DNA of 64,000 nucleotides from Streptomyces celluloflavus (GTDB lineage: Bacteria; Actinomycetota; Actinomycetes; Streptomycetales; Streptomycetaceae), in contig JOEL01000006.1 in NCBI GenBank assembly GCA_000720995.1, forward strand, positions 150,256 through 214,255, read 5' to 3'. The position numbers and the translations under genes are program-made. A model generated the notes under the pieces. It was not told where the DNA came from, did no database searches, and saw only the letters and a program-made list of their open reading frames with translations. Below, one piece after another: positions 1 through 64,000 of this stretch (position 1 is the stretch's first letter; every line of letters begins with the position of its first letter).

Positions 1-698
1 TTCTTCTCGGCGGCGACCGCCACCACGGTCTGCAGCAGCCGCAGTTGGAGCGCCGCGGGCTGGCCGGACATCGCCTGGGCCGCCTCGGCGAGCTTCTTCG
101 ACGCCTGCAACTCGGCGTCGGCGTTGATGACCCGGGCGCGCCGGTCCCGGGTCGCCTCCGCCTGGCGCGCCATCGACCGCTTCATCGTCTCCGGCAGCGA
201 GACGTCCTTGATCTCCACCCGGTCGATCTGTACGCCCCAGCCCAGCGCCGGGCTGTCGATCATCACCGCGAGGCCCTGATTGAGCTTCTCGCGGTTGGAG
301 AGCAGATCGTCCAGATCGCTCTTGCCGATGATCGAGCGCAGCGAGGTCTGGGCGACCTGGGAGACCGCGAAGCGGTAGTCCTCGACCTCGATGACCGCGT
401 CGGCGGCGTCCACGACCTTGAAATAGACCACCGCGTCGACCCGGACCGTGACGTTGTCGCGGGTGATGCCCTCCTGGGCGGGCACCGGCATCGTGACGAT
501 CTGCATATTGACCTTGCGCATCCGGTCGATGCCCGGAACGATCATGGTGAATCCCGGCGCGCGCACCTCGGACGCCAGCCGCCCCAGCCGGAGCACCACA
601 CCACGCTCGTACTGCTTGACCACGCGCGCCGCCGCCATGAGATACACCACGCCCGCCGAGGCGAGCGCCACTCCGGCCGTCACCAGTTCTCCGACCAT
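1..698 (-). CDS. SPFH/band-7 (slipin-type) membrane protein, 3' end outside window
   Basis: About 232 N-terminal residues are visible and the gene runs off the left edge. A single hydrophobic segment (residues ~4-24) is followed by a charged linker and a band-7 domain (~25-200). Typical slipin features are GVVLRLGR after the membrane anchor, TRDNVTVRVDAVVYFK in the middle, and a long charged helix rich in Ala, Glu, Lys and Arg at the visible end. Slipins oligomerise on the inner face of the membrane and are thought to organise microdomains; the partner here is unknown. An in-frame GTG lies one codon upstream of the chosen ATG. The family assignment is confident, the cellular role is not. Confidence 0.85.
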   Translation of the reverse strand, partial: MVGELVTAGVALASAGVVYLMAAARVVKQYERGVVLRLGRLASEVRAPGFTMIVPGIDRMRKVNMQIVTMPVPAQEGITRDNVTVRVDAVVYFKVVDAADAVIEVEDYRFAVSQVAQTSLRSIIGKSDLDDLLSNREKLNQGLAVMIDSPALGWGVQIDRVEIKDVSLPETMKRSMARQAEATRDRRARVINADAELQASKKLAEAAQAMSGQPAALQLRLLQTVVAVAAEK

Positions 699-1021
699 CA
701 CGGCCCCCAGACATTAGCCGTTCGCTGCCCGATTCACACTCTTTATCATGGTATGCCCGGGTCGGTGAGCGGGCGAGAGCCCTGCCGGGCACGGGCCGGG
801 CACCCCCGCCCACGGCCGACGACACCGGCTCGCCCGTGATCCTTTCGACGGCCGCAACGGGCCCCCGGCCGCCGAGCACGCGACAGGACCCCCGTCCGCC
901 GACGAACGGGGGCCCCGCCACTGCCGGACCACAGCGTGACCGCCTCAGCGGGTCACCAGGCCGGCAGCGGATCAGTACCAGGCCGGCGCCGGACCGGCAG
1001 CGGTCCGGCAGCGGTCCGGAA
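699..1021. other. Intergenic region between protease and slipin genes
   Basis: No gene is supported here. It holds the hairpin at 886-915, a duplicated GGCAGCGGTCC motif close to the protease stop (about 994-1018), and an AT-richer stretch near 715-755 that probably carries the slipin promoter. Confidence 0.5.
886..915 (-). terminator. Hairpin downstream of the streptogrisin gene
   Basis: A 10-bp stem (GGACCCCCGT / ACGGGGGCCC, one wobble) with a 10-nt loop lies about 110 bases after the protease stop. It is a GC-rich hairpin without a clear U tract, as is usual for Streptomyces terminators. Confidence 0.5.
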
Positions 1022-1927
1022 TCAGTAGACGCTCACGCCGTAGGCGCTGAGCGCCTCCGTGACCGGCTGGAAGAACGTCGTGCCGCCGGAGGTGCAGTCG
1101 CCGCTGCCGCCGGAGGTCAGGCCCAGGGCGGTGGTCCCGGAGTAGAGCGGGCCGCCGCTGTCGCCGGGTTCGGCGCAGACGGTGGTCTGGATCAGACCGG
1201 AGACGATGTCGCCGTTGCCGTAGTTGACGGTGGCGTTGAGCCCGGTGACCTTGCCGCTGTGGATGCCGGTGGTGGAGCCGCGGCGGGTGACCGTCTGGCC
1301 GACCGACGGGGTGCCGGCGCTGGTGATGTCCTGGCTGCCGACCGTCCCCTCGTGGCTGACGGAGGAGGTGTACTTCACGATGCCGTAGTCGTTGCCGGGG
1401 AAGCTGGATCCGGTCGTCGGGCCGATGCTCGTGGTGTGCGCCGCGCTGGTGTACCAGGGCGGGTTGCCCTCGGTGCAGTGACCGGCCGTCAGGAAGTAGT
1501 ACGTGTTGCCGCTGCGGACGTTGAAGCCGAGCGAGCAGCGCCAGCTGGGGGCGTAGATGGCGTCGCCGCCGGAGATGAGGGTGCGCAGGGTGCCCGCGGT
1601 GCGCTGGATTTGTACGGCGCCCGCGTTGCCGCCCGCGGCCTGCTCGATCTTGGTGATCTGCTCCTGGGAGACGGTGCGGTCGGCCGTGACGACGAGAGTG
1701 TGCGACTTCTGGTCGACGACCCAGGCGGTGCCGGGGACATCCGCGGCGCGTACCGCGCTGTCGGCGGCGGAGAGCTGGGCGGCGCTGAACGTCTTGGTGG
1801 GGGACGGGTCCTGGGCGTTGGCGGTCGGGATGGCGACGGCTCCGAGGGCCACCAGTCCGGACGCCACGGCGAGCAGCCGGATGCGTCTGGTCACGCCGCT
1901 GCGGGGGGTGGTGCGCTCGTTCCTCAC
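1022..1927 (-). CDS. sprB: Streptogrisin B-like secreted serine protease (S1E), prepro form
   Basis: A 301-residue prepro-protease. A basic N terminus with a hydrophobic stretch forms a signal peptide to about residue 38, residues ~39-117 are the folding propeptide, and the mature enzyme starts at Ile118 (ISGGDAIY), giving 184 residues, almost exactly the length of Streptomyces griseus protease B. The catalytic triad is His150 (LTAGHC), Asp180 (NDYGIV) and Ser257 (GDSGGP). Cys131/Cys151 and Cys251/Cys278 fit the two family disulfides. Start GTG at 1927 is preceded by GGAGG at good spacing, and a longer in-frame extension has no Shine-Dalgarno. It is an extracellular digestive protease of chymotrypsin-like specificity, usually expressed with development. 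The call is very firm, orthology to sprB itself somewhat less so. Confidence 0.93.
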
Positions 1928-2103
1928 GTGATTCCTCCGAGGGGATCGATGGGCCGCCGGTGGGCGACCCGTGAGGCGCAGGCGAAGGGCATCCGGGAAT
2001 CCGCACGTGTCATTTTCCGCATGCCCCTGACAAGCGCTGAGCGGGAGTCTCGGGGACGTCACCCCCTGGGCGCAAGAGGGCCACGCCCGTACACCCGGCC
2101 GGG

Positions 2104-2131
2104 CACCCGGATGTACGCACCCGGATGTACG
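2104..2131. repeat. 14-bp perfect direct repeat upstream of sprB
   Basis: Two adjacent perfect copies of CACCCGGATGTACG (2104-2117 and 2118-2131), starting about 180 bases upstream of the protease start. This could be an operator for a regulator that binds on one helical face, or chance. Confidence 0.5.
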
Positions 2132-2160
2132 CACCACTCATCCGGCCGCGCACGCCGCCG

Positions 2161-2189
2161 CCCCGGCAGCCCCGGCCGGGCTGCCGGGG
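2161..2189 (-). terminator. Terminator of the eight-gene flavin monooxygenase/ABC operon
   Basis: A perfect 12-bp stem (CCCCGGCAGCCC / GGGCTGCCGGGG) with a 5-nt loop, starting 29 bases after the DUF1684 stop. It is the last element of the operon that begins at 11090. Confidence 0.75.
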
Positions 2190-2217
2190 CGGTGTCCTCG
2201 GCGGATGGTGGGTCGGA

Positions 2218-3009
2218 TCAGCGGGCGCGCAGGTCGCGCTCACCGGCCCGCAGCGCGAACGGCAGGGTGTTGCCGGGCGGCGGGAAGGGGCAGATGAAGT
2301 GGTCGGCGAAGGCGCAGGGCGGCAGCACGACACGGTTGAGATCGACGGTGACGGTGCCGTCCTCGGCGGGCGCCGGGGGCCGCAGGAAGCGGAAGCGGTA
2401 GCTCTCGTCGCCGCTGGTGGTGTCGGCGAACACCGCCCACAGGGAGCCGTCGGCCTCGACCGCGGCCTGCACGGTGTGCTCGTCGCCGTCCAGCGTGAAG
2501 GCCAGTTCGCCGGCCAGGCCGAAGCCGCGCCGCTGTCCGTCGGCGTTGGGCACCCGGACGGTGCGCTCCTGCGGATACGGGCGGAAGAGGCCGGGCCGCA
2601 CCCAGCGGGCGTCATACGGGTAGACCTCGATTCCGGTGAACGCGCGGCGGGTCGCGGCGTCCGGGTCGTAGTCGCGTACCGCCCACAGCCCCTCGCGGCG
2701 CAGCACCGGCAGCCGCCGCTCGCCCCACGCCACCCGGGCCCGTGCCGCCGCGCCGTCCTCGCCGAGCCGGACCTCGCCGGACGGCGGTGTGCCGTCGACG
2801 GTGAGCCCGTCGCCCGCGCCGGTCCGCAGCACGACCTGGTCGCCGTCCTCGGTCCAGCGGCCCGGCAGCCCCTCGATCCGGCCGTCGGGATGGTCGGCGA
2901 GCCAGTGGGTGCCGGTCAGGGCGAGCGGTCCGTACGGCCGGGAGACCTTCGCGGTGCGCCGCTCGCGCCAGTCCTGCCACTCCTGAGGTGCTCGTGTACC
3001 GGTGCTCAT
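2218..3009 (-). CDS. DUF1684 family protein
   Basis: 263 residues, cytosolic, with no signal or membrane segment. The C-terminal part carries the DUF1684 signature: a Cys-containing CAFADHFICPFPPPGN block followed by LPFALRAGER, which family members keep almost unchanged. The biochemical function of the family is not established. ATG at 3009 lies 5 bases after the stop of the NtaA-type monooxygenase, so it is the last cistron of that operon and should act on the same substrate class (inferred as S-modified amino acids). The conserved Cys/Pro region could be a binding or catalytic site. Confidence 0.85.
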   Translation of the reverse strand: MSTGTRAPQEWQDWRERRTAKVSRPYGPLALTGTHWLADHPDGRIEGLPGRWTEDGDQVVLRTGAGDGLTVDGTPPSGEVRLGEDGAAARARVAWGERRLPVLRREGLWAVRDYDPDAATRRAFTGIEVYPYDARWVRPGLFRPYPQERTVRVPNADGQRRGFGLAGELAFTLDGDEHTVQAAVEADGSLWAVFADTTSGDESYRFRFLRPPAPAEDGTVTVDLNRVVLPPCAFADHFICPFPPPGNTLPFALRAGERDLRAR

Positions 3010-3014
3010 GGCGG

Positions 3015-4478
3015 TCAACCCTTCTCGGCCGGGCGTACGGGATCCGGCAGTCCCAGATGGGAGCGCAGCGTCCGGCCGCGGTATTCCGTGCGGAACGCGC
3101 CGCGTTCCTGGAGGAGCGGTACGACGCGGTCGACGAAGTCGTCCAGGCCGCCGGGCGTCAGATGCGGGACGAGGATGAACCCGTCGGCGGCGTCGGTGCG
3201 CACGAAGGCGTCCATCTCCGCCGCGACGGCCGCCGGTGTGCCGATGAAGGACTGCCGGCCGGTGGTCTCGATGACGGTTTCGCGCAGGGACAGGCCCTTG
3301 GCCCGGGAGAGCGCCCGCCACCGGTCGGCGACGGCCTTCGGATCGCCGTGCCGGACGCGGCCCTGCGCCAGCTCGCTACCGGGGTCCGGGTCGATGTCGG
3401 GCAGCGGGCCGTCGGGGTCGTAGGAGGACAGGTCGACGCCCCAGATCTGCTCCGCGGCGAGCAGCGCGTTCTGCGGCGAGACCTGGCTGCGGCGGATCTC
3501 GGCGGCGTGCTCCTGGGCCTCGGCCGCGGTGTCGCCGAGGACGACGGTGACACCCGGCATGATCTTGAGGTCGTCGGGCCGCCGGCCGTACGCCGCGAGC
3601 CGGCCCTTGACGTCGGCGTAGAAGGCGCGGCCGGCCTCCGGTCCGCTGTGCCGGGTGAAGATGACATCGGCGGACGAGGCGGCGAACTCCCGGCCCTCGG
3701 ACGAGTCCCCGGCCTGGATGACGACCGGATGGCCCTGGGGGCTGCGCGGGACGGTGAACTCGCCGTGGATGTCGAAGTGCCGGCCGCGGTGCGCGAACGG
3801 CCGGGGCACGCCGTCGTCCGTCCAGGAGTCCCACAACTCCCGTGCGGTGGCGACGAATTCGACGGCCCGGGAATAGCGTTGGGCCCGGTCGAGATAGCCG
3901 CCGCGGCGGAAGTTCTCGCCGGTGAACGCGTCGGAGGTGGTGACGGCGTTCCAGGCGGCCCGGCCGCCGCTGAGGTGGTCGAGGGAGGCCAGCCGGCGGG
4001 CGAGTTCATAGGGCTCGTTGAAGGTGGTGTTCACGGTGGCGGCCAGGCCCAGCCGGTCGGTGACCGCCGCCAGGGCGTTCAGCACGGTGATCGACTCGGG
4101 CCTGCCGAGCACGTCGAGGTCGTGGATACGGCCCTTGTGCTCGCGCAGCCGCAGCCCCTCGGCGAGGAAGAAGAAGTCGAACAGGCCGCGCTCGGCGGTG
4201 TGGGCGAGGTGTTCGAACGAGGAGAAGGCGATCTGGCTCTTCGACCGGTCATCGGCCCAGACGGTGGTGTTGTTGACACCGGGAAAGTGCGCCGCCAGGT
4301 GCATCTGTCTGCGGCCGTGCGGGGGCGCGGTGGTGCGCCCGTACGGGGAGGCGGCGGTGCGGCCGGGTCCGGTGGGTGCCGGGCCACCGGGAGCCGGTCG
4401 GCCGGAGGCCGGTCCGCCAGAGGCCGGTCCACTGGGCGTCGGCCCACTGGGCGTCGGTCCGCTGGGGTTCGGGTTCAT
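3015..4478 (-). CDS. NtaA/SnaA/DmoA-family FMN-dependent monooxygenase
   Basis: 487 residues. The luciferase-like TIM-barrel core begins near Met59 (MHLAAHFPGVNN) and includes RGLFDFFFLAEGLRLRE, an SGGRAAWNAVTT block and VIQAGDSSEG, all diagnostic of the nitrilotriacetate/dibenzothiophene/YtnJ monooxygenase family. These enzymes use FMNH2 supplied by a separate reductase; no such reductase lies in the window. ATG at 4478 overlaps the upstream TGA (TGATG), so the low-complexity first 55 residues, made of SGPTP-like pentads, are probably translated; Met59 (4304) is the alternative start. By position and family it is the counterpart of Bacillus CmoJ/YtnJ, which opens S-modified N-acetylcysteines. 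Substrate is inferred. Confidence 0.9.
   Translation of the reverse strand: MNPNPSGPTPSGPTPSGPASGGPASGRPAPGGPAPTGPGRTAASPYGRTTAPPHGRRQMHLAAHFPGVNNTTVWADDRSKSQIAFSSFEHLAHTAERGLFDFFFLAEGLRLREHKGRIHDLDVLGRPESITVLNALAAVTDRLGLAATVNTTFNEPYELARRLASLDHLSGGRAAWNAVTTSDAFTGENFRRGGYLDRAQRYSRAVEFVATARELWDSWTDDGVPRPFAHRGRHFDIHGEFTVPRSPQGHPVVIQAGDSSEGREFAASSADVIFTRHSGPEAGRAFYADVKGRLAAYGRRPDDLKIMPGVTVVLGDTAAEAQEHAAEIRRSQVSPQNALLAAEQIWGVDLSSYDPDGPLPDIDPDPGSELAQGRVRHGDPKAVADRWRALSRAKGLSLRETVIETTGRQSFIGTPAAVAAEMDAFVRTDAADGFILVPHLTPGGLDDFVDRVVPLLQERGAFRTEYRGRTLRSHLGLPDPVRPAEKG
4362..4466 (-). repeat. 15-bp tandem repeats coding SGPTP-like pentads
   Basis: Codons 5-39 of the NtaA-type monooxygenase consist of degenerating Ser/Gly-Gly/Arg-Pro-Thr/Ala-Pro/Ser units. 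At the DNA level the best copies are adjacent 15-mers of the form CCACTGGGCGTCGGC. This is a likely length-variable tract. Confidence 0.75.
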
Positions 4479-5536
4479 CACGATGCCTCCCGGGCGAGGG
4501 CGTAGCGGTTGGCGGGGCGCGGCAGGCCGAGGTGCTCGCGCAGCGTGGCGCCGGGGTAGAAGCGGCGCAGCAGGCAGCGGTGCTGGAGCACCGGGACGGT
4601 GCCGTCGACGAGCAGGGCGAGGTCGCGCCCGGGGTCCGCGAACCGCAGGTGGAAGCCGTCGGCGGCGCCGTCCGCGTACCAGTCGCCGAGCAGTTCGGCG
4701 AGCCCGACGGCATCGCCCGAGCAGTGCAGTTCGACCGGCAGCGAGGCGAGGACGACCAACTGGCCGGGGTCGCGGCCGTGCGCGCGGGCGAGCTCGCGCA
4801 GTTCGGCGCGGACGGCACCGGCGCTCTGCGGGTCCGCGGCCCGGACCAGCGCGACATCGGCGTACGCGGCGGCCACCTCCCGTACGGCCCGTTCGGCGCC
4901 GGCCGTCTCCCCGGTCGCGTCCACGACCGTGACGGGGTGGCCCTGCGGCGGCCGAGGGACGGTGGAGGGACCGCGGACGGAGAAGTGCGTACCGGCGAAG
5001 TCGACGTAGTGCAGTCGGTCCCGGTCGACGAAGCGGCCGGTCGCCCGGTCGCGGATCTCGGCGCCGTCCTCCCAGCTGTCCCACAGCCGCGCGGCGACGT
5101 CGGCTGCCTCGCCCGCCTCCCGCCACGCCGCGGCGGGCGGCTCGGCGGCCCGGCGGCCGAAGAGCGCGGCCTCGGCCTCGGTGGTGGACACCTCGGCCTG
5201 CCAGCCGGCCCGGCCGCGGCTGACCCAGTCCAGGGTGCTGACGGCGGTGGAGACGTGGAACGGCTCGGTGTGGGTGGTGGTGACGGCCGGGACCAGGCCG
5301 ATCCGCTCGGTCGCGGGGGCGACGCGGGCCAGCACGGCGAGCGCGTCGAGGCCCGGCCGGGTCAGGCTGTCGCCGAGGGTGACGAAGTCGAGGACACCGC
5401 GCTCGGCGAGCCGCGCCAGGCGGACGAAATGCGCCGCGTCGTAGCGGTCGGTGCGGTCCGGCCGGTCCGCGCGGGCGGCCGGCCGCGGGTGCTCCAGCGC
5501 GACGGACAGGTGGAGGGGGCGGGGGGATGCGGACAT
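4478..5536 (-). CDS. LLM-class flavin-dependent oxidoreductase
   Basis: 352 residues forming a second, different luciferase-like monooxygenase. Visible family blocks are LARLAERGVLDFVTLGDSL near residue 40, RIGLVPAVTTTHTEPFHVS, SRGRAGWQAEVS, and a C-terminal FYPGATLREHLGLP motif that matches the end of the neighbouring NtaA-type enzyme (LRSHLGLPDP). It ends in a TGATG overlap with that gene and starts 23 bases after the binding-protein stop. Paired flavin monooxygenases next to a cystine-type ABC transporter also occur in the Bacillus ytmI operon (YtmO plus YtnJ). The two may act on different S-substituents or form one complex. Confidence 0.88.
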   Translation of the reverse strand: MSASPRPLHLSVALEHPRPAARADRPDRTDRYDAAHFVRLARLAERGVLDFVTLGDSLTRPGLDALAVLARVAPATERIGLVPAVTTTHTEPFHVSTAVSTLDWVSRGRAGWQAEVSTTEAEAALFGRRAAEPPAAAWREAGEAADVAARLWDSWEDGAEIRDRATGRFVDRDRLHYVDFAGTHFSVRGPSTVPRPPQGHPVTVVDATGETAGAERAVREVAAAYADVALVRAADPQSAGAVRAELRELARAHGRDPGQLVVLASLPVELHCSGDAVGLAELLGDWYADGAADGFHLRFADPGRDLALLVDGTVPVLQHRCLLRRFYPGATLREHLGLPRPANRYALAREAS

Positions 5537-5559
5537 GGGTGAGCCTTCCGTGCGCCGGG

Positions 5560-6528
5560 TCAGTTCGCTGTCTTGGGCAGGCCGGGCGGGTTGATCCGCG
5601 AGGTCTTCAGGGCCTCGCCGCCGAGCCCCCAGCGCGCCAGCACCTTGCCGTACCGGCCGTCGTCGATGACCTTCCGGAGTGCGGCGGCATAGGCACCGAC
5701 CAGGCCGCTGCCCTTCTTCGTGGTGGCGGCGATCTCGCCCTGGAGGCCGCGGCCGCCGCCGGAGAAGGTCCCGGCGACCTCGGTCAGGCCCGCGGTGCCG
5801 ACGTGGTAGGCGACGGACGGGTTCGGTCCGAAGTAGCCGTCGATCCGGCCCGATTGCAGGGCGAGGTAGGTGTCGGAGCTCTTCTGGAAGTACTTGATGT
5901 CGACCGGTTTACGGCCGGCCTTCTCGTTCTCCTCGCTCCACTCGACGAGGATCTTCTCCTGGTTGGTGCCGGAGCCGACCGCGACGGTCCGGCCCGCGAC
6001 GTCCTTCGCGCCGCGCACCCGCCAGCCGCTGCCCTTCTTCGTCTCCAGCGCCAGCTCGTCCAGCCGGTAGGTCGCGAAGTCGTACTTCTCCTTGCGCTCC
6101 TCGGTGACGGTGACGTTGGAGAAGACCGCGTCGAGTCTGCCGCTGTCCAGGCCGACGAAGAGGTTCTCCCAGGACAGCGGGGTGAACTCGGCCTTCAGGC
6201 CGAGGGTGTCGGCGACGAGGGTGGCGAGGTCCTCCTCGACGCCGATGAGGGTCCGGTCGTCGGAGGCGTAGAAGGTCAGCGGCGGTGAGCTGTCGGCGCC
6301 CACGCCGATGCGCAGCACACCGGCGTCCCGGACCCGGGCGGGCACCAGGGCGGCGAGCGCCGGGTCCCGCTGCCCGCGGACGCGGTGCTGGTCGGGGCCG
6401 GTATTGATCTTCGACCCCGGGGGGCCCGCGGCGACGCTCCCGGTCACCGCGTCACCGCTGCCGCAGGCGGTGAGCAGTACGGATCCGGCGGCGAGCGCGA
6501 GGGCGGCGGTCAGAGTGCGGCGGTTCAA
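5560..6528 (-). CDS. Polar amino-acid ABC transporter substrate-binding lipoprotein
   Basis: 322 residues with a lipoprotein signal: basic MNRR, hydrophobic core, lipobox LLTAC with Cys22. The rest is a family-3 periplasmic-binding fold; GVLRIGVGADSSPPLTF begins the mature domain, and LDAVFSNVTVTEERKEKYDF plus the VAVGSGTNQEKIL hinge block are typical of cystine/glutamine-type binding proteins. It sits directly downstream of the ATPase and permease genes. A second lipoprotein of equal length but different sequence lies at 12338, so this transporter probably uses two receptors, as Bacillus TcyJ and TcyK do. Confidence 0.92.
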   Translation of the reverse strand: MNRRTLTAALALAAGSVLLTACGSGDAVTGSVAAGPPGSKINTGPDQHRVRGQRDPALAALVPARVRDAGVLRIGVGADSSPPLTFYASDDRTLIGVEEDLATLVADTLGLKAEFTPLSWENLFVGLDSGRLDAVFSNVTVTEERKEKYDFATYRLDELALETKKGSGWRVRGAKDVAGRTVAVGSGTNQEKILVEWSEENEKAGRKPVDIKYFQKSSDTYLALQSGRIDGYFGPNPSVAYHVGTAGLTEVAGTFSGGGRGLQGEIAATTKKGSGLVGAYAAALRKVIDDGRYGKVLARWGLGGEALKTSRINPPGLPKTAN

Positions 6529-6585
6529 CTCGGGGCTCCTGGGGATGAGGGGGCCGGGGACGGCCGGACGGGGGACGGCGGCACG

Positions 6586-7383
6586 TCAGAGGACCTTGGA
6601 CAGAAAGGACTTGGTGCGCTCGTGGCGGGGGTGGTCGAGGACCTGGCCGGGCGGCCCCTGTTCGACGATCCGGCCGCCGTCCATGAAGACGACGGTGTCG
6701 GCGACCTCGCGGGCGAAGCCGATCTCATGGGTGACGACGATCATGGTGGTGCCCTGCCGCGCCAGGTCCTTGATGACCGCCAGGACCTCGCCGACCAGCT
6801 CCGGGTCGAGGGCCGAGGTCGGCTCGTCGAAGAGCAGCAGCTTCGGTTCCAGGGCGAGCGCGCGGGCGATGGCGACCCGCTGCTGCTGACCGCCGGAGAG
6901 CTGCCGCGGATAGGCGTCGGCCTTGTCGGCGAGGCCCACCCGGTCCAGCAGGGCGCGCGCGGTCGCGAGGACGTCCTTCCGCGGGCGGCGCAGCGCGGCG
7001 AGGGGCGCCTCGGTGATGTTGTCCAGGACCGTCAGATGCGGGAAGAGGTTGAAGTTCTGGAAGACGAAGCCGATATGGGTGCGCTGCTTGAGGATCTCCC
7101 GTTCGCGCAGTTCGTAGAGCTTGTCGCCGGAGCGCCGGTAGCCGACCAGCGCGCCGTCCACGCTGATCCGGCCGCTGTCGACCTTCTCCAGGTGGTTGAT
7201 GGTGCGCAGCAGGGTGGACTTGCCGGAGCCGGAGGGGCCCAGGACGACCGCGACCTCACCGGTGCGCACCTGGAGGTCGATACCGCGCAGCACCTCCAGC
7301 GCGCCGAAGCTCTTGTGGACGGCGCGGACCTCGACCATCGGCCGGGTTCCGGCGGGCGGCGCGGGGGTGGTGGCGGTGCTCAT
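6586..7383 (-). CDS. Amino-acid ABC transporter ATP-binding protein
   Basis: 265 residues. Walker [10 protein letters not shown] at ~49-57, Q-loop in [13 protein letters not shown], signature [16 protein letters not shown], Walker [13 protein letters not shown] and H-loop VVTHE are all intact. The sequence is of the GlnQ/TcyN polar amino-acid type. ATG at 7383 overlaps the permease stop by four bases (ATGA). It energises the paired permeases at 7380 and 10176; only one ATPase gene serves both, implying a homodimeric motor on a heterodimeric channel. Confidence 0.95.
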
Positions 7384-8279
7384 CGGGTGGCTCCCTTGGC
7401 GAAGTGGCGTTCGACGTAGTGCTGGAGGACGGAGAGCACGGTGGTCAGCAGGACGTACCAGGCGGTGGCCACCATCAGCAGCGGGACGACCCGGCCGTTC
7501 CGTCCGTAGATGACCTGGACCTGGTAGAAGAGTTCGCCGATCGCCATGACGGAGACGATCGAGGTGCCCTTGAAGAGGGAGATGACCTCGTTGGCGGCGT
7601 TCGGCAGGATCGCGCGCATCGCCTGGGGCAGCACGATGCGGCGCAGCTGCCGCGGCCTGGGGATGCCCAGCGCGGCCGCGGCCTCCAACTGGCCGCCGTC
7701 CACGGCCAGTACCCCGCCGCGCACGATCTCCGCGGCGTACGCGGCCTGGTGCAGGGCGAGGCCGAGTACCGCCGCGCTCATCGCGCCGACCAGGCCCATG
7801 GTGTCGAAGGAGAAGAAGCCGGGGCCGAAGGGGATACCGAAGTCCAGGCGCTTGTAGAGGTAGGCGAGGTTGAACCAGAACAGCAGCTGGACGATGAGCG
7901 GGATGGAGCGGAAGGCCCAGATGTAGCCGAAGGCGACGGCCCTGAGGAAGGGGCTCGCGGACAGCCGCATGAAGGCCAGCACGATCCCGAGGGCGAAGCC
8001 GAGGACGGTGCCGTAGACGGTGAGCTGGAGGGTGACCCAGACCGCGCGGACGACGGTCTCCGCGGTGAAGAACTGCGCGAACACCCCCCATTCCCAGGCC
8101 GGGTTGGTGAGCAGGCCGTGCGCGAACTGGGCGAGCAGCACGGCCGTCACCACGATGGCGGCCCACCGCCAGGGGTGGCGTACGGGGACGACCTTCAGCG
8201 CCGCCGGGTCGTCGTCCGCCGGCGGCCCGGTCCGCCGCGGGGCGGTGCGGTCGAGGGGTGGATCACTGGTCAGCGGCAT
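7380..8279 (-). CDS. Amino-acid ABC transporter permease (first of pair)
   Basis: 299 residues with a ~55-residue cytosolic N terminus, then several membrane helices. The His/Glu/Met-type permease region reads [29 protein letters not shown], and the EAA loop [23 protein letters not shown]. The N-terminal [11 protein letters not shown] motif recurs as KVVPVRRTGQW in the other permease (10176), showing they are paralogues of one transporter. ATG at 8279 lies within the 3' end of the upstream FAD-protein gene (17-base overlap), indicating tight translational coupling. Confidence 0.93.
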
Positions 8280-10179
8280 GGGAGTCCTCGGGAGTGGGTG
8301 CGGTGCGGACGGCGGCGGGGACCGGCGGGGCGGGGTGAGAACCGGCGGGCGGTGGGGTCCGGTCCCGCAGGAAGGTGAGCAGCGCCCGCGCGGTCGCGTC
8401 GTTCTGCCGGAAGGCGGGGGCATTGGTACGGGGGCGGGCGAAGGCGCCGCCGGAGCGGGCGTCGGTGTGCGGGCCGAGGGCGAAGCGGCGGGGGTGCGGG
8501 CGGCCCGCCCGGTCCAGGATCCGGCCGTCGGCGGCGGCCACGGCCAGCAGTCCGGCGGCCGTGGACGCGGCGCCTTCGGAGTGCAGTCCGCGCAGCAGGG
8601 CGTCCCGGGTGCGCGCGACCGTCGGTTCCGGCAGCCGCGCCTCCACCAGCGCGCGGGCCTCGACCGACGCCCCCGGCACGCTGGCGCTCTCGGCGCGGAA
8701 GACCCCGCGCCGTTCGTCGGCGGTGACGGTGGTGTCCGCGCCGAGGAAGCGCACCACCCCGGCCCGGGAGAGCGCGAGCAGCTGGCGCAGCCGGGGGCCG
8801 GGCGGTCCGGAGGCGAGGTAGCTGAAGAAGCCGTGCCACCAGGGGCCGCGGTCGCCGATGCGGATCAGTTGCCCGTACACCGACAGCAGGGCGTGGAAGA
8901 CCGCCAGGTCGGGGCTGTGCGCGGGGTCGTGGCGGCGGGCGAGATCGGCCTCGATGTAGCGGCGCAACCCGTCTTGCAGGGCGTCGGCGTCGCGGTAGCG
9001 GACCCCGGCCAGCGGATGGTCCAGGGCGGCCAGGTCGAGGCGGTCGGCGGGGTCCGGGACCGAGGCGCCGACCAGGGCCTGGAGTGCGGCGCTGCCCGGG
9101 TCGGCGGCGGCGTACTTCTCCTCGAAGTCGGGCCAGTTGACGCGGGTGCGCTCCGGATGGGCGGTGAACAGCCGGTGGTAGTGGGCGAAGCCCAGTTCCT
9201 TGTCGATCAGCGGCCGGATGTCGCGCTCGAAGTCGATGCCGTCGGGCCGGGCGAGCAGCGCGTCGAGCTGCGCGGGCCCGAAGAAGCGGGGCAGCGGCGG
9301 CCGTTCGCCGGGCAGCTCGTAGCCGATCTTGGAGTGGTAGGGCACTCCGCGCCGCGATCCGACGTGCAGGACGGGTTCGCGCCCCGAGGGCCGGTAGGTC
9401 AGCTCGCCGCCGGCGCCGGTCGTGTAGCTGCCGCCGCGCCCCTCGGTGAGCAGCACCATCAGGTCGACGAAGGCCAGCCCGAAGCCGCGGACGAGCACCG
9501 GCTCGCCGGGGCGCAGCGCGGTGAGATCGCTGTCGGCGGTGAAGGCGGGCGGCAGATGGGTCAGCCCGTGCCGGTCGGCGAAGGCGGTCAGCGCCCGCTG
9601 CTCGGGCGGCGGGGTCGACTCCAGATGGCCGAGGGTGAGCACGACGAGGTCGGCGACGAGCGGTGTGGGGCACCCCGCCAGCCACACCTGTTGCCGTCCG
9701 TCGCGCGCTCCGGCGAGGCGTACGGCGGTGCGCCGGTGTTCGTGGACGGCGATGCGCGGGGGCAGCGCGGCCACCGACCGCTCGTACACCCAGCTCAGAT
9801 ACGCGCTCTGCAGCCGCCGGGCGGCGAAGTCCTGCGGTCCCAGGGCCGCGAGGTCCGCGGCGAGGCCGGGTGCGACGCGTATCCCGCCGTCGCGCACCGC
9901 GCGGGCCCAGGCGGCGAGCGAGGGGCCGGGCCGCACCGGGCCCTCCTGCCGCACGGTCTCGTCGGTGAACATGGTGACGTCCTCGGCCAGGGAGTTCATC
10001 CACAGCAGCGGGGACTGGTCGTGGCGCCAGATGCGGCCGCCGCCGGGCGGATGCGGATCGACGAGATGCAGGTCCAGCGGCCGGTCGCCGTACAGTTCGG
10101 CGGCGTTGGCGGCGATGCGCTCGACCAGTCCGGTGCCGCGCGGCCCGGCTCCCACGATCACCACGGAGGGCCTCGTCAT
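8263..10179 (-). CDS. FAD/NAD(P)-binding protein (PF13454-like), embedded in the ABC operon
   Basis: 638 residues. The first strand-turn-helix is a dinucleotide site, VVIVGAGPRGTG (residues ~5-16), followed by HLVDPHPPGGGRIWR and WMNSLAEDVTMF, features of the FAD-NAD(P)-binding family related to N-hydroxylating monooxygenases. A second nucleotide-binding element may be VLVRGFGLAFVDLM. The catalytic activity of this family is mostly unknown. It lies exactly between the two permease genes with ATGA and 17-base overlaps, so it is an integral member of the operon. It could oxidise the imported amino acid, or supply reducing power; the first fits the family better. No membrane segment is seen. Confidence 0.85.
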   Translation of the reverse strand: MTRPSVVIVGAGPRGTGLVERIAANAAELYGDRPLDLHLVDPHPPGGGRIWRHDQSPLLWMNSLAEDVTMFTDETVRQEGPVRPGPSLAAWARAVRDGGIRVAPGLAADLAALGPQDFAARRLQSAYLSWVYERSVAALPPRIAVHEHRRTAVRLAGARDGRQQVWLAGCPTPLVADLVVLTLGHLESTPPPEQRALTAFADRHGLTHLPPAFTADSDLTALRPGEPVLVRGFGLAFVDLMVLLTEGRGGSYTTGAGGELTYRPSGREPVLHVGSRRGVPYHSKIGYELPGERPPLPRFFGPAQLDALLARPDGIDFERDIRPLIDKELGFAHYHRLFTAHPERTRVNWPDFEEKYAAADPGSAALQALVGASVPDPADRLDLAALDHPLAGVRYRDADALQDGLRRYIEADLARRHDPAHSPDLAVFHALLSVYGQLIRIGDRGPWWHGFFSYLASGPPGPRLRQLLALSRAGVVRFLGADTTVTADERRGVFRAESASVPGASVEARALVEARLPEPTVARTRDALLRGLHSEGAASTAAGLLAVAAADGRILDRAGRPHPRRFALGPHTDARSGGAFARPRTNAPAFRQNDATARALLTFLRDRTPPPAGSHPAPPVPAAVRTAPTPEDSHAADQ

Positions 10180-11090
10180 CGGGCACCGGCCGTACCGCGC
10201 GCGTAGTGCCGCTCGACGTAGTGCTGGCCGACGCCGAGCACCGAGGTGACCACGACGTACCAGATGGTGGCGACCAGCAGCAGCGGGATGACCTGGTAGG
10301 TGCGGTGGTAGACCAGCTGGACGGAGTAGAGCAGGTCCTGTACGGCGATCACGCTGACGATGGAGGTGCCCTTGAGCGTGCCGATCAGCATGTTGCCGGC
10401 CGGTGGCACGATCGCCCGCATCGCCTGCGGCAGCACGATGCGGCGCAGCCGCCGCCAGGCGCCGAGCCCGAGCGCCTGGGCGGCCTCCAGCTGGCCCTTC
10501 TCGACGGAGAGGAGGCCGCCGCGGACGACCTCGGCGGCGTACGCGGCCTCGTGCAGGGTGAGGCCGATGATGGCGATGGTGACCGGGCCGAGCAGGTTCA
10601 CGGTCTTGACGGTGAGGAGTTCCGGGCCGAACGGGATGCCGATGCCGAGTTGCGGATAGAGCGCGCCGATGTTGAACCAGAACAGCAGCTGGACCAGGAC
10701 CGGCATCGAGCGGAAGAGCCAGATGTAGCCCCAACTGACGCTCCGCAGCACCTTGTTGGACGACATCCGCAGCACTGCCAGCAGGGTGCCCAGCACAAAG
10801 CCGAGCGCCGTCACCAGCACGGTCAGCCACAGCGTGAGCCCGAGGCCGCGCAGTACGGCGGTGGTGGTGAAGTACTCGCCGACGACGCCCCACTGGAAGG
10901 CGTCGTTGCGGACGAGGGAGTTGACGTCCATGGCGAGCAGCAGCACCACGGCGGCGGCGGTCCACTGGCCGGTGCGGCGCACGGGGACGACCTTGAGGGC
11001 GTCCGCGGCGGGTGGTGCGCCAGGAGGGTCGAGGGGGCGGTGATCCGGTGACGCGGACGGATCGGACAACACTGCGTCGTTCACAGGCAT
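10176..11090 (-). CDS. Amino-acid ABC transporter permease (second of pair), first gene of operon
   Basis: 304 residues, paralogous to the permease at 7380: same KVVPVRR start of the first hydrophobic segment, [33 protein letters not shown], and the EAA loop [26 protein letters not shown] at 11090 gives an N terminus like its paralogue; longer in-frame starts run into the promoter region. The stop overlaps the FAD-protein ATG (ATGA). It heads an eight-gene leftward operon that ends at the hairpin at 2161. Confidence 0.92.
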   Translation of the reverse strand: MPVNDAVLSDPSASPDHRPLDPPGAPPAADALKVVPVRRTGQWTAAAVVLLLAMDVNSLVRNDAFQWGVVGEYFTTTAVLRGLGLTLWLTVLVTALGFVLGTLLAVLRMSSNKVLRSVSWGYIWLFRSMPVLVQLLFWFNIGALYPQLGIGIPFGPELLTVKTVNLLGPVTIAIIGLTLHEAAYAAEVVRGGLLSVEKGQLEAAQALGLGAWRRLRRIVLPQAMRAIVPPAGNMLIGTLKGTSIVSVIAVQDLLYSVQLVYHRTYQVIPLLLVATIWYVVVTSVLGVGQHYVERHYARGTAGAR

Positions 11091-11834
11091 GCGCGAAGGC
11101 TCCGTGGATTCAACGATCTGACACGGGAGTTGAGCGCCTTCACACAGGCGGAACGGGTCGCGCCCCTCAGCACGACCGCCCCTTGAGGCTATGAGGGGCA
11201 GGCTATGGGGTGAACACGCCTCATTGTCAATGCCGTCCACACTGTGAGCGAGGGAGCGCTGCGCGGTTGACGTGGAAACGGATGCCTGTTCCACTTGGTC
11301 GCATGTATGCATGGCAGCGGCTGGTCACCCGCGACCACATCGACCTCGGTCGTGTGTGGTCGTCTTCCTGTTGAGCTGACGCCCTGCCCTGAAGCCCGCC
11401 GCCGATAAGGCCGGGCCGTTTCGCGGTTCTCCTCTCCCGTTACCGCGCGCCTTCACACTTCGCGCCGCCACTCGGCGCACCCCTCCCCTCGCCTGTCCCG
11501 GAACCCGGGCGCCCCGGCGTCCCCCGGTTCCTCCTTGTCCACCCTGTCCACGGCTGTTCCCGCCTCCACGGGTCGCTGTTCGCTGTTCACGTTCACTGTT
11601 TCCCCGTTCCGCCGGCACGCTCGAAGAAGGGCGCGGTATGCGCTTCGGCGTCTTGACCTTGACCGACCACGTCCCGGACCCACCGTCCGGGCACCGCTTC
11701 ACCCCGTACGCCACCGGTCCGTACGCGCCCGGTCCGTGCGGACCCGCCCCGCGCGTATGCCGCCGCCCGGCCGCCGGACTCGCGCTATCCACAAGGGAGT
11801 TGGGCTCCCCCGCGGCCGACGCCGGGGCGGTCCG
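11091..11834. other. Divergent control region between the two transport operons
   Basis: This 744-base region separates the leftward operon from the rightward GNAT/binding-protein pair. The left third is AT-richer and holds the candidate leftward promoter and a GCATGTATGCATG near-palindrome around 11301-11314. The right third contains a short ORF at 11638-11838, listed separately, that looks like the start of a luciferase-like monooxygenase. No regulator gene is present. Confidence 0.5.
11200..11230 (-). promoter_or_regulatory. Candidate promoter of the permease-to-DUF1684 operon
   Basis: On the minus strand TTGACA (11225-11230) is followed 19 bases later by TAGCCT (11200-11205), a plausible sigma-HrdB-type pair about 110 bases upstream of the first start codon. 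The motif GGCTATGRGG occurs twice just downstream (around 11187 and 11201) and may be a regulator site. Not verified. Confidence 0.4.
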
Positions 11835-11838
11835 GTGA
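11638..11838 (+). pseudogene. Possible remnant of an LLM flavin monooxygenase N terminus (66 aa ORF)
   Basis: The ORF begins MRFGVLTLTDHVPDPPSGHR, which resembles the first strand of luciferase-like monooxygenases (MRFG...DHxPDPxTGxR). After about residue 23 the sequence turns into Pro/Gly/Arg-rich material with no family resemblance. A Shine-Dalgarno-like AAGGGCG precedes the ATG, and the stop TGA overlaps the GTG start of the acetyltransferase (GTGA). It may be a decayed gene whose body was deleted, a leader peptide coupled to the downstream gene, or chance. The monooxygenase resemblance is from memory of the family, not a search. Confidence 0.4.
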
Positions 11839-12341
11839 CCGGCGCGCCCCGGCCGCCGTACGCGGCCGCCCCGACCGTCCTGCACACCACCGTCACCGAT
11901 CCGCTCGCCCGCCCACTGCTGGACGAACTCACCCACGAGTACCGCACCCGGTACGAGAAGCCCGTCGATCTGAGCCTGGAGTACCCGCCCGAGGAGTTCA
12001 CCCCGCCGCGGGGCGCGTTCCTGCTGCTCCTGGCGGACGGCGGTCCGGTCGCCGGCGGTGCGTACCGCCGCTACGACGCGCACACCGCCGAGTTCAAACG
12101 GATCTGGACGCACTCCGCGCACCGCCGCCGCGGTCTGGCCCGGCGGGTGCTGGACGTCCTGGAACGGGACGCCGCCGACCGCGGCTACACCCGTGTCTAC
12201 CTCACGACCGGCCCCCGCCAGCCCGAGGCCAAGGGGCTCTATCTCGCCGCGGGCTACCGCCCGTTGTTCGACCCGACCGCCGACCCGGAGACGATCGGCC
12301 CGCTGCCGTTCGAGAAGCACCTGGAGATCCCCCGCCCATGA
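11835..12341 (+). CDS. GNAT-family N-acetyltransferase
   Basis: 168 residues from GTG at 11835. The acetyl-CoA pyrophosphate loop is HRRRGLARR (residues ~96-104), followed by the helix VLDVLERDAADRGYTRVYL and the terminal EAKGLYLAAGYRP block of GNAT enzymes. Its stop overlaps the next ATG (ATGA), so it is made with the binding lipoprotein. N-acetyltransferases (SnaA, YxeL-type) act first in Bacillus salvage of S-substituted cysteines, protecting the amine before S-dealkylation; that is the role proposed here. A free-standing detoxifying acetyltransferase remains possible. Confidence 0.85.
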   Translation: MTGAPRPPYAAAPTVLHTTVTDPLARPLLDELTHEYRTRYEKPVDLSLEYPPEEFTPPRGAFLLLLADGGPVAGGAYRRYDAHTAEFKRIWTHSAHRRRGLARRVLDVLERDAADRGYTRVYLTTGPRQPEAKGLYLAAGYRPLFDPTADPETIGPLPFEKHLEIPRP

Positions 12342-13306
12342 CCACCACCACGCCCCGCGACCGGGCGGCGCGCGCCCCGCGGCCCCGCACCACCGCGCCG
12401 CGCGCCGCCGCCCTCCTCGCCACCGCCGTCCTGGCGCTCACCGCCTGCGGCTCGGGCGGTGCGGCCGGCGCGGCGGGACCGGCCGCCGCCGAGGTCCCGA
12501 CGACGGACGTGGTCTCCGGCGTCACGGAGGACCCGGCCGCCGCGAAACTGCTGCCCGCGGACGTCCGCGCCCGGGGCACCCTCGCCCTGGCCGCCAGCGT
12601 CGGCACCCCGCCGGGCGCCACCTATCTCCCCGACGGCACGACCGTGGCCGGCCAGGACATCGACTTCGCGGACGCGGTCGGCAAGGTCCTCGGCCTGAAG
12701 CTCACCCGCGAGGTGGCGAGCTTCGAGGCGATCCTGCCCGCCCTCGACAGCGGCAAGTACGACCTGGCCACCGGCAACTTCGGCGTCACCGAGGAGCGCC
12801 GCAAGACCATCGACTTCGTCACGTACATCAACGACGGCCAGGGCTTCGCGGTCCGCGCGGACAGCCCGCTGAAGAAGGTCACCGCGCTGCCGCAGCTGTG
12901 CGGACTGACCGTCGCCACCGGCGCCGGCACCACCTTCGAGGCGACGCTGGAGGACAACCGGCACCGGTGCCGGGACGCCGGAAAGCCGCCGTACGACGTC
13001 AAGACCTACGCCGACCAGGGCGCACTGTGGATCTCGCTGCAGCAGGGGCGCAGCGATGTGGTGATGAGCACCATCAACGGGCTGCGCTACGCCGTGCGGC
13101 AGCAGCAGGGCCTGCGGTTCCTCAACGAGTTCAAGCGGCTGGACGTCGGCTTCGCGTTCAAGAAGGGCTCCCCGCTGGCGCCCGCCGTCCAGGCCGCGGT
13201 CAACCGGCTGAAGGCGGACGGCACCTACGACCGGATCCTGAAGAAGTGGGGCACCGGCGCCTCGGCCGTCACCACCTCGCGGATCAGCCCGCCGGAGATC
13301 CGCTGA
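12338..13306 (+). CDS. Second polar amino-acid ABC substrate-binding lipoprotein
   Basis: 322 residues with a long basic N region, hydrophobic core and lipobox LTAC (Cys37). The mature family-3 binding fold shows DIDFADAVGKVLGLKL, YDLATGNFGVTEERRKTIDF and FKKGSPLAPAVQAAVNRLK near the end. It lacks a permease and ATPase of its own and faces the operon that has both, so it probably serves that transporter with different ligand preference from the lipoprotein at 5560. It overlaps the acetyltransferase stop by four bases. Confidence 0.92.
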   Translation: MTTTTPRDRAARAPRPRTTAPRAAALLATAVLALTACGSGGAAGAAGPAAAEVPTTDVVSGVTEDPAAAKLLPADVRARGTLALAASVGTPPGATYLPDGTTVAGQDIDFADAVGKVLGLKLTREVASFEAILPALDSGKYDLATGNFGVTEERRKTIDFVTYINDGQGFAVRADSPLKKVTALPQLCGLTVATGAGTTFEATLEDNRHRCRDAGKPPYDVKTYADQGALWISLQQGRSDVVMSTINGLRYAVRQQQGLRFLNEFKRLDVGFAFKKGSPLAPAVQAAVNRLKADGTYDRILKKWGTGASAVTTSRISPPEIR

Positions 13307-13562
13307 CCCCGGTCCGGGCGGCCCGTCCGCACCGGCCCCGATCCCACCGGCCGCGCACCGCCACCGCCCGTCCGCACCGACCGTGACACCCGTCGTACTG
13401 TCAGTTCGCCACGGGGGCGCGTGCGCTGACACCGCGCCACCCACTTTGCACCAGATGTGTCACGAACCCCCCGTGCGGCGGGTATCCGCTTGGCGCTCGC
13501 TCCGCATCATGAACGACCATAGGGAGACGAAACACAGAAACCGCGGGTGAGAGGAGGCGTCC

Positions 13563-14021
13563 ATGGGATCGGTGCGCAGGGCGAGTGCCTGGCTTGGGCT
13601 CGTCGACGACAACGATGACGAGCGCTACTACGACGACGACTACGCCGAGGGGTCCGGTTCCGCGTCCACGGACTCGGCCGGCAGCTCCTGGGTGACCGAC
13701 CCACGGGCCCGGGTGACCGACGAGGCGGCCCAGGACCAGGGCACCCGTATCGCCACGGTCACCCCGGACGGCTTCCGGGACGCCCGCGGTATCGGTGAGC
13801 TGTTCCGGGAGGGCGTCCCGGTGATCGTCAACCTGACGGCCATGGAGTCCTCCGACGCCAAGCGCGTGGTGGACTTCGTCGCCGGGCTGACCTTCGGGCT
13901 GCGCGGTTCGATCGAGCGGGTCGCCCCCCGGGTGTTCCTGCTCACCCCGCCGGACTACAAGGTGCTCAACGGCGAGGCCGCCGGTCACCGCAGGACCGGC
14001 GGCTTCTTCAACCAGAACTGA
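13563..14021 (+). CDS. sflA: SepF-like protein (SflA type)
   Basis: 152 residues. The N-terminal ~50 residues include a strongly acidic, Tyr-rich tract ([16 protein letters not shown]); residues ~58-135 form the SepF (DUF552) domain with [32 protein letters not shown] and [12 protein letters not shown]. Start ATG is preceded by GAGAGGAGG. True SepF in streptomycetes is longer and lies in the dcw cluster beside ftsZ. This isolated, shorter copy fits SflA, one of two SepF-like proteins reported in S. coelicolor to influence FtsZ/DivIVA placement and hyphal branching. Family certain, SflA identity inferred from length and neighbourhood. Confidence 0.85.
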
Positions 14022-14073
14022 GGCAGGGCCGCTCACCGGAGGCCGGCCGTCGGCCCGCGCCCGGCGCCACCGC

Positions 14074-15270
14074 TCAGCGGAAGGCGTCGAGACCGGTGAG
14101 CGCCTTGCCCAGTACCAGCTGATGCATCTCGACGGTGCCCTCGTAGGTGAGCACCGATTCCAGATTCGTCGCATGCCGCATGACGGGGTATTCGAGCGAG
14201 ATCCCGTTGGCGCCCAGGATCGTCCGGGCGGTGCGGCAGATCTCGATCGCCTCGCGGACGTTGTTCAGCTTGCCGAAGCTGATCTGCTCCGGGCGCAGCT
14301 TCCCGGCGTCCAGACGCCGCCCCAGATGGTGGGCGAGCAGGATTCCCTTGTGCAGTTCGACCGCCATGTCGGCGAGCTTGGCCTGGGTGAGCTGGAAGCC
14401 GCCGATGGGCTTGCCGAACTGCTCGCGCGTCCCGGCGTACTCCAGCGCCGCCTCGAAGCAGGACCGCGCAGCCCCCATCGCGCCCCACACGATCCCGTAG
14501 CGGGCGTGGCTCAGGCAGTGCAGCGGACCGCGCAGCCCGGTGACCTCCGGCAGTACCGCGTCGGCCGGCAGCCGCACCTCGTCCAGGACGAGTTCGCTGG
14601 TGACCGAGGCGCGCAGGGACCATTTGCGGGTGATCTCGGGGGCCGAGAACCCCGGGGTGTCGGTGGGTACGACGAAACCCCGGATGCCGTCGTCGGTCCG
14701 GGCCCACACCACCGCGACACCGGCCACCGAGCCGTTGGTGATCCACATCTTGCGCCCGGTCAGCACCCAGTCGGTGCCGTCCTTCCGGGCGTGGGTGCGC
14801 ATCCCGGCGGGGTCGGAGCCGTGGTCGGGCTCGGTCAGCCCGAAGCAGCCGATGACCTCGCCGGCCGCCATCCTCGGCAGCCACTCCTGCTTCTGCTCCT
14901 TGGAGCCGAAGCGCCAGATCGCGTACATGGCGAGCGAGCCCTGCACGGAGACCAGCGAGCGGATGCCGGAGTCGGCGGCCTCCAGCTCCAGGCAGGCCAG
15001 GCCGTACTGGACGGCGGAGGCGCCCGCGCAGCCGTAGCCGGTCAGGGACATGCCGAGCGCGCCCAGGGAGCCCAGCTCCCGGGCCAGTTCGCGGATGCCG
15101 GGGAGTTCGCCGCGCTCGTACCAGTCGGCGATATGCGGCAGGACACGGTCGGCGGCCCACCGGCGGACGGTGCCGCGGACGGCGCGGTCCTCGTCGGTGA
15201 GCAGGTCGTCCAGGCCCAGCGGGTCGCTGGGGTCGAACGGCGGAAGCGTCGAGGGCGGCTGTGCGGGCAT
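14074..15270 (-). CDS. Acyl-CoA dehydrogenase, glutaryl-CoA dehydrogenase-like
   Basis: 398 residues. Signature 1 is visible as CFGLTEPDHGSDPAGM, and the flavin-binding MWITNGSVAGVAVVWART follows. The C-terminal TYEGTVEMHQLVLGKALTG contains the catalytic Glu (about residue 377) in the arrangement used by glutaryl-CoA dehydrogenases. Such enzymes oxidise and decarboxylate glutaryl-CoA in lysine/tryptophan breakdown, passing electrons to ETF. ATG at 15270 has GGAGG seven bases upstream; the in-frame upstream stretch is short and lacks one. The gene stands alone, so the exact substrate is not fixed. Confidence 0.92.
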   Translation of the reverse strand: MPAQPPSTLPPFDPSDPLGLDDLLTDEDRAVRGTVRRWAADRVLPHIADWYERGELPGIRELARELGSLGALGMSLTGYGCAGASAVQYGLACLELEAADSGIRSLVSVQGSLAMYAIWRFGSKEQKQEWLPRMAAGEVIGCFGLTEPDHGSDPAGMRTHARKDGTDWVLTGRKMWITNGSVAGVAVVWARTDDGIRGFVVPTDTPGFSAPEITRKWSLRASVTSELVLDEVRLPADAVLPEVTGLRGPLHCLSHARYGIVWGAMGAARSCFEAALEYAGTREQFGKPIGGFQLTQAKLADMAVELHKGILLAHHLGRRLDAGKLRPEQISFGKLNNVREAIEICRTARTILGANGISLEYPVMRHATNLESVLTYEGTVEMHQLVLGKALTGLDAFR

Positions 15271-15431
15271 GGCGGGGCCTCCGGCAGGTTCGGCGCACAC
15301 AAAACTAGCAGTGGTAGTTGGCGTGCCGACGGTACGGCCCCCGGCGCCGTCCGGGCAAGGGTCACCACCGCGCGGCGGGGCGCGGCGGACCCGGGGGGAC
15401 GGAAGGGGAGGAGAGGAACGTCCGGCGGCCG

Positions 15432-17060
15432 TCAGCGGCCGGAGCCCGCCGGGGCGGGTTCGCTGTCGCAGCCGGCGCCCGTGGCGGTGTCGCCCTCGGC
15501 CCGCTCCGCGGAGTCCGCGGCCCGGCGCGGCAGCCGCAGCGCGATGGCCGCACCGACCAGCAGCAGCAGGGCGCTGCTGACGAGGGTGATGTGCAGCCCG
15601 CGGATGAAGGAGTCCCGGGCCGCCTCGCGCAGCGCGGCCCTGGCCGATTCGCCGAGCCCCGCCGCCACCTTGTACGCCTCACCGAGCGAATGCGACGCCG
15701 CGGCGGAGGACCGCTCGGAGACGCCGTCGACATGGGAGAGGCCCGGGGCGTAGGCCGCGTTCATCACGCTGCCGAGCAGCGCGACACCGATACCGGCGCC
15801 GAGCTGGTAGGAGGTCTCCCCGATGGCCGCGGCGCCGCCGGCCTGCGCCGCGGGCGCCTCGCTGAGCATCGACTCGTAGGCGCCGAAGAGCGTGCTCTGG
15901 AAACCGAAGCCGAGCAGCACGAAGCCGAGGGAGAGCAGCCAGACGCGGTCCTGGTCGTTCATCGCGGTCAGGCAGAGCACCGCGGCGGCGGTGAGGACGA
16001 ACCCGAGGGAGACCATCGCCCGCGGGCCGACGGCCTGCAGCACCCGCGAACCGGCGAGCCCGGCGGCCATCGCGGCGAAGACCAGCGGCAGCATCCGCAG
16101 TCCGGTCTCCAGCGGGCTCAGTCCGAGGACGAGCTGGAGGTACTGGACGGCGATCAGCTGGAGGCCGACGAGCGCGAGCATCGCCAGCACGATGCAGCCG
16201 ACGGAGGTGCCGAACGCGGGGCGGGCGAAGAGCCGCATATCGAGCAGCGGATGCTCGCGCCTGCGCTGGCGGCGGACGAAGAGGATCAGCAGCAGGGTGC
16301 CGATGACGATGGGGCCGAGCGTGGTAAGGCCGAGGACGGCCGTACCGCTGCCGATCCGCTTCACGCCCAGGACGATGCCCAGCACGCCCAGCGCCGCGAT
16401 AACCGTGCCGACCAGGTCCCAGGGGCCGTTGCGCTCGCCCCGCGACTCCGGCAGCAGCCAGCGTCCCACCAGGAACATGACAGCCATCATCGGGATGTTG
16501 ATGAGGAAGACCGAGCCCCACCAGAAGTTCTCGACGAGGAAACCGCCGAGGACCGGGCCGATGGCGGCGCCGACCGCGGCCACCGCGCTCCACACGCCGA
16601 TCGCGACCGCGCGCTCCCGCCGGTCGGGGAAGACCTGGCGCAGGATCGACAGCGTCGCGGGCATGATCATCGCGCCGCCGATGCCGAGCAGCGCACGGGC
16701 CGCCATCAGGATCTGCGGATTCGGGGCCAGCGCCGCGGCGGCCGAGGCCAGCGCGAACAGGCCGTAGCCGAGGAGCAGTATGCGCCGGCGGCCGACGCGG
16801 TCGCCGAGCGTGCCGAAGAGGATCAGCAACGACGCCGCTATCAGCGGATAGACGTCCACGATCCAGAGCAGTTCCACCGGGCCGGGGCGCAGGTCCTCGG
16901 TGACGGAGGGCACGGCCACGTACAGGATCGTGGTGTCCAGTGCGACGAAGAGCAGGCTGACGCAGAGCACGATCAGCACGGTCCAGCGGTTCACGCCGCC
17001 GCCTGGAAGCCGGGGAACACCAGCCGTCCGTCCACTGCCGGACGCGGTCGTCCCGGACAT
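15432..17060 (-). CDS. MFS drug exporter, DHA2 (EmrB/QacA) type
   Basis: 542 residues with about 14 hydrophobic segments, the DHA2 count. Motif A appears as FGTLGDRVGRRR after helix 2, and motif C-like GPVLGGFLVENFWWGSVFLIN in helix 5 marks an antiporter. A conserved Asp lies in helix 1 (FVALDTTILYVAVPSV). ATG at 17060 is preceded by AGGAGGT, better placed than an upstream in-frame ATG. It most likely exports a toxic compound or secondary metabolite with proton exchange. No adjacent TetR-type regulator is present. Confidence 0.93.
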   Translation of the reverse strand: MSGTTASGSGRTAGVPRLPGGGVNRWTVLIVLCVSLLFVALDTTILYVAVPSVTEDLRPGPVELLWIVDVYPLIAASLLILFGTLGDRVGRRRILLLGYGLFALASAAAALAPNPQILMAARALLGIGGAMIMPATLSILRQVFPDRRERAVAIGVWSAVAAVGAAIGPVLGGFLVENFWWGSVFLINIPMMAVMFLVGRWLLPESRGERNGPWDLVGTVIAALGVLGIVLGVKRIGSGTAVLGLTTLGPIVIGTLLLILFVRRQRRREHPLLDMRLFARPAFGTSVGCIVLAMLALVGLQLIAVQYLQLVLGLSPLETGLRMLPLVFAAMAAGLAGSRVLQAVGPRAMVSLGFVLTAAAVLCLTAMNDQDRVWLLSLGFVLLGFGFQSTLFGAYESMLSEAPAAQAGGAAAIGETSYQLGAGIGVALLGSVMNAAYAPGLSHVDGVSERSSAAASHSLGEAYKVAAGLGESARAALREAARDSFIRGLHITLVSSALLLLVGAAIALRLPRRAADSAERAEGDTATGAGCDSEPAPAGSGR

Positions 17061-17259
17061 GCACGTACCTCCTGTCATGCTCTCGCGGCCACTGATCAGG
17101 GCACGAAAACGCCCCGGGGGAACCGGCGGCACGGGCGAGTTGAGACGTCAGACTACGCGAGTCCCCAGGGGCGCCGCGTGGCTCACCTCACGATGAGACG
17201 CGCATCGCAGGGCTCCGCGTTCCCCCACCGGCCCTCGCCACGCGCTCTTCGGTCACCTG

Positions 17260-17265
17260 GATAAT
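17260..17265 (+). promoter_or_regulatory. Candidate -10 of a leaderless mannosyltransferase transcript
   Basis: GATAAT lies 7 bases before the ATG at 17273 and no Shine-Dalgarno is visible, the arrangement of leaderless Streptomyces transcripts. No good -35 is apparent. Confidence 0.3.
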
Positions 17266-17272
17266 CGACCGG

Positions 17273-18466
17273 ATGAACGATCCCGCCTCCACGGCCGCCC
17301 CCGGCCGGACCTCACCGCGGCCCGCCGTACGGGCCGCGCTGCGCCGCGCCGCACCCGCCCTGGCGGTGTACGCGGCGATCCGGCTGCTGGGCCTCGTCGT
17401 GCTCGCCATCTGGTCGACGGCGAACGGCAAGGACTGGCACACGCTGCTCACCGCCCGCTGGGACTCGCTCTGGTACACCCGGGTCGCCGAGCAGGGCTAC
17501 GGCTACACCGTCCAGTTGGCCAACGGCGACGTCCACTCCAACCTGGCGTTCTTCCCGCTGCTCCCGTGGCTGGAGCGCGGTCTGTCCGCGATCTCGCCGC
17601 TGTCCGCCGCCGACGCCGGGATGGTGGTGGCCTGGCTGACGTCGCTCGCCGCGGCCTGGGCGCTGTACGCGACCGGCGAGCGGCTGCACTCCCCGCGCGC
17701 GGGGGTGGCCCTGGCGGCGCTGTGGGCGGCGCTGCCGGTCGGGATCGTGCAGTCGATGGCGTATTCGGAGTCCCTGTTCACCGCCCTCGCGGCCTGGGCC
17801 GGGTACTCCGTGCTGACCGGCCGCTGGGTGGCGGCCGGCGTACTGGCCTCGCTGGCCGGGCTGACCCGGCCGGTGGGCGCCGCGGTCGTCGCCGCCGTCT
17901 GGATCACCGCCGCGGTGACCCTGTGGCGGGAGCGGGCCGACGGCGCCGGGCTGCGCGCGGCCCTCCGGGAGCGGCACCGCGGCCTGATACCGGGCGTCGT
18001 GCTCGCACCGCTCGGCTTCTGCGGCTACTTCCTGTGGGTCGCGGCCCGGCAGGGCAGCCTCACCGGCTATCTGGACGTCCAGGCCGGCTGGCACAACGGC
18101 TTCGACGGCGGGATCGCCTTCGGCTCGTTCCTCTGGCACCTGCTGTCGGGCCCCGCCTTCCCGGCCGGACTCGGACTGCTCATCGGCGTCGCGCTGGTGA
18201 TCTGGCTGTACGTGCGCGGCGTACGGCAGGGCCAGCCGCTGCCGCTGGTGGTCTACGGCGGCATCGTCCTGCTGCTCGCGCTGACCGCCAAGGGCTACTT
18301 CGGCTCCAAGCCGCGGCTGATGATGCCGGCCTATCCCCTGCTGCTGCCGCTCGCGGTGGGACTGGCGCGGTGGCGTCCGGTGCGCTCCTGGGCGGTCGTC
18401 GGCGCGGTCGCGGTGGGCTCGGCGGTGTACGGGGCGTTCTGGCTGAACGGTTCGGGCCCTCCGTGA
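17273..18466 (+). CDS. Membrane mannosyltransferase (PIG-V/GT-C-like)
   Basis: 397 residues with about ten membrane helices. The diagnostic block is TARWDSLWYTRVAEQGYGY (near residue 62), in which the Asp after Arg-Trp is the expected catalytic residue of GT-C enzymes of the GPI-mannosyltransferase-2-like family, and LAFFPLLPWLER follows. A polyprenyl-phosphate sugar donor and an extracytoplasmic active site are expected from the family. The acceptor (lipid glycan or protein) is unknown. It is transcribed alone, divergently from the MFS exporter. Confidence 0.8.
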   Translation: MNDPASTAAPGRTSPRPAVRAALRRAAPALAVYAAIRLLGLVVLAIWSTANGKDWHTLLTARWDSLWYTRVAEQGYGYTVQLANGDVHSNLAFFPLLPWLERGLSAISPLSAADAGMVVAWLTSLAAAWALYATGERLHSPRAGVALAALWAALPVGIVQSMAYSESLFTALAAWAGYSVLTGRWVAAGVLASLAGLTRPVGAAVVAAVWITAAVTLWRERADGAGLRAALRERHRGLIPGVVLAPLGFCGYFLWVAARQGSLTGYLDVQAGWHNGFDGGIAFGSFLWHLLSGPAFPAGLGLLIGVALVIWLYVRGVRQGQPLPLVVYGGIVLLLALTAKGYFGSKPRLMMPAYPLLLPLAVGLARWRPVRSWAVVGAVAVGSAVYGAFWLNGSGPP

Positions 18467-18692
18467 CCGGGAGATTCCCCTCCGTGAGCACCGCGCCCCG
18501 GGAAAACGCTCGCGACACCCGTGCGAATCGGAGATAAAATCCGCCCGCGGAAAAGCAGATAAAGCGCCGACGGCGCAACGCCCGAGCGCTCCGATGGGAA
18601 TCCAAAACGTTCATAATTCCCTTCCGAATCCGTGTGCCGAAGACACGGTTGAGACACATTCCACATCACATCGTCATTACAAAGCTCACAGT

Positions 18693-18725
18693 TTGACCAA
18701 GCACCTACATCACACGCGGTAACGT
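18693..18725 (+). promoter_or_regulatory. Candidate promoter of the PAP2 phosphatase gene
   Basis: TTGACC (18693-18698) and TAACGT (18720-18725) lie in an AT-rich stretch; the latter is 7 bases before the GTG start at 18733, suggesting a leaderless mRNA. The 21-base spacer is longer than ideal. Confidence 0.35.
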
Positions 18726-18732
18726 CGATTGA

Positions 18733-19761
18733 GTGCGTACCGATGACAAGCTCGACCAGATGGAGGAGCGCCCGACCGACCGCGCCCGACCACGCATGAC
18801 CCGGACCCGCCTGTGGCTGTTCGGGGGCACGCTGGCGGTGTACTTCGCGATCGTCGTCGGAGTGCTGGCCAACACATGGCTGGTCACGTTCGACTGGCAG
18901 CTCATGTTCTTCCGGCCGTACAAGCAGTGGCCGGCGATCCACGAGTTCCTGGACTACTTCGTCGTCCTGGGGCAGCGCGGACCCACCGCGGTGGCGGTGG
19001 CGGCCTGGCTGGGCTGGCGCTGCTGGCGGCAGCGCAACCTCCACCCGCTGCTGGTGCTGGGCGCCTCGCTGCTGCTGCTGAACATGACGGTGGGCGCCGC
19101 CAAGCTCGGCATGGGCCGGCTCGGCCCGCACTACGCGACGACGGTCGGCGCCAACGAGATGTGGCTGGGCGGCGATATATTTCCCTCGGGTCACACCGCG
19201 AACGCCGTGGTCACCTGGGGTGTGCTGGCCTATCTGGCCACCACGCCGCTGCGCCGCCGGACGCTGTCGGTGATCGCCGCGTTGGGCGCGCTCGGCGTCG
19301 GCATGACCACCGTCTACCTCGGTACGCACTGGGTCAGCGACGTCCTGCTCGGCTGGGCCGCCGGTCTGCTGGTACTGCTCGCGCTGCCGTGGCTGGAGCC
19401 CGCGATGACCCTGGCGGAGGACCGTCTGATGGGTCTGCTGCTGCGGCTGTGGCTGCGGCGCCCCGAGTCGCTGCGCGGCCCGCTGCCGGCCGGTCTGCCG
19501 GCACCCGTCTCGCGGCAGCGTGTCGCCCCGGACGGCGAGGTGCTCGTCCGCGAGACCGTCGGCGCCGGTACGGGCGGCCGTGGCGGTACCGCCCGCACCC
19601 CGGACGGCCGCCCGCACCACCCGCCCCGGCCGCACACCACCCGTGCGGAGCGTTCACCTGTCACCCCGGCGGGCAGCCGACGGCCGCCGCACGCGGACCG
19701 TGTCCCGCGCGCCACACCGCTGAGCCCGACATCCGGGCGCGGCCGCAACGGGACCGGCTGA
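18733..19761 (+). CDS. PAP2-family membrane phosphatase
   Basis: 342 residues: about six membrane helices, then a long basic, Pro-rich tail from residue ~235. The three phosphatase motifs are KLGMGR (124-129), PSGHTAN (151-157) and YLGTHWVSD (195-203), with His154 and His199 as the predicted catalytic residues. The first motif lacks the usual final Pro. Family members hydrolyse phosphatidate or polyprenyl pyrophosphate at the outer face of the membrane. Start GTG at 18733 follows a promoter-like -10; an internal ATG at 18760 is the alternative. Substrate not deducible. Confidence 0.88.
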   Translation: MRTDDKLDQMEERPTDRARPRMTRTRLWLFGGTLAVYFAIVVGVLANTWLVTFDWQLMFFRPYKQWPAIHEFLDYFVVLGQRGPTAVAVAAWLGWRCWRQRNLHPLLVLGASLLLLNMTVGAAKLGMGRLGPHYATTVGANEMWLGGDIFPSGHTANAVVTWGVLAYLATTPLRRRTLSVIAALGALGVGMTTVYLGTHWVSDVLLGWAAGLLVLLALPWLEPAMTLAEDRLMGLLLRLWLRRPESLRGPLPAGLPAPVSRQRVAPDGEVLVRETVGAGTGGRGGTARTPDGRPHHPPRPHTTRAERSPVTPAGSRRPPHADRVPRATPLSPTSGRGRNGTG

Positions 19762-19808
19762 CCGCCCCCTGACCGCGGGGCCGGTACGCACACCCGCTTC
19801 CCCGCATC

Positions 19809-19850
19809 GAAGGCCCCGGCCGCTCCCCCTCGGGAGCAGCCGGGGCCTTC
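19809..19850. terminator. Bidirectional terminator between PAP2 and I78 genes
   Basis: A 12-bp outer stem (GAAGGCCCCGGC / GCCGGGGCCTTC) continues into an inner GCTCCC / GGGAGC stem around a CCTC loop. It serves both convergent genes. Confidence 0.8.
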
Positions 19851-19867
19851 GCCGTACACCGCCGCCG

Positions 19868-20083
19868 TCAGCCCTTCCAGCAGCGGTGCACCCGGCCGTC
19901 CCGGACCTCGAAATTGAGCCGGCCACCCAGGTATTCCATGGTGATCACCGTGCCCGGTGCCAGCGAGCGGACCGTGCTCCAGCCTCGCGTGCGGGCCCGG
20001 TCCTCGGCGTCCTGCCCGGCCAGACCGACGTACACCTCGATGTCGTCCTCGGGTTCGTTCAGGGGGTGCGGTACGGGTGCCAT
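19868..20083 (-). CDS. I78-family peptidase inhibitor-like protein
   Basis: 71 residues from ATG at 20083. The pattern EVYVGLAGQDAEDRARTRGW, TVRSLAPGTVITMEYLGGRLN and the ending FEVRDGRVHRCWKG matches the small I78 inhibitor family, in which a surface loop occupies the active site of serine proteases. No secretion signal is present with this start; a longer start at 20161 would add 26 residues that do not look like a signal peptide. The target protease is unknown; a role in protecting the cell against its own proteases is only inference. Confidence 0.8.
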   Translation of the reverse strand: MAPVPHPLNEPEDDIEVYVGLAGQDAEDRARTRGWSTVRSLAPGTVITMEYLGGRLNFEVRDGRVHRCWKG

Positions 20084-20931
20084 GGCAGCCACCGTAGGCG
20101 GCCGCGCCGACGTGCGGAAGTCCCTTCCTTCCCATACGACGATGACCTCCCGGTCCGCCATTGGTCACACTTGTGTCACAGCTAAGGCTGCTGCGTTTGC
20201 CGGAACTTCGCTCACCCATACGGGCCATCCGATGCCGCAACCGGGTGGAAAATGAAGTCGGCGGAATTCGGCCTTGATCAAACCTGAAACGAGTTGCCGT
20301 CACCCCGGACAGCACCGGATGCCGTTCGGAAAACAATCCGTCGCCGGCCCGGGATTCCCGTTACCCGAAGTCCTTTATCGGCCGTCCGGTAATTGGCCAA
20401 CGACACACATCCCACACACATTTTCCGCACATCATCCCCCACAGGGGCGGACCGGGCGCGGTGGGCAGGACGGTGCGTTCGCCGCCCCGGCGCGCGGCGG
20501 ACAGCGGGGCCCGTCGAGCGCTTCCGGGGCCCTGGCGGACGGATCGAGGTACACCGCCGCCCCTGCCGCCGAGGCGCGCGGCGGCACCGTCGCCCGCCGC
20601 GCGGAGAGCCTGGGTGGAGGCGCCCCCGGAGACGTACCTGGCGAGGTCCTTGGCGAGGTCCTGGGCGAGTCTCTCGGCAGGCGGAGTGGCGAGTGCCCAG
20701 CGCGGGCCGCGTGGACGCTGTGCGGGCGATCCGGTCCGCGCAGGAGGTACGCCGGTCTGCGCGGTCCACGTCCCGGGGCGGGGTGGACGCGCCGAGGCGG
20801 GGTGGACGCGGCAGCCGAGCCCGCGCGGACCGTCGGTATCCCGGCGGTCCGGCCTGGCGCTCCGGCCCGCCGCGAGCCTCCCGGCCGTCGCCGACAGCCG
20901 CTGGCCCCGGTCTCCGGTCCCCCGCCTGCCG
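20084..20931. other. 848-base region without a supported gene
   Basis: The first ~375 bases (20084-20460) are unusually AT-rich for this genome and probably hold promoters. The remainder is GC-rich with imperfect tandem repeats: a GGCGAGGTCCTG-type unit at about 20640-20675 and GGCGGGGTGGACGCG twice at about 20775-20808. ORFs exist in several frames on both strands but none shows a recognisable family or consistent codon bias. It may be a degraded gene or an intergenic spacer. Confidence 0.45.
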
Positions 20932-21972
20932 TCAGCCCGCGGCCGGCCGGGCCGGGCCCGCGACCCGTATCGCCAGGTCGTTGTCGTACGTGTAGTAAGG
21001 GCCGACCGTGAACTCGCCCGCCGCGGCCGGCACCGGCAGCGCCGGGTAGCTGACGGCCCGCTTCTTGTCCGGGAGGTCGTCCAGGAGACGGGCGATGCGG
21101 ACCGGACGCGCACCCTCGGCGGGCCGCAGCCACAGGTCCCACGGCTCGTCGCCGCCCGCCCAGCGGGCGGCCAGCTCCTCGTACGGCAGGGTGAAGGTGA
21201 AGTCCCGGCCCTCGACGGTCAGCGGGACGGTGACGGTGGCCGGACCGGCGCCACCGGGCGCGCCGTCCGCCGCCGGGGTACGCCGCGCGCGGGCCTCGGC
21301 CCGCGCCCCGGCGGCCGGGGCGGCGCCGTACAGCCGGCCGGAGACCGTCAGGCCCTCGGGCGCCACCAGGATGTCGCCGGCCTCGGCATGCGGGCCGCGC
21401 AGCCAGCTGCGCAGCGCGAGATTGCCGAACCTGGTCGCGTACGGGATGCGCACGCCGAGCCGGCCGATGCCCGCCAGCGGTCGGCGGCCCACCAGTGGCC
21501 GCAGGTCGTTGACGCCCGGCAGCAGGCGCCGCGGCTCGCGGCCGTCGCCCAGGTCCGCGTAGGCGTGCCAGCGGCCCTCGGCGAGCGCGACGGTGCTGGG
21601 CAGTACGGCGCGCAGCCGGCCCGAGCCGTTCGGCCCGAGGGGCAGCCGCACCTCGTCGGCCGCGCCCTCATCGCCGCGCAACCGCAGCACCAGCGCCGCG
21701 CTCCAGGTGGTGTCGGCGTCCTGAGGCGCGGTCAGATCGAAGGTGAGGCCGCCCGCGGAGTCCGCGATGCAGTCGGCCCGCAGCTCCCCCGCCACCGGCG
21801 CTTCGCGCCCTTCCCGGCCGGCCGCCGGTCCGCCGCCCGTGAGCCCCGGCCCTGCGCCCTCCGGCCCGGTGTCCTCCGGCCCGGTGTCCTCCGGAACGTC
21901 CGGCCCCGGGCCGCTGCCCCCGGGCTCGTCGGCCTCGGCTCCGGCCGCGGGCAGCCACGTCGACGCGTTCAT
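20932..21972 (-). CDS. Conserved actinobacterial hypothetical protein, beta-rich
   Basis: 346 residues, not assigned to a named family. The first ~55 residues are Pro/Gly/Glu-rich and contain near-repeats (PEDTGPEDTGPEGAGP). The rest is organised in beta-strand-like blocks: LTFDLTAPQDADTTWSAALVLRLRG, LPLGPNGSGRLRAVLP, then WHAYADLGDG, and a second half with TVTVPLTVEGRDFTFTLPYEEL, suggesting two or three immunoglobulin-like or jelly-roll modules. Streptomyces glycosyltransferase clusters contain similar domains, but that is a weak analogy. No signal peptide or membrane segment. ATG at 21972 is the best start. Confidence 0.7.
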   Translation of the reverse strand: MNASTWLPAAGAEADEPGGSGPGPDVPEDTGPEDTGPEGAGPGLTGGGPAAGREGREAPVAGELRADCIADSAGGLTFDLTAPQDADTTWSAALVLRLRGDEGAADEVRLPLGPNGSGRLRAVLPSTVALAEGRWHAYADLGDGREPRRLLPGVNDLRPLVGRRPLAGIGRLGVRIPYATRFGNLALRSWLRGPHAEAGDILVAPEGLTVSGRLYGAAPAAGARAEARARRTPAADGAPGGAGPATVTVPLTVEGRDFTFTLPYEELAARWAGGDEPWDLWLRPAEGARPVRIARLLDDLPDKKRAVSYPALPVPAAAGEFTVGPYYTYDNDLAIRVAGPARPAAG

Positions 21973-22508
21973 CCCGTCCGCACCTCTCTCACCACGGCAC
22001 CCGCCGCGTCCTCGGTGGCGTATGCGCCGCTCGACAGTGCGCCCCGGGCGCACCACGGGGCACCGCCCCACCGGTGGCCGGGCGCCGGGGCTGCGCCGCC
22101 GCGGGCGGGGCCGCTCTCCCGGAGGTCCGGGAGCCGCCGCGGGCCGGGGACCGGCGCGGCGCGGTGGCGCCGTACGGGGACGGTCCCGGCGCCGTGCCGC
22201 GCGGCCCCGGTACGGGCCGGGGTGCGGGCCGTCCGGAGCTCTTCCCCGACGCCGTGGGCGTGGTGAATCAGGAGTGAGAGGTGCATCCCGTCCGTCCTGT
22301 GTCCCTGCTCTTCCGGTCGTGCCTGGCCGTCCCGTCCCCGCGGCTCGCCACCGGCCCTCGGTGACGTCACGCGTCCAACTACTGAACGTCAGGACCGCGC
22401 GCGAGGGTTCCGAGTTGAGGGCTTTCGCCAAGTTGTGCCGCGAAAGTTAGGGCATCGGTAGGCGGGCTGGGCAACCACACGGCCGCGCGATGCGTCCGGC
22501 CGTCGGCC
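21973..22508. other. Upstream region of the 346-aa hypothetical gene
   Basis: No gene is supported. The right part (22365-22460) is AT-richer and contains a perfect inverted repeat CTTTCGC (22422-22428) / GCGAAAG (22440-22446), a possible operator, and a TGACGTCA-like palindrome near 22361. Confidence 0.4.
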
Positions 22509-23096
<588 letters not shown>

Positions 23097-23375
23097 TCAC
23101 GTTAGGCAGCCGTACGGCGCGGACCGGCGGCGCCGCGCGCGGGGTGCGGCCGGCCCACCCGGTCCGGTGTACGCGGCACCGCCACCTGCGCCAGGTATTG
23201 CGCGCAAATTGACGGTGCGTGACCGGTTTCGGGACGCCTTTTCACCGATTCCCCCTGGGCGCCGAATGGTTCGATTCCGTTCCCGTCCACGCGTGACCCC
23301 TGCCCGAGCTCGCCCGTTGTTGTTCTACGAGCCGGGAGACCGCCCGGCCGCCGCTCAGAAAACGAGGAGCCACCC

Positions 23376-24173
23376 GTGCCGCGCATGCTCGACGTCAGTG
23401 ACGACGTTCGCGCCGAGATCGGCGATGAAGAGGCCGACCGACTGCTGGCCGGTAACGGCGCCCCCGGCAGCTACGACTGCACCTCCTGCCGCACCCCGGG
23501 CGACAGTGAGCAGGAGCGCACCAGCACCGTCCTGTTCGTGGGCGAGGAGACCGCGGTGCTCGCGTTCGCGCACGCGACGTGCATTCCCTCGCAGGTCGTC
23601 CCGGTGTCGGAGGAGCAGCTCCAGGGAGCCGTGCGCTCCATCACCGGCGAGGACACCGCCGGTGCGGCGCCCGCACCGAGCACACCGATCCCCACCGGCG
23701 ACCGCCAGGCGACCCTCGGCATCACCTGCGGCCTGGTGCTCATCGAGAGCGAGCTGCGCCCCGCGCTGGTCGTCGAGCCCAACGGCCCGATCGCCCGCCC
23801 CGGTTCGGTGAGCCTGGACGACGACTTCCTTCCCCTCCTCCTGGAGCAGGGCTTCCACGCGGTGAAGGACATGAACGAACTGCCCGTCCTGAATCCGGGC
23901 TGGTCCGCACTGCTGGCCATGGGCAAGCTGCACGCCGTCCTGCAGCCGGGCTCGGCCGGCAGCCAGTCCGCGTGGTGGCAGGCCCATCAGCCGCTGGCCG
24001 TCTCCGACGGCTGGCGCGCCGCCGCGAACAAGGCGCAGAGCGTGCTGATGTACGCCGCGCCGGCGGGCACCATCGGGCACCAGCCGCGGGAGGACCTGAT
24101 GCGGCAGGCGCTGGAGCAGGCGGCCGCGCAGGGCGTCCTGGTCGCCGCGATGATGCCGCTGGCCGGCACCTGA
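23376..24173 (+). CDS. Conserved actinobacterial protein of unknown function
   Basis: 265 residues, no signal or membrane segment. An N-terminal CTSCRTPGDS motif with two Cys in CxxC spacing could bind zinc; a third Cys lies in HATCIPSQVVPVS, a pattern that could complete a metal site with the adjacent His. The C-terminal half is a mixed alpha/beta sequence ending in a helical EDLMRQALEQAAAQGVLVAAMMPL. GTG at 23376 follows GAGGAG at correct spacing; ATG at 23385 is possible. It is a single-gene unit closed by a strong hairpin at 24205. I do not recognise a characterised homologue. Confidence 0.8.
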   Translation: MPRMLDVSDDVRAEIGDEEADRLLAGNGAPGSYDCTSCRTPGDSEQERTSTVLFVGEETAVLAFAHATCIPSQVVPVSEEQLQGAVRSITGEDTAGAAPAPSTPIPTGDRQATLGITCGLVLIESELRPALVVEPNGPIARPGSVSLDDDFLPLLLEQGFHAVKDMNELPVLNPGWSALLAMGKLHAVLQPGSAGSQSAWWQAHQPLAVSDGWRAAANKAQSVLMYAAPAGTIGHQPREDLMRQALEQAAAQGVLVAAMMPLAGT

Positions 24174-24204
24174 CCGGTCCGGCGCACCGCCGGACCGGCA
24201 CACC

Positions 24205-24252
24205 GCACGCGGGGGCAGCACCGCCTGATACGGCGGTCCTGCCCCCGCGTGC
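24205..24252 (+). terminator. Strong terminator hairpin after the 265-aa gene
   Basis: A perfect 14-bp stem (GCACGCGGGGGCAG / CTGCCCCCGCGTGC) encloses a second small hairpin (ACCGCC / GGCGGT). Confidence 0.8.
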
Positions 24253-24362
24253 ATCCATTTCCGCCCGAAAAGCCGCATCCCGACGGCATCGGGATCGTTT
24301 GCACATACGTGCACACATACGACGCTTCTTCGCGTGCCCCGTACCCTCCCCCGATTCCCGGT

Positions 24363-24647
24363 ATGCGCCCGCCGCATGATCCGGGAGCGCACACCGGCCT
24401 CGGTTCGGCGACGCCGATCTACGACGCGCTGTACGCCGAGTACCGCCGCTCCTTCCGGGCGCTGCCCGGGGACCGTACGGACGAGCCACCGGGCCCGGAG
24501 CTGCTCGGCGGTCACCGGGACTGGGCCCGGACGACGGCGTCGTCCGGCCACTGGGAGGTCGTGGCCCGGCAGCCGTACCCCTTCCGGGGCCATGTCCCGG
24601 CGGCACTGCCGCCGGGGCCGCGCGACTCCCGGCTGCACGGGCGCTGA
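24363..24647 (+). CDS. Small conserved hypothetical protein (94 aa)
   Basis: 94 residues from ATG at 24363. The segment TPIYDALYAEYRRSFRALPGDR is a typical amphipathic, conserved-looking block, and the protein ends in a Pro/Arg-rich tail (FRGHVPAALPPGPRDSR). GC-rich third positions support coding from 24363 on; the longer in-frame start at 24249 includes AT-rich, atypical codons and is less likely. Function unknown. It converges on der. Confidence 0.65.
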   Translation: MRPPHDPGAHTGLGSATPIYDALYAEYRRSFRALPGDRTDEPPGPELLGGHRDWARTTASSGHWEVVARQPYPFRGHVPAALPPGPRDSRLHGR

Positions 24648-24674
24648 ACGCCCGCCGCGGCCGGGCCGCCGCCG

Positions 24675-26135
24675 CTACTTCTTCCGGCCGCGCTTCTCGC
24701 GCACCCGCACGGAGAGGTGGATCGGCGTCCCCTCGAAGCCGAACTCCTCGCGCAGCCGGCGCTCGATGAAGCGTCGGTAGCCGGCCTCCAGGAACCCCGA
24801 GGCGAAGAGCACGAAGCGCGGCGGCTTCGTGCCGGCCTGGGTGCCGAAGAGGATGCGGGGCTGCTTGCCGCCGCGGATCGGGTGCGGGTGGGAGGCGACG
24901 ATCTCGCCGAGGAAGGCGTTCAGCCGACCGGTCGGGATACGGGTCTCCCACCCGGCAAGCGCGGTCTCGATCGCCGGGACCAGCTTCTCCATGTGCCGTC
25001 CGGTGCGCGCGGAGACGTTCACCCGCATCGCCCACGGGATCTGCACGAGGTCGCGCTCGATCTCCCGCTCCAGGTAGAAGCGGCGCTCCTCGTCGAGGTT
25101 GTCCCACTTGTTGTACGCGATGACCAGGGCGCGCCCGGCCTCCACGGCCATCGTGATGATCCGCTGGTCCTGGACGCTGATGGAATCGCTGGCGTCGATC
25201 AGGACGACCGCGACCTCGGCCTTCTCCACGGCCGCCGCGGTGCGCAGCGAGGCGTAGTAGTCGGCGCCCTCCTGGAGGTGGACCCGGCGGCGGATACCGG
25301 CGGTGTCCACGAACTTCCAGGTCTTGCCGCCGAGTTCGATCAGCTCGTCGACCGGGTCGCGGGTGGTGCCGGCCATCTCGTTGACGACCACCCGCTCCTC
25401 GCCCGCGACCTTGTTGAGCAGCGACGACTTGCCGACGTTCGGACGGCCGATCAGCGCGATCCGGCGGGGGCCGCCGAGTGCGGCGCCGAAGGTCTGCGCG
25501 GGCGCCTCGGGCAGCGCCTCCAGGACGGCGTCCAGCATGTCGCCGGTACCGCGGCCGTGCAGCGCCGAGACCGGGTGCGGCTCGCCGAGGCCCAGCGACC
25601 ACAGCGCGGTGGCGTCGGCCTCACCGGACAGGCCGTCGACCTTGTTGGCGACCAGGACGACGGGCTTGCCGGAGCGGCGCAGCAGCTTGACGACGGCCTC
25701 GTCGGTGTCGGTGGCGCCGACCTTGGAGTCCACGACGAAGACGACCGCGTCCGCGGCCTCGATGGCGAATTCGGCCTGGAGGGCGACGGACGCGTCGATG
25801 CCGAGGACGTCCTGCTCCCAGCCGCCGGTGTCCACGACCTTGAAACGGCGGCCGTTCCAGTCGGCCTCGTAGGTGACGCGGTCGCGGGTGACGCCCGGCT
25901 TGTCCTCGACGACGGCCTCACGGCGGCCGATGATGCGGTTCACCAGGGTCGACTTGCCGACGTTGGGGCGGCCGACGACGGCGAGGACGGGCAGCGGTCC
26001 GTGCCCCGCCGCGGCGATGTCGCCCTCGACCTCCTCGGGGTCGAAGCCTTCCTCCGCGGCGAGCTGCATGAACTCCGCGTACTCGGCGTCGCCAAGCGCA
26101 CCGTGCTCGTCGCCGGTGTGGATCTGGTCGTTCAT
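24675..26135 (-). CDS. der: Ribosome biogenesis GTPase Der (EngA)
   Basis: 486 residues with the two tandem GTPase domains unique to Der: P-loops GRPNVGKST (~55) and GRPNVGKSS (~229), G3 motifs DTGGW and DTAGI, G4 motifs NKVD and NKWD. The C-terminal KH-like domain ends in a basic VREKRGRKK. Der acts in 50S subunit assembly. The ~45-residue acidic N-terminal extension before the first domain is common in actinobacteria. It is the last gene of the block that includes plsC, cmk, tyrA and aroH, with a possible terminator between it and plsC. Confidence 0.97.
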
Positions 26136-26193
26136 GAAGTCCGTTCCTCGCCCTACTGAAATATGCGGCTGGCGCCGCGTGGCTTCGTCATCG

Positions 26194-26217
26194 GTGGACC
26201 GCCCGCAGGCGGCCCAC
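26194..26217 (-). terminator. Hairpin after the acyltransferase gene
   Basis: GTGGACCGCC / GGCGGCCCAC (one G-U pair) with a CGCA loop, 15 bases after the plsC-like stop and ahead of der. It could terminate or attenuate the aroH-plsC operon. Confidence 0.5.
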
Positions 26218-26231
26218 TACTCAAGTGTCGG

Positions 26232-26888
26232 TCAGCGCCCGGTCAGGCGCCTGGCCGCCGCCAGGTGGGCGGTCAGCCGCTCCTGGATCCGCACGGTCGC
26301 CTCGTCCAGCGCCTTGCGGGTGCGCCGCCCACTGCCGTCGCCCGCCTCGAAGCCGTCACCGAAGACGACGTCGACGCGGCCGCGCAGTGGCGGCACGGCC
26401 GGGGTGAGCCGGCTCTTGCGGTCCGTACTGCCGAGCACCGCGACCGGGACGACCGGGGCCCCGGAACGCACCGCGAAGTAGGCGAGGCCGGCCCGCAGGG
26501 ACGCGAAATCCCCCTCGCCGCGCGTGCCTTCCGGGAAGATGCCCAGCACTCCGCCGGCCTCCAGCACCCCGAGTGCGTCGGTGATCGCTTTGCGGTCGGT
26601 GGTGTCGCGGTCCACCTTCAGCTGCCCGATGCCGCGCAGGAACGGGTCCAGCGGGCCGACGAAGGCTTCCTTCTTGATCAGGAAGTGCACCGGCCGCGGC
26701 GCGGTGCCCATCAGCATCGGGCCGTCGAGGGCGTGCGCGTGATTGACCGCGAGGATCACGGGGCCCGCGGACGGTACCCGCCAGGCGCCCAGCACCCGGG
26801 GCTTCCAGAGCCCGTACATCAGGCCGATGCCGATCCGGCGGCCGACCGCGGCGCCCGCCGGGCTCGGTGCCGTGCCGCGTCCGGTCAC
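26232..26888 (-). CDS. plsC: 1-acyl-sn-glycerol-3-phosphate acyltransferase (PlsC-like)
   Basis: 218 residues. The acyltransferase motif HX4D is His50-Asp55 (NHAHALDGP); motif III is the FPEGTRGEGDF block near 118, which binds the glycerol phosphate. These enzymes add the second acyl chain to make phosphatidic acid at the cytoplasmic membrane face. Start GTG overlaps the cmk stop by four bases (GTGA). Fusion or co-transcription of plsC-like genes with cmk and der is common in actinobacteria. More than one PlsC paralogue exists in streptomycetes, so the physiological role is not certain. Confidence 0.88.
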   Translation of the reverse strand: MTGRGTAPSPAGAAVGRRIGIGLMYGLWKPRVLGAWRVPSAGPVILAVNHAHALDGPMLMGTAPRPVHFLIKKEAFVGPLDPFLRGIGQLKVDRDTTDRKAITDALGVLEAGGVLGIFPEGTRGEGDFASLRAGLAYFAVRSGAPVVPVAVLGSTDRKSRLTPAVPPLRGRVDVVFGDGFEAGDGSGRRTRKALDEATVRIQERLTAHLAAARRLTGR

Positions 26889-27604
26889 CGGGTGACCCCG
26901 GCCCGTTCGGCGCAGGCACCCTCGATAAGGGTGACCACGCACTCGATGACCTGGTCCAGCGTCAGGTCGGTGGTGTCCACCTCGACGGCGTCGGCGGCCT
27001 TGGCCAGCGGGGAGGTCTTCCGGGAGGAGTCGGCGGCGTCCCGCTTGATCAGCGCCTCGCGGGTGGCGGCCAGGTCGCCGGCCTCCTTGCCCTTGAGTTC
27101 GCCGCTGCGGCGGGCCGCCCGCGCCTCGGCCGAGGCGGTCAGGAAAACCTTGAGGTCGGCGTCGGGCAGGACGGTGCTGCCGATATCCCGGCCCTCCACG
27201 ACGATGCCGTGCGGCGCCTCGGCGGCGATACCGCGCTGGAGGTCGGTGATCAGGGTGCGCACCTCGGGGACGGCGCTGACGGCGCTGACCGCGGCGGTGA
27301 CCTCCTGGGTCCGGATGGGGCCCGCGGCGTCCAGACCGTCCACCGAGATCGTCGGGGCGGCCGGGTCGGTGCCGGAGACGATCACGGGCTTGGCGGAGGC
27401 GTCGGCCACCGCGGTCGCGTCGTTCACGTCGATGCCGTTGGAGAGCATCCACCAGGTGATGGCGCGGTACTGGGCGCCGGTGTCCAGGTAGCCGAGGCCG
27501 AGCTTGGCCGCCACGGCCCTGGACGTGCTGGATTTGCCCGTGCCGGCAGGTCCGTCGATGGCGACGATCACTGCGGCCGGGGCGGTCCGGGCGGCGGTTT
27601 CCAC
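26885..27604 (-). CDS. cmk: (d)CMP kinase
   Basis: 239 residues from GTG at 27604 (an AAAGG motif lies upstream; GTG at 27616 would add four residues but has no spaced ribosome site). The P-loop is DGPAGTGKSS, followed by LGYLDTGAQYRAITW, the NMP-binding IVVEGRDIGSTVLPDADLKV, and RRSGELKGKE. It phosphorylates CMP/dCMP to CDP/dCDP in pyrimidine salvage and DNA precursor supply. Four-base overlap with plsC. Confidence 0.96.
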   Translation of the reverse strand: METAARTAPAAVIVAIDGPAGTGKSSTSRAVAAKLGLGYLDTGAQYRAITWWMLSNGIDVNDATAVADASAKPVIVSGTDPAAPTISVDGLDAAGPIRTQEVTAAVSAVSAVPEVRTLITDLQRGIAAEAPHGIVVEGRDIGSTVLPDADLKVFLTASAEARAARRSGELKGKEAGDLAATREALIKRDAADSSRKTSPLAKAADAVEVDTTDLTLDQVIECVVTLIEGACAERAGVTR

Positions 27605-27701
27605 GGTGACGAACACCTTTCTCGTACACAGGGCGGCGGGCTGAGGCCATACAGACCTCGCACAAGGTTACTGGCTCACCCGCGCCCCGCCGTCCATGGT
27701 G

Positions 27702-28787
27702 TCACTGCCGGATGGACCAGCCCCGTTCGCGCAGCTCCGCGGTGAGCACCGGCACCGCCTGCGGCTCGACCATGAGCTGGATGAAGCCCGCCTGCTGGCC
27801 GGTGGCGTGTTCGATACGGACGTCTTCGATGTTGACCGCGGCGCGGCCGGCGTCGGCGAAGATCCGGGCCAGCTCGCCCGGCTGGTCGCCGATGTAGACG
27901 GCGACGTTCTCGTACACGGCCGGGGCGGTGCCGTGCTTGCCCGGCACCCGCTCGCGGCCGGCGTTGCCGCGCCGCAGCACGTCCTCGATACCGTCGGCGC
28001 CGGCCCCGCGCGCGTCCTTGTCGTCGCTCTCCAGGGCGCGCAGCGACCGTACGGTCTCGTCCAGGTCGGCGGCGACCTCGGCGAGCACATCGGCGACCGG
28101 GCCGGGGTTGGCGGACAGGATGTCGATCCACATCGCCGGGTCGGAGGCGGCGATCCGGGTCACATCCCGGATGCCCTGGCCGCACAGCCGTACGGCGGTC
28201 TCGTCGGCGCCCTTGAGGCGGGCGGCGACGAGGCTGGAGAGCAGCTGCGGGGTGTGCGAGACCAGGGCCACGGCGCGGTCGTGGGCGTCCGCGTCCATCA
28301 CCACCGGGACGGCACGGCAGAGCGCCACCAGCTCCAGGGCGAGGTTCAGGACCTCGGTGTCGCCGTCGCGGGGCGGGGTCAGCACCCACGGCCGGCCCTC
28401 GAAGAGGTCGGCGGCCGCGGCCAGCGGTCCCGAACGCTCCTTGCCGGCCATCGGGTGCGTACCGAGATAGCGGGACAGGTCGCAGCCCGCCGCCTCCAGC
28501 TCGCGGCGCGGGCCGCCCTTGACGCTCGCGACGTCGAGGTATGCGCGCGCCACGCCGCGCCGCATCGCCTCGGCGAGCGCCGTCGCGACATGGGCGGGCG
28601 GCACGGCGACGATGGCCAGATCGACCGGGCCGGGGGGCGCCTCGGCGATGCCCGCACCGAGCGCGGCAGCCGTCCGGGCCTGGGCCTGGTCGTGGTCCTC
28701 CAGGAACACCTGCACACCCCGCGCGTGCAGTGCGAGCGCGGCCGAGGTGCCGATCAGGCCCGTACCGATGACGAGGGCGGTCCTCAC
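27702..28787 (-). CDS. tyrA: Prephenate dehydrogenase with C-terminal ACT domain
   Basis: 361 residues. NAD(P)-binding GTGLIGTS lies at 8-15; the catalytic-domain block GTHPMAGKERSGP and the helical VSHTPQLLSSLVAARL are typical. Residues ~285-361 form an ACT domain (VAVYIGDQPGELARIFADAG), a likely tyrosine-sensing feedback module. It converts prephenate to 4-hydroxyphenylpyruvate in tyrosine synthesis. GTG start overlaps the aroH stop (GTGA), so mutase and dehydrogenase are translated together. Confidence 0.95.
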   Translation of the reverse strand: MRTALVIGTGLIGTSAALALHARGVQVFLEDHDQAQARTAAALGAGIAEAPPGPVDLAIVAVPPAHVATALAEAMRRGVARAYLDVASVKGGPRRELEAAGCDLSRYLGTHPMAGKERSGPLAAAADLFEGRPWVLTPPRDGDTEVLNLALELVALCRAVPVVMDADAHDRAVALVSHTPQLLSSLVAARLKGADETAVRLCGQGIRDVTRIAASDPAMWIDILSANPGPVADVLAEVAADLDETVRSLRALESDDKDARGAGADGIEDVLRRGNAGRERVPGKHGTAPAVYENVAVYIGDQPGELARIFADAGRAAVNIEDVRIEHATGQQAGFIQLMVEPQAVPVLTAELRERGWSIRQ

Positions 28788-29146
28788 TGCGCGATGTCCT
28801 TCCGCAGCGCCCCGGCGGCGCCGAGGTAGACGTGGGCGATCCCGGTCTTGGACAGACCGGTCTCGACATGGGCGAGCACCCGCACCACGCGCTCCATGGC
28901 GCCGGTGACGTCCAGCTCCTGGGCGCAGATCAGCGGGACGTCCGTGATGCCCAGGCCGCGCGCGGCGGCGGCCGGGAAGTCGCTGTGCAGATCGGGGGTG
29001 GCGGTGAACCACACACTGATCAGGTCGTCGGGGACGAGGCTGTTGCGCTCCAGGATGGCGGTGAGCAGCTCCGCGACCCGCTCCCGCATGTGCTCCGCGT
29101 CGTCCCGCTCCAGCTGGACGGCCCCGCGGACCGCTCGTACCGCCAC
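28784..29146 (-). CDS. aroH: Chorismate mutase, AroH type
   Basis: 120 residues, the size of the trimeric Bacillus-type AroH fold, unlike the all-helical AroQ type. Motifs are VRAVRGAVQLERDDAEHM, SVWFTATPDLHSDFPAAAAR and VPLICAQELDV. It rearranges chorismate to prephenate, the substrate of the downstream tyrA. GTG at 29146 is preceded by GGGAG seven bases away. Longer in-frame starts lie in the upstream non-coding stretch. Confidence 0.95.
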   Translation of the reverse strand: MAVRAVRGAVQLERDDAEHMRERVAELLTAILERNSLVPDDLISVWFTATPDLHSDFPAAAARGLGITDVPLICAQELDVTGAMERVVRVLAHVETGLSKTGIAHVYLGAAGALRKDIAQ

Positions 29147-29533
29147 GTCACTGCTCCCTGTGTTGTGTACCGCTTCCGACGTGCCCCCGCACGCACGGTC
29201 AAGCGTATCCAGGGGCACCGACAGCCGTGCGCGGCGCCCGTCCGCCCCGTGCCGCACCGGAACCGGGTGGCGGCCACCGCCCCACCCGCCGCCGATTCGC
29301 CATGGCCACGGGTCACGGCCTGGTCGCCGAGCACACCGGCGGTGCGTAGAGGCGAGCACGGAGGGCTTCTGCCAGGGATGGACGGTTCCGCGAACCGGCG
29401 CCCGGTGAACGGGGCGCCGCGAGCCCGGTCGCCCGGGACGGACGGCGACTCCCGGGCTCCGGTGCACGGGTCCCGTACGGCGACCGGGCCTCCCGTACGC
29501 GGCCGGAATGGGCGGCCCGTGGGCCGCGCCCTC
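29147..29533. other. Intergenic region upstream of aroH
   Basis: No gene is supported. GC-rich hairpin GCGGCCC / GGGCCGC near 29512-29527 may end the pseudouridine synthase transcript, and a TTGACC on the minus strand about 65 bases before aroH is a weak promoter candidate for the aroH-tyrA-cmk-plsC unit. Confidence 0.4.
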
Positions 29534-30670
29534 CTAGAGCTCGACCTCGCGCATCAGCATGCCGACCTCGGTGTTGGTCATCCGGCGCAGCCAGCCGGAC
29601 TTCTGGTCGCCCAGGGCGATCGGGCCGAAGCTCGTCCGGACGAGCTTGTCGACCGGGAAACCGGCCTCGTCGAGCATCCGGCGCACGATGTGCTTACGGC
29701 CCTCGTGGAGCGTGACCTCGACGAGGTAGTTCTTGCCGGTGTTCTCCACGACCCGGAAGTGGTCGGCGCGGGCGTAGCCGTCCTCCAGCTGGATGCCGTC
29801 CTTGAGCTGCTTGCCCAGGTCGCGCGGGAGCGGGCCCTGGATCGCGGCGAGGTAGGTCTTCTTGACGCCGTAGCGCGGGTGCGTCAGGCGGTGGGCCAGT
29901 TCACCGTGGTTGGTGAGCAGAATGATGCCCTCGGTCTCGGTGTCCAGCCGGCCGACGTGGAACAGCCGCGTCTCGCGGTTGGTGACGTAGTCGCCCAGGC
30001 ACTGGCGGCCGTCGGGGTCCTCCATCGTGGAGACGACACCGGCCGGCTTGTTCAGCGCGAAGAAGAGGTACGACTGGGTGGCGACGGTCAGGCCGTCGAC
30101 CTTGACCTCGTCCTTCTCCGGGTCGACCCGGACGCCCTGCTCCCTGACGATCCGGCCGTTGACCTCGACCCGCGCCTGATCGATCAGCTCCTCGCAGGCC
30201 CGCCGCGAGCCCATACCGGCCCTGGCCAGCACCTTCTGGAGCCGCTCGCCTTCCTGGTCTCCGAAGGTCTTGGGGGTCTTGATCTGCGGCTTGTCGTGGC
30301 GGGCGCGGTTGCGCTCCTCCACCTGGGCGTCGTACTCACGGGGCCGCGCCGGGGCCTGGCCGCGGCCGCGCCCCGCTCCGCCCCGGGCGCCGGGGCCGGA
30401 CTTCGCTCCCGTACGGGGGCCGCCCTTGGCGCCGCCGCGGGCCGCCGCGCCCCGGCTGCCGCCCTTCGGCGCGCCCTTGCGCTCGTCGTCGCGGCCCGCG
30501 CCGCCCTGGCCACCGGATCCACCCACGTCGTAGCGGCGCTCCTCGGGACGGGGCCGGCCCGCGCGCTTCTGCTGGTCGTCGCGGCCCCCCGTGCCCGAAC
30601 GCCGGCGGTCACCGCCGGCGCCCGCGCCTCCGTTGTTCCGGTTTCCGCTGTTCCTGCCGCTGCTTCGCAT
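29534..30670 (-). CDS. rRNA pseudouridine synthase (RluB/RsuA family) with disordered N-terminal arm
   Basis: 378 residues. Residues 1-~120 are low-complexity Gly/Arg/Ala/Lys, probably RNA-contacting. An S4 domain follows (RLQKVLARAGMGSRRACEELI), then the catalytic domain with the Asp-containing GRLDTETEGIILLTNHGELAHRL, KKTYLAAIQG and HEGRKHIVRRML. It isomerises uridine in 23S (RluB-like) or 16S (RsuA-like) rRNA; the sequence alone does not settle which. ATG at 30670 overlaps the scpB TGA (TGATG), linking it to the scp operon. Confidence 0.93.
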   Translation of the reverse strand: MRSSGRNSGNRNNGGAGAGGDRRRSGTGGRDDQQKRAGRPRPEERRYDVGGSGGQGGAGRDDERKGAPKGGSRGAAARGGAKGGPRTGAKSGPGARGGAGRGRGQAPARPREYDAQVEERNRARHDKPQIKTPKTFGDQEGERLQKVLARAGMGSRRACEELIDQARVEVNGRIVREQGVRVDPEKDEVKVDGLTVATQSYLFFALNKPAGVVSTMEDPDGRQCLGDYVTNRETRLFHVGRLDTETEGIILLTNHGELAHRLTHPRYGVKKTYLAAIQGPLPRDLGKQLKDGIQLEDGYARADHFRVVENTGKNYLVEVTLHEGRKHIVRRMLDEAGFPVDKLVRTSFGPIALGDQKSGWLRRMTNTEVGMLMREVEL

Positions 30671-31482
30671 CAATGATCCGTCTGAGAGTCGCCGCTGTCG
30701 TCTACGTCGAACGACGGGATACCTTCCGGGGAGTCACCCTCGACCGCGTCCGCCTCCGGGAGGAACGGTGCGAGCTCCGGGAGCTCGTCCAGGCCGCGCA
30801 GGCCCATCCGCTCCAGAAAGTAATTCGTCGTCCTGTACAGGATCGCACCTGTTTCAGGTTCCGTCCCCGCCTCCGCCACCAGACCGCGCTGGAGGAGGGT
30901 GCGCATCACGCCGTCGCAGTTCACGCCGCGTACGGCCGAAATCCGGGAACGGCTGACCGGCTGACGGTACGCGACCACGGCCAGAGTCTCCAACGCGGCC
31001 TGCGTGAGCCGGGCCTGCTGCCCGTCCAGGACGAAGCTCTCCACCGCGTCCGCGTACGCGGCCCGGGAGGAGAACCGCCAGCCGCCGGCCACCAGCCGCA
31101 GCTCGAAACCGCGGCCCTGGCGGGCGTACTCGTCGGACAGCTCGCGCAGGGCCAGCGCGACGGCACGGCGGGGCCGCTGCAAGACCCTGGCCAGGTGCTC
31201 CTCGGTCGCGGGCTCGTCGACGACCATGAGGACGGCCTCCAGGGCCGGCTTCAGCGCCAGCTCCGCGACGCCCAGCGCCCCGGCGGGCGCCGTCGCGGCC
31301 CGCTCCTGCGGACCGGGCTCCGCGCCGTGCCCCACACCGGGCGGGGCGCTGCTCGCCGCTCGGCCGTACGCATCGGCCGTGCCGATCGCGTCGGCCGTAT
31401 CCGTCGTGGCGGCGTCACCCGTTCCGTACGTGCCGACTCCGTATGTGTCGTCGCTCTCGCCTGCCTCGTGCCCGCCGGTCAC
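30670..31482 (-). CDS. scpB: Segregation and condensation protein B
   Basis: 270 residues. The first ~65 residues are a Gly/Ala/Thr/Asp-rich disordered arm; the rest is two winged helices: ELALKPALEAVLMVVDEPATEEHLARVL, then LTQAALETLAVVAYRQPVSRSRISAVRGVN. An acidic tail closes the protein. ScpB dimers bind ScpA and SMC to form the condensin that compacts and segregates the chromosome. GTG start overlaps the scpA stop (GTGA). Confidence 0.95.
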   Translation of the reverse strand: MTGGHEAGESDDTYGVGTYGTGDAATTDTADAIGTADAYGRAASSAPPGVGHGAEPGPQERAATAPAGALGVAELALKPALEAVLMVVDEPATEEHLARVLQRPRRAVALALRELSDEYARQGRGFELRLVAGGWRFSSRAAYADAVESFVLDGQQARLTQAALETLAVVAYRQPVSRSRISAVRGVNCDGVMRTLLQRGLVAEAGTEPETGAILYRTTNYFLERMGLRGLDELPELAPFLPEADAVEGDSPEGIPSFDVDDSGDSQTDH

Positions 31483-32549
31483 GTGCGCTCCGTCTCCGTT
31501 CCGTCCTCGTCCTCTGCTGCTCTTTCCGCCTCGGCCGGCTCGTCCGGCATCGGCGCCTCGGTGGCGCGCGCGTCCGGTTTCCGGTCGAACTCGTCGGTGA
31601 CGACCGGGTCGGCGTCCGTCGTACCCGTCCAGCGGACCGTCAGCGGCCCCAGGGCCTCCTCCTGGTCCAGCGCCACCACGCGCTCCCGGTAGAGCTCCAG
31701 CAGCGCCAGGAAACGGGCCACGACGGTGAGGGTGTCCGGCGCGTCCGCGACCAGTTCCCCAAAACCGGCCTCGCCCGCCTCCCGCAGCCGCGCCACCACC
31801 ACCTCGGCCTGCTCCCGCACGCTCACCAGCGGCGCGTGGATGTGGTCGAGGTGGAGCTGCGGCCTGGCCCTGGGCCGCATCGCCCGCACCGCCAGTTCGG
31901 CGAACCCGGCCGTCCCGATACTGATGACGACCTCGGGCAGCAGCTCGGCGTGGTGCGGCTCCAGTCCGACCGTACGGGGGAAGCGGCGCGCCTCGTCCGC
32001 CAGCCGCCCGCTGAAGATGTCCGCGATCCGTTTGTACGCGCGGTACTGGAGCAGCCGGGCGAAGAGCAGGTCGCGGGCCTCCAGCAGGGCCAGATCCGCC
32101 TCGTCCTCGACCTCGGCGGCGGGCAGCAGCCGGGCCGCCTTCAGGTCCAGCAGCGTCGCCGCGACGACCAGGAACTCGGTGGTCTGGTCCAGGTCCCAGT
32201 CCGGCCCCATGGCGCGGATGTGCGCCATGAATTCGTCCGTCACCCGCGACAGCGCGACCTCGGTGACGTCCATCTTGTGCCGGGAGATCAGCTGGAGGAG
32301 CAGATCGAAGGGGCCCTCGAAGTTGTCCAGCCGGACGGTGAACCTGCCGTCGTCGCCCCCGGGGGACGGTGCTCCGTCCGGTGCCGGCCCCCGCGGCTCG
32401 TCCGGACCACGGGGAGGTGCCGCCGACGGCCCGTCCCCGGGGGCGGGCGGCTCGGCGGGCCGGCCGGGATCCGGTTCGCCGTCCGGCCCGCGGCCGATGG
32501 TGCGCCGCGGCGCGCGGAGGGAGCGGGCGTCGTCGTTGGTCGTCGGCAT
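31479..32549 (-). CDS. scpA: Segregation and condensation protein A (kleisin)
   Basis: 356 residues: a ~65-residue Pro/Gly/Asp-rich arm, the N-terminal kleisin helix region (FTVRLDNFEGPFDLLLQLIS, then HKMDVTEVALSRVTDEFMAHI), a central helical part (LLDLKAARLLP), and a C-terminal winged helix (TLTVVARFLALLELYRERVV) followed by an acidic tail. It bridges SMC heads and ScpB. It stands third in a ParA-216aa-ScpA-ScpB-pseudouridine synthase gene order that couples two segregation systems. Confidence 0.95.
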   Translation of the reverse strand: MPTTNDDARSLRAPRRTIGRGPDGEPDPGRPAEPPAPGDGPSAAPPRGPDEPRGPAPDGAPSPGGDDGRFTVRLDNFEGPFDLLLQLISRHKMDVTEVALSRVTDEFMAHIRAMGPDWDLDQTTEFLVVAATLLDLKAARLLPAAEVEDEADLALLEARDLLFARLLQYRAYKRIADIFSGRLADEARRFPRTVGLEPHHAELLPEVVISIGTAGFAELAVRAMRPRARPQLHLDHIHAPLVSVREQAEVVVARLREAGEAGFGELVADAPDTLTVVARFLALLELYRERVVALDQEEALGPLTVRWTGTTDADPVVTDEFDRKPDARATEAPMPDEPAEAERAAEDEDGTETERT

Positions 32550-32715
32550 CGCGGTCCATGGTGCTGCGGTCCCCGCGCCGGGGCGACGGGCTGGTCACGG
32601 GCGGGATTCCCGGCGGCTCCGCCAGGGGTGCCCCGCCGAAAAGGCAGGCTATCCCGCCGGTCCGCCCCGCCGGGAACGCCGCACGGCCGGGGCCCCGGCG
32701 GGGCGGCAGGACGTC

Positions 32716-33366
32716 CTAGCGTCCGCGCAACCGCCGTACGAGGATGCTGGCGTCGCCGCGCGACTCCAGGTCGGCGAGGACGACGGCCACCGCCTCGCGG
32801 ACGATCCGGCCGCGGTCGACGGCGAGGCCGTGCTCACCGCGCAGCACCAGACGCGCGTGTTCGAGGTCCATGAGCTCCTCGGCGGAGACATAGACGGTGA
32901 TCTTCTCGTCGTGCCGCTCCCGGCCGCTGGGGCGCCGGTTGGCCCCGCGGCCGCCGCGACGGCGGCCCGTCCCGGCCGCCTCTTGACCGTTCTGTCCGGC
33001 CTGTCCGGTCGAGCCGGTCTGGCCTGGCGTCCCGGCGGGCTGGCCCGCCTGGTGGCGGTGACCCTTGGGGCCTCCCTGGTCCGCCTCGCGGCCGCTGTGC
33101 TCGGCCGGGGCGCCGGCCGGAGCGTCCGTACCCGCGCCCGGCCCACCGTCGGCGGCCGACGGGCCACCGGCCTCCGGCTGCCGCAGCCGGACGGCGGTGG
33201 ACGCCTCCGGCGCGTCCACGGCCGGATCGGCCTCGCCGGCCGGCGCGGGCACCCGGGGTGCCTCGCCGCCGGCCGCGGAGCCGTTCACCGCGCGGCGGGG
33301 AGACGAGGACTGGAGCCCCATCCCCCCGGTGGTGCGGAACAGTTCGTCGGCTCCGGGCAGACTCAC
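32716..33366 (-). CDS. Uncharacterised ParA-associated protein with RHH-like C terminus
   Basis: 216 residues. Residues ~15-145 are disordered (Gly, Ala, Pro, Gln, then an Arg-rich patch TGRRRGGRGANRRPSGRERH). The last ~65 residues are compact: KITVYVSAEELMDLEHARLV, a short loop, then DRGRIVREAVAVVLADLESR and a final ASILVRRL. A beta strand followed by two helices resembles ribbon-helix-helix DNA-binding proteins. It has a GTGA overlap with the ParA gene (GTG at 33366; GTG at 33378 is possible), the position normally held by parB, but it has no ParB motifs. Likely role: DNA- or SMC-contacting partner of this ParA. Confidence 0.8.
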   Translation of the reverse strand: MSLPGADELFRTTGGMGLQSSSPRRAVNGSAAGGEAPRVPAPAGEADPAVDAPEASTAVRLRQPEAGGPSAADGGPGAGTDAPAGAPAEHSGREADQGGPKGHRHQAGQPAGTPGQTGSTGQAGQNGQEAAGTGRRRGGRGANRRPSGRERHDEKITVYVSAEELMDLEHARLVLRGEHGLAVDRGRIVREAVAVVLADLESRGDASILVRRLRGR

Positions 33367-34526
33367 TCGGCGTGACACCGGGCGAGCACCTCCCTGGCGA
33401 GCTGACGGTAGGCGGCGGCACCGACGGAGTTGGAGGCGTACGTGGTGATCGGCTCGCCTGCGACGGTGGTCTCGGGGAAGCGGACCGTACGCCCGATGAC
33501 GGTGTGGTAGACGTGATCGTCGAAGGCTTCCACGACGCGTGCCAGGACCTCGCGACTGTGCACGGTGCGGGAGTCGTACATCGTCGCCAGGATGCCGTCC
33601 AGCTCCAGTTCGGGGTTGAGCCGCTCCTGGACCTTCTCGATCGTCTCGGTGAGCAGCGCCACCCCGCGCAGCGCGAAGAACTCGCACTCCAGCGGGACGA
33701 TGACCTTGTGAGCCGCGGTCAGCGCGTTGACGGTGAGCAGACCGAGCGAGGGCTGGCAGTCGATGACGATGTAGTCGTAGTCGGCCAGCAGCGGCTTGAG
33801 CGCCCGCTGCAAGGTCGATTCGCGCGCGACCTCGCTGACCAGCTGGACCTCCGCCGCCGACAAGTCGATATTGCTGGGCAGCAGGTCCATGTTGGGGACC
33901 GCGGTCTTCAGCAGCACCTCGTCGGCCGACATACCCCGCTCCATGAGCAGGTTGTAGACCGTCAGGTCGAGCTCCATCGGGTTGACGCCGAGGCCGACCG
34001 AGAGCGCGCCCTGCGGGTCGAAGTCGACGAGCAGTACGCGTCGTCCGTATTCGGCGAGGGCGGCGCCCAGGTTGATGGTCGAGGTGGTCTTGCCGACCCC
34101 GCCCTTCTGGTTGCACATCGCGATGATCTTGGCGGGGCCGTGATCCGTCAGCGGTCCCGGGATCGGGAAGTACGGGAGCGGGCGCCCGGTCGGGCCGACC
34201 CGTTCGCGGCGCTGGCGCGCGGCGTCCGGCGCGAGCGTCGCCGCGTATTCGGGGTCCGGCTCGTACTCCGCGTCCGGGTCGTAGAAGTGCCCCTCGGGCA
34301 GGTCGTCGTAGTCGGCGAGTCGGGCGCGTTCTCCACTGCCCCGGTCGCCGGCCGTGGCGTTCACGTGATGGCCGTCCATGCTGTGGTGGGCTGTCGTGGT
34401 CATGCCCTGACGGGCTGCGAAGGTGTGGACTGCGACGGAGCCGACAGCCTCCGGCCCCGAGGGACCTGGGCCCCGTCCAACCGCTCCTGGCCGGCCACCT
34501 CCGGGAGTAAATGTCGACTCATTCAC
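33363..34526 (-). CDS. parA: ParA/Soj-family chromosome-partitioning ATPase
   Basis: 387 residues. The deviant Walker A motif is KGGVGKTT (141-148), Walker A' is LLVDFDPQGALSVGLG and Walker B lies in YDYIVIDCQPSLG. A ~130-residue N-terminal arm precedes the ATPase and is largely charged and disordered. GTG at 34526 is chosen because AAGGAGGT sits 10 bases upstream; Met42 is a weaker alternative. No parB or parS was seen. This is the Soj-like paralogue found beside scpAB in streptomycetes rather than the oriC-proximal ParA that works with ParB. It probably positions cargo such as SMC-ScpAB on the nucleoid. Confidence 0.93.
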   Translation of the reverse strand: MNESTFTPGGGRPGAVGRGPGPSGPEAVGSVAVHTFAARQGMTTTAHHSMDGHHVNATAGDRGSGERARLADYDDLPEGHFYDPDAEYEPDPEYAATLAPDAARQRRERVGPTGRPLPYFPIPGPLTDHGPAKIIAMCNQKGGVGKTTSTINLGAALAEYGRRVLLVDFDPQGALSVGLGVNPMELDLTVYNLLMERGMSADEVLLKTAVPNMDLLPSNIDLSAAEVQLVSEVARESTLQRALKPLLADYDYIVIDCQPSLGLLTVNALTAAHKVIVPLECEFFALRGVALLTETIEKVQERLNPELELDGILATMYDSRTVHSREVLARVVEAFDDHVYHTVIGRTVRFPETTVAGEPITTYASNSVGAAAYRQLAREVLARCHAE

Positions 34527-34867
34527 AAGTCGTCTTACCTCCTTGGATGTGACCAGGAAACTTATCGATAGGTCAGCGTGGCACCATGCCGACGGTTGGC
34601 GACTCTATGGCGTGTCGGGCATCCGCAGCAACACAATCCACCGGACCCGGCGCGATGTGTCGGTAACGGAACCCCGCAATGTCAAGGGTGCAAGCGGCAT
34701 GAGCCCGATGTTTCGAGGGTGGGCGAAGCGGTTAAAGGGTTACGTTCACGGCGAGTTGGGAGCCGCCGGCCCGGCGACGGGGTCTCGGCGTGTCGCACAC
34801 GCGACCGGCCGGGCCTTGTCGACAAGGCCCGGCCGGTGGTACAGCGTTGACGTGCGCGCTTGACGCG
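34527..34867. other. Region between ald and parA
   Basis: It holds the ald terminator palindrome (34804-34837) and, at its left end, the parA ribosome site (AAGGAGGT) with an AT-rich stretch including CTTATCGATAGG around 34560-34571 that may belong to the parA promoter. No gene. Confidence 0.5.
34804..34837 (-). terminator. 34-bp perfect palindrome terminating ald
   Basis: Two 17-base arms (ACCGGCCGGGCCTTGTC and its exact complement) meet without spacer, 30 bases after the ald stop. The RNA would form a very stable hairpin with a TCGA tip. Confidence 0.8.
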
Positions 34868-35983
34868 TCAGCCGAGCAGCGTGCGCAACTCGATCGATTC
34901 CAGACCGTGCGCCTCGGCGACGGAGGTGTAGACCACCTTGCCGTCGTGCGTGTTCAGGCCCTTGGCCAGCGCCGGGTCACGGCGCAGCGCCTCGACCCAG
35001 CCGCGGTTCGCCAGCTCCACGATGTAGGGCAGCGTCGCGTTGGTGAGCGCGTAGGTGGAGGTGTTCGGGACCGCGCCGGGCATGTTGGCGACGCAGTAGA
35101 AGACCGAGTTGTGGACCGGGAAGGTCGGCTCGGCATGCGTCGTGGGGCGGGAGTCCTCGAAGCAGCCGCCCTGGTCGATCGCAATGTCGACAAGGACACT
35201 TCCGGGCTTCATCTTGGCGACGAGCTCGTTGGTGACCAGCTTGGGGGCCTTGGCGCCGGGGATCAGGACGGCACCGACGACGAGGTCGGCCTCGACGACG
35301 GCCTTCTCCAGCTCGTAGGCGTTGGAGACGATCGTCTGCACCTTGGTGCCGAAAATCTTGTCCGCCTCGCGGAGCTTGTTGATGTCCTTGTCGAGCAGCG
35401 TGACGTGGAAGCCGAGGCCCACGGCGATCTGCACGGCGTTCCAGCCGGAGACGCCGCCGCCGATGACGACGGCCTTGCCCGCGGAGACACCGGGGACGCC
35501 GCCGGGCAGCACGCCGCGGCCGCCGGCCTGGCGCATCAGGTGGTACGCGCCGACCTGCGGGGCGATCCGGCCCGCGACCTCGGACATCGGGGCGAGCAGC
35601 GGCAGCTGGCGGCCGGCCGTCTCGACGGTCTCGTAGGCGATGGCGGTGGTGCCGGAGGCCAGCAGCGCGTCCGTGCACTCCCGGGAGGCCGCGAGGTGCA
35701 GGTAGGTGAAGAGGGTCTGGTCCTTGCGGAGGCGGTGGTACTCCTCGGCGATCGGCTCCTTGACCTTCAGCAGCAGGTCGGCGGTGGCCCAGACCTCGTC
35801 GGCGGTGTCCAGGATGCCGGCGCCGGCCGCGGCGTACTCCTCGTTCGTGATGGACGAGCCGAGACCGGCGTCCTTCTCGACGAAGACCTGGTGGCCGTGG
35901 CGGACGAGCTCATGCACTCCGGCGGGCGTGATAGCCACCCGGAACTCGTTGTTCTTGACCTCGCGGGGGATGCCGACCTTCAC
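34868..35983 (-). CDS. ald: Alanine dehydrogenase
   Basis: 371 residues from GTG at 35983, the exact usual family length, beginning VKVGIPREVKNNEFRVA. Visible blocks are LTPAG-like AITPAGVHEL, the Lys-containing LLKVKEPI substrate site, YLHLAAS with the catalytic His, the NAD site VVIGGGVSGWNAVQIA and DIAIDQGGCFE. It interconverts alanine and pyruvate with NADH/ammonia and works as a homohexamer. An AAGGA motif lies 11 bases upstream of this GTG; GTG at 35992 is the alternative. Single-gene unit. Confidence 0.97.
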   Translation of the reverse strand: MKVGIPREVKNNEFRVAITPAGVHELVRHGHQVFVEKDAGLGSSITNEEYAAAGAGILDTADEVWATADLLLKVKEPIAEEYHRLRKDQTLFTYLHLAASRECTDALLASGTTAIAYETVETAGRQLPLLAPMSEVAGRIAPQVGAYHLMRQAGGRGVLPGGVPGVSAGKAVVIGGGVSGWNAVQIAVGLGFHVTLLDKDINKLREADKIFGTKVQTIVSNAYELEKAVVEADLVVGAVLIPGAKAPKLVTNELVAKMKPGSVLVDIAIDQGGCFEDSRPTTHAEPTFPVHNSVFYCVANMPGAVPNTSTYALTNATLPYIVELANRGWVEALRRDPALAKGLNTHDGKVVYTSVAEAHGLESIELRTLLG

Positions 35984-36149
35984 GTCGATCACGGTCCTTG
36001 GAAGAGTGCTTGCAGGAGAATCCATCCCTCATGCCAGGCATGGGGAACCGACCGCGAAGAACGCGGTGGATCCAGTCTATTGAAGGATCTCCTGTTGTCT
36101 AGCCTTGCAAAGCCATAAATTTCGTGAGGCGTGCTACCGATTTCGTAGG

Positions 36150-38336
36150 TCACTGCGGGTGATCTTCGAGGAGCCGCTCCCCCACGGCCCGGTGGAGCCG
36201 TGCGGCTGCTGGGTCGCCGAGCCGTTCGAGGGTGTCCGCAATCCGCAGTTGCAACGCCGCTTCCAGCCTCCCGTCGCCCGCGTTCCGGGCGAGGTGCACC
36301 GCCTCGCGACAGGTCCGCAGCGCCTCCTCGGGCCGGCCCGCGTACTCCTGCACCCGCGCCACCTCACCGGCCGCCCGCGCCTGACCCACGAGATCCCCGA
36401 GCCTGCGGTACGTGCCGGCGGCGGCCCGCCACTCCCGCAGCGCCTCGCCCCACCGCCCCGCGTAGGTGTGCGCGCCGCCGATCCGGCCGTGCAGCCGCGC
36501 CGCGTCCGCGCTCTCACCGCGGGTGAGCCGCAGCTCCAGCGCCCGCCCGTACCAGTCGGCGGCCCGCTGCCAGTCGCCCAGCTCGCCGTACGTACCGCCC
36601 AGCGACTCCAGCGCCCGGCCGGTGGCCACCGGGTCCTTGACCGAACGGGCCACCGCCAGCGCGGCCCGGTAACGGGTGAGCGCGTCCGTGTTCCGCCCGG
36701 CCTGGCCGTCCAGGTCCGCGAGGTTGAGCAGGGCGGCCGCCTTCTCGTGCGGCAGGCCGCGCCGTTCGGCGACCTCCAGGACGAGCCCGTGCAGGACATA
36801 GAGGTCCGGCGCGGCCGCCGGGCCCCGGTGCACGAGCAGCGTCCTGGTCAGCGCGGCCATCAACCGCCGGTCCAGGGTGTCGAGTTCACCGTCCGCGACG
36901 GCGATCCGGGCCGCGTCGAGCAGCGCCGCGCGGCGGCCGCGCAGCCACTCGGCGGCGGACTCGCGGGAGGCAAAGCGCAGCGAGCGCGGCAGCCCGGCCG
37001 TCTTCTGCCGGACGGCGGAATCGGCCGGTTCGCCCATCGCCCGGCAGGACAGGAGCAGCCGGACGGTCCGCTCCAGCATCCGGGCGCGGGCCAGCTGGAC
37101 ATCGGCGGGCCGCTCGTGCTCCTGGAGCAGCGCCCGCACCATCGCCTCCAGGCAGCCGGGCAGCCGGTAGCGGGGGTGTGACGCGGTCTCGGCGGTCCGG
37201 GCCGCGGCGGGCCCGTCGTCCTGCGGGGCCGGGCCCGCCGCGGCGCCCTCCGCCCGCAGCAGGCCCAGCGTGGCGAAGTCGCGCAGCGCCGCCCCGGCCG
37301 CGGCGACCGAGCAGCCGGCCAGCGCGGACGCGAGGTGCGCGTCCACCAGGCCGGCCGGTGCCAGGGTGAGCAGCCGCAGTATCCGGGCGGCCGGCGGCGG
37401 CAGCGCCTCGTAGGCCAGCCGGAAGGCGCGGTGCAGCGGACGGGCGCCGGTGGGCAGATCCGGCGGCAGGTCGATGGCGCGCAGCGCCTTGCGCAGGTCG
37501 GAGAGCGACGCCCGGGGGCGGGCCGCGAGCCAGCCGCCGGCCAGTTCCAGTGCGGCGGGCCGGCCGCCGCACTCCTCGGCGACGGATTCCGCGGTGCGCG
37601 GATCCACGGCGATCCGGGTCGGTCCCACGTAGCGGCGGAGGATGGCGACCGCGGCGGCGCACTCCAGACCGCCGAGGGCGCACGGCCGCACGTCCGGGAC
37701 GCCGGTCAGCGGTCCGTGGGAGACCACCACGACCAGGGAGTCCGAGGCGTCCGGGATCAGCGGCCCCACCTGGTCGCCGCCCGGCGCGTCGTCGAGCAGC
37801 ACCAGGGCGCGGCGGCCGGCGAGCGCGCCGCGCAGGAGCTCGGTCAGCTCGTCCTCGGTGGCGCCCGGCGGGGCGTCGGTGCCGAGCGCGGTGAGCAGTT
37901 CGCGGGCGGTCTCGTCGGTGGGGACCGGTGCGCCGCCCGGTCCGGTCAGCAGGGCCCGCACGACCCCGTCGGGGTAGTCGTCCGCGAGCCGGCGGAGCAG
38001 TTCCTCGGCGAGGGCGGTACGGCCCGATCCGGGGACGCCGGCGATCAGCAGGACCCGGCTGCGGGTGCCTTTGCGGCCGGAAAGGGTGTCGAGGCCGGGG
38101 CGTTCGATATCGGCGTGGAGCGCCTCCAGTTCGCGCTCGCGGCCGGCGAACCGGGCCGCCGGAAGCTCACCGAGAGCCACGGTGGCGCTGCGCCCGGCGG
38201 CGGCGCGGCGGCTCGGGTGGTGCGGCGCGAGGCCGTCCCGGCCGGGCTCCGCGGTCCGGCGGCCGGGTGCCGTGGGGGCCGCGTTCTCCGTCGCTCCGGG
38301 CGGGCGGTGTCCGCCGCCCACCGCCTGATCCGTCAC
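36150..38336 (-). CDS. NB-ARC/AAA-type ATPase with TPR repeats (AfsR-like, no DNA-binding domain)
   Basis: 728 residues. A Pro/Gly/Arg-rich arm is followed by GRERELEAL and the P-loop GVPGSGRTALAEELL near residue 120, a Walker B-like RRALVLLDDAP and a winged-helix-like ARILRLLTLAPAGL. The C-terminal third contains TPR units (ALLNLADLDGQAGRNTDALTRY, GGTYGELGDWQRAADWYGRAL, GEVARVQEYAGRPEEALRTC). It is the STAND architecture of AfsR/SARP-type regulators without their N-terminal OmpR-like helix. GTG at 38336 has GGGAG upstream. Probably a signalling scaffold; the ligand is unknown. Confidence 0.85.
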   Translation of the reverse strand: MTDQAVGGGHRPPGATENAAPTAPGRRTAEPGRDGLAPHHPSRRAAAGRSATVALGELPAARFAGRERELEALHADIERPGLDTLSGRKGTRSRVLLIAGVPGSGRTALAEELLRRLADDYPDGVVRALLTGPGGAPVPTDETARELLTALGTDAPPGATEDELTELLRGALAGRRALVLLDDAPGGDQVGPLIPDASDSLVVVVSHGPLTGVPDVRPCALGGLECAAAVAILRRYVGPTRIAVDPRTAESVAEECGGRPAALELAGGWLAARPRASLSDLRKALRAIDLPPDLPTGARPLHRAFRLAYEALPPPAARILRLLTLAPAGLVDAHLASALAGCSVAAAGAALRDFATLGLLRAEGAAAGPAPQDDGPAAARTAETASHPRYRLPGCLEAMVRALLQEHERPADVQLARARMLERTVRLLLSCRAMGEPADSAVRQKTAGLPRSLRFASRESAAEWLRGRRAALLDAARIAVADGELDTLDRRLMAALTRTLLVHRGPAAAPDLYVLHGLVLEVAERRGLPHEKAAALLNLADLDGQAGRNTDALTRYRAALAVARSVKDPVATGRALESLGGTYGELGDWQRAADWYGRALELRLTRGESADAARLHGRIGGAHTYAGRWGEALREWRAAAGTYRRLGDLVGQARAAGEVARVQEYAGRPEEALRTCREAVHLARNAGDGRLEAALQLRIADTLERLGDPAAARLHRAVGERLLEDHPQ

Positions 38337-38536
38337 GGGCCACTCTCCCGTCCAGCTGCGCCTGCGAGCCCGCCGCGGCCGCGGACGGGAACGCGACCGA
38401 GCGTAGTTCACCGCCGGTCACGCCCCGTGCGGAGCACGGCGGTTGGGTCACCCGACCGGAACAGCCGATGATCCGACCGGTGGCGGCGGGGGACGGTGCG
38501 GCGCCCCGCCATCGCCCCCCGTACCGGACCGGTGGC

Positions 38537-39163
38537 TCAGGACGCGAAGGGCCGGGCCGGCCACGGCGCGTCGGCCGGCCGCAGGGCGTCGGGGCCCGCG
38601 TCGTGCCGGGCCGCGGCGAGCGCGAGGACGCCCACGACGAGACAGTTGTTGTGCAGTTCGCCGGCGAGCGCGCCGCGGACCAGATCGGCGAGCGGCACCC
38701 GCGCCAGCTCCATGTCGGCCTCCTCCTCGGAGACCTCGAACCGCTCCCCCTCGGCCTCGGACAGCTCCCGGGCGAGGAAGATCCGGACGGCCTCGTCGCA
38801 GCCGCCGGGGGTGGTGTAGACGTCGGTCAGCACCCGCCAGTCCGCCGCCTTGACGTGCGCCTCCTCGTACAGCTCGCGCTCCGCGGCGTGCAGCGGGTGC
38901 TCGCCGGGGATGTCCAGCAGACCGGCGGGGATCTCCCACAGCTTCTGGCGTACGGGGTGGCGGTACTGGCGCAGGACCAGCACCCGGTCCGCTTCGTCCA
39001 GGGCGAGGATGGCCACCGAGCCGGGGTGGACCTGGTAGTCACGCGTGACGGTGGCGCCGTCCGGCATGACGACCTCGTCGGTGCGCACACTGGTCTTCTT
39101 GCCGGTGAACGGCGTCGTGGTCGCGGTGACCGGCCATTCCTCGGGCGTGTCCTTGATGACCAT
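38537..39163 (-). CDS. NUDIX hydrolase, ADP-ribose pyrophosphatase-like
   Basis: 208 residues. The NUDIX box begins in EIPAGLLDIPGEHPLHAA and continues with RELYEEAHV; the usual Gly near its end is replaced by His. Upstream RQYRHPVRQKLWE is typical of ADP-ribose pyrophosphatases. They hydrolyse ADP-ribose to AMP and ribose-5-phosphate. ATG at 39163 has an ideal AGGAGG. It lies directly downstream of pyrG but a hairpin separates them. Confidence 0.9.
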   Translation of the reverse strand: MVIKDTPEEWPVTATTTPFTGKKTSVRTDEVVMPDGATVTRDYQVHPGSVAILALDEADRVLVLRQYRHPVRQKLWEIPAGLLDIPGEHPLHAAERELYEEAHVKAADWRVLTDVYTTPGGCDEAVRIFLARELSEAEGERFEVSEEEADMELARVPLADLVRGALAGELHNNCLVVGVLALAAARHDAGPDALRPADAPWPARPFAS

Positions 39164-39209
39164 GCGCGTCCTCCTGTTTGAGCCTGTACCCGCTGCTCGT
39201 GCTCGTACC

Positions 39210-39266
39210 GATACGGAAAACCGGGGCACGGACCTGGGAAGAGGCCCGTACCCCGGCAACCGTATC
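39210..39266 (-). terminator. Cruciform-type terminator after pyrG
   Basis: Nested inverted repeats GATACGG / CCGTATC and CCGGGG / CCCCGG flank a loop; located 15 bases after the pyrG stop. Confidence 0.65.
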
Positions 39267-39280
39267 CGTCGTGCCGTGCC

Positions 39281-40951
<1,671 letters not shown>

Positions 40952-41353
40952 GGCCAAGAGGGAGCTCCCGTGGTCGCGAGGTGAGAGGTGCGTGGCGGCG
41001 CTGGTCCCGGAAGTTTCAGGGGGTGCCGTCGCTGCGGTCGGGGGTGCCGTGACATCTGCCTGGTCCCACCGGTCCACGGGGTACCAGGCTAACAGCGACC
41101 GGCCATGGTCGCTCCCGGCGACGCTCTCGGCGACCGGCGTGACGGAGGCCACCCGATCGGACCACCTCACTCCTCGCGAGCGTCGCGCGGATCACCCGCG
41201 TGCGTCGTATCCTGCTCGGACACTCGCAACGAGCCGTCCGGTAAGGCACCACCCCCGCCCGATTTCCGGTCCCGCTGCTCGGCGAAGTTTCATGGGCAGG
41301 ACGGACAGAAACGTCCCATGGGGGGCGTCACTCCAGTTCGACGGGAGAGGCAC
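40952..41353. other. Divergent promoter region of pyrG and the GH15 gene
   Basis: No gene. An inverted repeat CATGGG (41291-41296) / CCCATG (41315-41320) lies upstream of the GH15 start and could be an operator. No clear sigma-HrdB promoter stood out. Confidence 0.4.
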
Positions 41354-43159
41354 GTGGCCGGGCGCATCGAGGACTACGCACTCATCGGCGATATGCAGAC
41401 CGCCGCTCTAGTGTGCCGGGACGGCACGGTCGATTGGCTGTGTCTGCCCCGCTTCGACTCACCGGCGGTCTTCGCGGGACTGCTGGGCACCGAGGAGCAC
41501 GGATTCTGGCGGATGGGGCCCGCGCACGGCCCCGCGGAACAGCCGAAACCGGCCGACCGCCGCCGTTACAAGGGCGATTCGCTGGTACTGGAATCCGAGT
41601 GGGACACCCCGCGCGGCACGGTACGGGTGATCGACTTCATGCCGCCGCGGGACGGCGCACCGCAGGTGGTCCGCATCGTGGAGGGCGTCAGCGGACGCGT
41701 CCCGATGCGCTCCGCACTGCGGATGCGGTTCTCGTACGGCTGGGTCGTGCCGTGGGTCCACAAGGTCGACGGCCGTACGGTCGCGGTCGCGGGGCCGGAT
41801 TCGGTCTGGCTGGACACCGCCGTGGAGACCCATGGCGAGAACCTGACGACGTACTCCGACTTCACGGTGGGACCGGGCGAGCGGATCGCGTTCACGATCA
41901 GCTGGCAGCCCTCGCACCACAAGCCGCCGGCCCTGGCGGACCCGGAGGGATCGCTGGAGGCCACCGAGGACTTCTGGCGCGAATGGGTCGATCACTGCAC
42001 GTACCACGGCCCGTACCGCGATGCGGTGGTCCGTTCGCTGATCACGCTCAAGGCGCTGACGTACGCGCCGACCGGCGGGATCGTGGCGGCGCCGACGACC
42101 TCGCTGCCGGAGTGCCTGGGCGGGGTGCGCAACTGGGACTACCGCTTCACCTGGCTGCGGGATGCCGCGATCACCCTGTCGTCGCTGCTGCGCACCGGCT
42201 ACCGCGAGGAGGCGCGGGCCTGGCGCGAGTGGCTGCTGCGGGCGGTGGCCGGCGATCCGGAGAACCTCCAGATCATGTACGGCATCGCCGGGGAACGGGA
42301 GTTGGGCGAGAACGAGCTCAACTGGCTTCCCGGGTACGAGAATTCGCAGCCGGTGCGGGTGGGCAACGGCGCCGCGGGCCAGCTCCAGCTGGATGTGTAC
42401 GGCGAGGTCATCGAGGCGCTGCACCTGGCGCACATGACCGGCCTGGCCCGTAACGACTACGCCTCTGTGCTCCAGTTGAAGCTGATCAGCTGGGTGGAGA
42501 AGCACTGGGACGAGCCGGACGAGGGCATCTGGGAAGTCCGCGGCCCGCGCCGCCACTTCGTGCACTCCAAGGTGATGACCTGGGTCGCGGTGGACCGTAC
42601 GGTCAAGCTGATCGAGTCAGGGGACGTGGACGGTCCGCTGGAGCGGTGGAAGGACCTGCGCGAGACGATCCACCGGGATGTGTGCGAGAAGGGGTACGAC
42701 AAGGAGCGCAACACCTTCACCCAGTCCTACGGTTCGCAGGAACTGGACGCCTCGCTGCTGCTGATCCCGCAGATGGGCTTTCTGCCGCCGGACGACAAGC
42801 GCGTCATCGGCACCATCGAGGCGATCCAGCGGGAGCTGGCCACCGAGGACGGCTTCATCCTGCGCTACCCGACGTCCGGCGACGGCCTCGGGGTCGACGG
42901 GCTCGAAGGCGACGAAGGGGCCTTCCTGGCCTGCTCGTTCTGGCTCGCCGACGATCTGGCGATGATCGGGCGGGTGGAGGAGGCCCGCAAGCTCTTCGAG
43001 CGGCTGCTCGCCCTCCGCAACGACCTCGGTCTGCTGGCGGAGGAGTGGGACCCGAAGCTGAAGCGGCAGGTGGGCAACTTCCCGCAGGCGTTCAGCCACG
43101 TTCCGCTGATCGACACGGCCCTGCGGCTGACCGCGAGCGGGGCGTACAGCGGCGGATAG
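41354..43159 (+). CDS. Glycoside hydrolase family 15 protein (glucoamylase/trehalase-like)
   Basis: 601 residues from GTG at 41354. An N-terminal beta-sandwich (residues 1-~230; IEDYALIGDMQTAALVCRDG, DWLCLPRFDSPAVFAGLLG) precedes the (alpha/alpha)6 barrel. The barrel contains RNWDYRFTWLRDAAITL, QLDVYGEVIEAL and AEEWDP, where the two GH15 carboxylates are expected. No signal peptide, so it acts on intracellular alpha-glucan or trehalose; actinobacterial homologues include trehalases. It stands alone, divergent from pyrG. ATG at 41318 is an alternative start. Confidence 0.9.
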   Translation: MAGRIEDYALIGDMQTAALVCRDGTVDWLCLPRFDSPAVFAGLLGTEEHGFWRMGPAHGPAEQPKPADRRRYKGDSLVLESEWDTPRGTVRVIDFMPPRDGAPQVVRIVEGVSGRVPMRSALRMRFSYGWVVPWVHKVDGRTVAVAGPDSVWLDTAVETHGENLTTYSDFTVGPGERIAFTISWQPSHHKPPALADPEGSLEATEDFWREWVDHCTYHGPYRDAVVRSLITLKALTYAPTGGIVAAPTTSLPECLGGVRNWDYRFTWLRDAAITLSSLLRTGYREEARAWREWLLRAVAGDPENLQIMYGIAGERELGENELNWLPGYENSQPVRVGNGAAGQLQLDVYGEVIEALHLAHMTGLARNDYASVLQLKLISWVEKHWDEPDEGIWEVRGPRRHFVHSKVMTWVAVDRTVKLIESGDVDGPLERWKDLRETIHRDVCEKGYDKERNTFTQSYGSQELDASLLLIPQMGFLPPDDKRVIGTIEAIQRELATEDGFILRYPTSGDGLGVDGLEGDEGAFLACSFWLADDLAMIGRVEEARKLFERLLALRNDLGLLAEEWDPKLKRQVGNFPQAFSHVPLIDTALRLTASGAYSGG

Positions 43160-43337
43160 CCGCCGGGCGCCCGGCGGGGGCGGGAACGCGTGGGGCCCGG
43201 CGCGGGCTCCCGTGCCCCGCTCCGCAGCGCCGCCGGGCGGGGGCCGGTCCTCCGGGCTCCGGCCCGGCCGGCTCCTCCCCCGCCACGGTCCGGACTCGGC
43301 GGCTCCGGACGGCGCACTGCGGGTACCGTTCGACGCC

Positions 43338-44975
43338 ATGGGGCCGGAAGCGAAGATCGAAGCCGAGATCACGGTACGCAGGGCGCTGGAGCTGCCCGCG
43401 CTCCGGCGCGGTCTGCCGGAGGTGCTGGCCGGTGCGGACCGGCTGGACCGCGCGGTGCGCTGGGTACACGCCGGGGAGGTCCCGCACATCGCCTCGCTGC
43501 TCAAGGGCGGTGAGCTGCTGCTGACCACCGGCCTCGGCCTGGGCGCCCGGCCCTCCGAACAGCGCGCCTTCATCCGCAAGCTCGCCGACCGCGAGATCGC
43601 CGCGCTCGTCGTGGAGCTCGGATCGCGTTTCGAATCGCTGCCCTCGGCGCTGATCGACAGCGCGCGGGAGTGCGGGCTGCCGCTGATCCAGCTGCACCGC
43701 GAGGTCCCGTACGTCACGGTGACCGAGGAGATCCACACCGAGATCGTCAACAGCCACTACGCGCTGCTGCGCCGCGCCGACGAGGTGCTGCGCCGCTGTA
43801 CGGACGTCCTGCTGCGCGGCGGCGGCGCCCCCGAGGTGCTCCGGCTGCTGGCCGCGTTCACCGGCAATCCGCTCTGCCTGGAGGCGCCCGACGGCAGCCC
43901 GCTGTACGCCGCTGGGCCGGAGGGCGCCGACGGCGAGGGCGGTCCGGCGGACGCCGATCCCCTGCTGGCCTGGGAGGGCCTGCGCGACACCGGCGTACGC
44001 ATCGACGTCCCCGGTGGCGGCCACGGCCCCGACGCCGTCCGCGCCCGGCTGGTCCTGCTGCCCGTCAACTCCCCGCTGGCGCCGGTGCACCGGATCGCCG
44101 CGGAGCGCGCCGCCGGCCTCCTCGCCGTCGTCATGCTGCAGTCCCGCCAGGAGGAGGTCCTCGCCGCCCGGGGCCGCGGCGACTTCCTCGCCGATCTGGC
44201 GGAGGGCCGGATCGCCGCGGCCGAGGCCCCCGGACAGGCCCGGCTGCTGGGTTTCCGCCCCGGCGGCGACCCCGTGCTCCCGGTGGTGATGCGGCTGCCG
44301 TCCGGGCTGCCCTACCCCGGCAGCTGGGCCCTCCTCGCCCAGGCCCTGCGCGAGGAGCTCGCCGCCCCGGGGGTGCCCGTCCTGCTCGGCGTGCGTCCCG
44401 TGGAGGGACGGGTGCCGATGCTCGTGGCGCTGCGCGCGGGCCAGGACCGGCACGCGCTCGCCGACCGGATCGCCGAGGCGCTGCGCGCGGGAGTCGTCCG
44501 CGCGGGCCTGGACCGGCCCGCCGCGTACCGCCCGGTGGTCGTCGTCGGTACGGCGGGCGACTGGGCCGCGGCCGGCCCCGGACTGCGGCACGCGGCGGAG
44601 GCGGCGGCCGCGGCCCAGGGCCTGCCCGAACAGCCCTGGTACGACGCGCGCCGCCTGGACATCGAGCTGCTGCTGTGGCGGATGCGCGAACACGGCGAAC
44701 TGGGCGTGCTCGCCGACTTCGTGGACCGCGCCATCGGCCCGCTGCTCGCACACGACCGCGGCGCCCGCCAGCCGCTTCTGCCGACCCTTGAGGCGTATCT
44801 GGCGAGCGCGGGCCGCAAGGCCGAGACGGCCCGCGACCTCAATGTGAACCGGCAGACGCTCTACGACCGCCTGGCGCGGATCGCGCAGTTGCTGGGCACG
44901 GACCTGGACGACCCGCAGACGGTGCTGGGCCTGCGGCTCGCGCTGCGCGCCCGGCGCCATACGGACCGGCCGTAG
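43338..44975 (+). CDS. PucR-family transcriptional regulator
   Basis: 545 residues. The N-terminal PucR domain has LELPALRRGLPEVLAGADRL, VRWVHAGEV and GGELLLTTGLGLG. A central GGDEF-like/GAF-like region follows. The C terminus is the PucR helix-turn-helix: LLPTLEAYLASAGRKAETAR, NVNRQTLYDRLARI and a final LGLRLALRAR. Family members control purine, polyamine or amino-acid catabolism. No adjacent catabolic operon reveals the regulon here; the GH15 gene upstream is unlikely to be its target. Confidence 0.92.
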   Translation: MGPEAKIEAEITVRRALELPALRRGLPEVLAGADRLDRAVRWVHAGEVPHIASLLKGGELLLTTGLGLGARPSEQRAFIRKLADREIAALVVELGSRFESLPSALIDSARECGLPLIQLHREVPYVTVTEEIHTEIVNSHYALLRRADEVLRRCTDVLLRGGGAPEVLRLLAAFTGNPLCLEAPDGSPLYAAGPEGADGEGGPADADPLLAWEGLRDTGVRIDVPGGGHGPDAVRARLVLLPVNSPLAPVHRIAAERAAGLLAVVMLQSRQEEVLAARGRGDFLADLAEGRIAAAEAPGQARLLGFRPGGDPVLPVVMRLPSGLPYPGSWALLAQALREELAAPGVPVLLGVRPVEGRVPMLVALRAGQDRHALADRIAEALRAGVVRAGLDRPAAYRPVVVVGTAGDWAAAGPGLRHAAEAAAAAQGLPEQPWYDARRLDIELLLWRMREHGELGVLADFVDRAIGPLLAHDRGARQPLLPTLEAYLASAGRKAETARDLNVNRQTLYDRLARIAQLLGTDLDDPQTVLGLRLALRARRHTDRP

Positions 44976-45014
44976 CGGGGCGGGCGAGCCGGGTGCCGTA
45001 CCTGTCGGCGGCAT

Positions 45015-45047
45015 GGAGCGGGGCGGACCGTCGGTGCCGCCCGCTCC
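45015..45047. terminator. Bidirectional hairpin between pucR-type and glycosyltransferase genes
   Basis: GGAGCGGGGCGG / CCGCCCGCTCC with one bulged G and a 10-base loop, in the convergent gap. Confidence 0.6.
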
Positions 45048-45099
45048 GCGGAGGCGGCGGGACCGGCCGGACCGGGACCCCAGGGCGTGGTCCTGGCGC

Positions 45100-46260
45100 C
45101 TAACCGGACCGGACCGGCTGGGTCAACTCGTCGTAGACGCCGAGGATCTGCGCGACGGTGTCGTCCTCGCTCGGCCAGCCGCCCGCCTGGGCCCGGCCCG
45201 CTTCGGCGAGCGCGGCCCGGCGTACCGGGTCGGCGAGCAGGCCGAGGACGGTACGGGCCAGGGCCGCGGCATCGCCGTAGCGGATCAGTTCCGCCGCCCG
45301 GCCGACCAGTTCACGGGTGCCGCCGGTGTCGGTGGCGACCAGCGGTACCCCGGCCCGCAGCGCCTCCTGCGCGATCAGGGAGCGGGCCTCCCAGCGGCTG
45401 GGCAGCACCACCAGGTCCGCGGCGGCGAGGAGTTCGGGCACGTCGTCGCGGCGGCCGAGCAACTGGGCGGGCAGCTGCTCGGCCTCGATGCGGCGCTGCA
45501 GCGCGGCCCGCCGCTCGCCCTCTCCCGCGATGACGAGCAGCGGCCGCGGGTCCAGTGCGCACCAGGCGTGCGCGGCGTCCAGCAGTACGTCGTGGCCCTG
45601 ATGCGGGTCGAGGCGGCCGACCACGAGGAGTAACGGGCGGTCCACCGCGCCGAGTTCGGCCCGCTTCTTGTGGCGCGTCAGGCCGTGCCCGTCGGGCTCG
45701 GACGGCGCGGTGGCGGGCCGGGGGCGGGGAATCGCGACCGGCGCCAGGCGTGCGTCACGCGCGCCCCGCTCCCGCGCCCGGTCCACGAGATCGGAGCAGG
45801 CCCCCAGGACGACGGCGGCGGCCCGTGCCACCCGCCGCTCCATCAGCCGCACCAGCCCGGCCCGCGCGCCCTCGGGGTGCGCCTTGGTATGCCAGGAGAT
45901 GACGAGGGGAACCCGCCCGCCCCGGGGGCCGCGCAGTCCGTGCAGCGCCAGCGACGCGCGCAGTCCGGCCCGCAGTCCGTGGGCGTGCACGAGGTCGGCG
46001 TCCCAGCAGGCGCTGCGCAACGAGGCCACGCCCACCGGGTCGGTACGCGGCGTGATCTGCGCGAACCGTGCGCCCGTCCCCGCGAAGTCGTAGACCGCCT
46101 CGGTGTCCGGCGTGGCGCAGACGGTCACCCGTACACCGCGTGCCACCAGGCCGGCGGCCAGCGACCGGACGTGTGCGGCGCTGCCGGCGCCGCCGTGCCC
46201 CAGTACCTGGACCGTACGCAGCGGCCACTGCCCGAGGGGCGGGGTCGGGGTGCTGGTCAC
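45100..46260 (-). CDS. Glycosyltransferase family 4 (GT-B)
   Basis: 386 residues. The N-terminal half shows VQVLGHGGAGSAAHVRSLAAGL and a DLVHAHGLRAGLRASL acceptor-side region; the C-terminal donor domain has LLLVVGRLDPHQGHDVLLDA, VVLPSRWEARSLIAQEALRAG and PLVATDTGGTRELV. The expected Glu of the E-X7-E motif is in WEARSLIAQEA. It uses a nucleotide sugar in the cytosol; acceptor unknown. It lies next to the MraY-like gene, on the same strand, suggesting a shared lipid-linked glycan route. GTG at 46260. Confidence 0.9.
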   Translation of the reverse strand: MTSTPTPPLGQWPLRTVQVLGHGGAGSAAHVRSLAAGLVARGVRVTVCATPDTEAVYDFAGTGARFAQITPRTDPVGVASLRSACWDADLVHAHGLRAGLRASLALHGLRGPRGGRVPLVISWHTKAHPEGARAGLVRLMERRVARAAAVVLGACSDLVDRARERGARDARLAPVAIPRPRPATAPSEPDGHGLTRHKKRAELGAVDRPLLLVVGRLDPHQGHDVLLDAAHAWCALDPRPLLVIAGEGERRAALQRRIEAEQLPAQLLGRRDDVPELLAAADLVVLPSRWEARSLIAQEALRAGVPLVATDTGGTRELVGRAAELIRYGDAAALARTVLGLLADPVRRAALAEAGRAQAGGWPSEDDTVAQILGVYDELTQPVRSG

Positions 46261-46671
46261 GTGGTCGGGGCTCCTGGGTCGGCGGACGGGACACGGACCG
46301 TGCCGGTGCGCCGGTCCGAATGCAGCGGGGCGGTGCGGCCGCGGTGCCCAGGAGCGGACGGGCCGCGATCCGGCGGGCGGCGCCGAACGCACCGCGCCCA
46401 GGATGCCAGCCCCGCGGCGTCAATTCGGCACCGTGCGCCCGCCGTTCCGGTGGGAAGTCTCACCCTCACCACCGCAGGATCACCCACATGGGTGATAAAT
46501 CGGCCACTCAGATGACCGTTCAGTTGAATTTCGGCCACTCGTTCGATGAGTGCCGGTCTCCTGGTGGGCGGTGGCCGAGGGAGGCTGCCCGCCCCGGGGC
46601 GGCCGGCGGGCACCGCTCCCTCACCTCGTCCCGCGGGTCCACCGCCCCGGGCGGGCGGCCACCGGCGGGGG
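46261..46671. other. Upstream region of the glycosyltransferase gene
   Basis: No gene. Positions ~46475-46555 form an AT-rich island with a cluster of palindromes and spaced repeats, listed separately. The rest is GC-rich spacer. Confidence 0.5.
46479..46552. promoter_or_regulatory. Palindrome and direct-repeat cluster (putative operator)
   Basis: Perfect palindrome ATCACCCACATGGGTGAT (46479-46496) is followed by CGGCCACTC at 46501-46509 and again at 46532-46540, 31 bases apart (about three helical turns). The second copy opens an inverted repeat CACTC / GAGTG (46536-46552). The arrangement looks like binding sites for a dimeric regulator. Confidence 0.5.
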
Positions 46672-47460
46672 TCAGAACGCGGCGGCCGTCCGGCTGACGC
46701 GGTCGCCCGCGGCGGCCGCGGCGATCAGGCCGGCGGCGTGGACGGCCAGCCCCGTACGGCCGTTCCCGGTGACGATGGCGAGGCCGAGCGCCGCACCGAG
46801 GGCGTGCGCCCCGCAGTCCCCGAGCATCGTGCGCTCACCGAGGTCGTCCGCGAGGACGGCGGCCGCGGCCCCCATGGGTGCGGCGGACAGCGGACCGGCC
46901 GGTCCGCGGCGCAGCAGTCCCGGGGCGCCGATGGCCAGGACGGCACCGGCCGCGCGCCCCGGCCGGACGTCCAGGAGGTTCACCAGATGGGCCGAGCCCG
47001 CGATCACCACACCTGCCAGCACCTTGTCCACCGGGCGGGCGGTCAGGAGCGCGCCCGCGGCGAGCCCCGCGGCGCCGATCCCGAACAGTTTCACGGCCCC
47101 GCTGGTCACCTCGCCGTGGCGCAGCGCCGAGAGGTGCGCGCGGAATCCGCGCCGGGGATCACCGGCGCCGTACACGTCGTCGTACGCACCGCAGCCGCCG
47201 GCCGCCAGCACGGCCAGGGCCGCCGCGCCCCGGGCCCCGGCGGGCAGGCCGGGCGCGGTGGCGGCGGCGAGCGCCGTCCCCGCGGCCGACGCGAGCCCCG
47301 CGTGCAGGTGCACGGTCCGGCCGGCGTAGTTCGTCCGCTCCCACCGGCCGGCACCGCCGGGCGGCCGGCGCCGCAGCACCTCGTACGCGGCCCGCGTCGC
47401 ACCGGCCGCCCCGGTCAGCGCCCGTATCCGGCCCGGCACCCTGTCTCCTGCCACCGTCAT
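46672..47460 (-). CDS. Compact MraY/WecA-like glycosyl-1-phosphate transferase
   Basis: 262 residues with several Ala/Leu-rich membrane helices. Conserved polar motifs are GAYDDVYG (the DD pair that binds magnesium and the polyprenyl phosphate), HLVNLLDVRPG (NxxD-like catalytic loop) and MLGDCGAHALGAALG near the end. It is much shorter than MraY (~340-360), so some helices are missing or it is a distinct subfamily. ATG at 47460 has AAAGGAG upstream. Together with the adjacent GT4 enzyme it may build a lipid-linked saccharide of unknown type. Assignment is by motif only. Confidence 0.65.
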   Translation of the reverse strand: MTVAGDRVPGRIRALTGAAGATRAAYEVLRRRPPGGAGRWERTNYAGRTVHLHAGLASAAGTALAAATAPGLPAGARGAAALAVLAAGGCGAYDDVYGAGDPRRGFRAHLSALRHGEVTSGAVKLFGIGAAGLAAGALLTARPVDKVLAGVVIAGSAHLVNLLDVRPGRAAGAVLAIGAPGLLRRGPAGPLSAAPMGAAAAVLADDLGERTMLGDCGAHALGAALGLAIVTGNGRTGLAVHAAGLIAAAAAGDRVSRTAAAF

Positions 47461-47632
47461 CCCGCTCCTTTCATCCGGCACCGTGCCGCGTTCGGCTCCC
47501 GTCGCCTCGGGAGGCGGGAGCTCCCCGGCCCCGCCGCGCTCCGGACGCCGGCCTCGGGCAGTGGCGCACGGGCGGGCGGAGCCAGGGCCACGGGCGGCGT
47601 CGTGAACGACCGGCCCGGTGGCCGGGCGCCGA

Positions 47633-49372
47633 CTACCGCCCCGTGCGGGCCGTCTCCAGCAGTTCCTCGGCGTGTGCCCGTGCCGTCTCGGAGTCCTCCT
47701 GGCCGGCCAGCATCCGGGAGAGTTCGCGGACCCGCTCCTCGCCCTCCAGGACCGTCACACCGCTGCTGGTGACCGAGCCGTCGTTCGTCTTCTCCACCAG
47801 CAGCTGCCGGTCCGCGAACGCCGCGACCTGCGGAAGGTGCGTGACGACCACGACCTGCGCCGATTTCGCGAGCCTGGCCAGGCGGCGGCCGACCTCGACG
47901 GCCGCCTTGCCGCCGACGCCCGCGTCGACCTCGTCGAAGAGATAGGTGGGTACGGGGTCGGTACCGGCGAAGACCACCTCGACGGCGAGCATCACCCGGG
48001 AGAGCTCACCGCCGGACGCCCCCTTGGCGATCGGCCGGGGCGGGGCGCCGGGGTGCGGGGCCAGGAGGAGTTCGACCTCGTCGGCGCCGGCCGGGCCGTA
48101 GGCGACCGCGCGGCCGCCGACCTCGATGCCGTCGGCCTCCTCCGCCACCTCGGTCTGCCGGATCTCGACGCTCACCCGGGCGTGCGGCATGGCCAGTTCG
48201 GCCAGTTCCGCGGTGACCGCGGCCGCGAACCGCTCCGCCGACGCGGTGCGGGCGTCGGTCAACGCCTGTGCCAGCTCGCCCAGTTCGGCGCGGAGGGCGT
48301 CCCGTTCCCCGGTCAGTTCGCCGATCCGGTCGTCGTCGCCGTCCAGTTCGGCCAGCCGCGCCGAGCTCTCCTCGGCCCAGGCGAGCACGGCCGCGATGTC
48401 CCGGCCGTATTTGCGGGTCAGATGGGTCAGGGCGGCGCGGCGCTCCTCGACCGCGGCGAGCCGCAGCGGATCGGCGTCCAGACCGTCCGCGTAACTGGCC
48501 AGCTCGCCCGCCACGTCCGCCATCAGGATGCCGATCTCACCCAGCCGCTCGGCCAGTGTGGCCAGCTCCTGGTCGTGGCCGCGGACGCCCTCCAGCACAC
48601 GGTGGGCGCCCGCGACCAAGGTGGTGGCGTCGACGCCCTCGGGGTCCTCGGGGTTGCCCGCCAGCGCGGCGTGCGCGGCGGTCGCGGCGGAGGCGAGGGC
48701 TTCCGCGTGGCCGAGCCGCTCGGCCTCGGCGGCCAGCTCGGCGTCCTCACCGGGCACCGGCTCGGCGGCGGCGATCTCGTCGAGACCGAACCGCAGCAGA
48801 TCGGCTTCCTGGGAGCGTTCGCGAGCCCGCGTCGTCAGCTCGGCCAGCTCGGTGGCGACGGCGCGCAGCCGGCGGTGGGCGGCCGCGTACTTGGCGAGCG
48901 GAACGGCGACCGCGTCCCCGGCGTAGCGGTCCAGGGACTGGCGCTGGCGGGCCGGCCGCAGCAGGCCCTGCTGATCGGTCTGGCCGTGGACGGCGACCAG
49001 GTCGTCCGCCAACTCCCCCAGCAGGCCGACCGGTACGGACCGGCCGCCCAGATGGGCGCGTGAGCGGCCCTCCGCGGAGACGGTCCGGCTGATCAGCAGC
49101 ACGCCGTCGTCCAGCTCCGCGCCGGCCTCCTCGGCCCGGACCGCCGCCGGGGTCCGGGGGCCGATGCCGAGACGGCCCTCCACGACGGCCGACTTGGCGC
49201 CGATCCGCACCAGGGCGGGGTCCGCGCGCCCGCCGAGCAGCAGGCCGAGACTGGTGACGACCATGGTCTTGCCCGCGCCCGTCTCACCCGTCACCGCCGT
49301 GAAGCCTGGGGACAGCTCGACAACGGCGTCGTCAATGACGCCCAGGGACCGGATCCGCATCTCCTCCAACAC
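47633..49372 (-). CDS. recN: DNA repair protein RecN
   Basis: 579 residues, SMC-like: P-loop GETGAGKT near residue 35, a long coiled-coil-forming middle (~160-370), ABC signature SGGELSRVMLA and Walker B YLFDEVDAGVGG close to residue 500, then VVVTHLPQVAAFAD. It holds DNA ends together early in double-strand-break repair. Start GTG at 49372; the ATG at 49360 is preceded immediately by GGAGGAG, too close to serve. It is in an array with nadK and tlyA on the same strand but separated by 490 bases. Confidence 0.96.
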   Translation of the reverse strand: MLEEMRIRSLGVIDDAVVELSPGFTAVTGETGAGKTMVVTSLGLLLGGRADPALVRIGAKSAVVEGRLGIGPRTPAAVRAEEAGAELDDGVLLISRTVSAEGRSRAHLGGRSVPVGLLGELADDLVAVHGQTDQQGLLRPARQRQSLDRYAGDAVAVPLAKYAAAHRRLRAVATELAELTTRARERSQEADLLRFGLDEIAAAEPVPGEDAELAAEAERLGHAEALASAATAAHAALAGNPEDPEGVDATTLVAGAHRVLEGVRGHDQELATLAERLGEIGILMADVAGELASYADGLDADPLRLAAVEERRAALTHLTRKYGRDIAAVLAWAEESSARLAELDGDDDRIGELTGERDALRAELGELAQALTDARTASAERFAAAVTAELAELAMPHARVSVEIRQTEVAEEADGIEVGGRAVAYGPAGADEVELLLAPHPGAPPRPIAKGASGGELSRVMLAVEVVFAGTDPVPTYLFDEVDAGVGGKAAVEVGRRLARLAKSAQVVVVTHLPQVAAFADRQLLVEKTNDGSVTSSGVTVLEGEERVRELSRMLAGQEDSETARAHAEELLETARTGR

Positions 49373-49865
49373 GGATACGACCTTACGAGGTCCCGGGGCC
49401 GCCCCGCGACGCCTGCCCCCACTCCCGTCCCCCCGCCCCTGCGGAAAACCCCAGCAAAAATTGGGTGAGTTCCGCATGGCGCGGCACCGCGGCCACCCGG
49501 CACTCTGATCACAGAGCGCGACGAGAGGGGTACTCATGGACGGCAAATCGGCGTGGGCGACGGCGCGCGGCCACCGGCCCGCGTGCGGGGACGGCCGGGG
49601 CGGCACCGTTCACCGCGACCGTGGCCGCTGCGCCACCACCGGAGCGCGTGGGCGCGGCGACCGGCACGGACGGTGTCCCCCCGACTGCCGGGCGGCGAGT
49701 GGGACGGTCACGGCGCCGGGAGCGGGGCCGCCGGACTTCCGGCACGGTCCTCACTCCGCTGCGCTGCCTCCGCGGACCCTGCCTCGTCCCCCTCCTCCTA
49801 CACGGCGGAGACCGGCGGCACCGCTACTGCGGCACCGCTACTGCGGCACCGCTACTGCGGCACCG
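49373..49865. other. Region between nadK and recN
   Basis: No gene is supported despite several open frames. It contains the 14-bp hairpin repeats next to nadK and an AT-richer patch around 49450-49540 (CAAAAATTGGGTG, TGATCACAG) that likely contains the recN promoter. Confidence 0.5.
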
Positions 49866-49874
49866 CTAGTGCGG
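49819..49874. repeat. Four tandem 14-bp units, each a potential mini-hairpin, at the 3' end of nadK
   Basis: CACCGCTACTGCGG occurs three times in perfect succession (49819, 49833, 49847) and a fourth time with one change (49861-49874, CTAGTGC). Read on the minus strand each unit is CCGC-AGTA-GCGG plus TG, a 4-bp stem with 4-base loop. The fourth unit contains the TAG stop of nadK. Confidence 0.9.
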
Positions 49875-50807
49875 TGCGCCCCGCCACCCCGCCACCGGGA
49901 GGGCGAACTTGGCGACCAGACGATCCGTGAAGGAGGCATGATGCAGCCGAGCGAGGCGTACGGGTACGGCGCCGCGCCGTACCTCGACCCGTGCGCCGGC
50001 CGGAAGTTCCACGCTCCGGCGGCCGTCGCACCAGAGCACCCCGTGCGGGGTCTTGGGCTGGACCTCGACCGCCAGCACCGAATGCGGCGAGGTCACCAGC
50101 GGCTTGGCGAACAGCGCGTGGGCGCTGATCGGGACCATCAGCAGGGCCTCGACCTCGGGCCAGACCACCGGTCCGCCCGCCGAGAAGGCGTACGCGGTCG
50201 AGCCGGTCGGCGTCGCACAGACCACCCCGTCGCCGCCGAAGCGCGAGACGGGCCGGCCGTCGACCTCGGTGACGACCTCCAGCATCCGCTCCCGCGCGGC
50301 CTTCTCGACCGACGCCTCGTTCAGCGCCCAGTCGGTGTGCACGATGTTGCCGTTGTTCCGGACGAGGACATCGAGCGTCATCCGCTCCTCGACCTCGTAG
50401 GTGCGGGTCACGACCCGGTCGACGACCTTGTCCAGATCGTCGCGTTCGGCCTCCGCCAGGAAGCCGACCCGGCCGAGGTTGACGCCGAGCATCGGCACCC
50501 CGGAGGTCCGGGCGAAGTCCGCGCCGCGCAGCAGGGTGCCGTCCCCGCCGAGCACGACCAGCAGTTCGCAGCCCTCGGCCGCCCGCTGCTCCGACGCGAC
50601 CAGTTCGACCGACGGCGGCAGCGGCAGGTCCGCGGCCTCCTCCGCCAGCACGCGCACCCCGATCCCGTTGCGCAGCAGCCCCTGGACGACGCGTTCGGCG
50701 CTGCGGATGGCCGCCGGGCGGCCGGTGTGCGCGAGCAGGAACACGGTCCGCGCCGCGCCGCCCTTCTCGTGTGCTGCGCTGCCTTCAACTGCCTGGGTAG
50801 TGGTCAA
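49866..50807 (-). CDS. nadK: NAD kinase (TTG start)
   Basis: 313 residues. The hallmark GGDGTLLRGA lies near residue 78, followed by GVNLGRVGFLAEAE, the NE of the NAD site in ALNEASVEK, and DGVVCATPTGSTAYAFSAGG. It makes NADP from NAD and ATP. Start TTG at 50807 overlaps the tlyA stop (TTGA) and has GGAGG seven bases upstream; no ATG/GTG fits better. The TAG stop is inside a 14-bp repeat array. Confidence 0.96.
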   Translation of the reverse strand: MTTTQAVEGSAAHEKGGAARTVFLLAHTGRPAAIRSAERVVQGLLRNGIGVRVLAEEAADLPLPPSVELVASEQRAAEGCELLVVLGGDGTLLRGADFARTSGVPMLGVNLGRVGFLAEAERDDLDKVVDRVVTRTYEVEERMTLDVLVRNNGNIVHTDWALNEASVEKAARERMLEVVTEVDGRPVSRFGGDGVVCATPTGSTAYAFSAGGPVVWPEVEALLMVPISAHALFAKPLVTSPHSVLAVEVQPKTPHGVLWCDGRRSVELPAGARVEVRRGAVPVRLARLHHASFTDRLVAKFALPVAGWRGAPH

Positions 50808-51610
50808 CGAGGCCCCTCCGCCACTGCACGGTCGACATCCGCCGGGTCGAGTGCAGGCGCCCCGGCGCGCAGCCACAGAAAGTACTCGACATTCCCGGAA
50901 GGTCCAGGCAGCGGGCTCGCGGTCACGCCAAGAACACCGAGACCCAGTTCGGCCGCCCGGCCCGCGACGGCGCGCACCGCCTCGGCCCGCAGCTCGGGGC
51001 TGCGCACCACCCCGCCGCTGCCCAGCCGTTCCCTGCCCACCTCGAACTGCGGCTTGACCATCAGCACCAGATCCGCGTCGGGCGCCGCGCAGCCGACGAG
51101 CGCCGGCAGCACGAGCCCCAGCGGGATGAAGGAGAGATCGCCGACGACGAGATCGACGGGCACCGAGTCGATCTGTTCGAGCGTCAGTTCGCGTACGTTG
51201 GTGCGGTCCTTCACGGTGACCCGGTCGTCGCTCTGGAGGGACCAGGCGAGCTGTCCGTAGCCGACGTCGACGGCCACGACATGGCCGGCGCCGGCCCGCA
51301 GCAGGACGTCGGTGAAACCGCCGGTCGAGGCGCCCGCGTCCAGCGCCCGCCGGCCCGCGATCTCCAGGCCGAGCGGGACGAAGGCGGCGAACGCGCCGGC
51401 GAGCTTGTGGCCGCCGCGTGAGACGTAGTCGGGGGCGCTCTCGTCCGCGCGGACGACCACGGCCGCGCTGGTCTCCACCTGGGTGGCCGGTTTGGTCGCG
51501 GTCACCCCGCCGACGGTCACCCGTCGCGCGGCGATCAGCTGGCTCGCGTGCTCGCGCGAGCGGGCCAGCTTGCGGCGCACCAGCTCCGCGTCGAGTCGGC
51601 GTCGTGCCAC
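50804..51610 (-). CDS. tlyA: TlyA-family rRNA 2'-O-methyltransferase
   Basis: 268 residues from GTG at 51610 (AGGTGG five bases upstream; GTG at 51619 has none). S4 RNA-binding domain at the N terminus (RLDAELVRRKLARSREHASQ), then a FtsJ-like Rossmann domain with SAM motif ALDAGASTGGFTDVLL, catalytic region VVGDLSF and MVKPQFEVGRE. It methylates ribose in 16S and/or 23S rRNA; in mycobacteria this modification governs capreomycin sensitivity. It overlaps nadK by four bases. Confidence 0.94.
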   Translation of the reverse strand: MARRRLDAELVRRKLARSREHASQLIAARRVTVGGVTATKPATQVETSAAVVVRADESAPDYVSRGGHKLAGAFAAFVPLGLEIAGRRALDAGASTGGFTDVLLRAGAGHVVAVDVGYGQLAWSLQSDDRVTVKDRTNVRELTLEQIDSVPVDLVVGDLSFIPLGLVLPALVGCAAPDADLVLMVKPQFEVGRERLGSGGVVRSPELRAEAVRAVAGRAAELGLGVLGVTASPLPGPSGNVEYFLWLRAGAPALDPADVDRAVAEGPR

Positions 51611-51626
51611 TCCTGCCACCTGTGGT

Positions 51627-52004
51627 TCAGCTCCTGTTGTCGTGCGTCGTCGTGCCGGGCGTCGTCGTGCCGGACATTTTCGTGCCGGGCGCCGTCGCGG
51701 AAGGCGCGGGCGGTCCGGGGTGCTGGTCGAGGGCGGCCAGCACGTCGCGCAGCCCACGGTGCACATCCTCGTACACCTGGAGGTGCCCGCTCACGGCGAG
51801 GCGGTCGGCGTCGGCGAGACGGCGCAGCCGGTCGTCGACCGCGGCGTCGCCGGCCGGGGTGATCCCGACTCCCAGCGGCCGCGGCCCCGCGGGCTCGGCG
51901 GGCCGGGAGGACTCGGTCGATCCGGCAGGCCCGGCGGACTCGGCGACCGCGGTTTCGGTGCCCGTGGGTGCCTCCGGCTCCGGGCCGGACGTCGGCTCTT
52001 GCAT
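51627..52004 (-). CDS. Small conserved hypothetical protein upstream of tlyA
   Basis: 125 residues. An acidic Pro/Glu/Thr-rich N terminus leads to a conserved-looking helical block: GDAAVDDRLRRLADADRLAV, HLQVYEDVHRGLRDVLAALD. The tail is a Thr/Gly-rich segment with TTTPGTTT. The helical block could form a coiled coil. It sits 16 bases from tlyA and is probably co-transcribed. Function unknown. Confidence 0.75.
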   Translation of the reverse strand: MQEPTSGPEPEAPTGTETAVAESAGPAGSTESSRPAEPAGPRPLGVGITPAGDAAVDDRLRRLADADRLAVSGHLQVYEDVHRGLRDVLAALDQHPGPPAPSATAPGTKMSGTTTPGTTTHDNRS

Positions 52005-52064
52005 GCTCCAGACGCTACCGCGAAGTACCCCGTCGACGACGAACGGGCCGCCCGCGACCTGGCG

Positions 52065-52070
52065 TATCGT
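52065..52070 (+). promoter_or_regulatory. Candidate -10 of a leaderless SCP2-gene transcript
   Basis: TATCGT lies 8 bases before the ATG at 52079 with no Shine-Dalgarno between; a -35 is not evident. Confidence 0.3.
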
Positions 52071-52078
52071 CGCTCCTG

Positions 52079-52426
52079 ATGGCAACCCTCGACCAGTGCC
52101 GCGCCGCGCTCGACCGGCTGGCCCAGAACCTGTCCGCGGCGGACGGCAGCGTCCGCAGCGCCGCCGCACTCGACCGCTCGCTCAGCTGCCGCATCACGGA
52201 CCTGGACGTCACCTTCCTCGGGCGCCTGGCCGACGGCACCGTCCAGGACCTGACGAGCGTCCCCGGCCCGCCGCCGCACAAGGCCGAGATCAGGCTGTCG
52301 ATGGCCGGGGACGATCTGATCGCGCTGGTCGACGGCCGGCTCAACTTCGCGAAGGCGTGGGGCACCGGCCGCGTCAAACTGGAGGCCGGCCTGCGCGACC
52401 TGCTGCGCCTCAGGACGCTGCTGTAG
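52079..52426 (+). CDS. SCP2 sterol-carrier-like domain protein
   Basis: 115 residues making up a single SCP2 fold: RSLSCRITDLDVTFLGRLADG, IRLSMAGDDLIALVDGRLN, FAKAWGTGRVKLEAGLRDLLRL. The last block is the usual hydrophobic-tunnel closing strand and helix. It may bind a lipid or acyl-CoA. It is divergent from the tlyA cluster and convergent with the siderophore ATPase gene. Confidence 0.85.
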   Translation: MATLDQCRAALDRLAQNLSAADGSVRSAAALDRSLSCRITDLDVTFLGRLADGTVQDLTSVPGPPPHKAEIRLSMAGDDLIALVDGRLNFAKAWGTGRVKLEAGLRDLLRLRTLL

Positions 52427-52759
52427 TCGCCTGTGGTCGCCGCCGTGGTTGCTGCTGTCGTGGTTACCGTCACGGTTCCCACCGTGGTGCGTCTCGTGGT
52501 TCCCGGCGCGGTGGCCGCCGGGGTCAGGCCGCCGGGCGCTGCCGGGTCGTAGCTGCGCTGCCCGGCCCCGTAGCCGCTCTGCCGGTCCATCACCGCTCCG
52601 CCCGGTCGCCGCTCCGGGGCAGCCCATCGCCCCGCGGCCTCACCGCCCCCGACCCACCGAGGCCGCACCGACAAGGCCACACCAGCCGCCCCCACCGCCG
52701 GAATCAGACAACCTGCGTCACACCACCTGCATCACATCGCCTGCATCAGACCACCCACG
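52427..52759. other. Region between SCP2 and siderophore ATPase genes
   Basis: No gene is supported. The first part carries TGGTT/CGTGGT-type degenerate repeats, the last 90 bases carry CCTGCATCACA-like degenerate repeats (52695-52770) that run into the 3' end of the ATPase gene. No convincing terminator was found. Confidence 0.45.
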
Positions 52760-53761
52760 TCACACCGCCGACGTCGCAGCCGCGGCCCGGTCCCCGGAGC
52801 CCGCACCGGACGCACCGCCGGTCCCCATAGCCCCGGCCGCCGCGCCACCCCCGCCCTCGACACCGTCCACAGCGACCACACCCGCCGCCGTCTCGCCCGC
52901 CCCGGGCCCGCCACCACCCACTCCAGGCGCGCCACCCGCCACGGAGCTGCCCCGGTCTCCCGCGCCCCCGCCCTTACGGGGCTTGCGGGCCGCGGGGATG
53001 ATCAGCGGGGTGCCGGTCTCCGGGTCGTCGATGACCTGGCAGCCGAGCCCGAAGACCTGTCCCACGAGCTCCGCCGTGACGATGTCCGAGGGCGCGCCCT
53101 CGGCGATGACGGCACCGTCCTTCATGGCGATGAGATGAGTCGCGTAACGGGCGGCGTGGTTGAGGTCGTGCAGTACGGCGACGAGCGTGCGGCCCTGTTC
53201 CTCGTGCAGTTCCGCGCACAGGTCGAGCACCTCTATCTGGTGCTGGATGTCCAGATATGTCGTCGGCTCGTCCAGGAGGAGCAGCGGCGTCTGCTGGGCC
53301 AGCGCCATCGCGATCCACACCCGCTGCCGCTGCCCGCCCGAGAGTTCGTCGACGTAGCGGTCGGCCAGTTCGCCGACGCCGGTCGCGGCCATCGACTCCC
53401 GGACGATCCGCTCGTCCTCGCCCGACCACTGGCGCAACAGGCCCTGGTGCGGATAGCGGCCCCGGGCCACCAGGTCGGACACGGTGATCCCGTCCGGGGC
53501 GATCGAGGACTGCGGCAGCAGCCCCAGCGTCCGGGCGACCTTCTTGGCCGGGAGCGAGGAGATGACCGAGCCGTCCAGCAGGACCGACCCCGCGGTCGGC
53601 TTGAGCATCCGGGACAGCGCGCGCAGCAGCGTGGACTTGCCGCAGGCGTTCGGGCCGACGATGACCGTGAAAGAGCGGTCGGGGATGGCGACCGAGAGAT
53701 TCTCGGCGATGACCCGCTGGTCGTAGGCGAGGGTGACGTTCTCGGCCGTGAGACGGCTCAC
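52760..53761 (-). CDS. Iron-siderophore ABC transporter ATP-binding protein
   Basis: 333 residues. Walker A GPNACGKSTLL near 36, LLPQSSIAPDGITVSDLVARGRYPH Q-loop region, signature ELSGGQRQRVWIAMALAQ, Walker B LLLLDEPTTYLD and H-loop VLHDLNHAARY are of the FepC/FhuC type. After residue ~255 a ~75-residue Gly/Ala/Val tail is added that normal FepC proteins lack. GTG at 53761 has AGGAG upstream and overlaps the stop of a small upstream ORF (GTGA). Confidence 0.95.
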   Translation of the reverse strand: MSRLTAENVTLAYDQRVIAENLSVAIPDRSFTVIVGPNACGKSTLLRALSRMLKPTAGSVLLDGSVISSLPAKKVARTLGLLPQSSIAPDGITVSDLVARGRYPHQGLLRQWSGEDERIVRESMAATGVGELADRYVDELSGGQRQRVWIAMALAQQTPLLLLDEPTTYLDIQHQIEVLDLCAELHEEQGRTLVAVLHDLNHAARYATHLIAMKDGAVIAEGAPSDIVTAELVGQVFGLGCQVIDDPETGTPLIIPAARKPRKGGGAGDRGSSVAGGAPGVGGGGPGAGETAAGVVAVDGVEGGGGAAAGAMGTGGASGAGSGDRAAAATSAV

Positions 53762-54033
53762 TTCAGCGCTCCTGGGGTTCGTCGTGTCGTTGCTGTGGTC
53801 CGGCGTACGGGGCGCGGCCCGCCCGTTTCCCGCCGGTTCGCCGAGGTCCGGCCGGTATCCGCCGCCGCGGGCGGGCCGGTGGCCGTGGCGGCAGCCGTGG
53901 ACCCGGCCCCGTCCGTGGCCGTCCGGAACTCGCCCGCCGAAGCCGCCGCGGCCCTCACCGGATTCGCCCCGTCCGCCCCGTCCGCGCGCTCCGTCTTATC
54001 CGTCACGTCCGTCACGTCCGTCGCGTCCGTCAT
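53758..54033 (-). CDS. Possible 91-aa low-complexity protein between permease and ATPase
   Basis: ATG at 54033, five bases after the permease stop, opens a frame beginning MTDATDVTDVTDKTERADGA (9-bp DNA repeats) and continuing Ala/Thr/Arg-rich; it ends in a GTGA overlap with the ATPase start. Codon third positions are GC-rich. No domain or signal. It might be a genuine coupled peptide or simply an open spacer, since the ATPase has its own ribosome site inside it. Confidence 0.35.
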   Translation of the reverse strand: MTDATDVTDVTDKTERADGADGANPVRAAAASAGEFRTATDGAGSTAAATATGPPAAADTGRTSANRRETGGPRPVRRTTATTRRTPGALK

Positions 54034-54038
54034 GTCCC

Positions 54039-55226
54039 TCACACCCGTCCGGCCCTGCGCTCGGTGGCCAGCAGCCACAGCAGATAGCCGCCGCCGAGGA
54101 CACCGGTCAGCACACCGACCGGGAGCTGGTCGGCGCCGAAGAGCCGCTGTGCGGACCAGTCCGCGGCGACCAGCAGCGCGGCGCCCATCAGGGCGGACGG
54201 CAGCGGGTTGGGGCCGGGCGAACGGGTCAGCCGCCGGACCAGCTGCGGTGCGGTGAGCGCCACGAAGGAGATCGGGCCGGCCGCCGCGGTGGCCGAGGCG
54301 ACGAGCAGGACGGCGGCCGGCAGCGCGATACCGCGGACCCGGTCGACCCGTACGCCGAGCGCGTACGCGGCGTCGTCGCCCATCTCCAGCATCCGCAGCG
54401 GACGCCCGTAGCAGAGCACCAGCGGGACGAGGACGGCGCAGACGGCGGCCAGCGGCCAGACCTGGTCCCAGCCCCGGCCGTTGAGCGAACCGGTCATCCA
54501 GATGGTGGCCCGGGTCGCCTCGACGATGTTCGCCTTGGTCATGAGGTAGAGCACGAGGGCGTAGAGCATCGCGGCGGCGCCGATGCCGACGAGGACGAAG
54601 CGGTAGCCGTGGATACCCCGTTTCCAGGCGAGCAGGAAGATGGCGGCGCCGGTGACCACCCCGCCGACGACCGCACCGGCGGCGACCGCGAAGGGCCCGC
54701 CCTGGAAGTAGACGATGACCGTCAGCGCGCCGACCGCCGAGCCCTGGCCGAAGCCGAGGACATCGGGGCTGCCCAGCGGGTTGCGCGAGACGGTCTGGAA
54801 GACGGCGCCGGCGATCCCGAACGCGGCGCCGACCAGCAGTCCCACCAGGACGCGCGGCAGCCGCAGGTCGCGGACGATGAACTCCTGGCCGGCGGTGCCG
54901 CCGCCGGTCAGCGTGCCGACCACCTCGGCCGGCGTCATCGGGTAGTCGCCCGAGCCGATCAGCACGATGCCCGCCGCCAGCGCCACGGCCAGCAGCAGCA
55001 GGCCGACGAGGACGGCGCGTACATCCAGCCGCAGCGAGAGCCCGCCCGGGGTGCGGACCGGCAGCACCCGCCGACGCGCAGCCAGCGGCCGCTTGCCGGG
55101 AGCCCTCTTGCCGGGCCTGTCGGGTGTACCGGACCGTTCGGGCCGCGCGCCGGGCGCCGCGGCGCCCCCGCGGCCGCCGCCGGCCGCGGACTTCGTGCCC
55201 TGCTCGGGCTTCACGGGCGAGATCAC
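54039..55226 (-). CDS. Iron-siderophore ABC permease (FecCD family), second
   Basis: 395 residues: a ~70-residue basic, Pro-rich arm, then about nine to ten membrane helices. FecCD motifs are LRLPRVLVGLLVGAAFGIAG, TVSRNPLGSPDVLGFGQGSA and PISFVALTAPQLVRRL (the coupling loop for the ATPase). GTG at 55226 overlaps the stop of the first permease (GTGA). With that permease it forms the heterodimeric channel for ferric siderophores. Confidence 0.94.
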   Translation of the reverse strand: MISPVKPEQGTKSAAGGGRGGAAAPGARPERSGTPDRPGKRAPGKRPLAARRRVLPVRTPGGLSLRLDVRAVLVGLLLLAVALAAGIVLIGSGDYPMTPAEVVGTLTGGGTAGQEFIVRDLRLPRVLVGLLVGAAFGIAGAVFQTVSRNPLGSPDVLGFGQGSAVGALTVIVYFQGGPFAVAAGAVVGGVVTGAAIFLLAWKRGIHGYRFVLVGIGAAAMLYALVLYLMTKANIVEATRATIWMTGSLNGRGWDQVWPLAAVCAVLVPLVLCYGRPLRMLEMGDDAAYALGVRVDRVRGIALPAAVLLVASATAAAGPISFVALTAPQLVRRLTRSPGPNPLPSALMGAALLVAADWSAQRLFGADQLPVGVLTGVLGGGYLLWLLATERRAGRV

Positions 55227-56281
55227 AGCTGGGACATCCTCCGGCGCCGTACGAGGTAGATGAAGACCGGTCCGCCGATGACGGCCGTGACGATGCCGAC
55301 CTGGAGCTCGCCGGGCCGGGCCACGACCCGGCCGAGGATGTCCGCGCCGAGCAGCAGGACCGGCGAGAGCACCGCGGAGTACGGCAGGATCCAGCGCATA
55401 TCGGGTCCGGTGACGGCCCGTACGGCATGCGGCACCATCAGGCCGACGTAGACGATCGGGCCGCAGACGGCGGTCGCCCCGCCGCACAGCAGCGTGACGG
55501 CGGCCATCGACAGCACCCGGGTACGGGTCAGCCGGGCGCCCAGCGCCTTCGCCTGGTCGTCGCCGAGCGCGACGGCGTTCAGCGGCCGGGCGATCAGCAG
55601 CGCGAGGACGGCGCCCACCGCCAGGAACGGCGCGATCCCGGTGACCGTTTCCATGGTGGCGGCGGCCAGCGAACCGACCGTCCAGAAGCGCATCTTGTCC
55701 AGCGCTGCGGTGTCCATGAGGTTGACGGCGTTGATGTAGCCGACGAGGACGGCGGTCAGCGCGGTGCCGGCCAGGGCGAGCCGTACGGGCGTGGCGTTGC
55801 GGGTGCCGCCGAGGACGTAGACCGCGACGGAGACCACCGCGGCGCCGGCGAAGGCGAACCACACATAGCCGGTGAGCGAGGTGACGCCGAGGAAGCTGAT
55901 GGCGGAGACGACCGCGGCCGAGGCGCCCGCGTTGACGCCGAGAACTCCGGGGTCCGCGAGGGGGTTTCGGGTCAGGGCCTGCATGACCGTACCGGCCAGG
56001 CCGAGGGCGGCGCCGACGATCAGTCCGAGGAGGGTGCGCGGGAGGCGCACATCGCGGACGACCACATCGGTATCGGAACCGGAGTAGTGGAACAGCCCGT
56101 GCCACACCTGGTCGAGGGGTACCTGCTTGGCGCCAACGGCTATGCCGAGCACGGTGATGACGGCCAGCACGGCCACGGCGGCGAGCAGCCCCGCGGAGCG
56201 CGTGAGGTGCCGCGGTCGTGGTGCCGCGGGGGCCACGGGGGCCGGGGCCGCCGCTGCTTCGGGGGGACTGTCAACCAACAC
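55223..56281 (-). CDS. Iron-siderophore ABC permease (FecCD family), first
   Basis: 352 residues with about nine to ten helices after an Ala/Pro-rich N terminus. Motifs: VRLPRTLLGLIVGAALGLAG, LTRNPLADPGVLGVNAGAS, GPIVYVGLMVPHAVRAVTG. GTG at 56281 lies only five bases from the predicted iron box, so repressor binding would overlap the start region of its transcript. First gene of the leftward operon permease-permease-(91 aa)-ATPase. Confidence 0.94.
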   Translation of the reverse strand: MLVDSPPEAAAAPAPVAPAAPRPRHLTRSAGLLAAVAVLAVITVLGIAVGAKQVPLDQVWHGLFHYSGSDTDVVVRDVRLPRTLLGLIVGAALGLAGTVMQALTRNPLADPGVLGVNAGASAAVVSAISFLGVTSLTGYVWFAFAGAAVVSVAVYVLGGTRNATPVRLALAGTALTAVLVGYINAVNLMDTAALDKMRFWTVGSLAAATMETVTGIAPFLAVGAVLALLIARPLNAVALGDDQAKALGARLTRTRVLSMAAVTLLCGGATAVCGPIVYVGLMVPHAVRAVTGPDMRWILPYSAVLSPVLLLGADILGRVVARPGELQVGIVTAVIGGPVFIYLVRRRRMSQL

Positions 56282-56286
56282 GAAAG

Positions 56287-56305
56287 TTAGGTTAGCCTAC
56301 CCTCA
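56287..56305. promoter_or_regulatory. IdeR/DmdR-type iron box
   Basis: TTAGGTTAGCCTACCCTCA matches the actinobacterial iron-box consensus TTAGGTTAGSCTAACCTAA at 17 of 19 positions. It sits in the 80-base gap between the divergent permease operon and the binding-protein gene and can serve both. Confidence 0.85.
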
Positions 56306-56361
56306 AAACGGACCGGCAAGTCCGTATCGGCACGACCGCGTCAGAGAGAAGCACCACCACC

Positions 56362-57390
56362 ATGAGCACCCCCCGAAGCGTTACTCCGACCCGTCGCGGC
56401 ATCCTGGCCGCGGGCGGCGCCCTCGGCATCGGCGCCCTGCTCGCCGCATGCGGCGGCGACAAGAGCTCGGGGGACGCCAAGAGCGGCGCGAAGAACGGCG
56501 CCTGGTCCTTCACCGACGACCGCAAGGTCACGGTCTCCCTCAAGAACGTGCCGCAGCGCATCGTCGCCTTCACCGGCACCGCGGCCGCGCTGCACGACTT
56601 CGGCATCGACGACCAGATAGTCGGCGTCTTCGGCCCGACCAAGCTCAAGGACGGCACGGCCGACCCGCAGGCGGGCGGCCTCGACGTCGACAAGGTCACC
56701 ATCATCGGCAACGCCTACAACCAGTTCAACGTCGAGAAGTACGCGGGCCTCAGCCCCGATCTGCTGGTCACCAACATGTACGAACCGGGCGCCCTGTGGT
56801 TCGTACCGGACGACAGCAAGGACAAAATCACCCAGCTCGCCAAGAGCGTCGCCCTCACCTCCTCCCGGGTACCGCTCGTCAAGATCATCGAGCGGTACGC
56901 GGAGCTGGCGCGGTCACTCGGCGCCGACCTGAAGGCCAAGCAGGTCACCGACGCCAAGGCCCGCTTCGAGAAGGCGTCGGAATCGCTGCGCAAGGCCGCC
57001 GCGTCCCATCGGGTCAAGGTGCTGGCCTGCTCCGGCAGTCCGGACCTCTTCTACGCCTCCAACCCCGGCATCAGCGCCGACCTCATGTACTACAAGTCCC
57101 TCGGCGTGGACCTGATCGTCCCCGACCACCTGGACAAGGGCGGCTACTTCGAGAGCCTGAGCTGGGAGAACGCCGACAAGTACCAGGCCGACGTGCTGAT
57201 GCTCGACAGCCGCACCGCCACCCTCCAGCCCAAGGACCTGGCCGCCAAGCCGTCCTGGGCCAAGCTGCCCGCCGTCAAGTCCGGCCAGATCACCCCCTGG
57301 TCGAGCGAACCGCGCTTCTCGTACGCGGGCTCGGCCCCGCTGATCGAGGCCCTCGCCAAGGCCGTCGAGAACGCGAAGAAGGTCAGCTGA
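56362..57390 (+). CDS. Ferric-siderophore-binding lipoprotein
   Basis: 342 residues. The N terminus has a twin-arginine-like TPTRRGILAAGG followed by lipobox LLAAC, so it is probably a Tat-exported lipoprotein. The class-III binding fold appears as VPQRIVAFTGTAAALHDFGI, KYAGLSPDLLVTNM, and a long central helix around ERYAELARSLGADLKAKQV. It delivers ferric siderophore to the FecCD permeases across the intergenic iron box. The siderophore type (hydroxamate or other) cannot be told from sequence alone; no biosynthetic genes lie nearby. Confidence 0.93.
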   Translation: MSTPRSVTPTRRGILAAGGALGIGALLAACGGDKSSGDAKSGAKNGAWSFTDDRKVTVSLKNVPQRIVAFTGTAAALHDFGIDDQIVGVFGPTKLKDGTADPQAGGLDVDKVTIIGNAYNQFNVEKYAGLSPDLLVTNMYEPGALWFVPDDSKDKITQLAKSVALTSSRVPLVKIIERYAELARSLGADLKAKQVTDAKARFEKASESLRKAAASHRVKVLACSGSPDLFYASNPGISADLMYYKSLGVDLIVPDHLDKGGYFESLSWENADKYQADVLMLDSRTATLQPKDLAAKPSWAKLPAVKSGQITPWSSEPRFSYAGSAPLIEALAKAVENAKKVS

Positions 57391-57542
57391 CGTACGACTG
57401 CGGTGGACCGCCGTCCGCACGGCGCACGACCGCGATCCACCGCGGCGCACGGCCCCCGCACCACGCCCACACCCCGAAGCGCACCCCGCGCCGCCACATC
57501 CGCCACCGACCAGCCGCAGCACGGTTCCGGGAGGTTCCCCGT

Positions 57543-58433
57543 ATGACCACGACCGCCGTACCCGCCACCGCCCCCTTCCGCTTCTTCGATGTGCGCGTCG
57601 TCCGCACCCGGCGGCTGAGCACCTCCATGGTCCGGATCACCTTCGGCGGCGAACACCTCGCCGAACTGGCCTCCGGCGGCCGTGACCAGCGCTTCAAGCT
57701 CTTCCTCCCCCGGCCCCACCAGGACGTGCCGGTCCTCGACGACACCGGCGACGACTGGTTCACCGCCTGGCGGGCGCAGGATCCGGCCGAGCGCGCGGTG
57801 ATGCGCACCTACACGATCCGGGAACAGCGCCCCGCGTCACGGGAGTTCGACGTCGACTTCGTGCTGCACGGCACCGGGGACGCGGCCGGTGCCCCGGCGG
57901 CCGGACCGGCCGGCCACTGGGCGGCGCACGCCCGGCCCGGCGACCGGGTGTCCCTACTCGGCCCCGCCGTCGAGGACAACGGCGGCGTCGACTTCCGGCC
58001 GCCGGCCGGCACCGACTGGGTTCTGCTCACCGGCGACGAGACGGCGCTGCCCGCCGTGGCCGGCATCCTGTCCTGGCTCTCCCCCGGCACCCGCGCCAAG
58101 GTCTGGCTGGAGGTCGCCCACGAGGACGCCCGGCAGCCCCTGCCCACCCTCGCCGACGCCGACATCACCTGGATCGTCACGGACACCGCGACCACGGCCG
58201 GGGGTACGCCGGTGCTCGACGCGCTGCGCGCCGCCGAACTGCCCGAGGGCACGCCGTACGCCTGGATCGCGGGCGAGGCCGGGACCGTCAAGGCGGTGCG
58301 CCGGCATCTCGTCGGCGAGCGCGGGATGGACCGCCGGGCCGTCAAGTTCACCGGATACTGGCGCCGCGGCGCCACCGAGGAGGACCTGCTCGCGGAACTG
58401 ACGGCGGGCGCGGCGCCGGCCGACCAGGACTGA
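57543..58433 (+). CDS. Siderophore-interacting protein (ViuB/SIP-type flavin reductase)
   Basis: 296 residues. FAD-binding domain with FDVRVVRTRRLSTSMVRITF, RTYTIREQRPASREFDVDFV and GHWAAHARPGDRVSLLGPA; NAD(P)-binding domain with WVLLTGDETALPAVAGIL and AWIAGEAGTVKAVRRHL, ending FTGYWRRGATEEDL. These are the SIP signature blocks (RxYTxR, GDETALPA, GYWR). It reduces ferric siderophore in the cytosol so iron is released. ATG at 57543 follows GGGAGG within good spacing. It lies 152 bases after the binding protein and is probably co-regulated. Confidence 0.94.
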   Translation: MTTTAVPATAPFRFFDVRVVRTRRLSTSMVRITFGGEHLAELASGGRDQRFKLFLPRPHQDVPVLDDTGDDWFTAWRAQDPAERAVMRTYTIREQRPASREFDVDFVLHGTGDAAGAPAAGPAGHWAAHARPGDRVSLLGPAVEDNGGVDFRPPAGTDWVLLTGDETALPAVAGILSWLSPGTRAKVWLEVAHEDARQPLPTLADADITWIVTDTATTAGGTPVLDALRAAELPEGTPYAWIAGEAGTVKAVRRHLVGERGMDRRAVKFTGYWRRGATEEDLLAELTAGAAPADQD

Positions 58434-58475
58434 CCCGCCGACGCCGGCACCGGACCACACCGGCACCACCACCAC

Positions 58476-58518
58476 GACGGCCCCGCGCACCGCAACCCGA
58501 GCAGCGCACGGGGCCGTC
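58476..58518. terminator. Hairpin between convergent SIP and HAD genes
   Basis: GACGGCCCC / GGGGCCGTC (9 bp, perfect) flanking a 25-base loop that includes a further GCGC pairing. Confidence 0.6.
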
Positions 58519-58594
58519 CGTCCGACGTGGCGCGCACCGCCCGCCCGGCCGACGCGCGCCACCGAAGGGCCTGGCAGCTCGCCGGGCCCTTCAC

Positions 58595-59620
58595 TCACTT
58601 CCCGATACGGGCCAGCGCCTTCCCCGCGTCCGCCGCGCAACTGCCGTGCCCCGCCGCGGTCCAGGCCGCCGCGCACAGCGCCCGCAGCCCGTCCAGCGGG
58701 GCACCGTCGCCGTCCAGGACGAGCGCGCCACCGCTCAGCGCGGCCGTCCAGCCGCCGCACCGGAAACCGCCGTCCGCCGCGCTCACGGCCGGCTGCGGCC
58801 CCAGTATCCCGCGCAGGTCGGCGTCCACGTAGGTGGGCCGGTGCTGCGGCGGGGCCGCCAGCAGCTCCGCCGCGGTGGTGACTCCGGTGAGCACCAGCAG
58901 CGAGTCGACCGCACCGTTGTAAGCGCCCTCGATGTCCGTATCGAGCCGGTCCCCGACCACCAGCGGCCGCTTCGCACCGGTCCGCAGCACCGTCTCCCGG
59001 TGCATCGGCGGCTGCGGCTTCCCCGCCACCTGCGGCGCCCCGCCCGCGGCGATCCGCACCACCTCCACCAACGCACCGTTGCCCGGAGCTATCCCGCCCT
59101 CCCGGGGGATGGTCAGATCGGTGTTGGACGCGAACCACGGCACCCCGCGCTGCACCGCGTACGCGGCCTCCGCCAGCTGCCGCCAGTCCACCGCGGGGTC
59201 GAAGCCCTGCACCACGGCCGCCGGGTCGTCGTCCACGGAACCGACGGGTTCCAGCCCGCGCTCGCGCAGCGCCACCAGCAGTCCCTCACCGCCGACGGCC
59301 AGCACCCGGGCGCCGGGCGGCACCTGCTCGGAGATCAGCCGGGCCACCGCCTGCGCCGAAGTGATCACGTCCGCCGGCCCGGTCGGCAGCCCGAAACCGG
59401 TGAGCTGGCTCGCGACCGTCTGCGGGGTCCTGGCCGCGTTGTTGGTCACATAGGCGAGGTGCATACCGCCGTCCCGCGCCGCGGCCAGCGACTCCACGGC
59501 ATGCTCGACGGCGTGTCCGCCCTGGTAGACGACCCCGTCCAGATCCAGCAGCGCCGTGTCGTACGCCTCGCTCAGCGCGCGCTCACACCCACCGGGCCGT
59601 TCGCGAACCTGCTCACTCAT
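58595..59620 (-). CDS. HAD-superfamily phosphatase, NagD type
   Basis: 341 residues. HAD motif I is LLDLDGVVYQGG (catalytic Asp pair, ~34-36), motif II is in YVTNNAARTPQTVA, motif III Lys is in VAGKPQPPM and motif IV is VVGDRLDTDIEGA. The type-IIA cap (residues ~100-230) is that of NagD/p-nitrophenyl phosphatase-like sugar or nucleotide phosphatases. A ~60-residue extension after the core (ADGGFRCGGWTAALSG...) resembles a small duplicated module seen in actinobacterial members. Substrate unknown. Confidence 0.9.
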   Translation of the reverse strand: MSEQVRERPGGCERALSEAYDTALLDLDGVVYQGGHAVEHAVESLAAARDGGMHLAYVTNNAARTPQTVASQLTGFGLPTGPADVITSAQAVARLISEQVPPGARVLAVGGEGLLVALRERGLEPVGSVDDDPAAVVQGFDPAVDWRQLAEAAYAVQRGVPWFASNTDLTIPREGGIAPGNGALVEVVRIAAGGAPQVAGKPQPPMHRETVLRTGAKRPLVVGDRLDTDIEGAYNGAVDSLLVLTGVTTAAELLAAPPQHRPTYVDADLRGILGPQPAVSAADGGFRCGGWTAALSGGALVLDGDGAPLDGLRALCAAAWTAAGHGSCAADAGKALARIGK

Positions 59621-59780
59621 GCCGTCTCGCTCCTCACACACACCGGCACCCGTACGAACCGTCGTTCTCGCGGCTGCCGCTTCCCGCGCCCCGCGGCCCG
59701 CCCTCGGCCGCCTCGCGCACACGGATATTTCCAGCCACACACTGGCTGTCCCTCGATCATCCCTCACCGGACAAGCGGCT

Positions 59781-59786
59781 TAGCAT
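59781..59786 (+). promoter_or_regulatory. Candidate -10 of a leaderless DUF1015-gene transcript
   Basis: TAGCAT ends 6 bases before the ATG at 59793; no Shine-Dalgarno lies between. A good -35 is not visible. Confidence 0.35.
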
Positions 59787-59792
59787 TCTCCA

Positions 59793-61058
59793 ATGACCTG
59801 TACCGACGGCCTCCGCCTCCTCCCCTTCCGCGGACTGCGCTACGCCCCGGACCGCGTCAGCAGCCTCACCGCCGTCACCTCACCCCCCTATGACGTCGTG
59901 GTCCGGCCCGACGGCGTACGCCACCTGGAGACGGCCGACCCGTACAACATCGTCCGGCTGATCCTCCCGCAGGCCGCGGACCCCGCCGCCCGCCACCGCC
60001 AGGCCGCCGACACCCTCCGCCGCTGGCGCGAAGAAGGCGTCCTGACCCCGGACCCCGAACCCGCGCTCTACGTCTACGAGCAGCGCAGCGGCGATGTGCT
60101 GCAACGCGGGCTGATCGGCGCGCTGCGCCTGGACGGGCCGGTACTGCCGCACGAGGACGTCATCCCCGAGGTGGTCGAGGACCGCGCCGCCCTGATGCGG
60201 GCGGCGGCCGCCAACTTCGAGCCGCTGCTGCTCTCGTTCCGCGGCCAGGGCACCGCGACCGGCGCCACCGCCGTCATCGAGCGCACCGTGCACCGCACAC
60301 CCCTGCTCGCCACCACCACCGACGACGGCTTCGCGCACCGCCTATGGGCCGTCACCGACCCCGGCGACCTCGCGGCCATCGACAGCGACCTCGCCCGCCG
60401 GCGGGCCCTGATCGCCGACGGGCACCACCGCTGGGCGACCTACCACCGGCTGTACGAGCAGCAGGCCGACGCCTCGTCCGCGTCACCGTGGGCGTCCGGC
60501 CTGGTCCTGCTGGTCGACACCGCCCGCTACCCCCTCCAGGTCCGCGCCATCCACCGCGTACTGCCCCATCTGCCGCCGGCCAAGGCGCTGGCCGGCCTGG
60601 CGGGCGCGTTCCGGGTCCGGCCGCTGCCGGGCGAGCTGCCGGCCGCCCTCGCGGCGCTGGCGGAGACGCCGGGCAACGCCTTCGTGCTCTCCGGCGGCCC
60701 GGACTCCTTCCACCTCCTGGACCGGCCCGATCCGGAACTGCTGAACCGGACGGTCCGCCGGGACCGGCCCAAGGCATGGCAGCAGCTGGACGCCACCGTG
60801 CTGCACTCCGTCCTGCTGGACGCGGTCTGGCAGATCCCCGACCACCCCTCGGACATCAGCTATCTGCACCACACCGAGGCCGCCGTCGAACAGGCCGCCC
60901 GGCACGGCGGTACGGCCGTCCTGATGCGCGCCACGTCCGAAGAAACGGTCCGCCAACTCGCCGAACAGGGCGTGACGATGCCGCGGAAGTCCACCTCCTT
61001 CGGCCCCAAACCCGCCACCGGCCTCATCCTGCGCACCCTGGACGACGACGTGCACTGA
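59793..61058 (+). CDS. DUF1015 family protein
   Basis: 421 residues, cytosolic. Family markers are LLPFRGLRYAPDRV at the start, TSPPYDVV, DPYNIVRLILP, LYVYEQRS and the strongly conserved DGHHRWATYHRLYEQ (near residue 209), followed by LLVDTARYPLQVRAIHRVLP. The function is not established for most members; the GHHR motif is reminiscent of the nucleotide-contacting motif of ParB-fold kinases, which is only a suggestion. Single-gene unit divergent from the phosphatase gene. Confidence 0.9.
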   Translation: MTCTDGLRLLPFRGLRYAPDRVSSLTAVTSPPYDVVVRPDGVRHLETADPYNIVRLILPQAADPAARHRQAADTLRRWREEGVLTPDPEPALYVYEQRSGDVLQRGLIGALRLDGPVLPHEDVIPEVVEDRAALMRAAAANFEPLLLSFRGQGTATGATAVIERTVHRTPLLATTTDDGFAHRLWAVTDPGDLAAIDSDLARRRALIADGHHRWATYHRLYEQQADASSASPWASGLVLLVDTARYPLQVRAIHRVLPHLPPAKALAGLAGAFRVRPLPGELPAALAALAETPGNAFVLSGGPDSFHLLDRPDPELLNRTVRRDRPKAWQQLDATVLHSVLLDAVWQIPDHPSDISYLHHTEAAVEQAARHGGTAVLMRATSEETVRQLAEQGVTMPRKSTSFGPKPATGLILRTLDDDVH

Positions 61059-61268
61059 ACCGGACCACGGCCCCTTCCTGGGCACCGGGCACCGGCCACC
61101 ACCCGCCAATACGTCATATCCGCCGATGAGTTCACCCTCCCCCTCCGCAACCGCCCCGGCCACACAACAACCAGCGGACGGCCGTCCCCCTCCAGCGCCC
61201 CAGACCCCGGCCACACCACCGGCTCATCCCGTCCCCTCGCCCCCACCACCCAACGCGTCCCCAAACGG

Positions 61269-61303
61269 CGGAGGGCGGGACCCCCTCGGGATCCCGCCCT
61301 CCG
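61269..61303. terminator. Terminator between DUF1015 and TPR-protein genes
   Basis: CGGAGGGCGGGA / TCCCGCCCTCCG, a perfect 12-bp stem with 11-base loop, in the convergent gap and therefore usable from both sides. Confidence 0.8.
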
Positions 61304-61336
61304 TCATCTCACCGCACCGAGCACGGCCGCAGGCAC

Positions 61337-63682
61337 TCAGCCCTTCTCAGGACGCTTCTCCTCGCGGACCTGATCGGCATCCGTGTCCTCGACGACGACC
61401 TCATCGGTCACGTCATCGGCACCCGCACCGGCCGACGCGACGGACTCACCCGAAGCCTCGCCACCGTCCGCATCGGCACCCGCATCAGCCTTGAGCGCCT
61501 CAACGGCCTTACCCGCCTCGTCGGCGGTACCGGCCTCCTCCGCGGCGTCGGCCTCATCAGCCTCTTCCGCGCCTTCCAGCACGTCGGTGAACTCCACCCC
61601 GTCCAGCTCCGCAAGCCGGTCCGAGGCATCCGTCGTACCGTTCTGGTCGGCCTCCAGCGCCTTGGCGAACCAGTCGCGGGCCTCGCCCTCGCGCCCGACC
61701 TCCAGCAGCGCGTCCGCGTACGCGTACCGCAGTCGCGCGGTCCACGGGTGGACGGCGCTCGACGCGAGCTCGGGGCTCTGCAACGTCACGACCGCCGCGT
61801 CCGCCTGGCCCATGTCCCGACGGGCACCGGCCGCGACCAGCCGCATCTCGACCTGTCCGGCCTTGTCCAGCCGCTTCACCTCGGGCTCGCCGGCCATCGC
61901 CATCGCCTTCTCCGGCCGGCCCAGCCCGCGCTCACAGTCCGCCATGACGGGCCACAGCTCCACGCTGCCGGTCATCCGCCGCGCCGCCCGGAACTCGGCC
62001 AGCGCCTCGCTGTACTTGCCCACCGCGTACGCCGCGAAGCCCGCGGCCTCACGCACCGCCGCGACCCTGGACGCCAGCCGCAACGCCACCCGCGAGTACC
62101 CGTACGCCTGCTCCGGGTCCTCGTCCAGCAGCTTCGCCACCATCACCAGGTTCCTGGCAACGTCCTCGGCAAGCGTCTTCGGCAGGCTCAGCAGCTCCTG
62201 CCGCACATCCTTGTCGATCTCCTCACCGGTGACGTCCTCCGGAATCGGCAGCCGCCTGATCGGCTCCCGGTCCCGGTCCCGCCGGTCATCCCGTCGATCG
62301 TCCCGACGGTCATCCCGCCCACGACCGGCCCCGTACGGCCGACGCCCCCGGTCGTCATCCCGCCGGAACCCACCGCCGTCATCGCCCCGGTCGTCCCGCC
62401 GGAACCCACCCCGGTCACTACCGCGGTCATCCCTGCGGTCGCCCCCACGGAACCCACCGCGGTCACCGCCACGGTCGTCACGGCGGTCGTCACGGCGGAA
62501 GCCACCACGGTCGCCCCCGCGGTCATCCCGACGGTCATCCCGACGGAACCCACCACGATCGTCCCGCCCACCGGAACCACCGCCGTAACCGCCACCGGGA
62601 CGCCCCCCACGGTCATCCTCACGACGCGGCCCACGCGGCCGGTCGTCCTGACGGAACCCGCCACGGTCGCCGCCCGAAGGCCGGTCATCACGACGGAACC
62701 CGCCACGGTCACCACCGGAAGGCCGGTCATCACGACGGAACCCGCCACGGTCACCACCGGAAGGCCGGTCGTCACGACGGAACGCCGGACGATCACCACC
62801 ACGGCTGTCATCACGCCGGAACCCACCGCGGTCACCGCCACGGTCGTCACGGCGGTCATCCCGACGGAACCCACCACGGTCATCCCGCCCACCGGAACCA
62901 CCGCCGTAACCGCCACCGGGACGACCCCCACGGTCATCCTCACGACGCGGCCCACGCGGCCGATCATCCCGACGGTCGCCCCCACGGAACCCACCACGGT
63001 CGCCGCCGGAAGGCCGGTCGTCGCGACGGAACGCCGGACGATCACCACCACGATCATCGCGCCGGAACCCGCCACGGTCACCGCCCGAAGGCCGGTCATC
63101 ACGACGGAAGCCTCCGCGGTCGCCGCCCGAAGGCCGCTCGTCACGACGGAACCCACCGCGGTCACCACCGGAAGGCCGGTCGTCACGACGGAACGCCGGA
63201 CGGTCACCACCACGGCTGTCATCACGCCGGAACCCACCGCGGTCACCGCCACGGTCGTCACGGCGGTCGTCGCGGCGGAAGCCACCACGGTCGCCCCCAC
63301 GGTCATCCCGACGGTCATCCCGACGGAACCCACCACGGTCATCCCGCCCGGAACCACCGCCGTAACCGCCACCGGGACGACCCCCACGGTCACCACCGGA
63401 AGGCCGGTCGTCACGACGGAACGCCGGACGATCACCACCACGGCTGTCGTCACGCCGGAACCCGCCGCGGTCACCGCCCGAAGGCCGGTCATCGCGACGG
63501 AAGCCCCCACGGTCGCCACCGCGGCTGTCGCGGCCCGCGTAACCGCCAGCGCCGGCCGGGCGGCCACCACGGTCGTTGTCACGACGCGGCCCCCGGCCGT
63601 CACGCCGGAAACCACCGCGGTCACCGTCATCGCGCCGCTGCGGCCGGCGCTCCGAACGATCGTCGGAAGAGTTGGTGGACAT
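61337..63682 (-). CDS. TPR-type protein with giant Arg/Asp/Gly/Phe repeat domain
   Basis: 781 residues. Residues ~8-472 are a repeat domain with 20 GGFR units and four PAFR units set in [11 protein letters not shown] and [13 protein letters not shown] spacers, plus three [13 protein letters not shown] inserts. Residues ~473-690 are helical repeats ([60 protein letters not shown]) of TPR kind. The tail (~690-781) is very acidic. RGG-like domains bind RNA and drive condensation, so an RNA- or ribosome-associated scaffold is plausible. ATG at 63682 has AGGAG eight bases upstream. It lies just after the rRNA operon on the same strand. Confidence 0.88.
62267..63661 (-). repeat. Coding tandem repeats (RGG/RDD-type) in the TPR protein
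   Basis: About 1.4 kb of nested repeats of 24-45 bases. The higher-order block [15 protein letters not shown]...[13 protein letters not shown] recurs at least three times, indicating segmental duplication. Because the repeats are in frame, the opposite strand also stays open. Confidence 0.9.
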
Positions 63683-63756
63683 CGACGTGACTCCTGTCTT
63701 CGGTACTGCATTCATTCTGACGCACCGACGACTTCGGCGCGCTTCGGCAAAACAAA

Positions 63757-63800
63757 AAGGACCCTTGGTCCCAGCGTGAACGCTGGGACCAAGGGTCCTT
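63757..63800 (-). terminator. rRNA operon terminator
   Basis: A perfect 20-bp stem (AAGGACCCTTGGTCCCAGCG and its complement) with a 4-base loop, followed on the minus strand by TTTGTTTT. It is a textbook intrinsic terminator just beyond the 5S gene. Confidence 0.95.
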
Positions 63801-63808
63801 GAAAGATT

Positions 63809-63903
63809 GTTCGGCGGCGTCCTACTCTCCCACAGAGTCCCCTCTGCAGTACCATCGGCGCTGAAAGGCTTAGCTTCCGGGTTCGAAATGTAACCGGGCG
63901 TTT
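63809..63903 (-). rRNA. rrf: 5S rRNA, apparently missing its 5' 24 nt
   Basis: The minus strand reads AAACGCCCGGTTACATTTCG, then the helix/loop region ACCCGGAAGCTAAGCCTTTC and the 3' end GTAGGACGCCGCCGAAC, all standard streptomycete 5S. About 95 nt are present, against 119-120 usually. The 5' strand of helix I (normally about GTTTCGGTGGTCATAGCG, paired with the 3' GCCGCCGAAC) is absent: the retained part joins directly to the 23S trailer ending GTCCACTGT. The copy should therefore not fold into functional 5S. A deletion in this operon or an assembly collapse would both explain it. Confidence 0.85.
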
Positions 63904-63926
63904 ACAGTGGACGCGAGCAACTGAGG

Positions 63927-64000
63927 ACAAGCCCTCGGCCTATTAGTACCAGTCAACTCCAACCGTTACCGGTCTTCCATATCTGGCCTATCAACCCAGT
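63927..64000 (-). rRNA. rrl: 23S rRNA, 3' end only (continues beyond window)
   Basis: The minus strand shows GGGTTGATAGGCCAGATATG near the window edge and GACTGGTACTAATAGGCCGA before the 3' end GGGCTTGT, the conserved last helix of actinobacterial 23S rRNA. The exact mature end is approximate. Only ~22 bases separate it from the truncated 5S, whereas the usual spacer is several times longer. Confidence 0.9.

Follow-up and report, generated by a model that had tools for sequence, protein, structure and literature searches.

A Streptomyces gene cluster that resembles the Bacillus ytmI sulfur-salvage pathway in part, with a different enzyme set

Introduction

The closest described relatives of the cluster considered here come from Bacillus. 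The B. subtilis ytmI operon, whose CmoO/CmoJ chemistry of S-alkylcysteine salvage is set out in the accessible text of PMC10863075, joins a Tcy-like two-receptor ABC transporter, a GNAT acetyltransferase and an NtaA-family luciferase-like monooxygenase (LLM) in organosulfur salvage. The yxe (scm) operon for S-(2-succino)cysteine likewise combines a GNAT, an ABC transporter and an LLM, in a strategy that the accessible part of PMC9706529 gives as acetylate, break and deacetylate. Three further systems are relevant: the L-aspartate N-hydroxylases or nitrosuccinate synthases (FzmM, CreE, 8CP2) of family PF13454, whose known substrates are acidic amino compounds as far as the accessible text of PMC10404684 goes; the NtfO1-NtfO2 and StmO1-StmO2 monooxygenases (7E36), in which adjacent overlapping genes encode an FMN-competent NtaA-type subunit and a shorter, degenerate one (PMC8027225, in its accessible part); and the polycysteine leaderless sORF attenuators of mycobacteria (Canestrari 2020, as cited in the accessible part of PMC13236596).

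The preliminary description presented a cluster in the window, which is the whole 64,000-nucleotide stretch of Streptomyces celluloflavus DNA analysed here, as the actinobacterial counterpart of the ytmI operon. We find that it resembles the Bacillus pathway in part: the sulfur logic and the NtaA-family LLM are supported, as is the Tcy-like transporter by best matches below cut-off, whereas the second LLM (LLM2) is degenerate and not CmoO-like, the GNAT is optional, PF13454 and DUF1684 proteins are built in, and a leader ORF lies at the divergent promoter. From yxe (scm), as described in the accessible text, it differs in having two LLM subunits, PF13454 and DUF1684 and no M20 deacetylase. We propose, as an even prospect, that the cluster, under the control of cysteine, imports an S-substituted cysteine or mercapturate and cleaves its C-S bond oxidatively.

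Results

Organization of the locus

Eight tightly packed minus-strand genes form an operon running from position 11090 to 2218 of the window, in the order permease 2 (10176..11090), PF13454 FAD/NAD(P)-binding protein (8263..10179), permease 1 (7380..8279), ABC ATPase (6586..7383), the family-3 solute-binding lipoprotein SBP1 (5560..6528), LLM2 (4478..5536), LLM1 (3015..4478) and a 263-aa DUF1684 protein (2218..3009). Several junctions overlap (10176-10179, 7380-7383, 4478), which places the PF13454 gene inside the transporter operon. The plus strand carries a GNAT (PF00583, 54.6 bits; 11835..12341, with an uncertain start at ATG 11757 or GTG 11835) and a second family-3 lipoprotein, SBP2 (12338..13306). 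All gene types named in the preliminary description are present in their places, namely two SBP_bac_3, two BPD_transp_1, an ABC ATPase, an NtaA-type LLM, a second LLM, GNAT, DUF1684 and PF13454; the two operons, however, do not face each other as it had stated but diverge from about 11.1-11.3 kb. An Rfam scan of window positions 1-20000 returned no family. A stretch at 11638-11838 was considered as an LLM gene stump (18-19 residues with 53-56% identity to the L041/L042 LLM, E 0.09-0.11) and is mentioned only as a note, because a meaningless stretch of L060 gave a stronger match (E 0.012).

By Pfam, the transporter comprises two SBP_bac_3 proteins with lipoprotein-type N-termini (PF00497; SBP1 86.3 bits, SBP2 93.8 bits), two BPD_transp_1 permeases (PF00528) and one ATPase. 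The best NCBIfam matches of these two-receptor, two-permease parts were mostly to TcyN and cystine families, all below the equivalog cut-offs: SBP1 to the cystine SBP NF008426 (102.6 bits, cut-off 312), the ATPase to TcyN NF008428 (325 bits, cut-off 406), permease 1 to the cystine permease NF011680 (140 bits, cut-off 300) and permease 2 to both EhuC and a cystine permease. Those of SBP2 were not cystine-specific. The earlier assignment to the Tcy/cystine type is tentatively supported at this level.

A conserved leader ORF ending in cysteine

The preliminary description overlooked a 23-codon plus-strand ORF at 11303-11374, MYAWQRLVTRDHIDLGRVWSSSC, which ends in Cys, has a promoter-like TTGACG shortly 5' of its ATG and may encode a cysteine-responsive leader peptide. 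Of 115 related loci, 112 have a homologue. A TGT Cys codon occupies the same place in 109/109 distinct leader sequences, directly followed by the stop in 79; in contrast, the ten cluster genes hold nine TGC codons and no TGT. The window leader scored below cut-off against both leader models (NF042936, E 1.2e-4 and 21.6 bits, cut-off 45; NF042934, 13.8 bits, cut-off 27). It reached just E 1.78 in a whole-genome leader-model search, and at E<=10 ten of 14 unrelated control genomes also gave matches, none over cut-off. In the window's genome, NF042934 gave seven matches below E 0.01, four of them over cut-off; the genes that follow these seven encode a cysteine dioxygenase, a ThiS-like protein with cysteine synthase, a sulfite/nitrite reductase, an ABC permease, a rhodanese, a flavin reductase and an SDF symporter.

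The search listed 27 copies of the leader that stand apart from any PF13454 orthologue, and 20 of them were fetched. Sixteen of the 20 stand directly before genes for an SsuD-type LLM (LLM3; 11 copies), SsuE (2), GNAT (2) or a family-3 SBP (1). Both SsuE proteins scored over cut-off, one GNAT and the SBP were identified by Pfam and the rest by eye, while 10 of the 11 SsuD-type LLMs were placed by the coordinates of a homologue search, one LLM being additionally checked. Among the seven unfetched copies, those in G017, G028 and G095 have an SsuD-type LLM close by. SsuD-type LLM copies (at least 75% identity) were present in only 26 of 150 genomes, ruling out that this enzyme is universal in the system. 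The sulfur-scavenging logic of the preliminary description finds its main support in the conserved leader and its copies before SsuD-type LLM, SsuE, GNAT and SBP genes.

The leader resembles the mycobacterial polycysteine sORFs, as far as the accessible account describes them, in being a short Cys-ending ORF with a promoter-like TTGACG near the ATG and sulfur-gene neighbours, yet the window leader has a single Cys codon, and in 47 loci the leader is kept without a downstream SBP2 (in 45 of those the GNAT is absent as well). Simple attenuation in cis therefore fails to explain its conservation. The predicted fold of 11290-11560 was not remarkable (z = -1.19). A hairpin within the leader codons was on average more stable than in synonymous recodings (mean z -1.64; 59/109 below -1); we claim no covariation, as the codon before His tracks the Ser codon after Trp only partly.

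Conservation of the cluster across genomes

An orthologue of the PF13454 gene (at least 57% identity) was found in 73 of 150 Streptomyces genomes and its neighbour genes recur; the cluster is thus no chance assembly. It is a mosaic, in that GNAT, transporter parts or LLMs are absent from many related loci. In a 34-locus comparison, transporter genes were absent from many loci that retain PF13454 and the LLMs; this set joins 20 loci of one retrieval with 14 of 18 of another (matches covering at least 60% of the query) and leaves out L062, a second stretch from the genome of L024, the more distant L044, L058, L059 and L060, and other paralogous loci. Genome G157, from another family, carries GNAT, PF13454, permease 1, ATPase, SBP1, DUF1684, LLM2 and LLM1 together. 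Among genomes sampled across the phylum the PF13454 orthologue is rare, and DUF1684 occurs in 36 of 149. The accompanying tree is a quick one, built without a mixture model and with six rows left out. No description of the cluster was found in the titles and abstract openings of the literature searched, which covered papers outside subscription.

The GNAT was present in 13 of the 34 loci and in 11 of a second set of 80 (matches covering at least 50% of the query; 10 of the 61 with full flanks), counts that cover the loci only and do not support N-acetylation as the conserved step it had been taken for. The absence of an M20 deacetylase and a flavin reductase from the window, noted earlier, held: ten M20 queries (at 1e-6) and one flavin reductase query from the window's genome matched nothing in the window and 116 loci. 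Elsewhere in that genome there are 14 M20 matches and a flavin reductase preceded by a leader (L081). An SsuE query matched two of the 116 loci plus window, and no protein of the window's genome scored over the SsuE cut-off.

An FMN-competent and a degenerate monooxygenase subunit

LLM1 belongs to the NtaA/DmoA family (TIGR03860, 408.2 bits, curated cut-off 279.7), as proposed, and is likely the catalytic subunit; the further label of YtnJ type is less distinctive, since YtnJ/CmoJ, its best solved match (281 bits), is only slightly ahead of NtfO2 (263), 3SDO (261) and BdsA (243). It keeps most FMN-site residues and matches YtnJ and chain B of 7E36. LLM2 falls below the same cut-off (223.5 bits), has lost the equivalents of T133 and Y155 and the QAGDS-x2-GR-x-FAA motif, and matches chain A of 7E36 over residues 31-345; in a structure search, 7E36_A had the highest identity and TMt among the 50 matches listed, the best E-value being that of YtnJ. 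The two proteins thus each match one chain of the NtfO2-NtfO1 heterodimer and, as in that pair, an FMN-competent and a degenerate subunit are encoded by overlapping genes. To judge from these comparisons, LLM2 resembles the non-FMN subunit of such luciferase-like heterodimers and is probably the partner of LLM1. Unlike the systems in the accessible part of PMC8027225, the heterodimer here is putative, and its genes belong to a presumed sulfur-import operon rather than to a polyketide pathway.

LLM2 had been taken as the YtmO/CmoO equivalent, a role that its lost FMN-site residues and full-length match to the NtfO1 subunit speak against. It did not match TIGR03558, which we take to be the family of YtmO; two proteins elsewhere in the window's genome score over the cut-off of that model. 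A true ytmI counterpart would acetylate its substrate obligatorily, oxidize sulfur with the second LLM, cleave the C-S bond with the first and deacetylate the product, PF13454 and DUF1684 being accessory. The GNAT adjoining SBP2 in the window and accompanying most of the set in G157, the rank of YtnJ among LLM1 matches and the cystine/Tcy leaning of the transporter all favour such a scheme; we nevertheless consider it unlikely, given the condition of LLM2, the sparse GNAT and the nearly equal closeness of LLM1 to NtfO2, 3SDO and BdsA.

A flavoenzyme with an altered substrate pocket, and DUF1684

The PF13454 protein (132.4 bits) aligns over nearly its full length with the L-aspartate N-hydroxylase 8CP2 (315 bits, E 1.1e-92), although its gene lies in a transporter operon. 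The equivalents of R13, W51, N62 and R577 are kept, the first three in all orthologues with a residue there (112/112, 113/113 and 113/113). R266 is replaced by K, and the five acidic-pocket positions R276, R409, R412, N413 and R416 are changed in 115/115 orthologues. By alignment, then, the catalytic core is retained and the acidic-substrate pocket is gone. The R409/R412 pair is kept in 8 of 13 non-orthologous rows, including the window genome's own paralogue L043; this count excludes five "AspNH-like" rows, which are not quoted because they were chosen for showing the motif.

This pocket bears on the possibility that the compound scavenged is an amino compound carrying a sulfonate group, namely cysteate, homocysteate or taurine, with PF13454 oxygenating the amino group as FzmM does in aspartate and PcxL in 2-aminoethylphosphonate, and the LLMs cleaving the C-S bond. 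Known PF13454 substrates, in the accessible text of PMC10404684, and the occurrence of the same leader before SsuD-type LLM and SsuE genes would suit such a role, but we doubt it, as the Arg-rich acid-binding pocket is lost throughout the orthologues and LLM1 is of NtaA/DmoA and not SsuD type. A small biosynthetic or detoxification cluster, pairing an N-hydroxylase with an LLM heterodimer of the kind known from antibiotic pathways (StmO1-StmO2) and importing a precursor, would draw on characterised natural-product members of both enzyme families (PMC10404684 and PMC8027225, accessible parts) but is very improbable in view of the sulfur-type leader, the transporter within the operon, the presence in 73/150 Streptomyces genomes sampled and the lack of further biosynthetic genes in the loci examined in detail.

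The DUF1684 protein (PF07920, 135.6 bits) carries a C232-x7-C240 motif, and Cx7C recurs in 23/23 further rows shown, which represent 22 different loci, including two distant ones. Matches to its AlphaFold model (pLDDT 90) at E<=0.001 were haloarchaeal relatives only, one a mercury complex. The view of this protein and the PF13454 flavoenzyme as mere accessories is not supported.

Proposed function

Our preferred reading may be cast as a sequence of steps. The protein families, operon layout, conservation, residue losses and leader distribution come directly from the sequences, whereas we infer the sulfur control, the substrate, the order of steps, the heterodimer and each catalytic role. A shortage of cysteine, felt by ribosomes that translate the Cys-ending leader ORF, would raise expression, and the Tcy-like transporter with its two receptors would import an S-substituted cysteine that is zwitterionic or N-acylated. 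The PF13454 flavoenzyme, a single-component enzyme using NADPH and FAD by analogy with 8CP2, might take the place of CmoO and oxygenate the substrate first, with sulfur as the most likely site; characterised PF13454 relatives are N-hydroxylases and not S-oxygenases, which counts against oxygenation at sulfur. The LLM1:LLM2 heterodimer, with FMNH2 from a reductase encoded elsewhere, would then cleave the C-S bond in the manner of CmoJ and YxeK, DUF1684 may reduce or carry the sulfenate or thiol product through its Cx7C pair, and the GNAT would N-acetylate where needed and be dispensable. Other observations given above also weigh against this reading: the leaders kept in loci that lack SBP2, the window leader's scores below cut-off, the spread of DUF1684 over a phylum in which the PF13454 orthologue is rare, the many loci that lack transporter genes, the want of M20 matches in the window and 116 loci, the two SsuE matches among them and the lack of an SsuE over cut-off in the window's genome.

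One testable sulfur pathway would thereby join three poorly understood types, namely PF13454 outside natural-product pathways, DUF1684 and degenerate LLM subunits, around a central gene carried by nearly half of the sampled Streptomyces genomes. It would extend the N-hydroxylase family to organosulfur chemistry and give DUF1684 a context, and the leader sequence might serve as a marker for other cysteine-controlled Streptomyces genes. The pathway would also be relevant to the recovery of sulfur from detoxification products by soil actinobacteria.

Mycothiol-producing bacteria release mercapturates, the N-acetyl-S-conjugates of cysteine, on electrophile detoxification through the Mca amidase. 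A more specific version of the preferred reading, rather speculative and on balance unlikely, is that the cluster recycles these compounds, PF13454 oxygenating the sulfur first and leaving the C-S bond to a heterodimeric monooxygenase, with DUF1684 as a thiol relay. Mercapturates are already acetylated on arrival, which would explain the optional GNAT. If this version were true, the nitrosuccinate synthase family would gain in the PF13454 enzyme its first member that oxygenates sulfur instead of nitrogen. Membrane dipeptidases of the M19 type trim Cys-Gly conjugates, and two related leader operons, L192 and L194, carry an M19 gene (identified by Pfam in L192 and by eye in L194).

Organization and conservation of the gene set

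Translation and family scanning of the ten cluster genes in the window resolved a tight minus-strand operon in the order permease 2 (10176-11090), the PF13454 protein, an FAD/NAD(P)-binding homologue of aspartate N-hydroxylase (8263-10179), permease 1 (7380-8279), ATPase (6586-7383), the family-3 solute-binding lipoprotein SBP1 (5560-6528), the LLM flavin monooxygenase-type proteins LLM2 (4478-5536) and LLM1 (3015-4478), and DUF1684 (2218-3009). The plus strand carries a leader ORF (11303-11374), the GNAT acetyltransferase gene and the gene for a second lipoprotein, SBP2 (12338-13306). The two operons, previously described as facing, are in fact divergent. A short plus-strand ORF (11638-11838; start MRFGVLTLTDHVPDPPSGH) bears a weak likeness (E ~0.1) to the first 18-19 residues of an LLM in the loci L041/L042, and may be what is left of a lost monooxygenase gene.

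Counted from search rows, 73 of the 150 genomes sampled from the genus carry a PF13454-gene orthologue of at least 57% identity. We picked 34 loci around such orthologues and scored them for partner genes, finding the ATPase in 26, LLM2 in 25, SBP2 and permease 2 in 24 each, LLM1 in 22, DUF1684 in 20, permease 1 and SBP1 in 19 each, and GNAT in 13. Among the best 80 of at least 499 related stretches (80 named loci, 61 with full flanks; mostly Streptomyces, two Actinacidiphila and two with Kitasatospora names), the corresponding counts were LLM2 62, LLM1 52, DUF1684 50, ATPase 49, permease 2 42, SBP2 40, SBP1 24, permease 1 24 and GNAT 11; the presence of the PF13454 gene in all loci is uninformative because it was the search query. 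Phylum-wide, a PF13454 match at 1e-60 occurred in 11 of 396 genomes, these 11 belonging to three genera, and one outsider (G157) holds GNAT, PF13454, permease 1, ATPase, SBP1, DUF1684, LLM2 and LLM1 all together. The gene set therefore travels together, but as a mosaic, with partners missing from many loci.

A putative cysteine leader and the genes that follow it

The leader product, MYAWQRLVTRDHIDLGRVWSSSC, ends in cysteine and matches the Cys-rich leader model NF042936 (E 1.2e-4) and the looser NF042934 (E 0.034), in both cases below cut-off. Of 115 loci, 112 contain a homologue, and those that were positioned lie between the two divergent operons. All 109 distinct sequences have TGT as their Cys codon, followed at once by the stop in 79; the ten cluster genes use TGC nine times and TGT never. 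A moderately conserved TTGACG-like box, read from the alignment a short distance 5' of the ATG, suggests a leaderless transcript. The leader's core DNA pattern was found in 84 of 150 genomes, and a reversed control pattern in 0 of 150.

The strongest evidence for sulfur control is the genes downstream of the leader, not its score. Of 27 copies listed away from PF13454 orthologues we fetched 20, and their downstream genes were in part checked by further searches and otherwise named by eye. An SsuD-type LLM lies directly 3' of the leader in 11 of the 20 (one interrupted, in L205), SsuE in two, GNAT in two and a family-3 SBP in one; three (L201, L202, L204) lie at the cluster's own chromosomal locus, in versions without PF13454, an LLM2-like gene following the leader in L202, and for one (L198) no identity was found for the downstream gene. 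The window's genome (8.68 Mb), whose closest named relatives are Streptomyces, has such a copy elsewhere, before an SsuD-type LLM (L187). A search of this genome with NF042934 gave seven matches with E <0.01, four over cut-off, and returned the window leader only at E 1.78; with controls at E<=10, something was matched in 10 of 14 unrelated genomes, none over cut-off. The genes after the seven matches, whose leader peptides were read for all but L080, encode cysteine dioxygenase, a ThiS-like protein with cysteine synthase, sulfite/nitrite reductase, an ABC permease, rhodanese, flavin reductase and an SDF symporter. Cysteine-responsive sORFs have been described from mycobacteria (Canestrari 2020, as cited in passages of PMC13236596), and passages of an S. 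lividans transcriptome study list eight amino-acid leader peptides, none of them of this type (PMC8079986).

SBP2 was absent downstream in 47 of 112 leader loci (up to 4 kb examined; e.g. L101, L105, L116, L160); GNAT was also absent in 45 of these, and an SBP2 fragment was left in three. A quick tree built from 123 proteins shows 15 changes in SBP2 presence (no fewer than 12 when counted by starred branches), and the leader was retained despite these repeated changes, being strictly conserved in SBP2-less loci. Close inspection of eight such loci, with genes named by eye, showed a convergent DUF5685-like gene, a SepF-like gene or the remains of SBP2 downstream of the leader. As the leader is kept where SBP2 is lost, its effect may be on the divergent PF13454 operon or exerted jointly with it; alternatively, it may be an independent small protein.

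The DUF5685-like gene (again named by eye) adjoins the leader or SBP2 in L027, L105, L112, L116, L133 and L160, and was not seen beside the window's own cluster. In two leader operons, L192 and L194, GNAT and transporter genes are joined by an M19 membrane dipeptidase gene (named by Pfam and by eye, respectively). The N-terminal residues of the L192 GNAT (7630-8181, minus strand) resemble the N-terminus of an SsuD-type LLM (MSVEFLGTAATDDGS), giving the appearance of a GNAT fused to what remains of such a gene.

The enzymes

LLM1 is a member of the NtaA/DmoA family, scoring above its cut-off. Its best solved match is YtnJ/CmoJ (281 bits), but NtfO2 (263), 3SDO (261) and BdsA (243) score so close that YtnJ orthology is not established. 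LLM2 aligns with NtfO1, the other chain of the 7E36 crystal structure, along residues 31-345, though by E-value 3SDO and YtnJ come first, with shorter alignments. NtfO1-NtfO2 is a heterodimer of adjacent gene products; FMN was docked into NtfO2 and NtfO2 residues were tested by mutation (PMC8027225). LLM1 keeps the equivalents of T101, T133, Y155 and Q203; in the window protein and most orthologues an R stands in place of H151. The aligned LLM2 rows lack T133, Y155 and the QAGDS-x2-GR-x-FAA motif, T101 being retained in most. The predicted LLM2 model (pLDDT 80) resembles the whole LLM family; among 50 listed structural hits, identity and TMt are highest for 7E36_A and the E-value is best for YtnJ. 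Because LLM2 has lost FMN-site residues that LLM1 mostly keeps, and the pair matches the NtfO1-NtfO2 chains, LLM1 and LLM2 are more likely to form a heterodimer with a single active site than to act as two monooxygenases in sequence.

The sole solved relative of the PF13454 protein is the L-aspartate N-hydroxylase 8CP2 (315 bits), which forms nitrosuccinate with NADPH and O2 (PMC10404684). Among 115 orthologues the R13, W51, N62 and R577 equivalents are present in every row that extends to them, and R266 is K in all; R276 is P (113) or A (2), R409 is L (115), R412 is Y (115), N413 is G/A/V and R416 is I/V/T/S/M/P/A/L. With core residues kept and those from R276 to R416 changed, the monooxygenase core is intact, aspartate is an unlikely substrate, and one with a neutral side chain that retains some of the carboxylate contacts is plausible. 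The protein may oxygenate sulfur. The R409/R412 pair is intact in 8 of 13 non-orthologous rows and absent in L044, L045, L049, L058 and L059. The intact rows include a second PF13454 gene of the window's genome (L043, G000:C5:24196-26067), whose R409/R412/N413/R416-type motif is intact; the genome may thus encode an aspartate N-hydroxylase elsewhere.

DUF1684, whose family is frequent in the rest of the phylum too (36 of 149 genomes), has a Cx7C pair conserved in 23 of 23 further rows, two of them distant. A haloarchaeal member with Cx7C has been assigned to a thiol-relay group (PMC9426492), and CmoJ, a Bacillus S-alkylcysteine salvage monooxygenase, releases sulfenic acid (PMC10863075); a redox or thiol-carrying role acting on such sulfenic acid would fit.

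Relation to S-alkylcysteine salvage operons

The preliminary description took the cluster as a counterpart of the Bacillus ytmI operon. Sulfur salvage is right in outline and better supported than the window sequence could reveal; the one-to-one mapping fails. The cluster would work like an S-alkylcysteine salvage operon, but it lacks three of the defining features, a CmoO-type LLM, a conserved acetyltransferase and a deacetylase in the cluster; we therefore class it not as a member but as a distinct variant. The earlier statement that the window lacks the M20 deacetylase and flavin reductase was borne out: across 116 loci and the window, neither the ten M20 queries nor the single flavin reductase query taken from the window's genome gave a match at 1e-6, and an SsuE query matched two loci, L038 and L073. 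The window's genome has no SsuE over cut-off and 14 M20 matches, and its leader-preceded flavin reductase (L081) is a fair candidate for FMNH2 supply.
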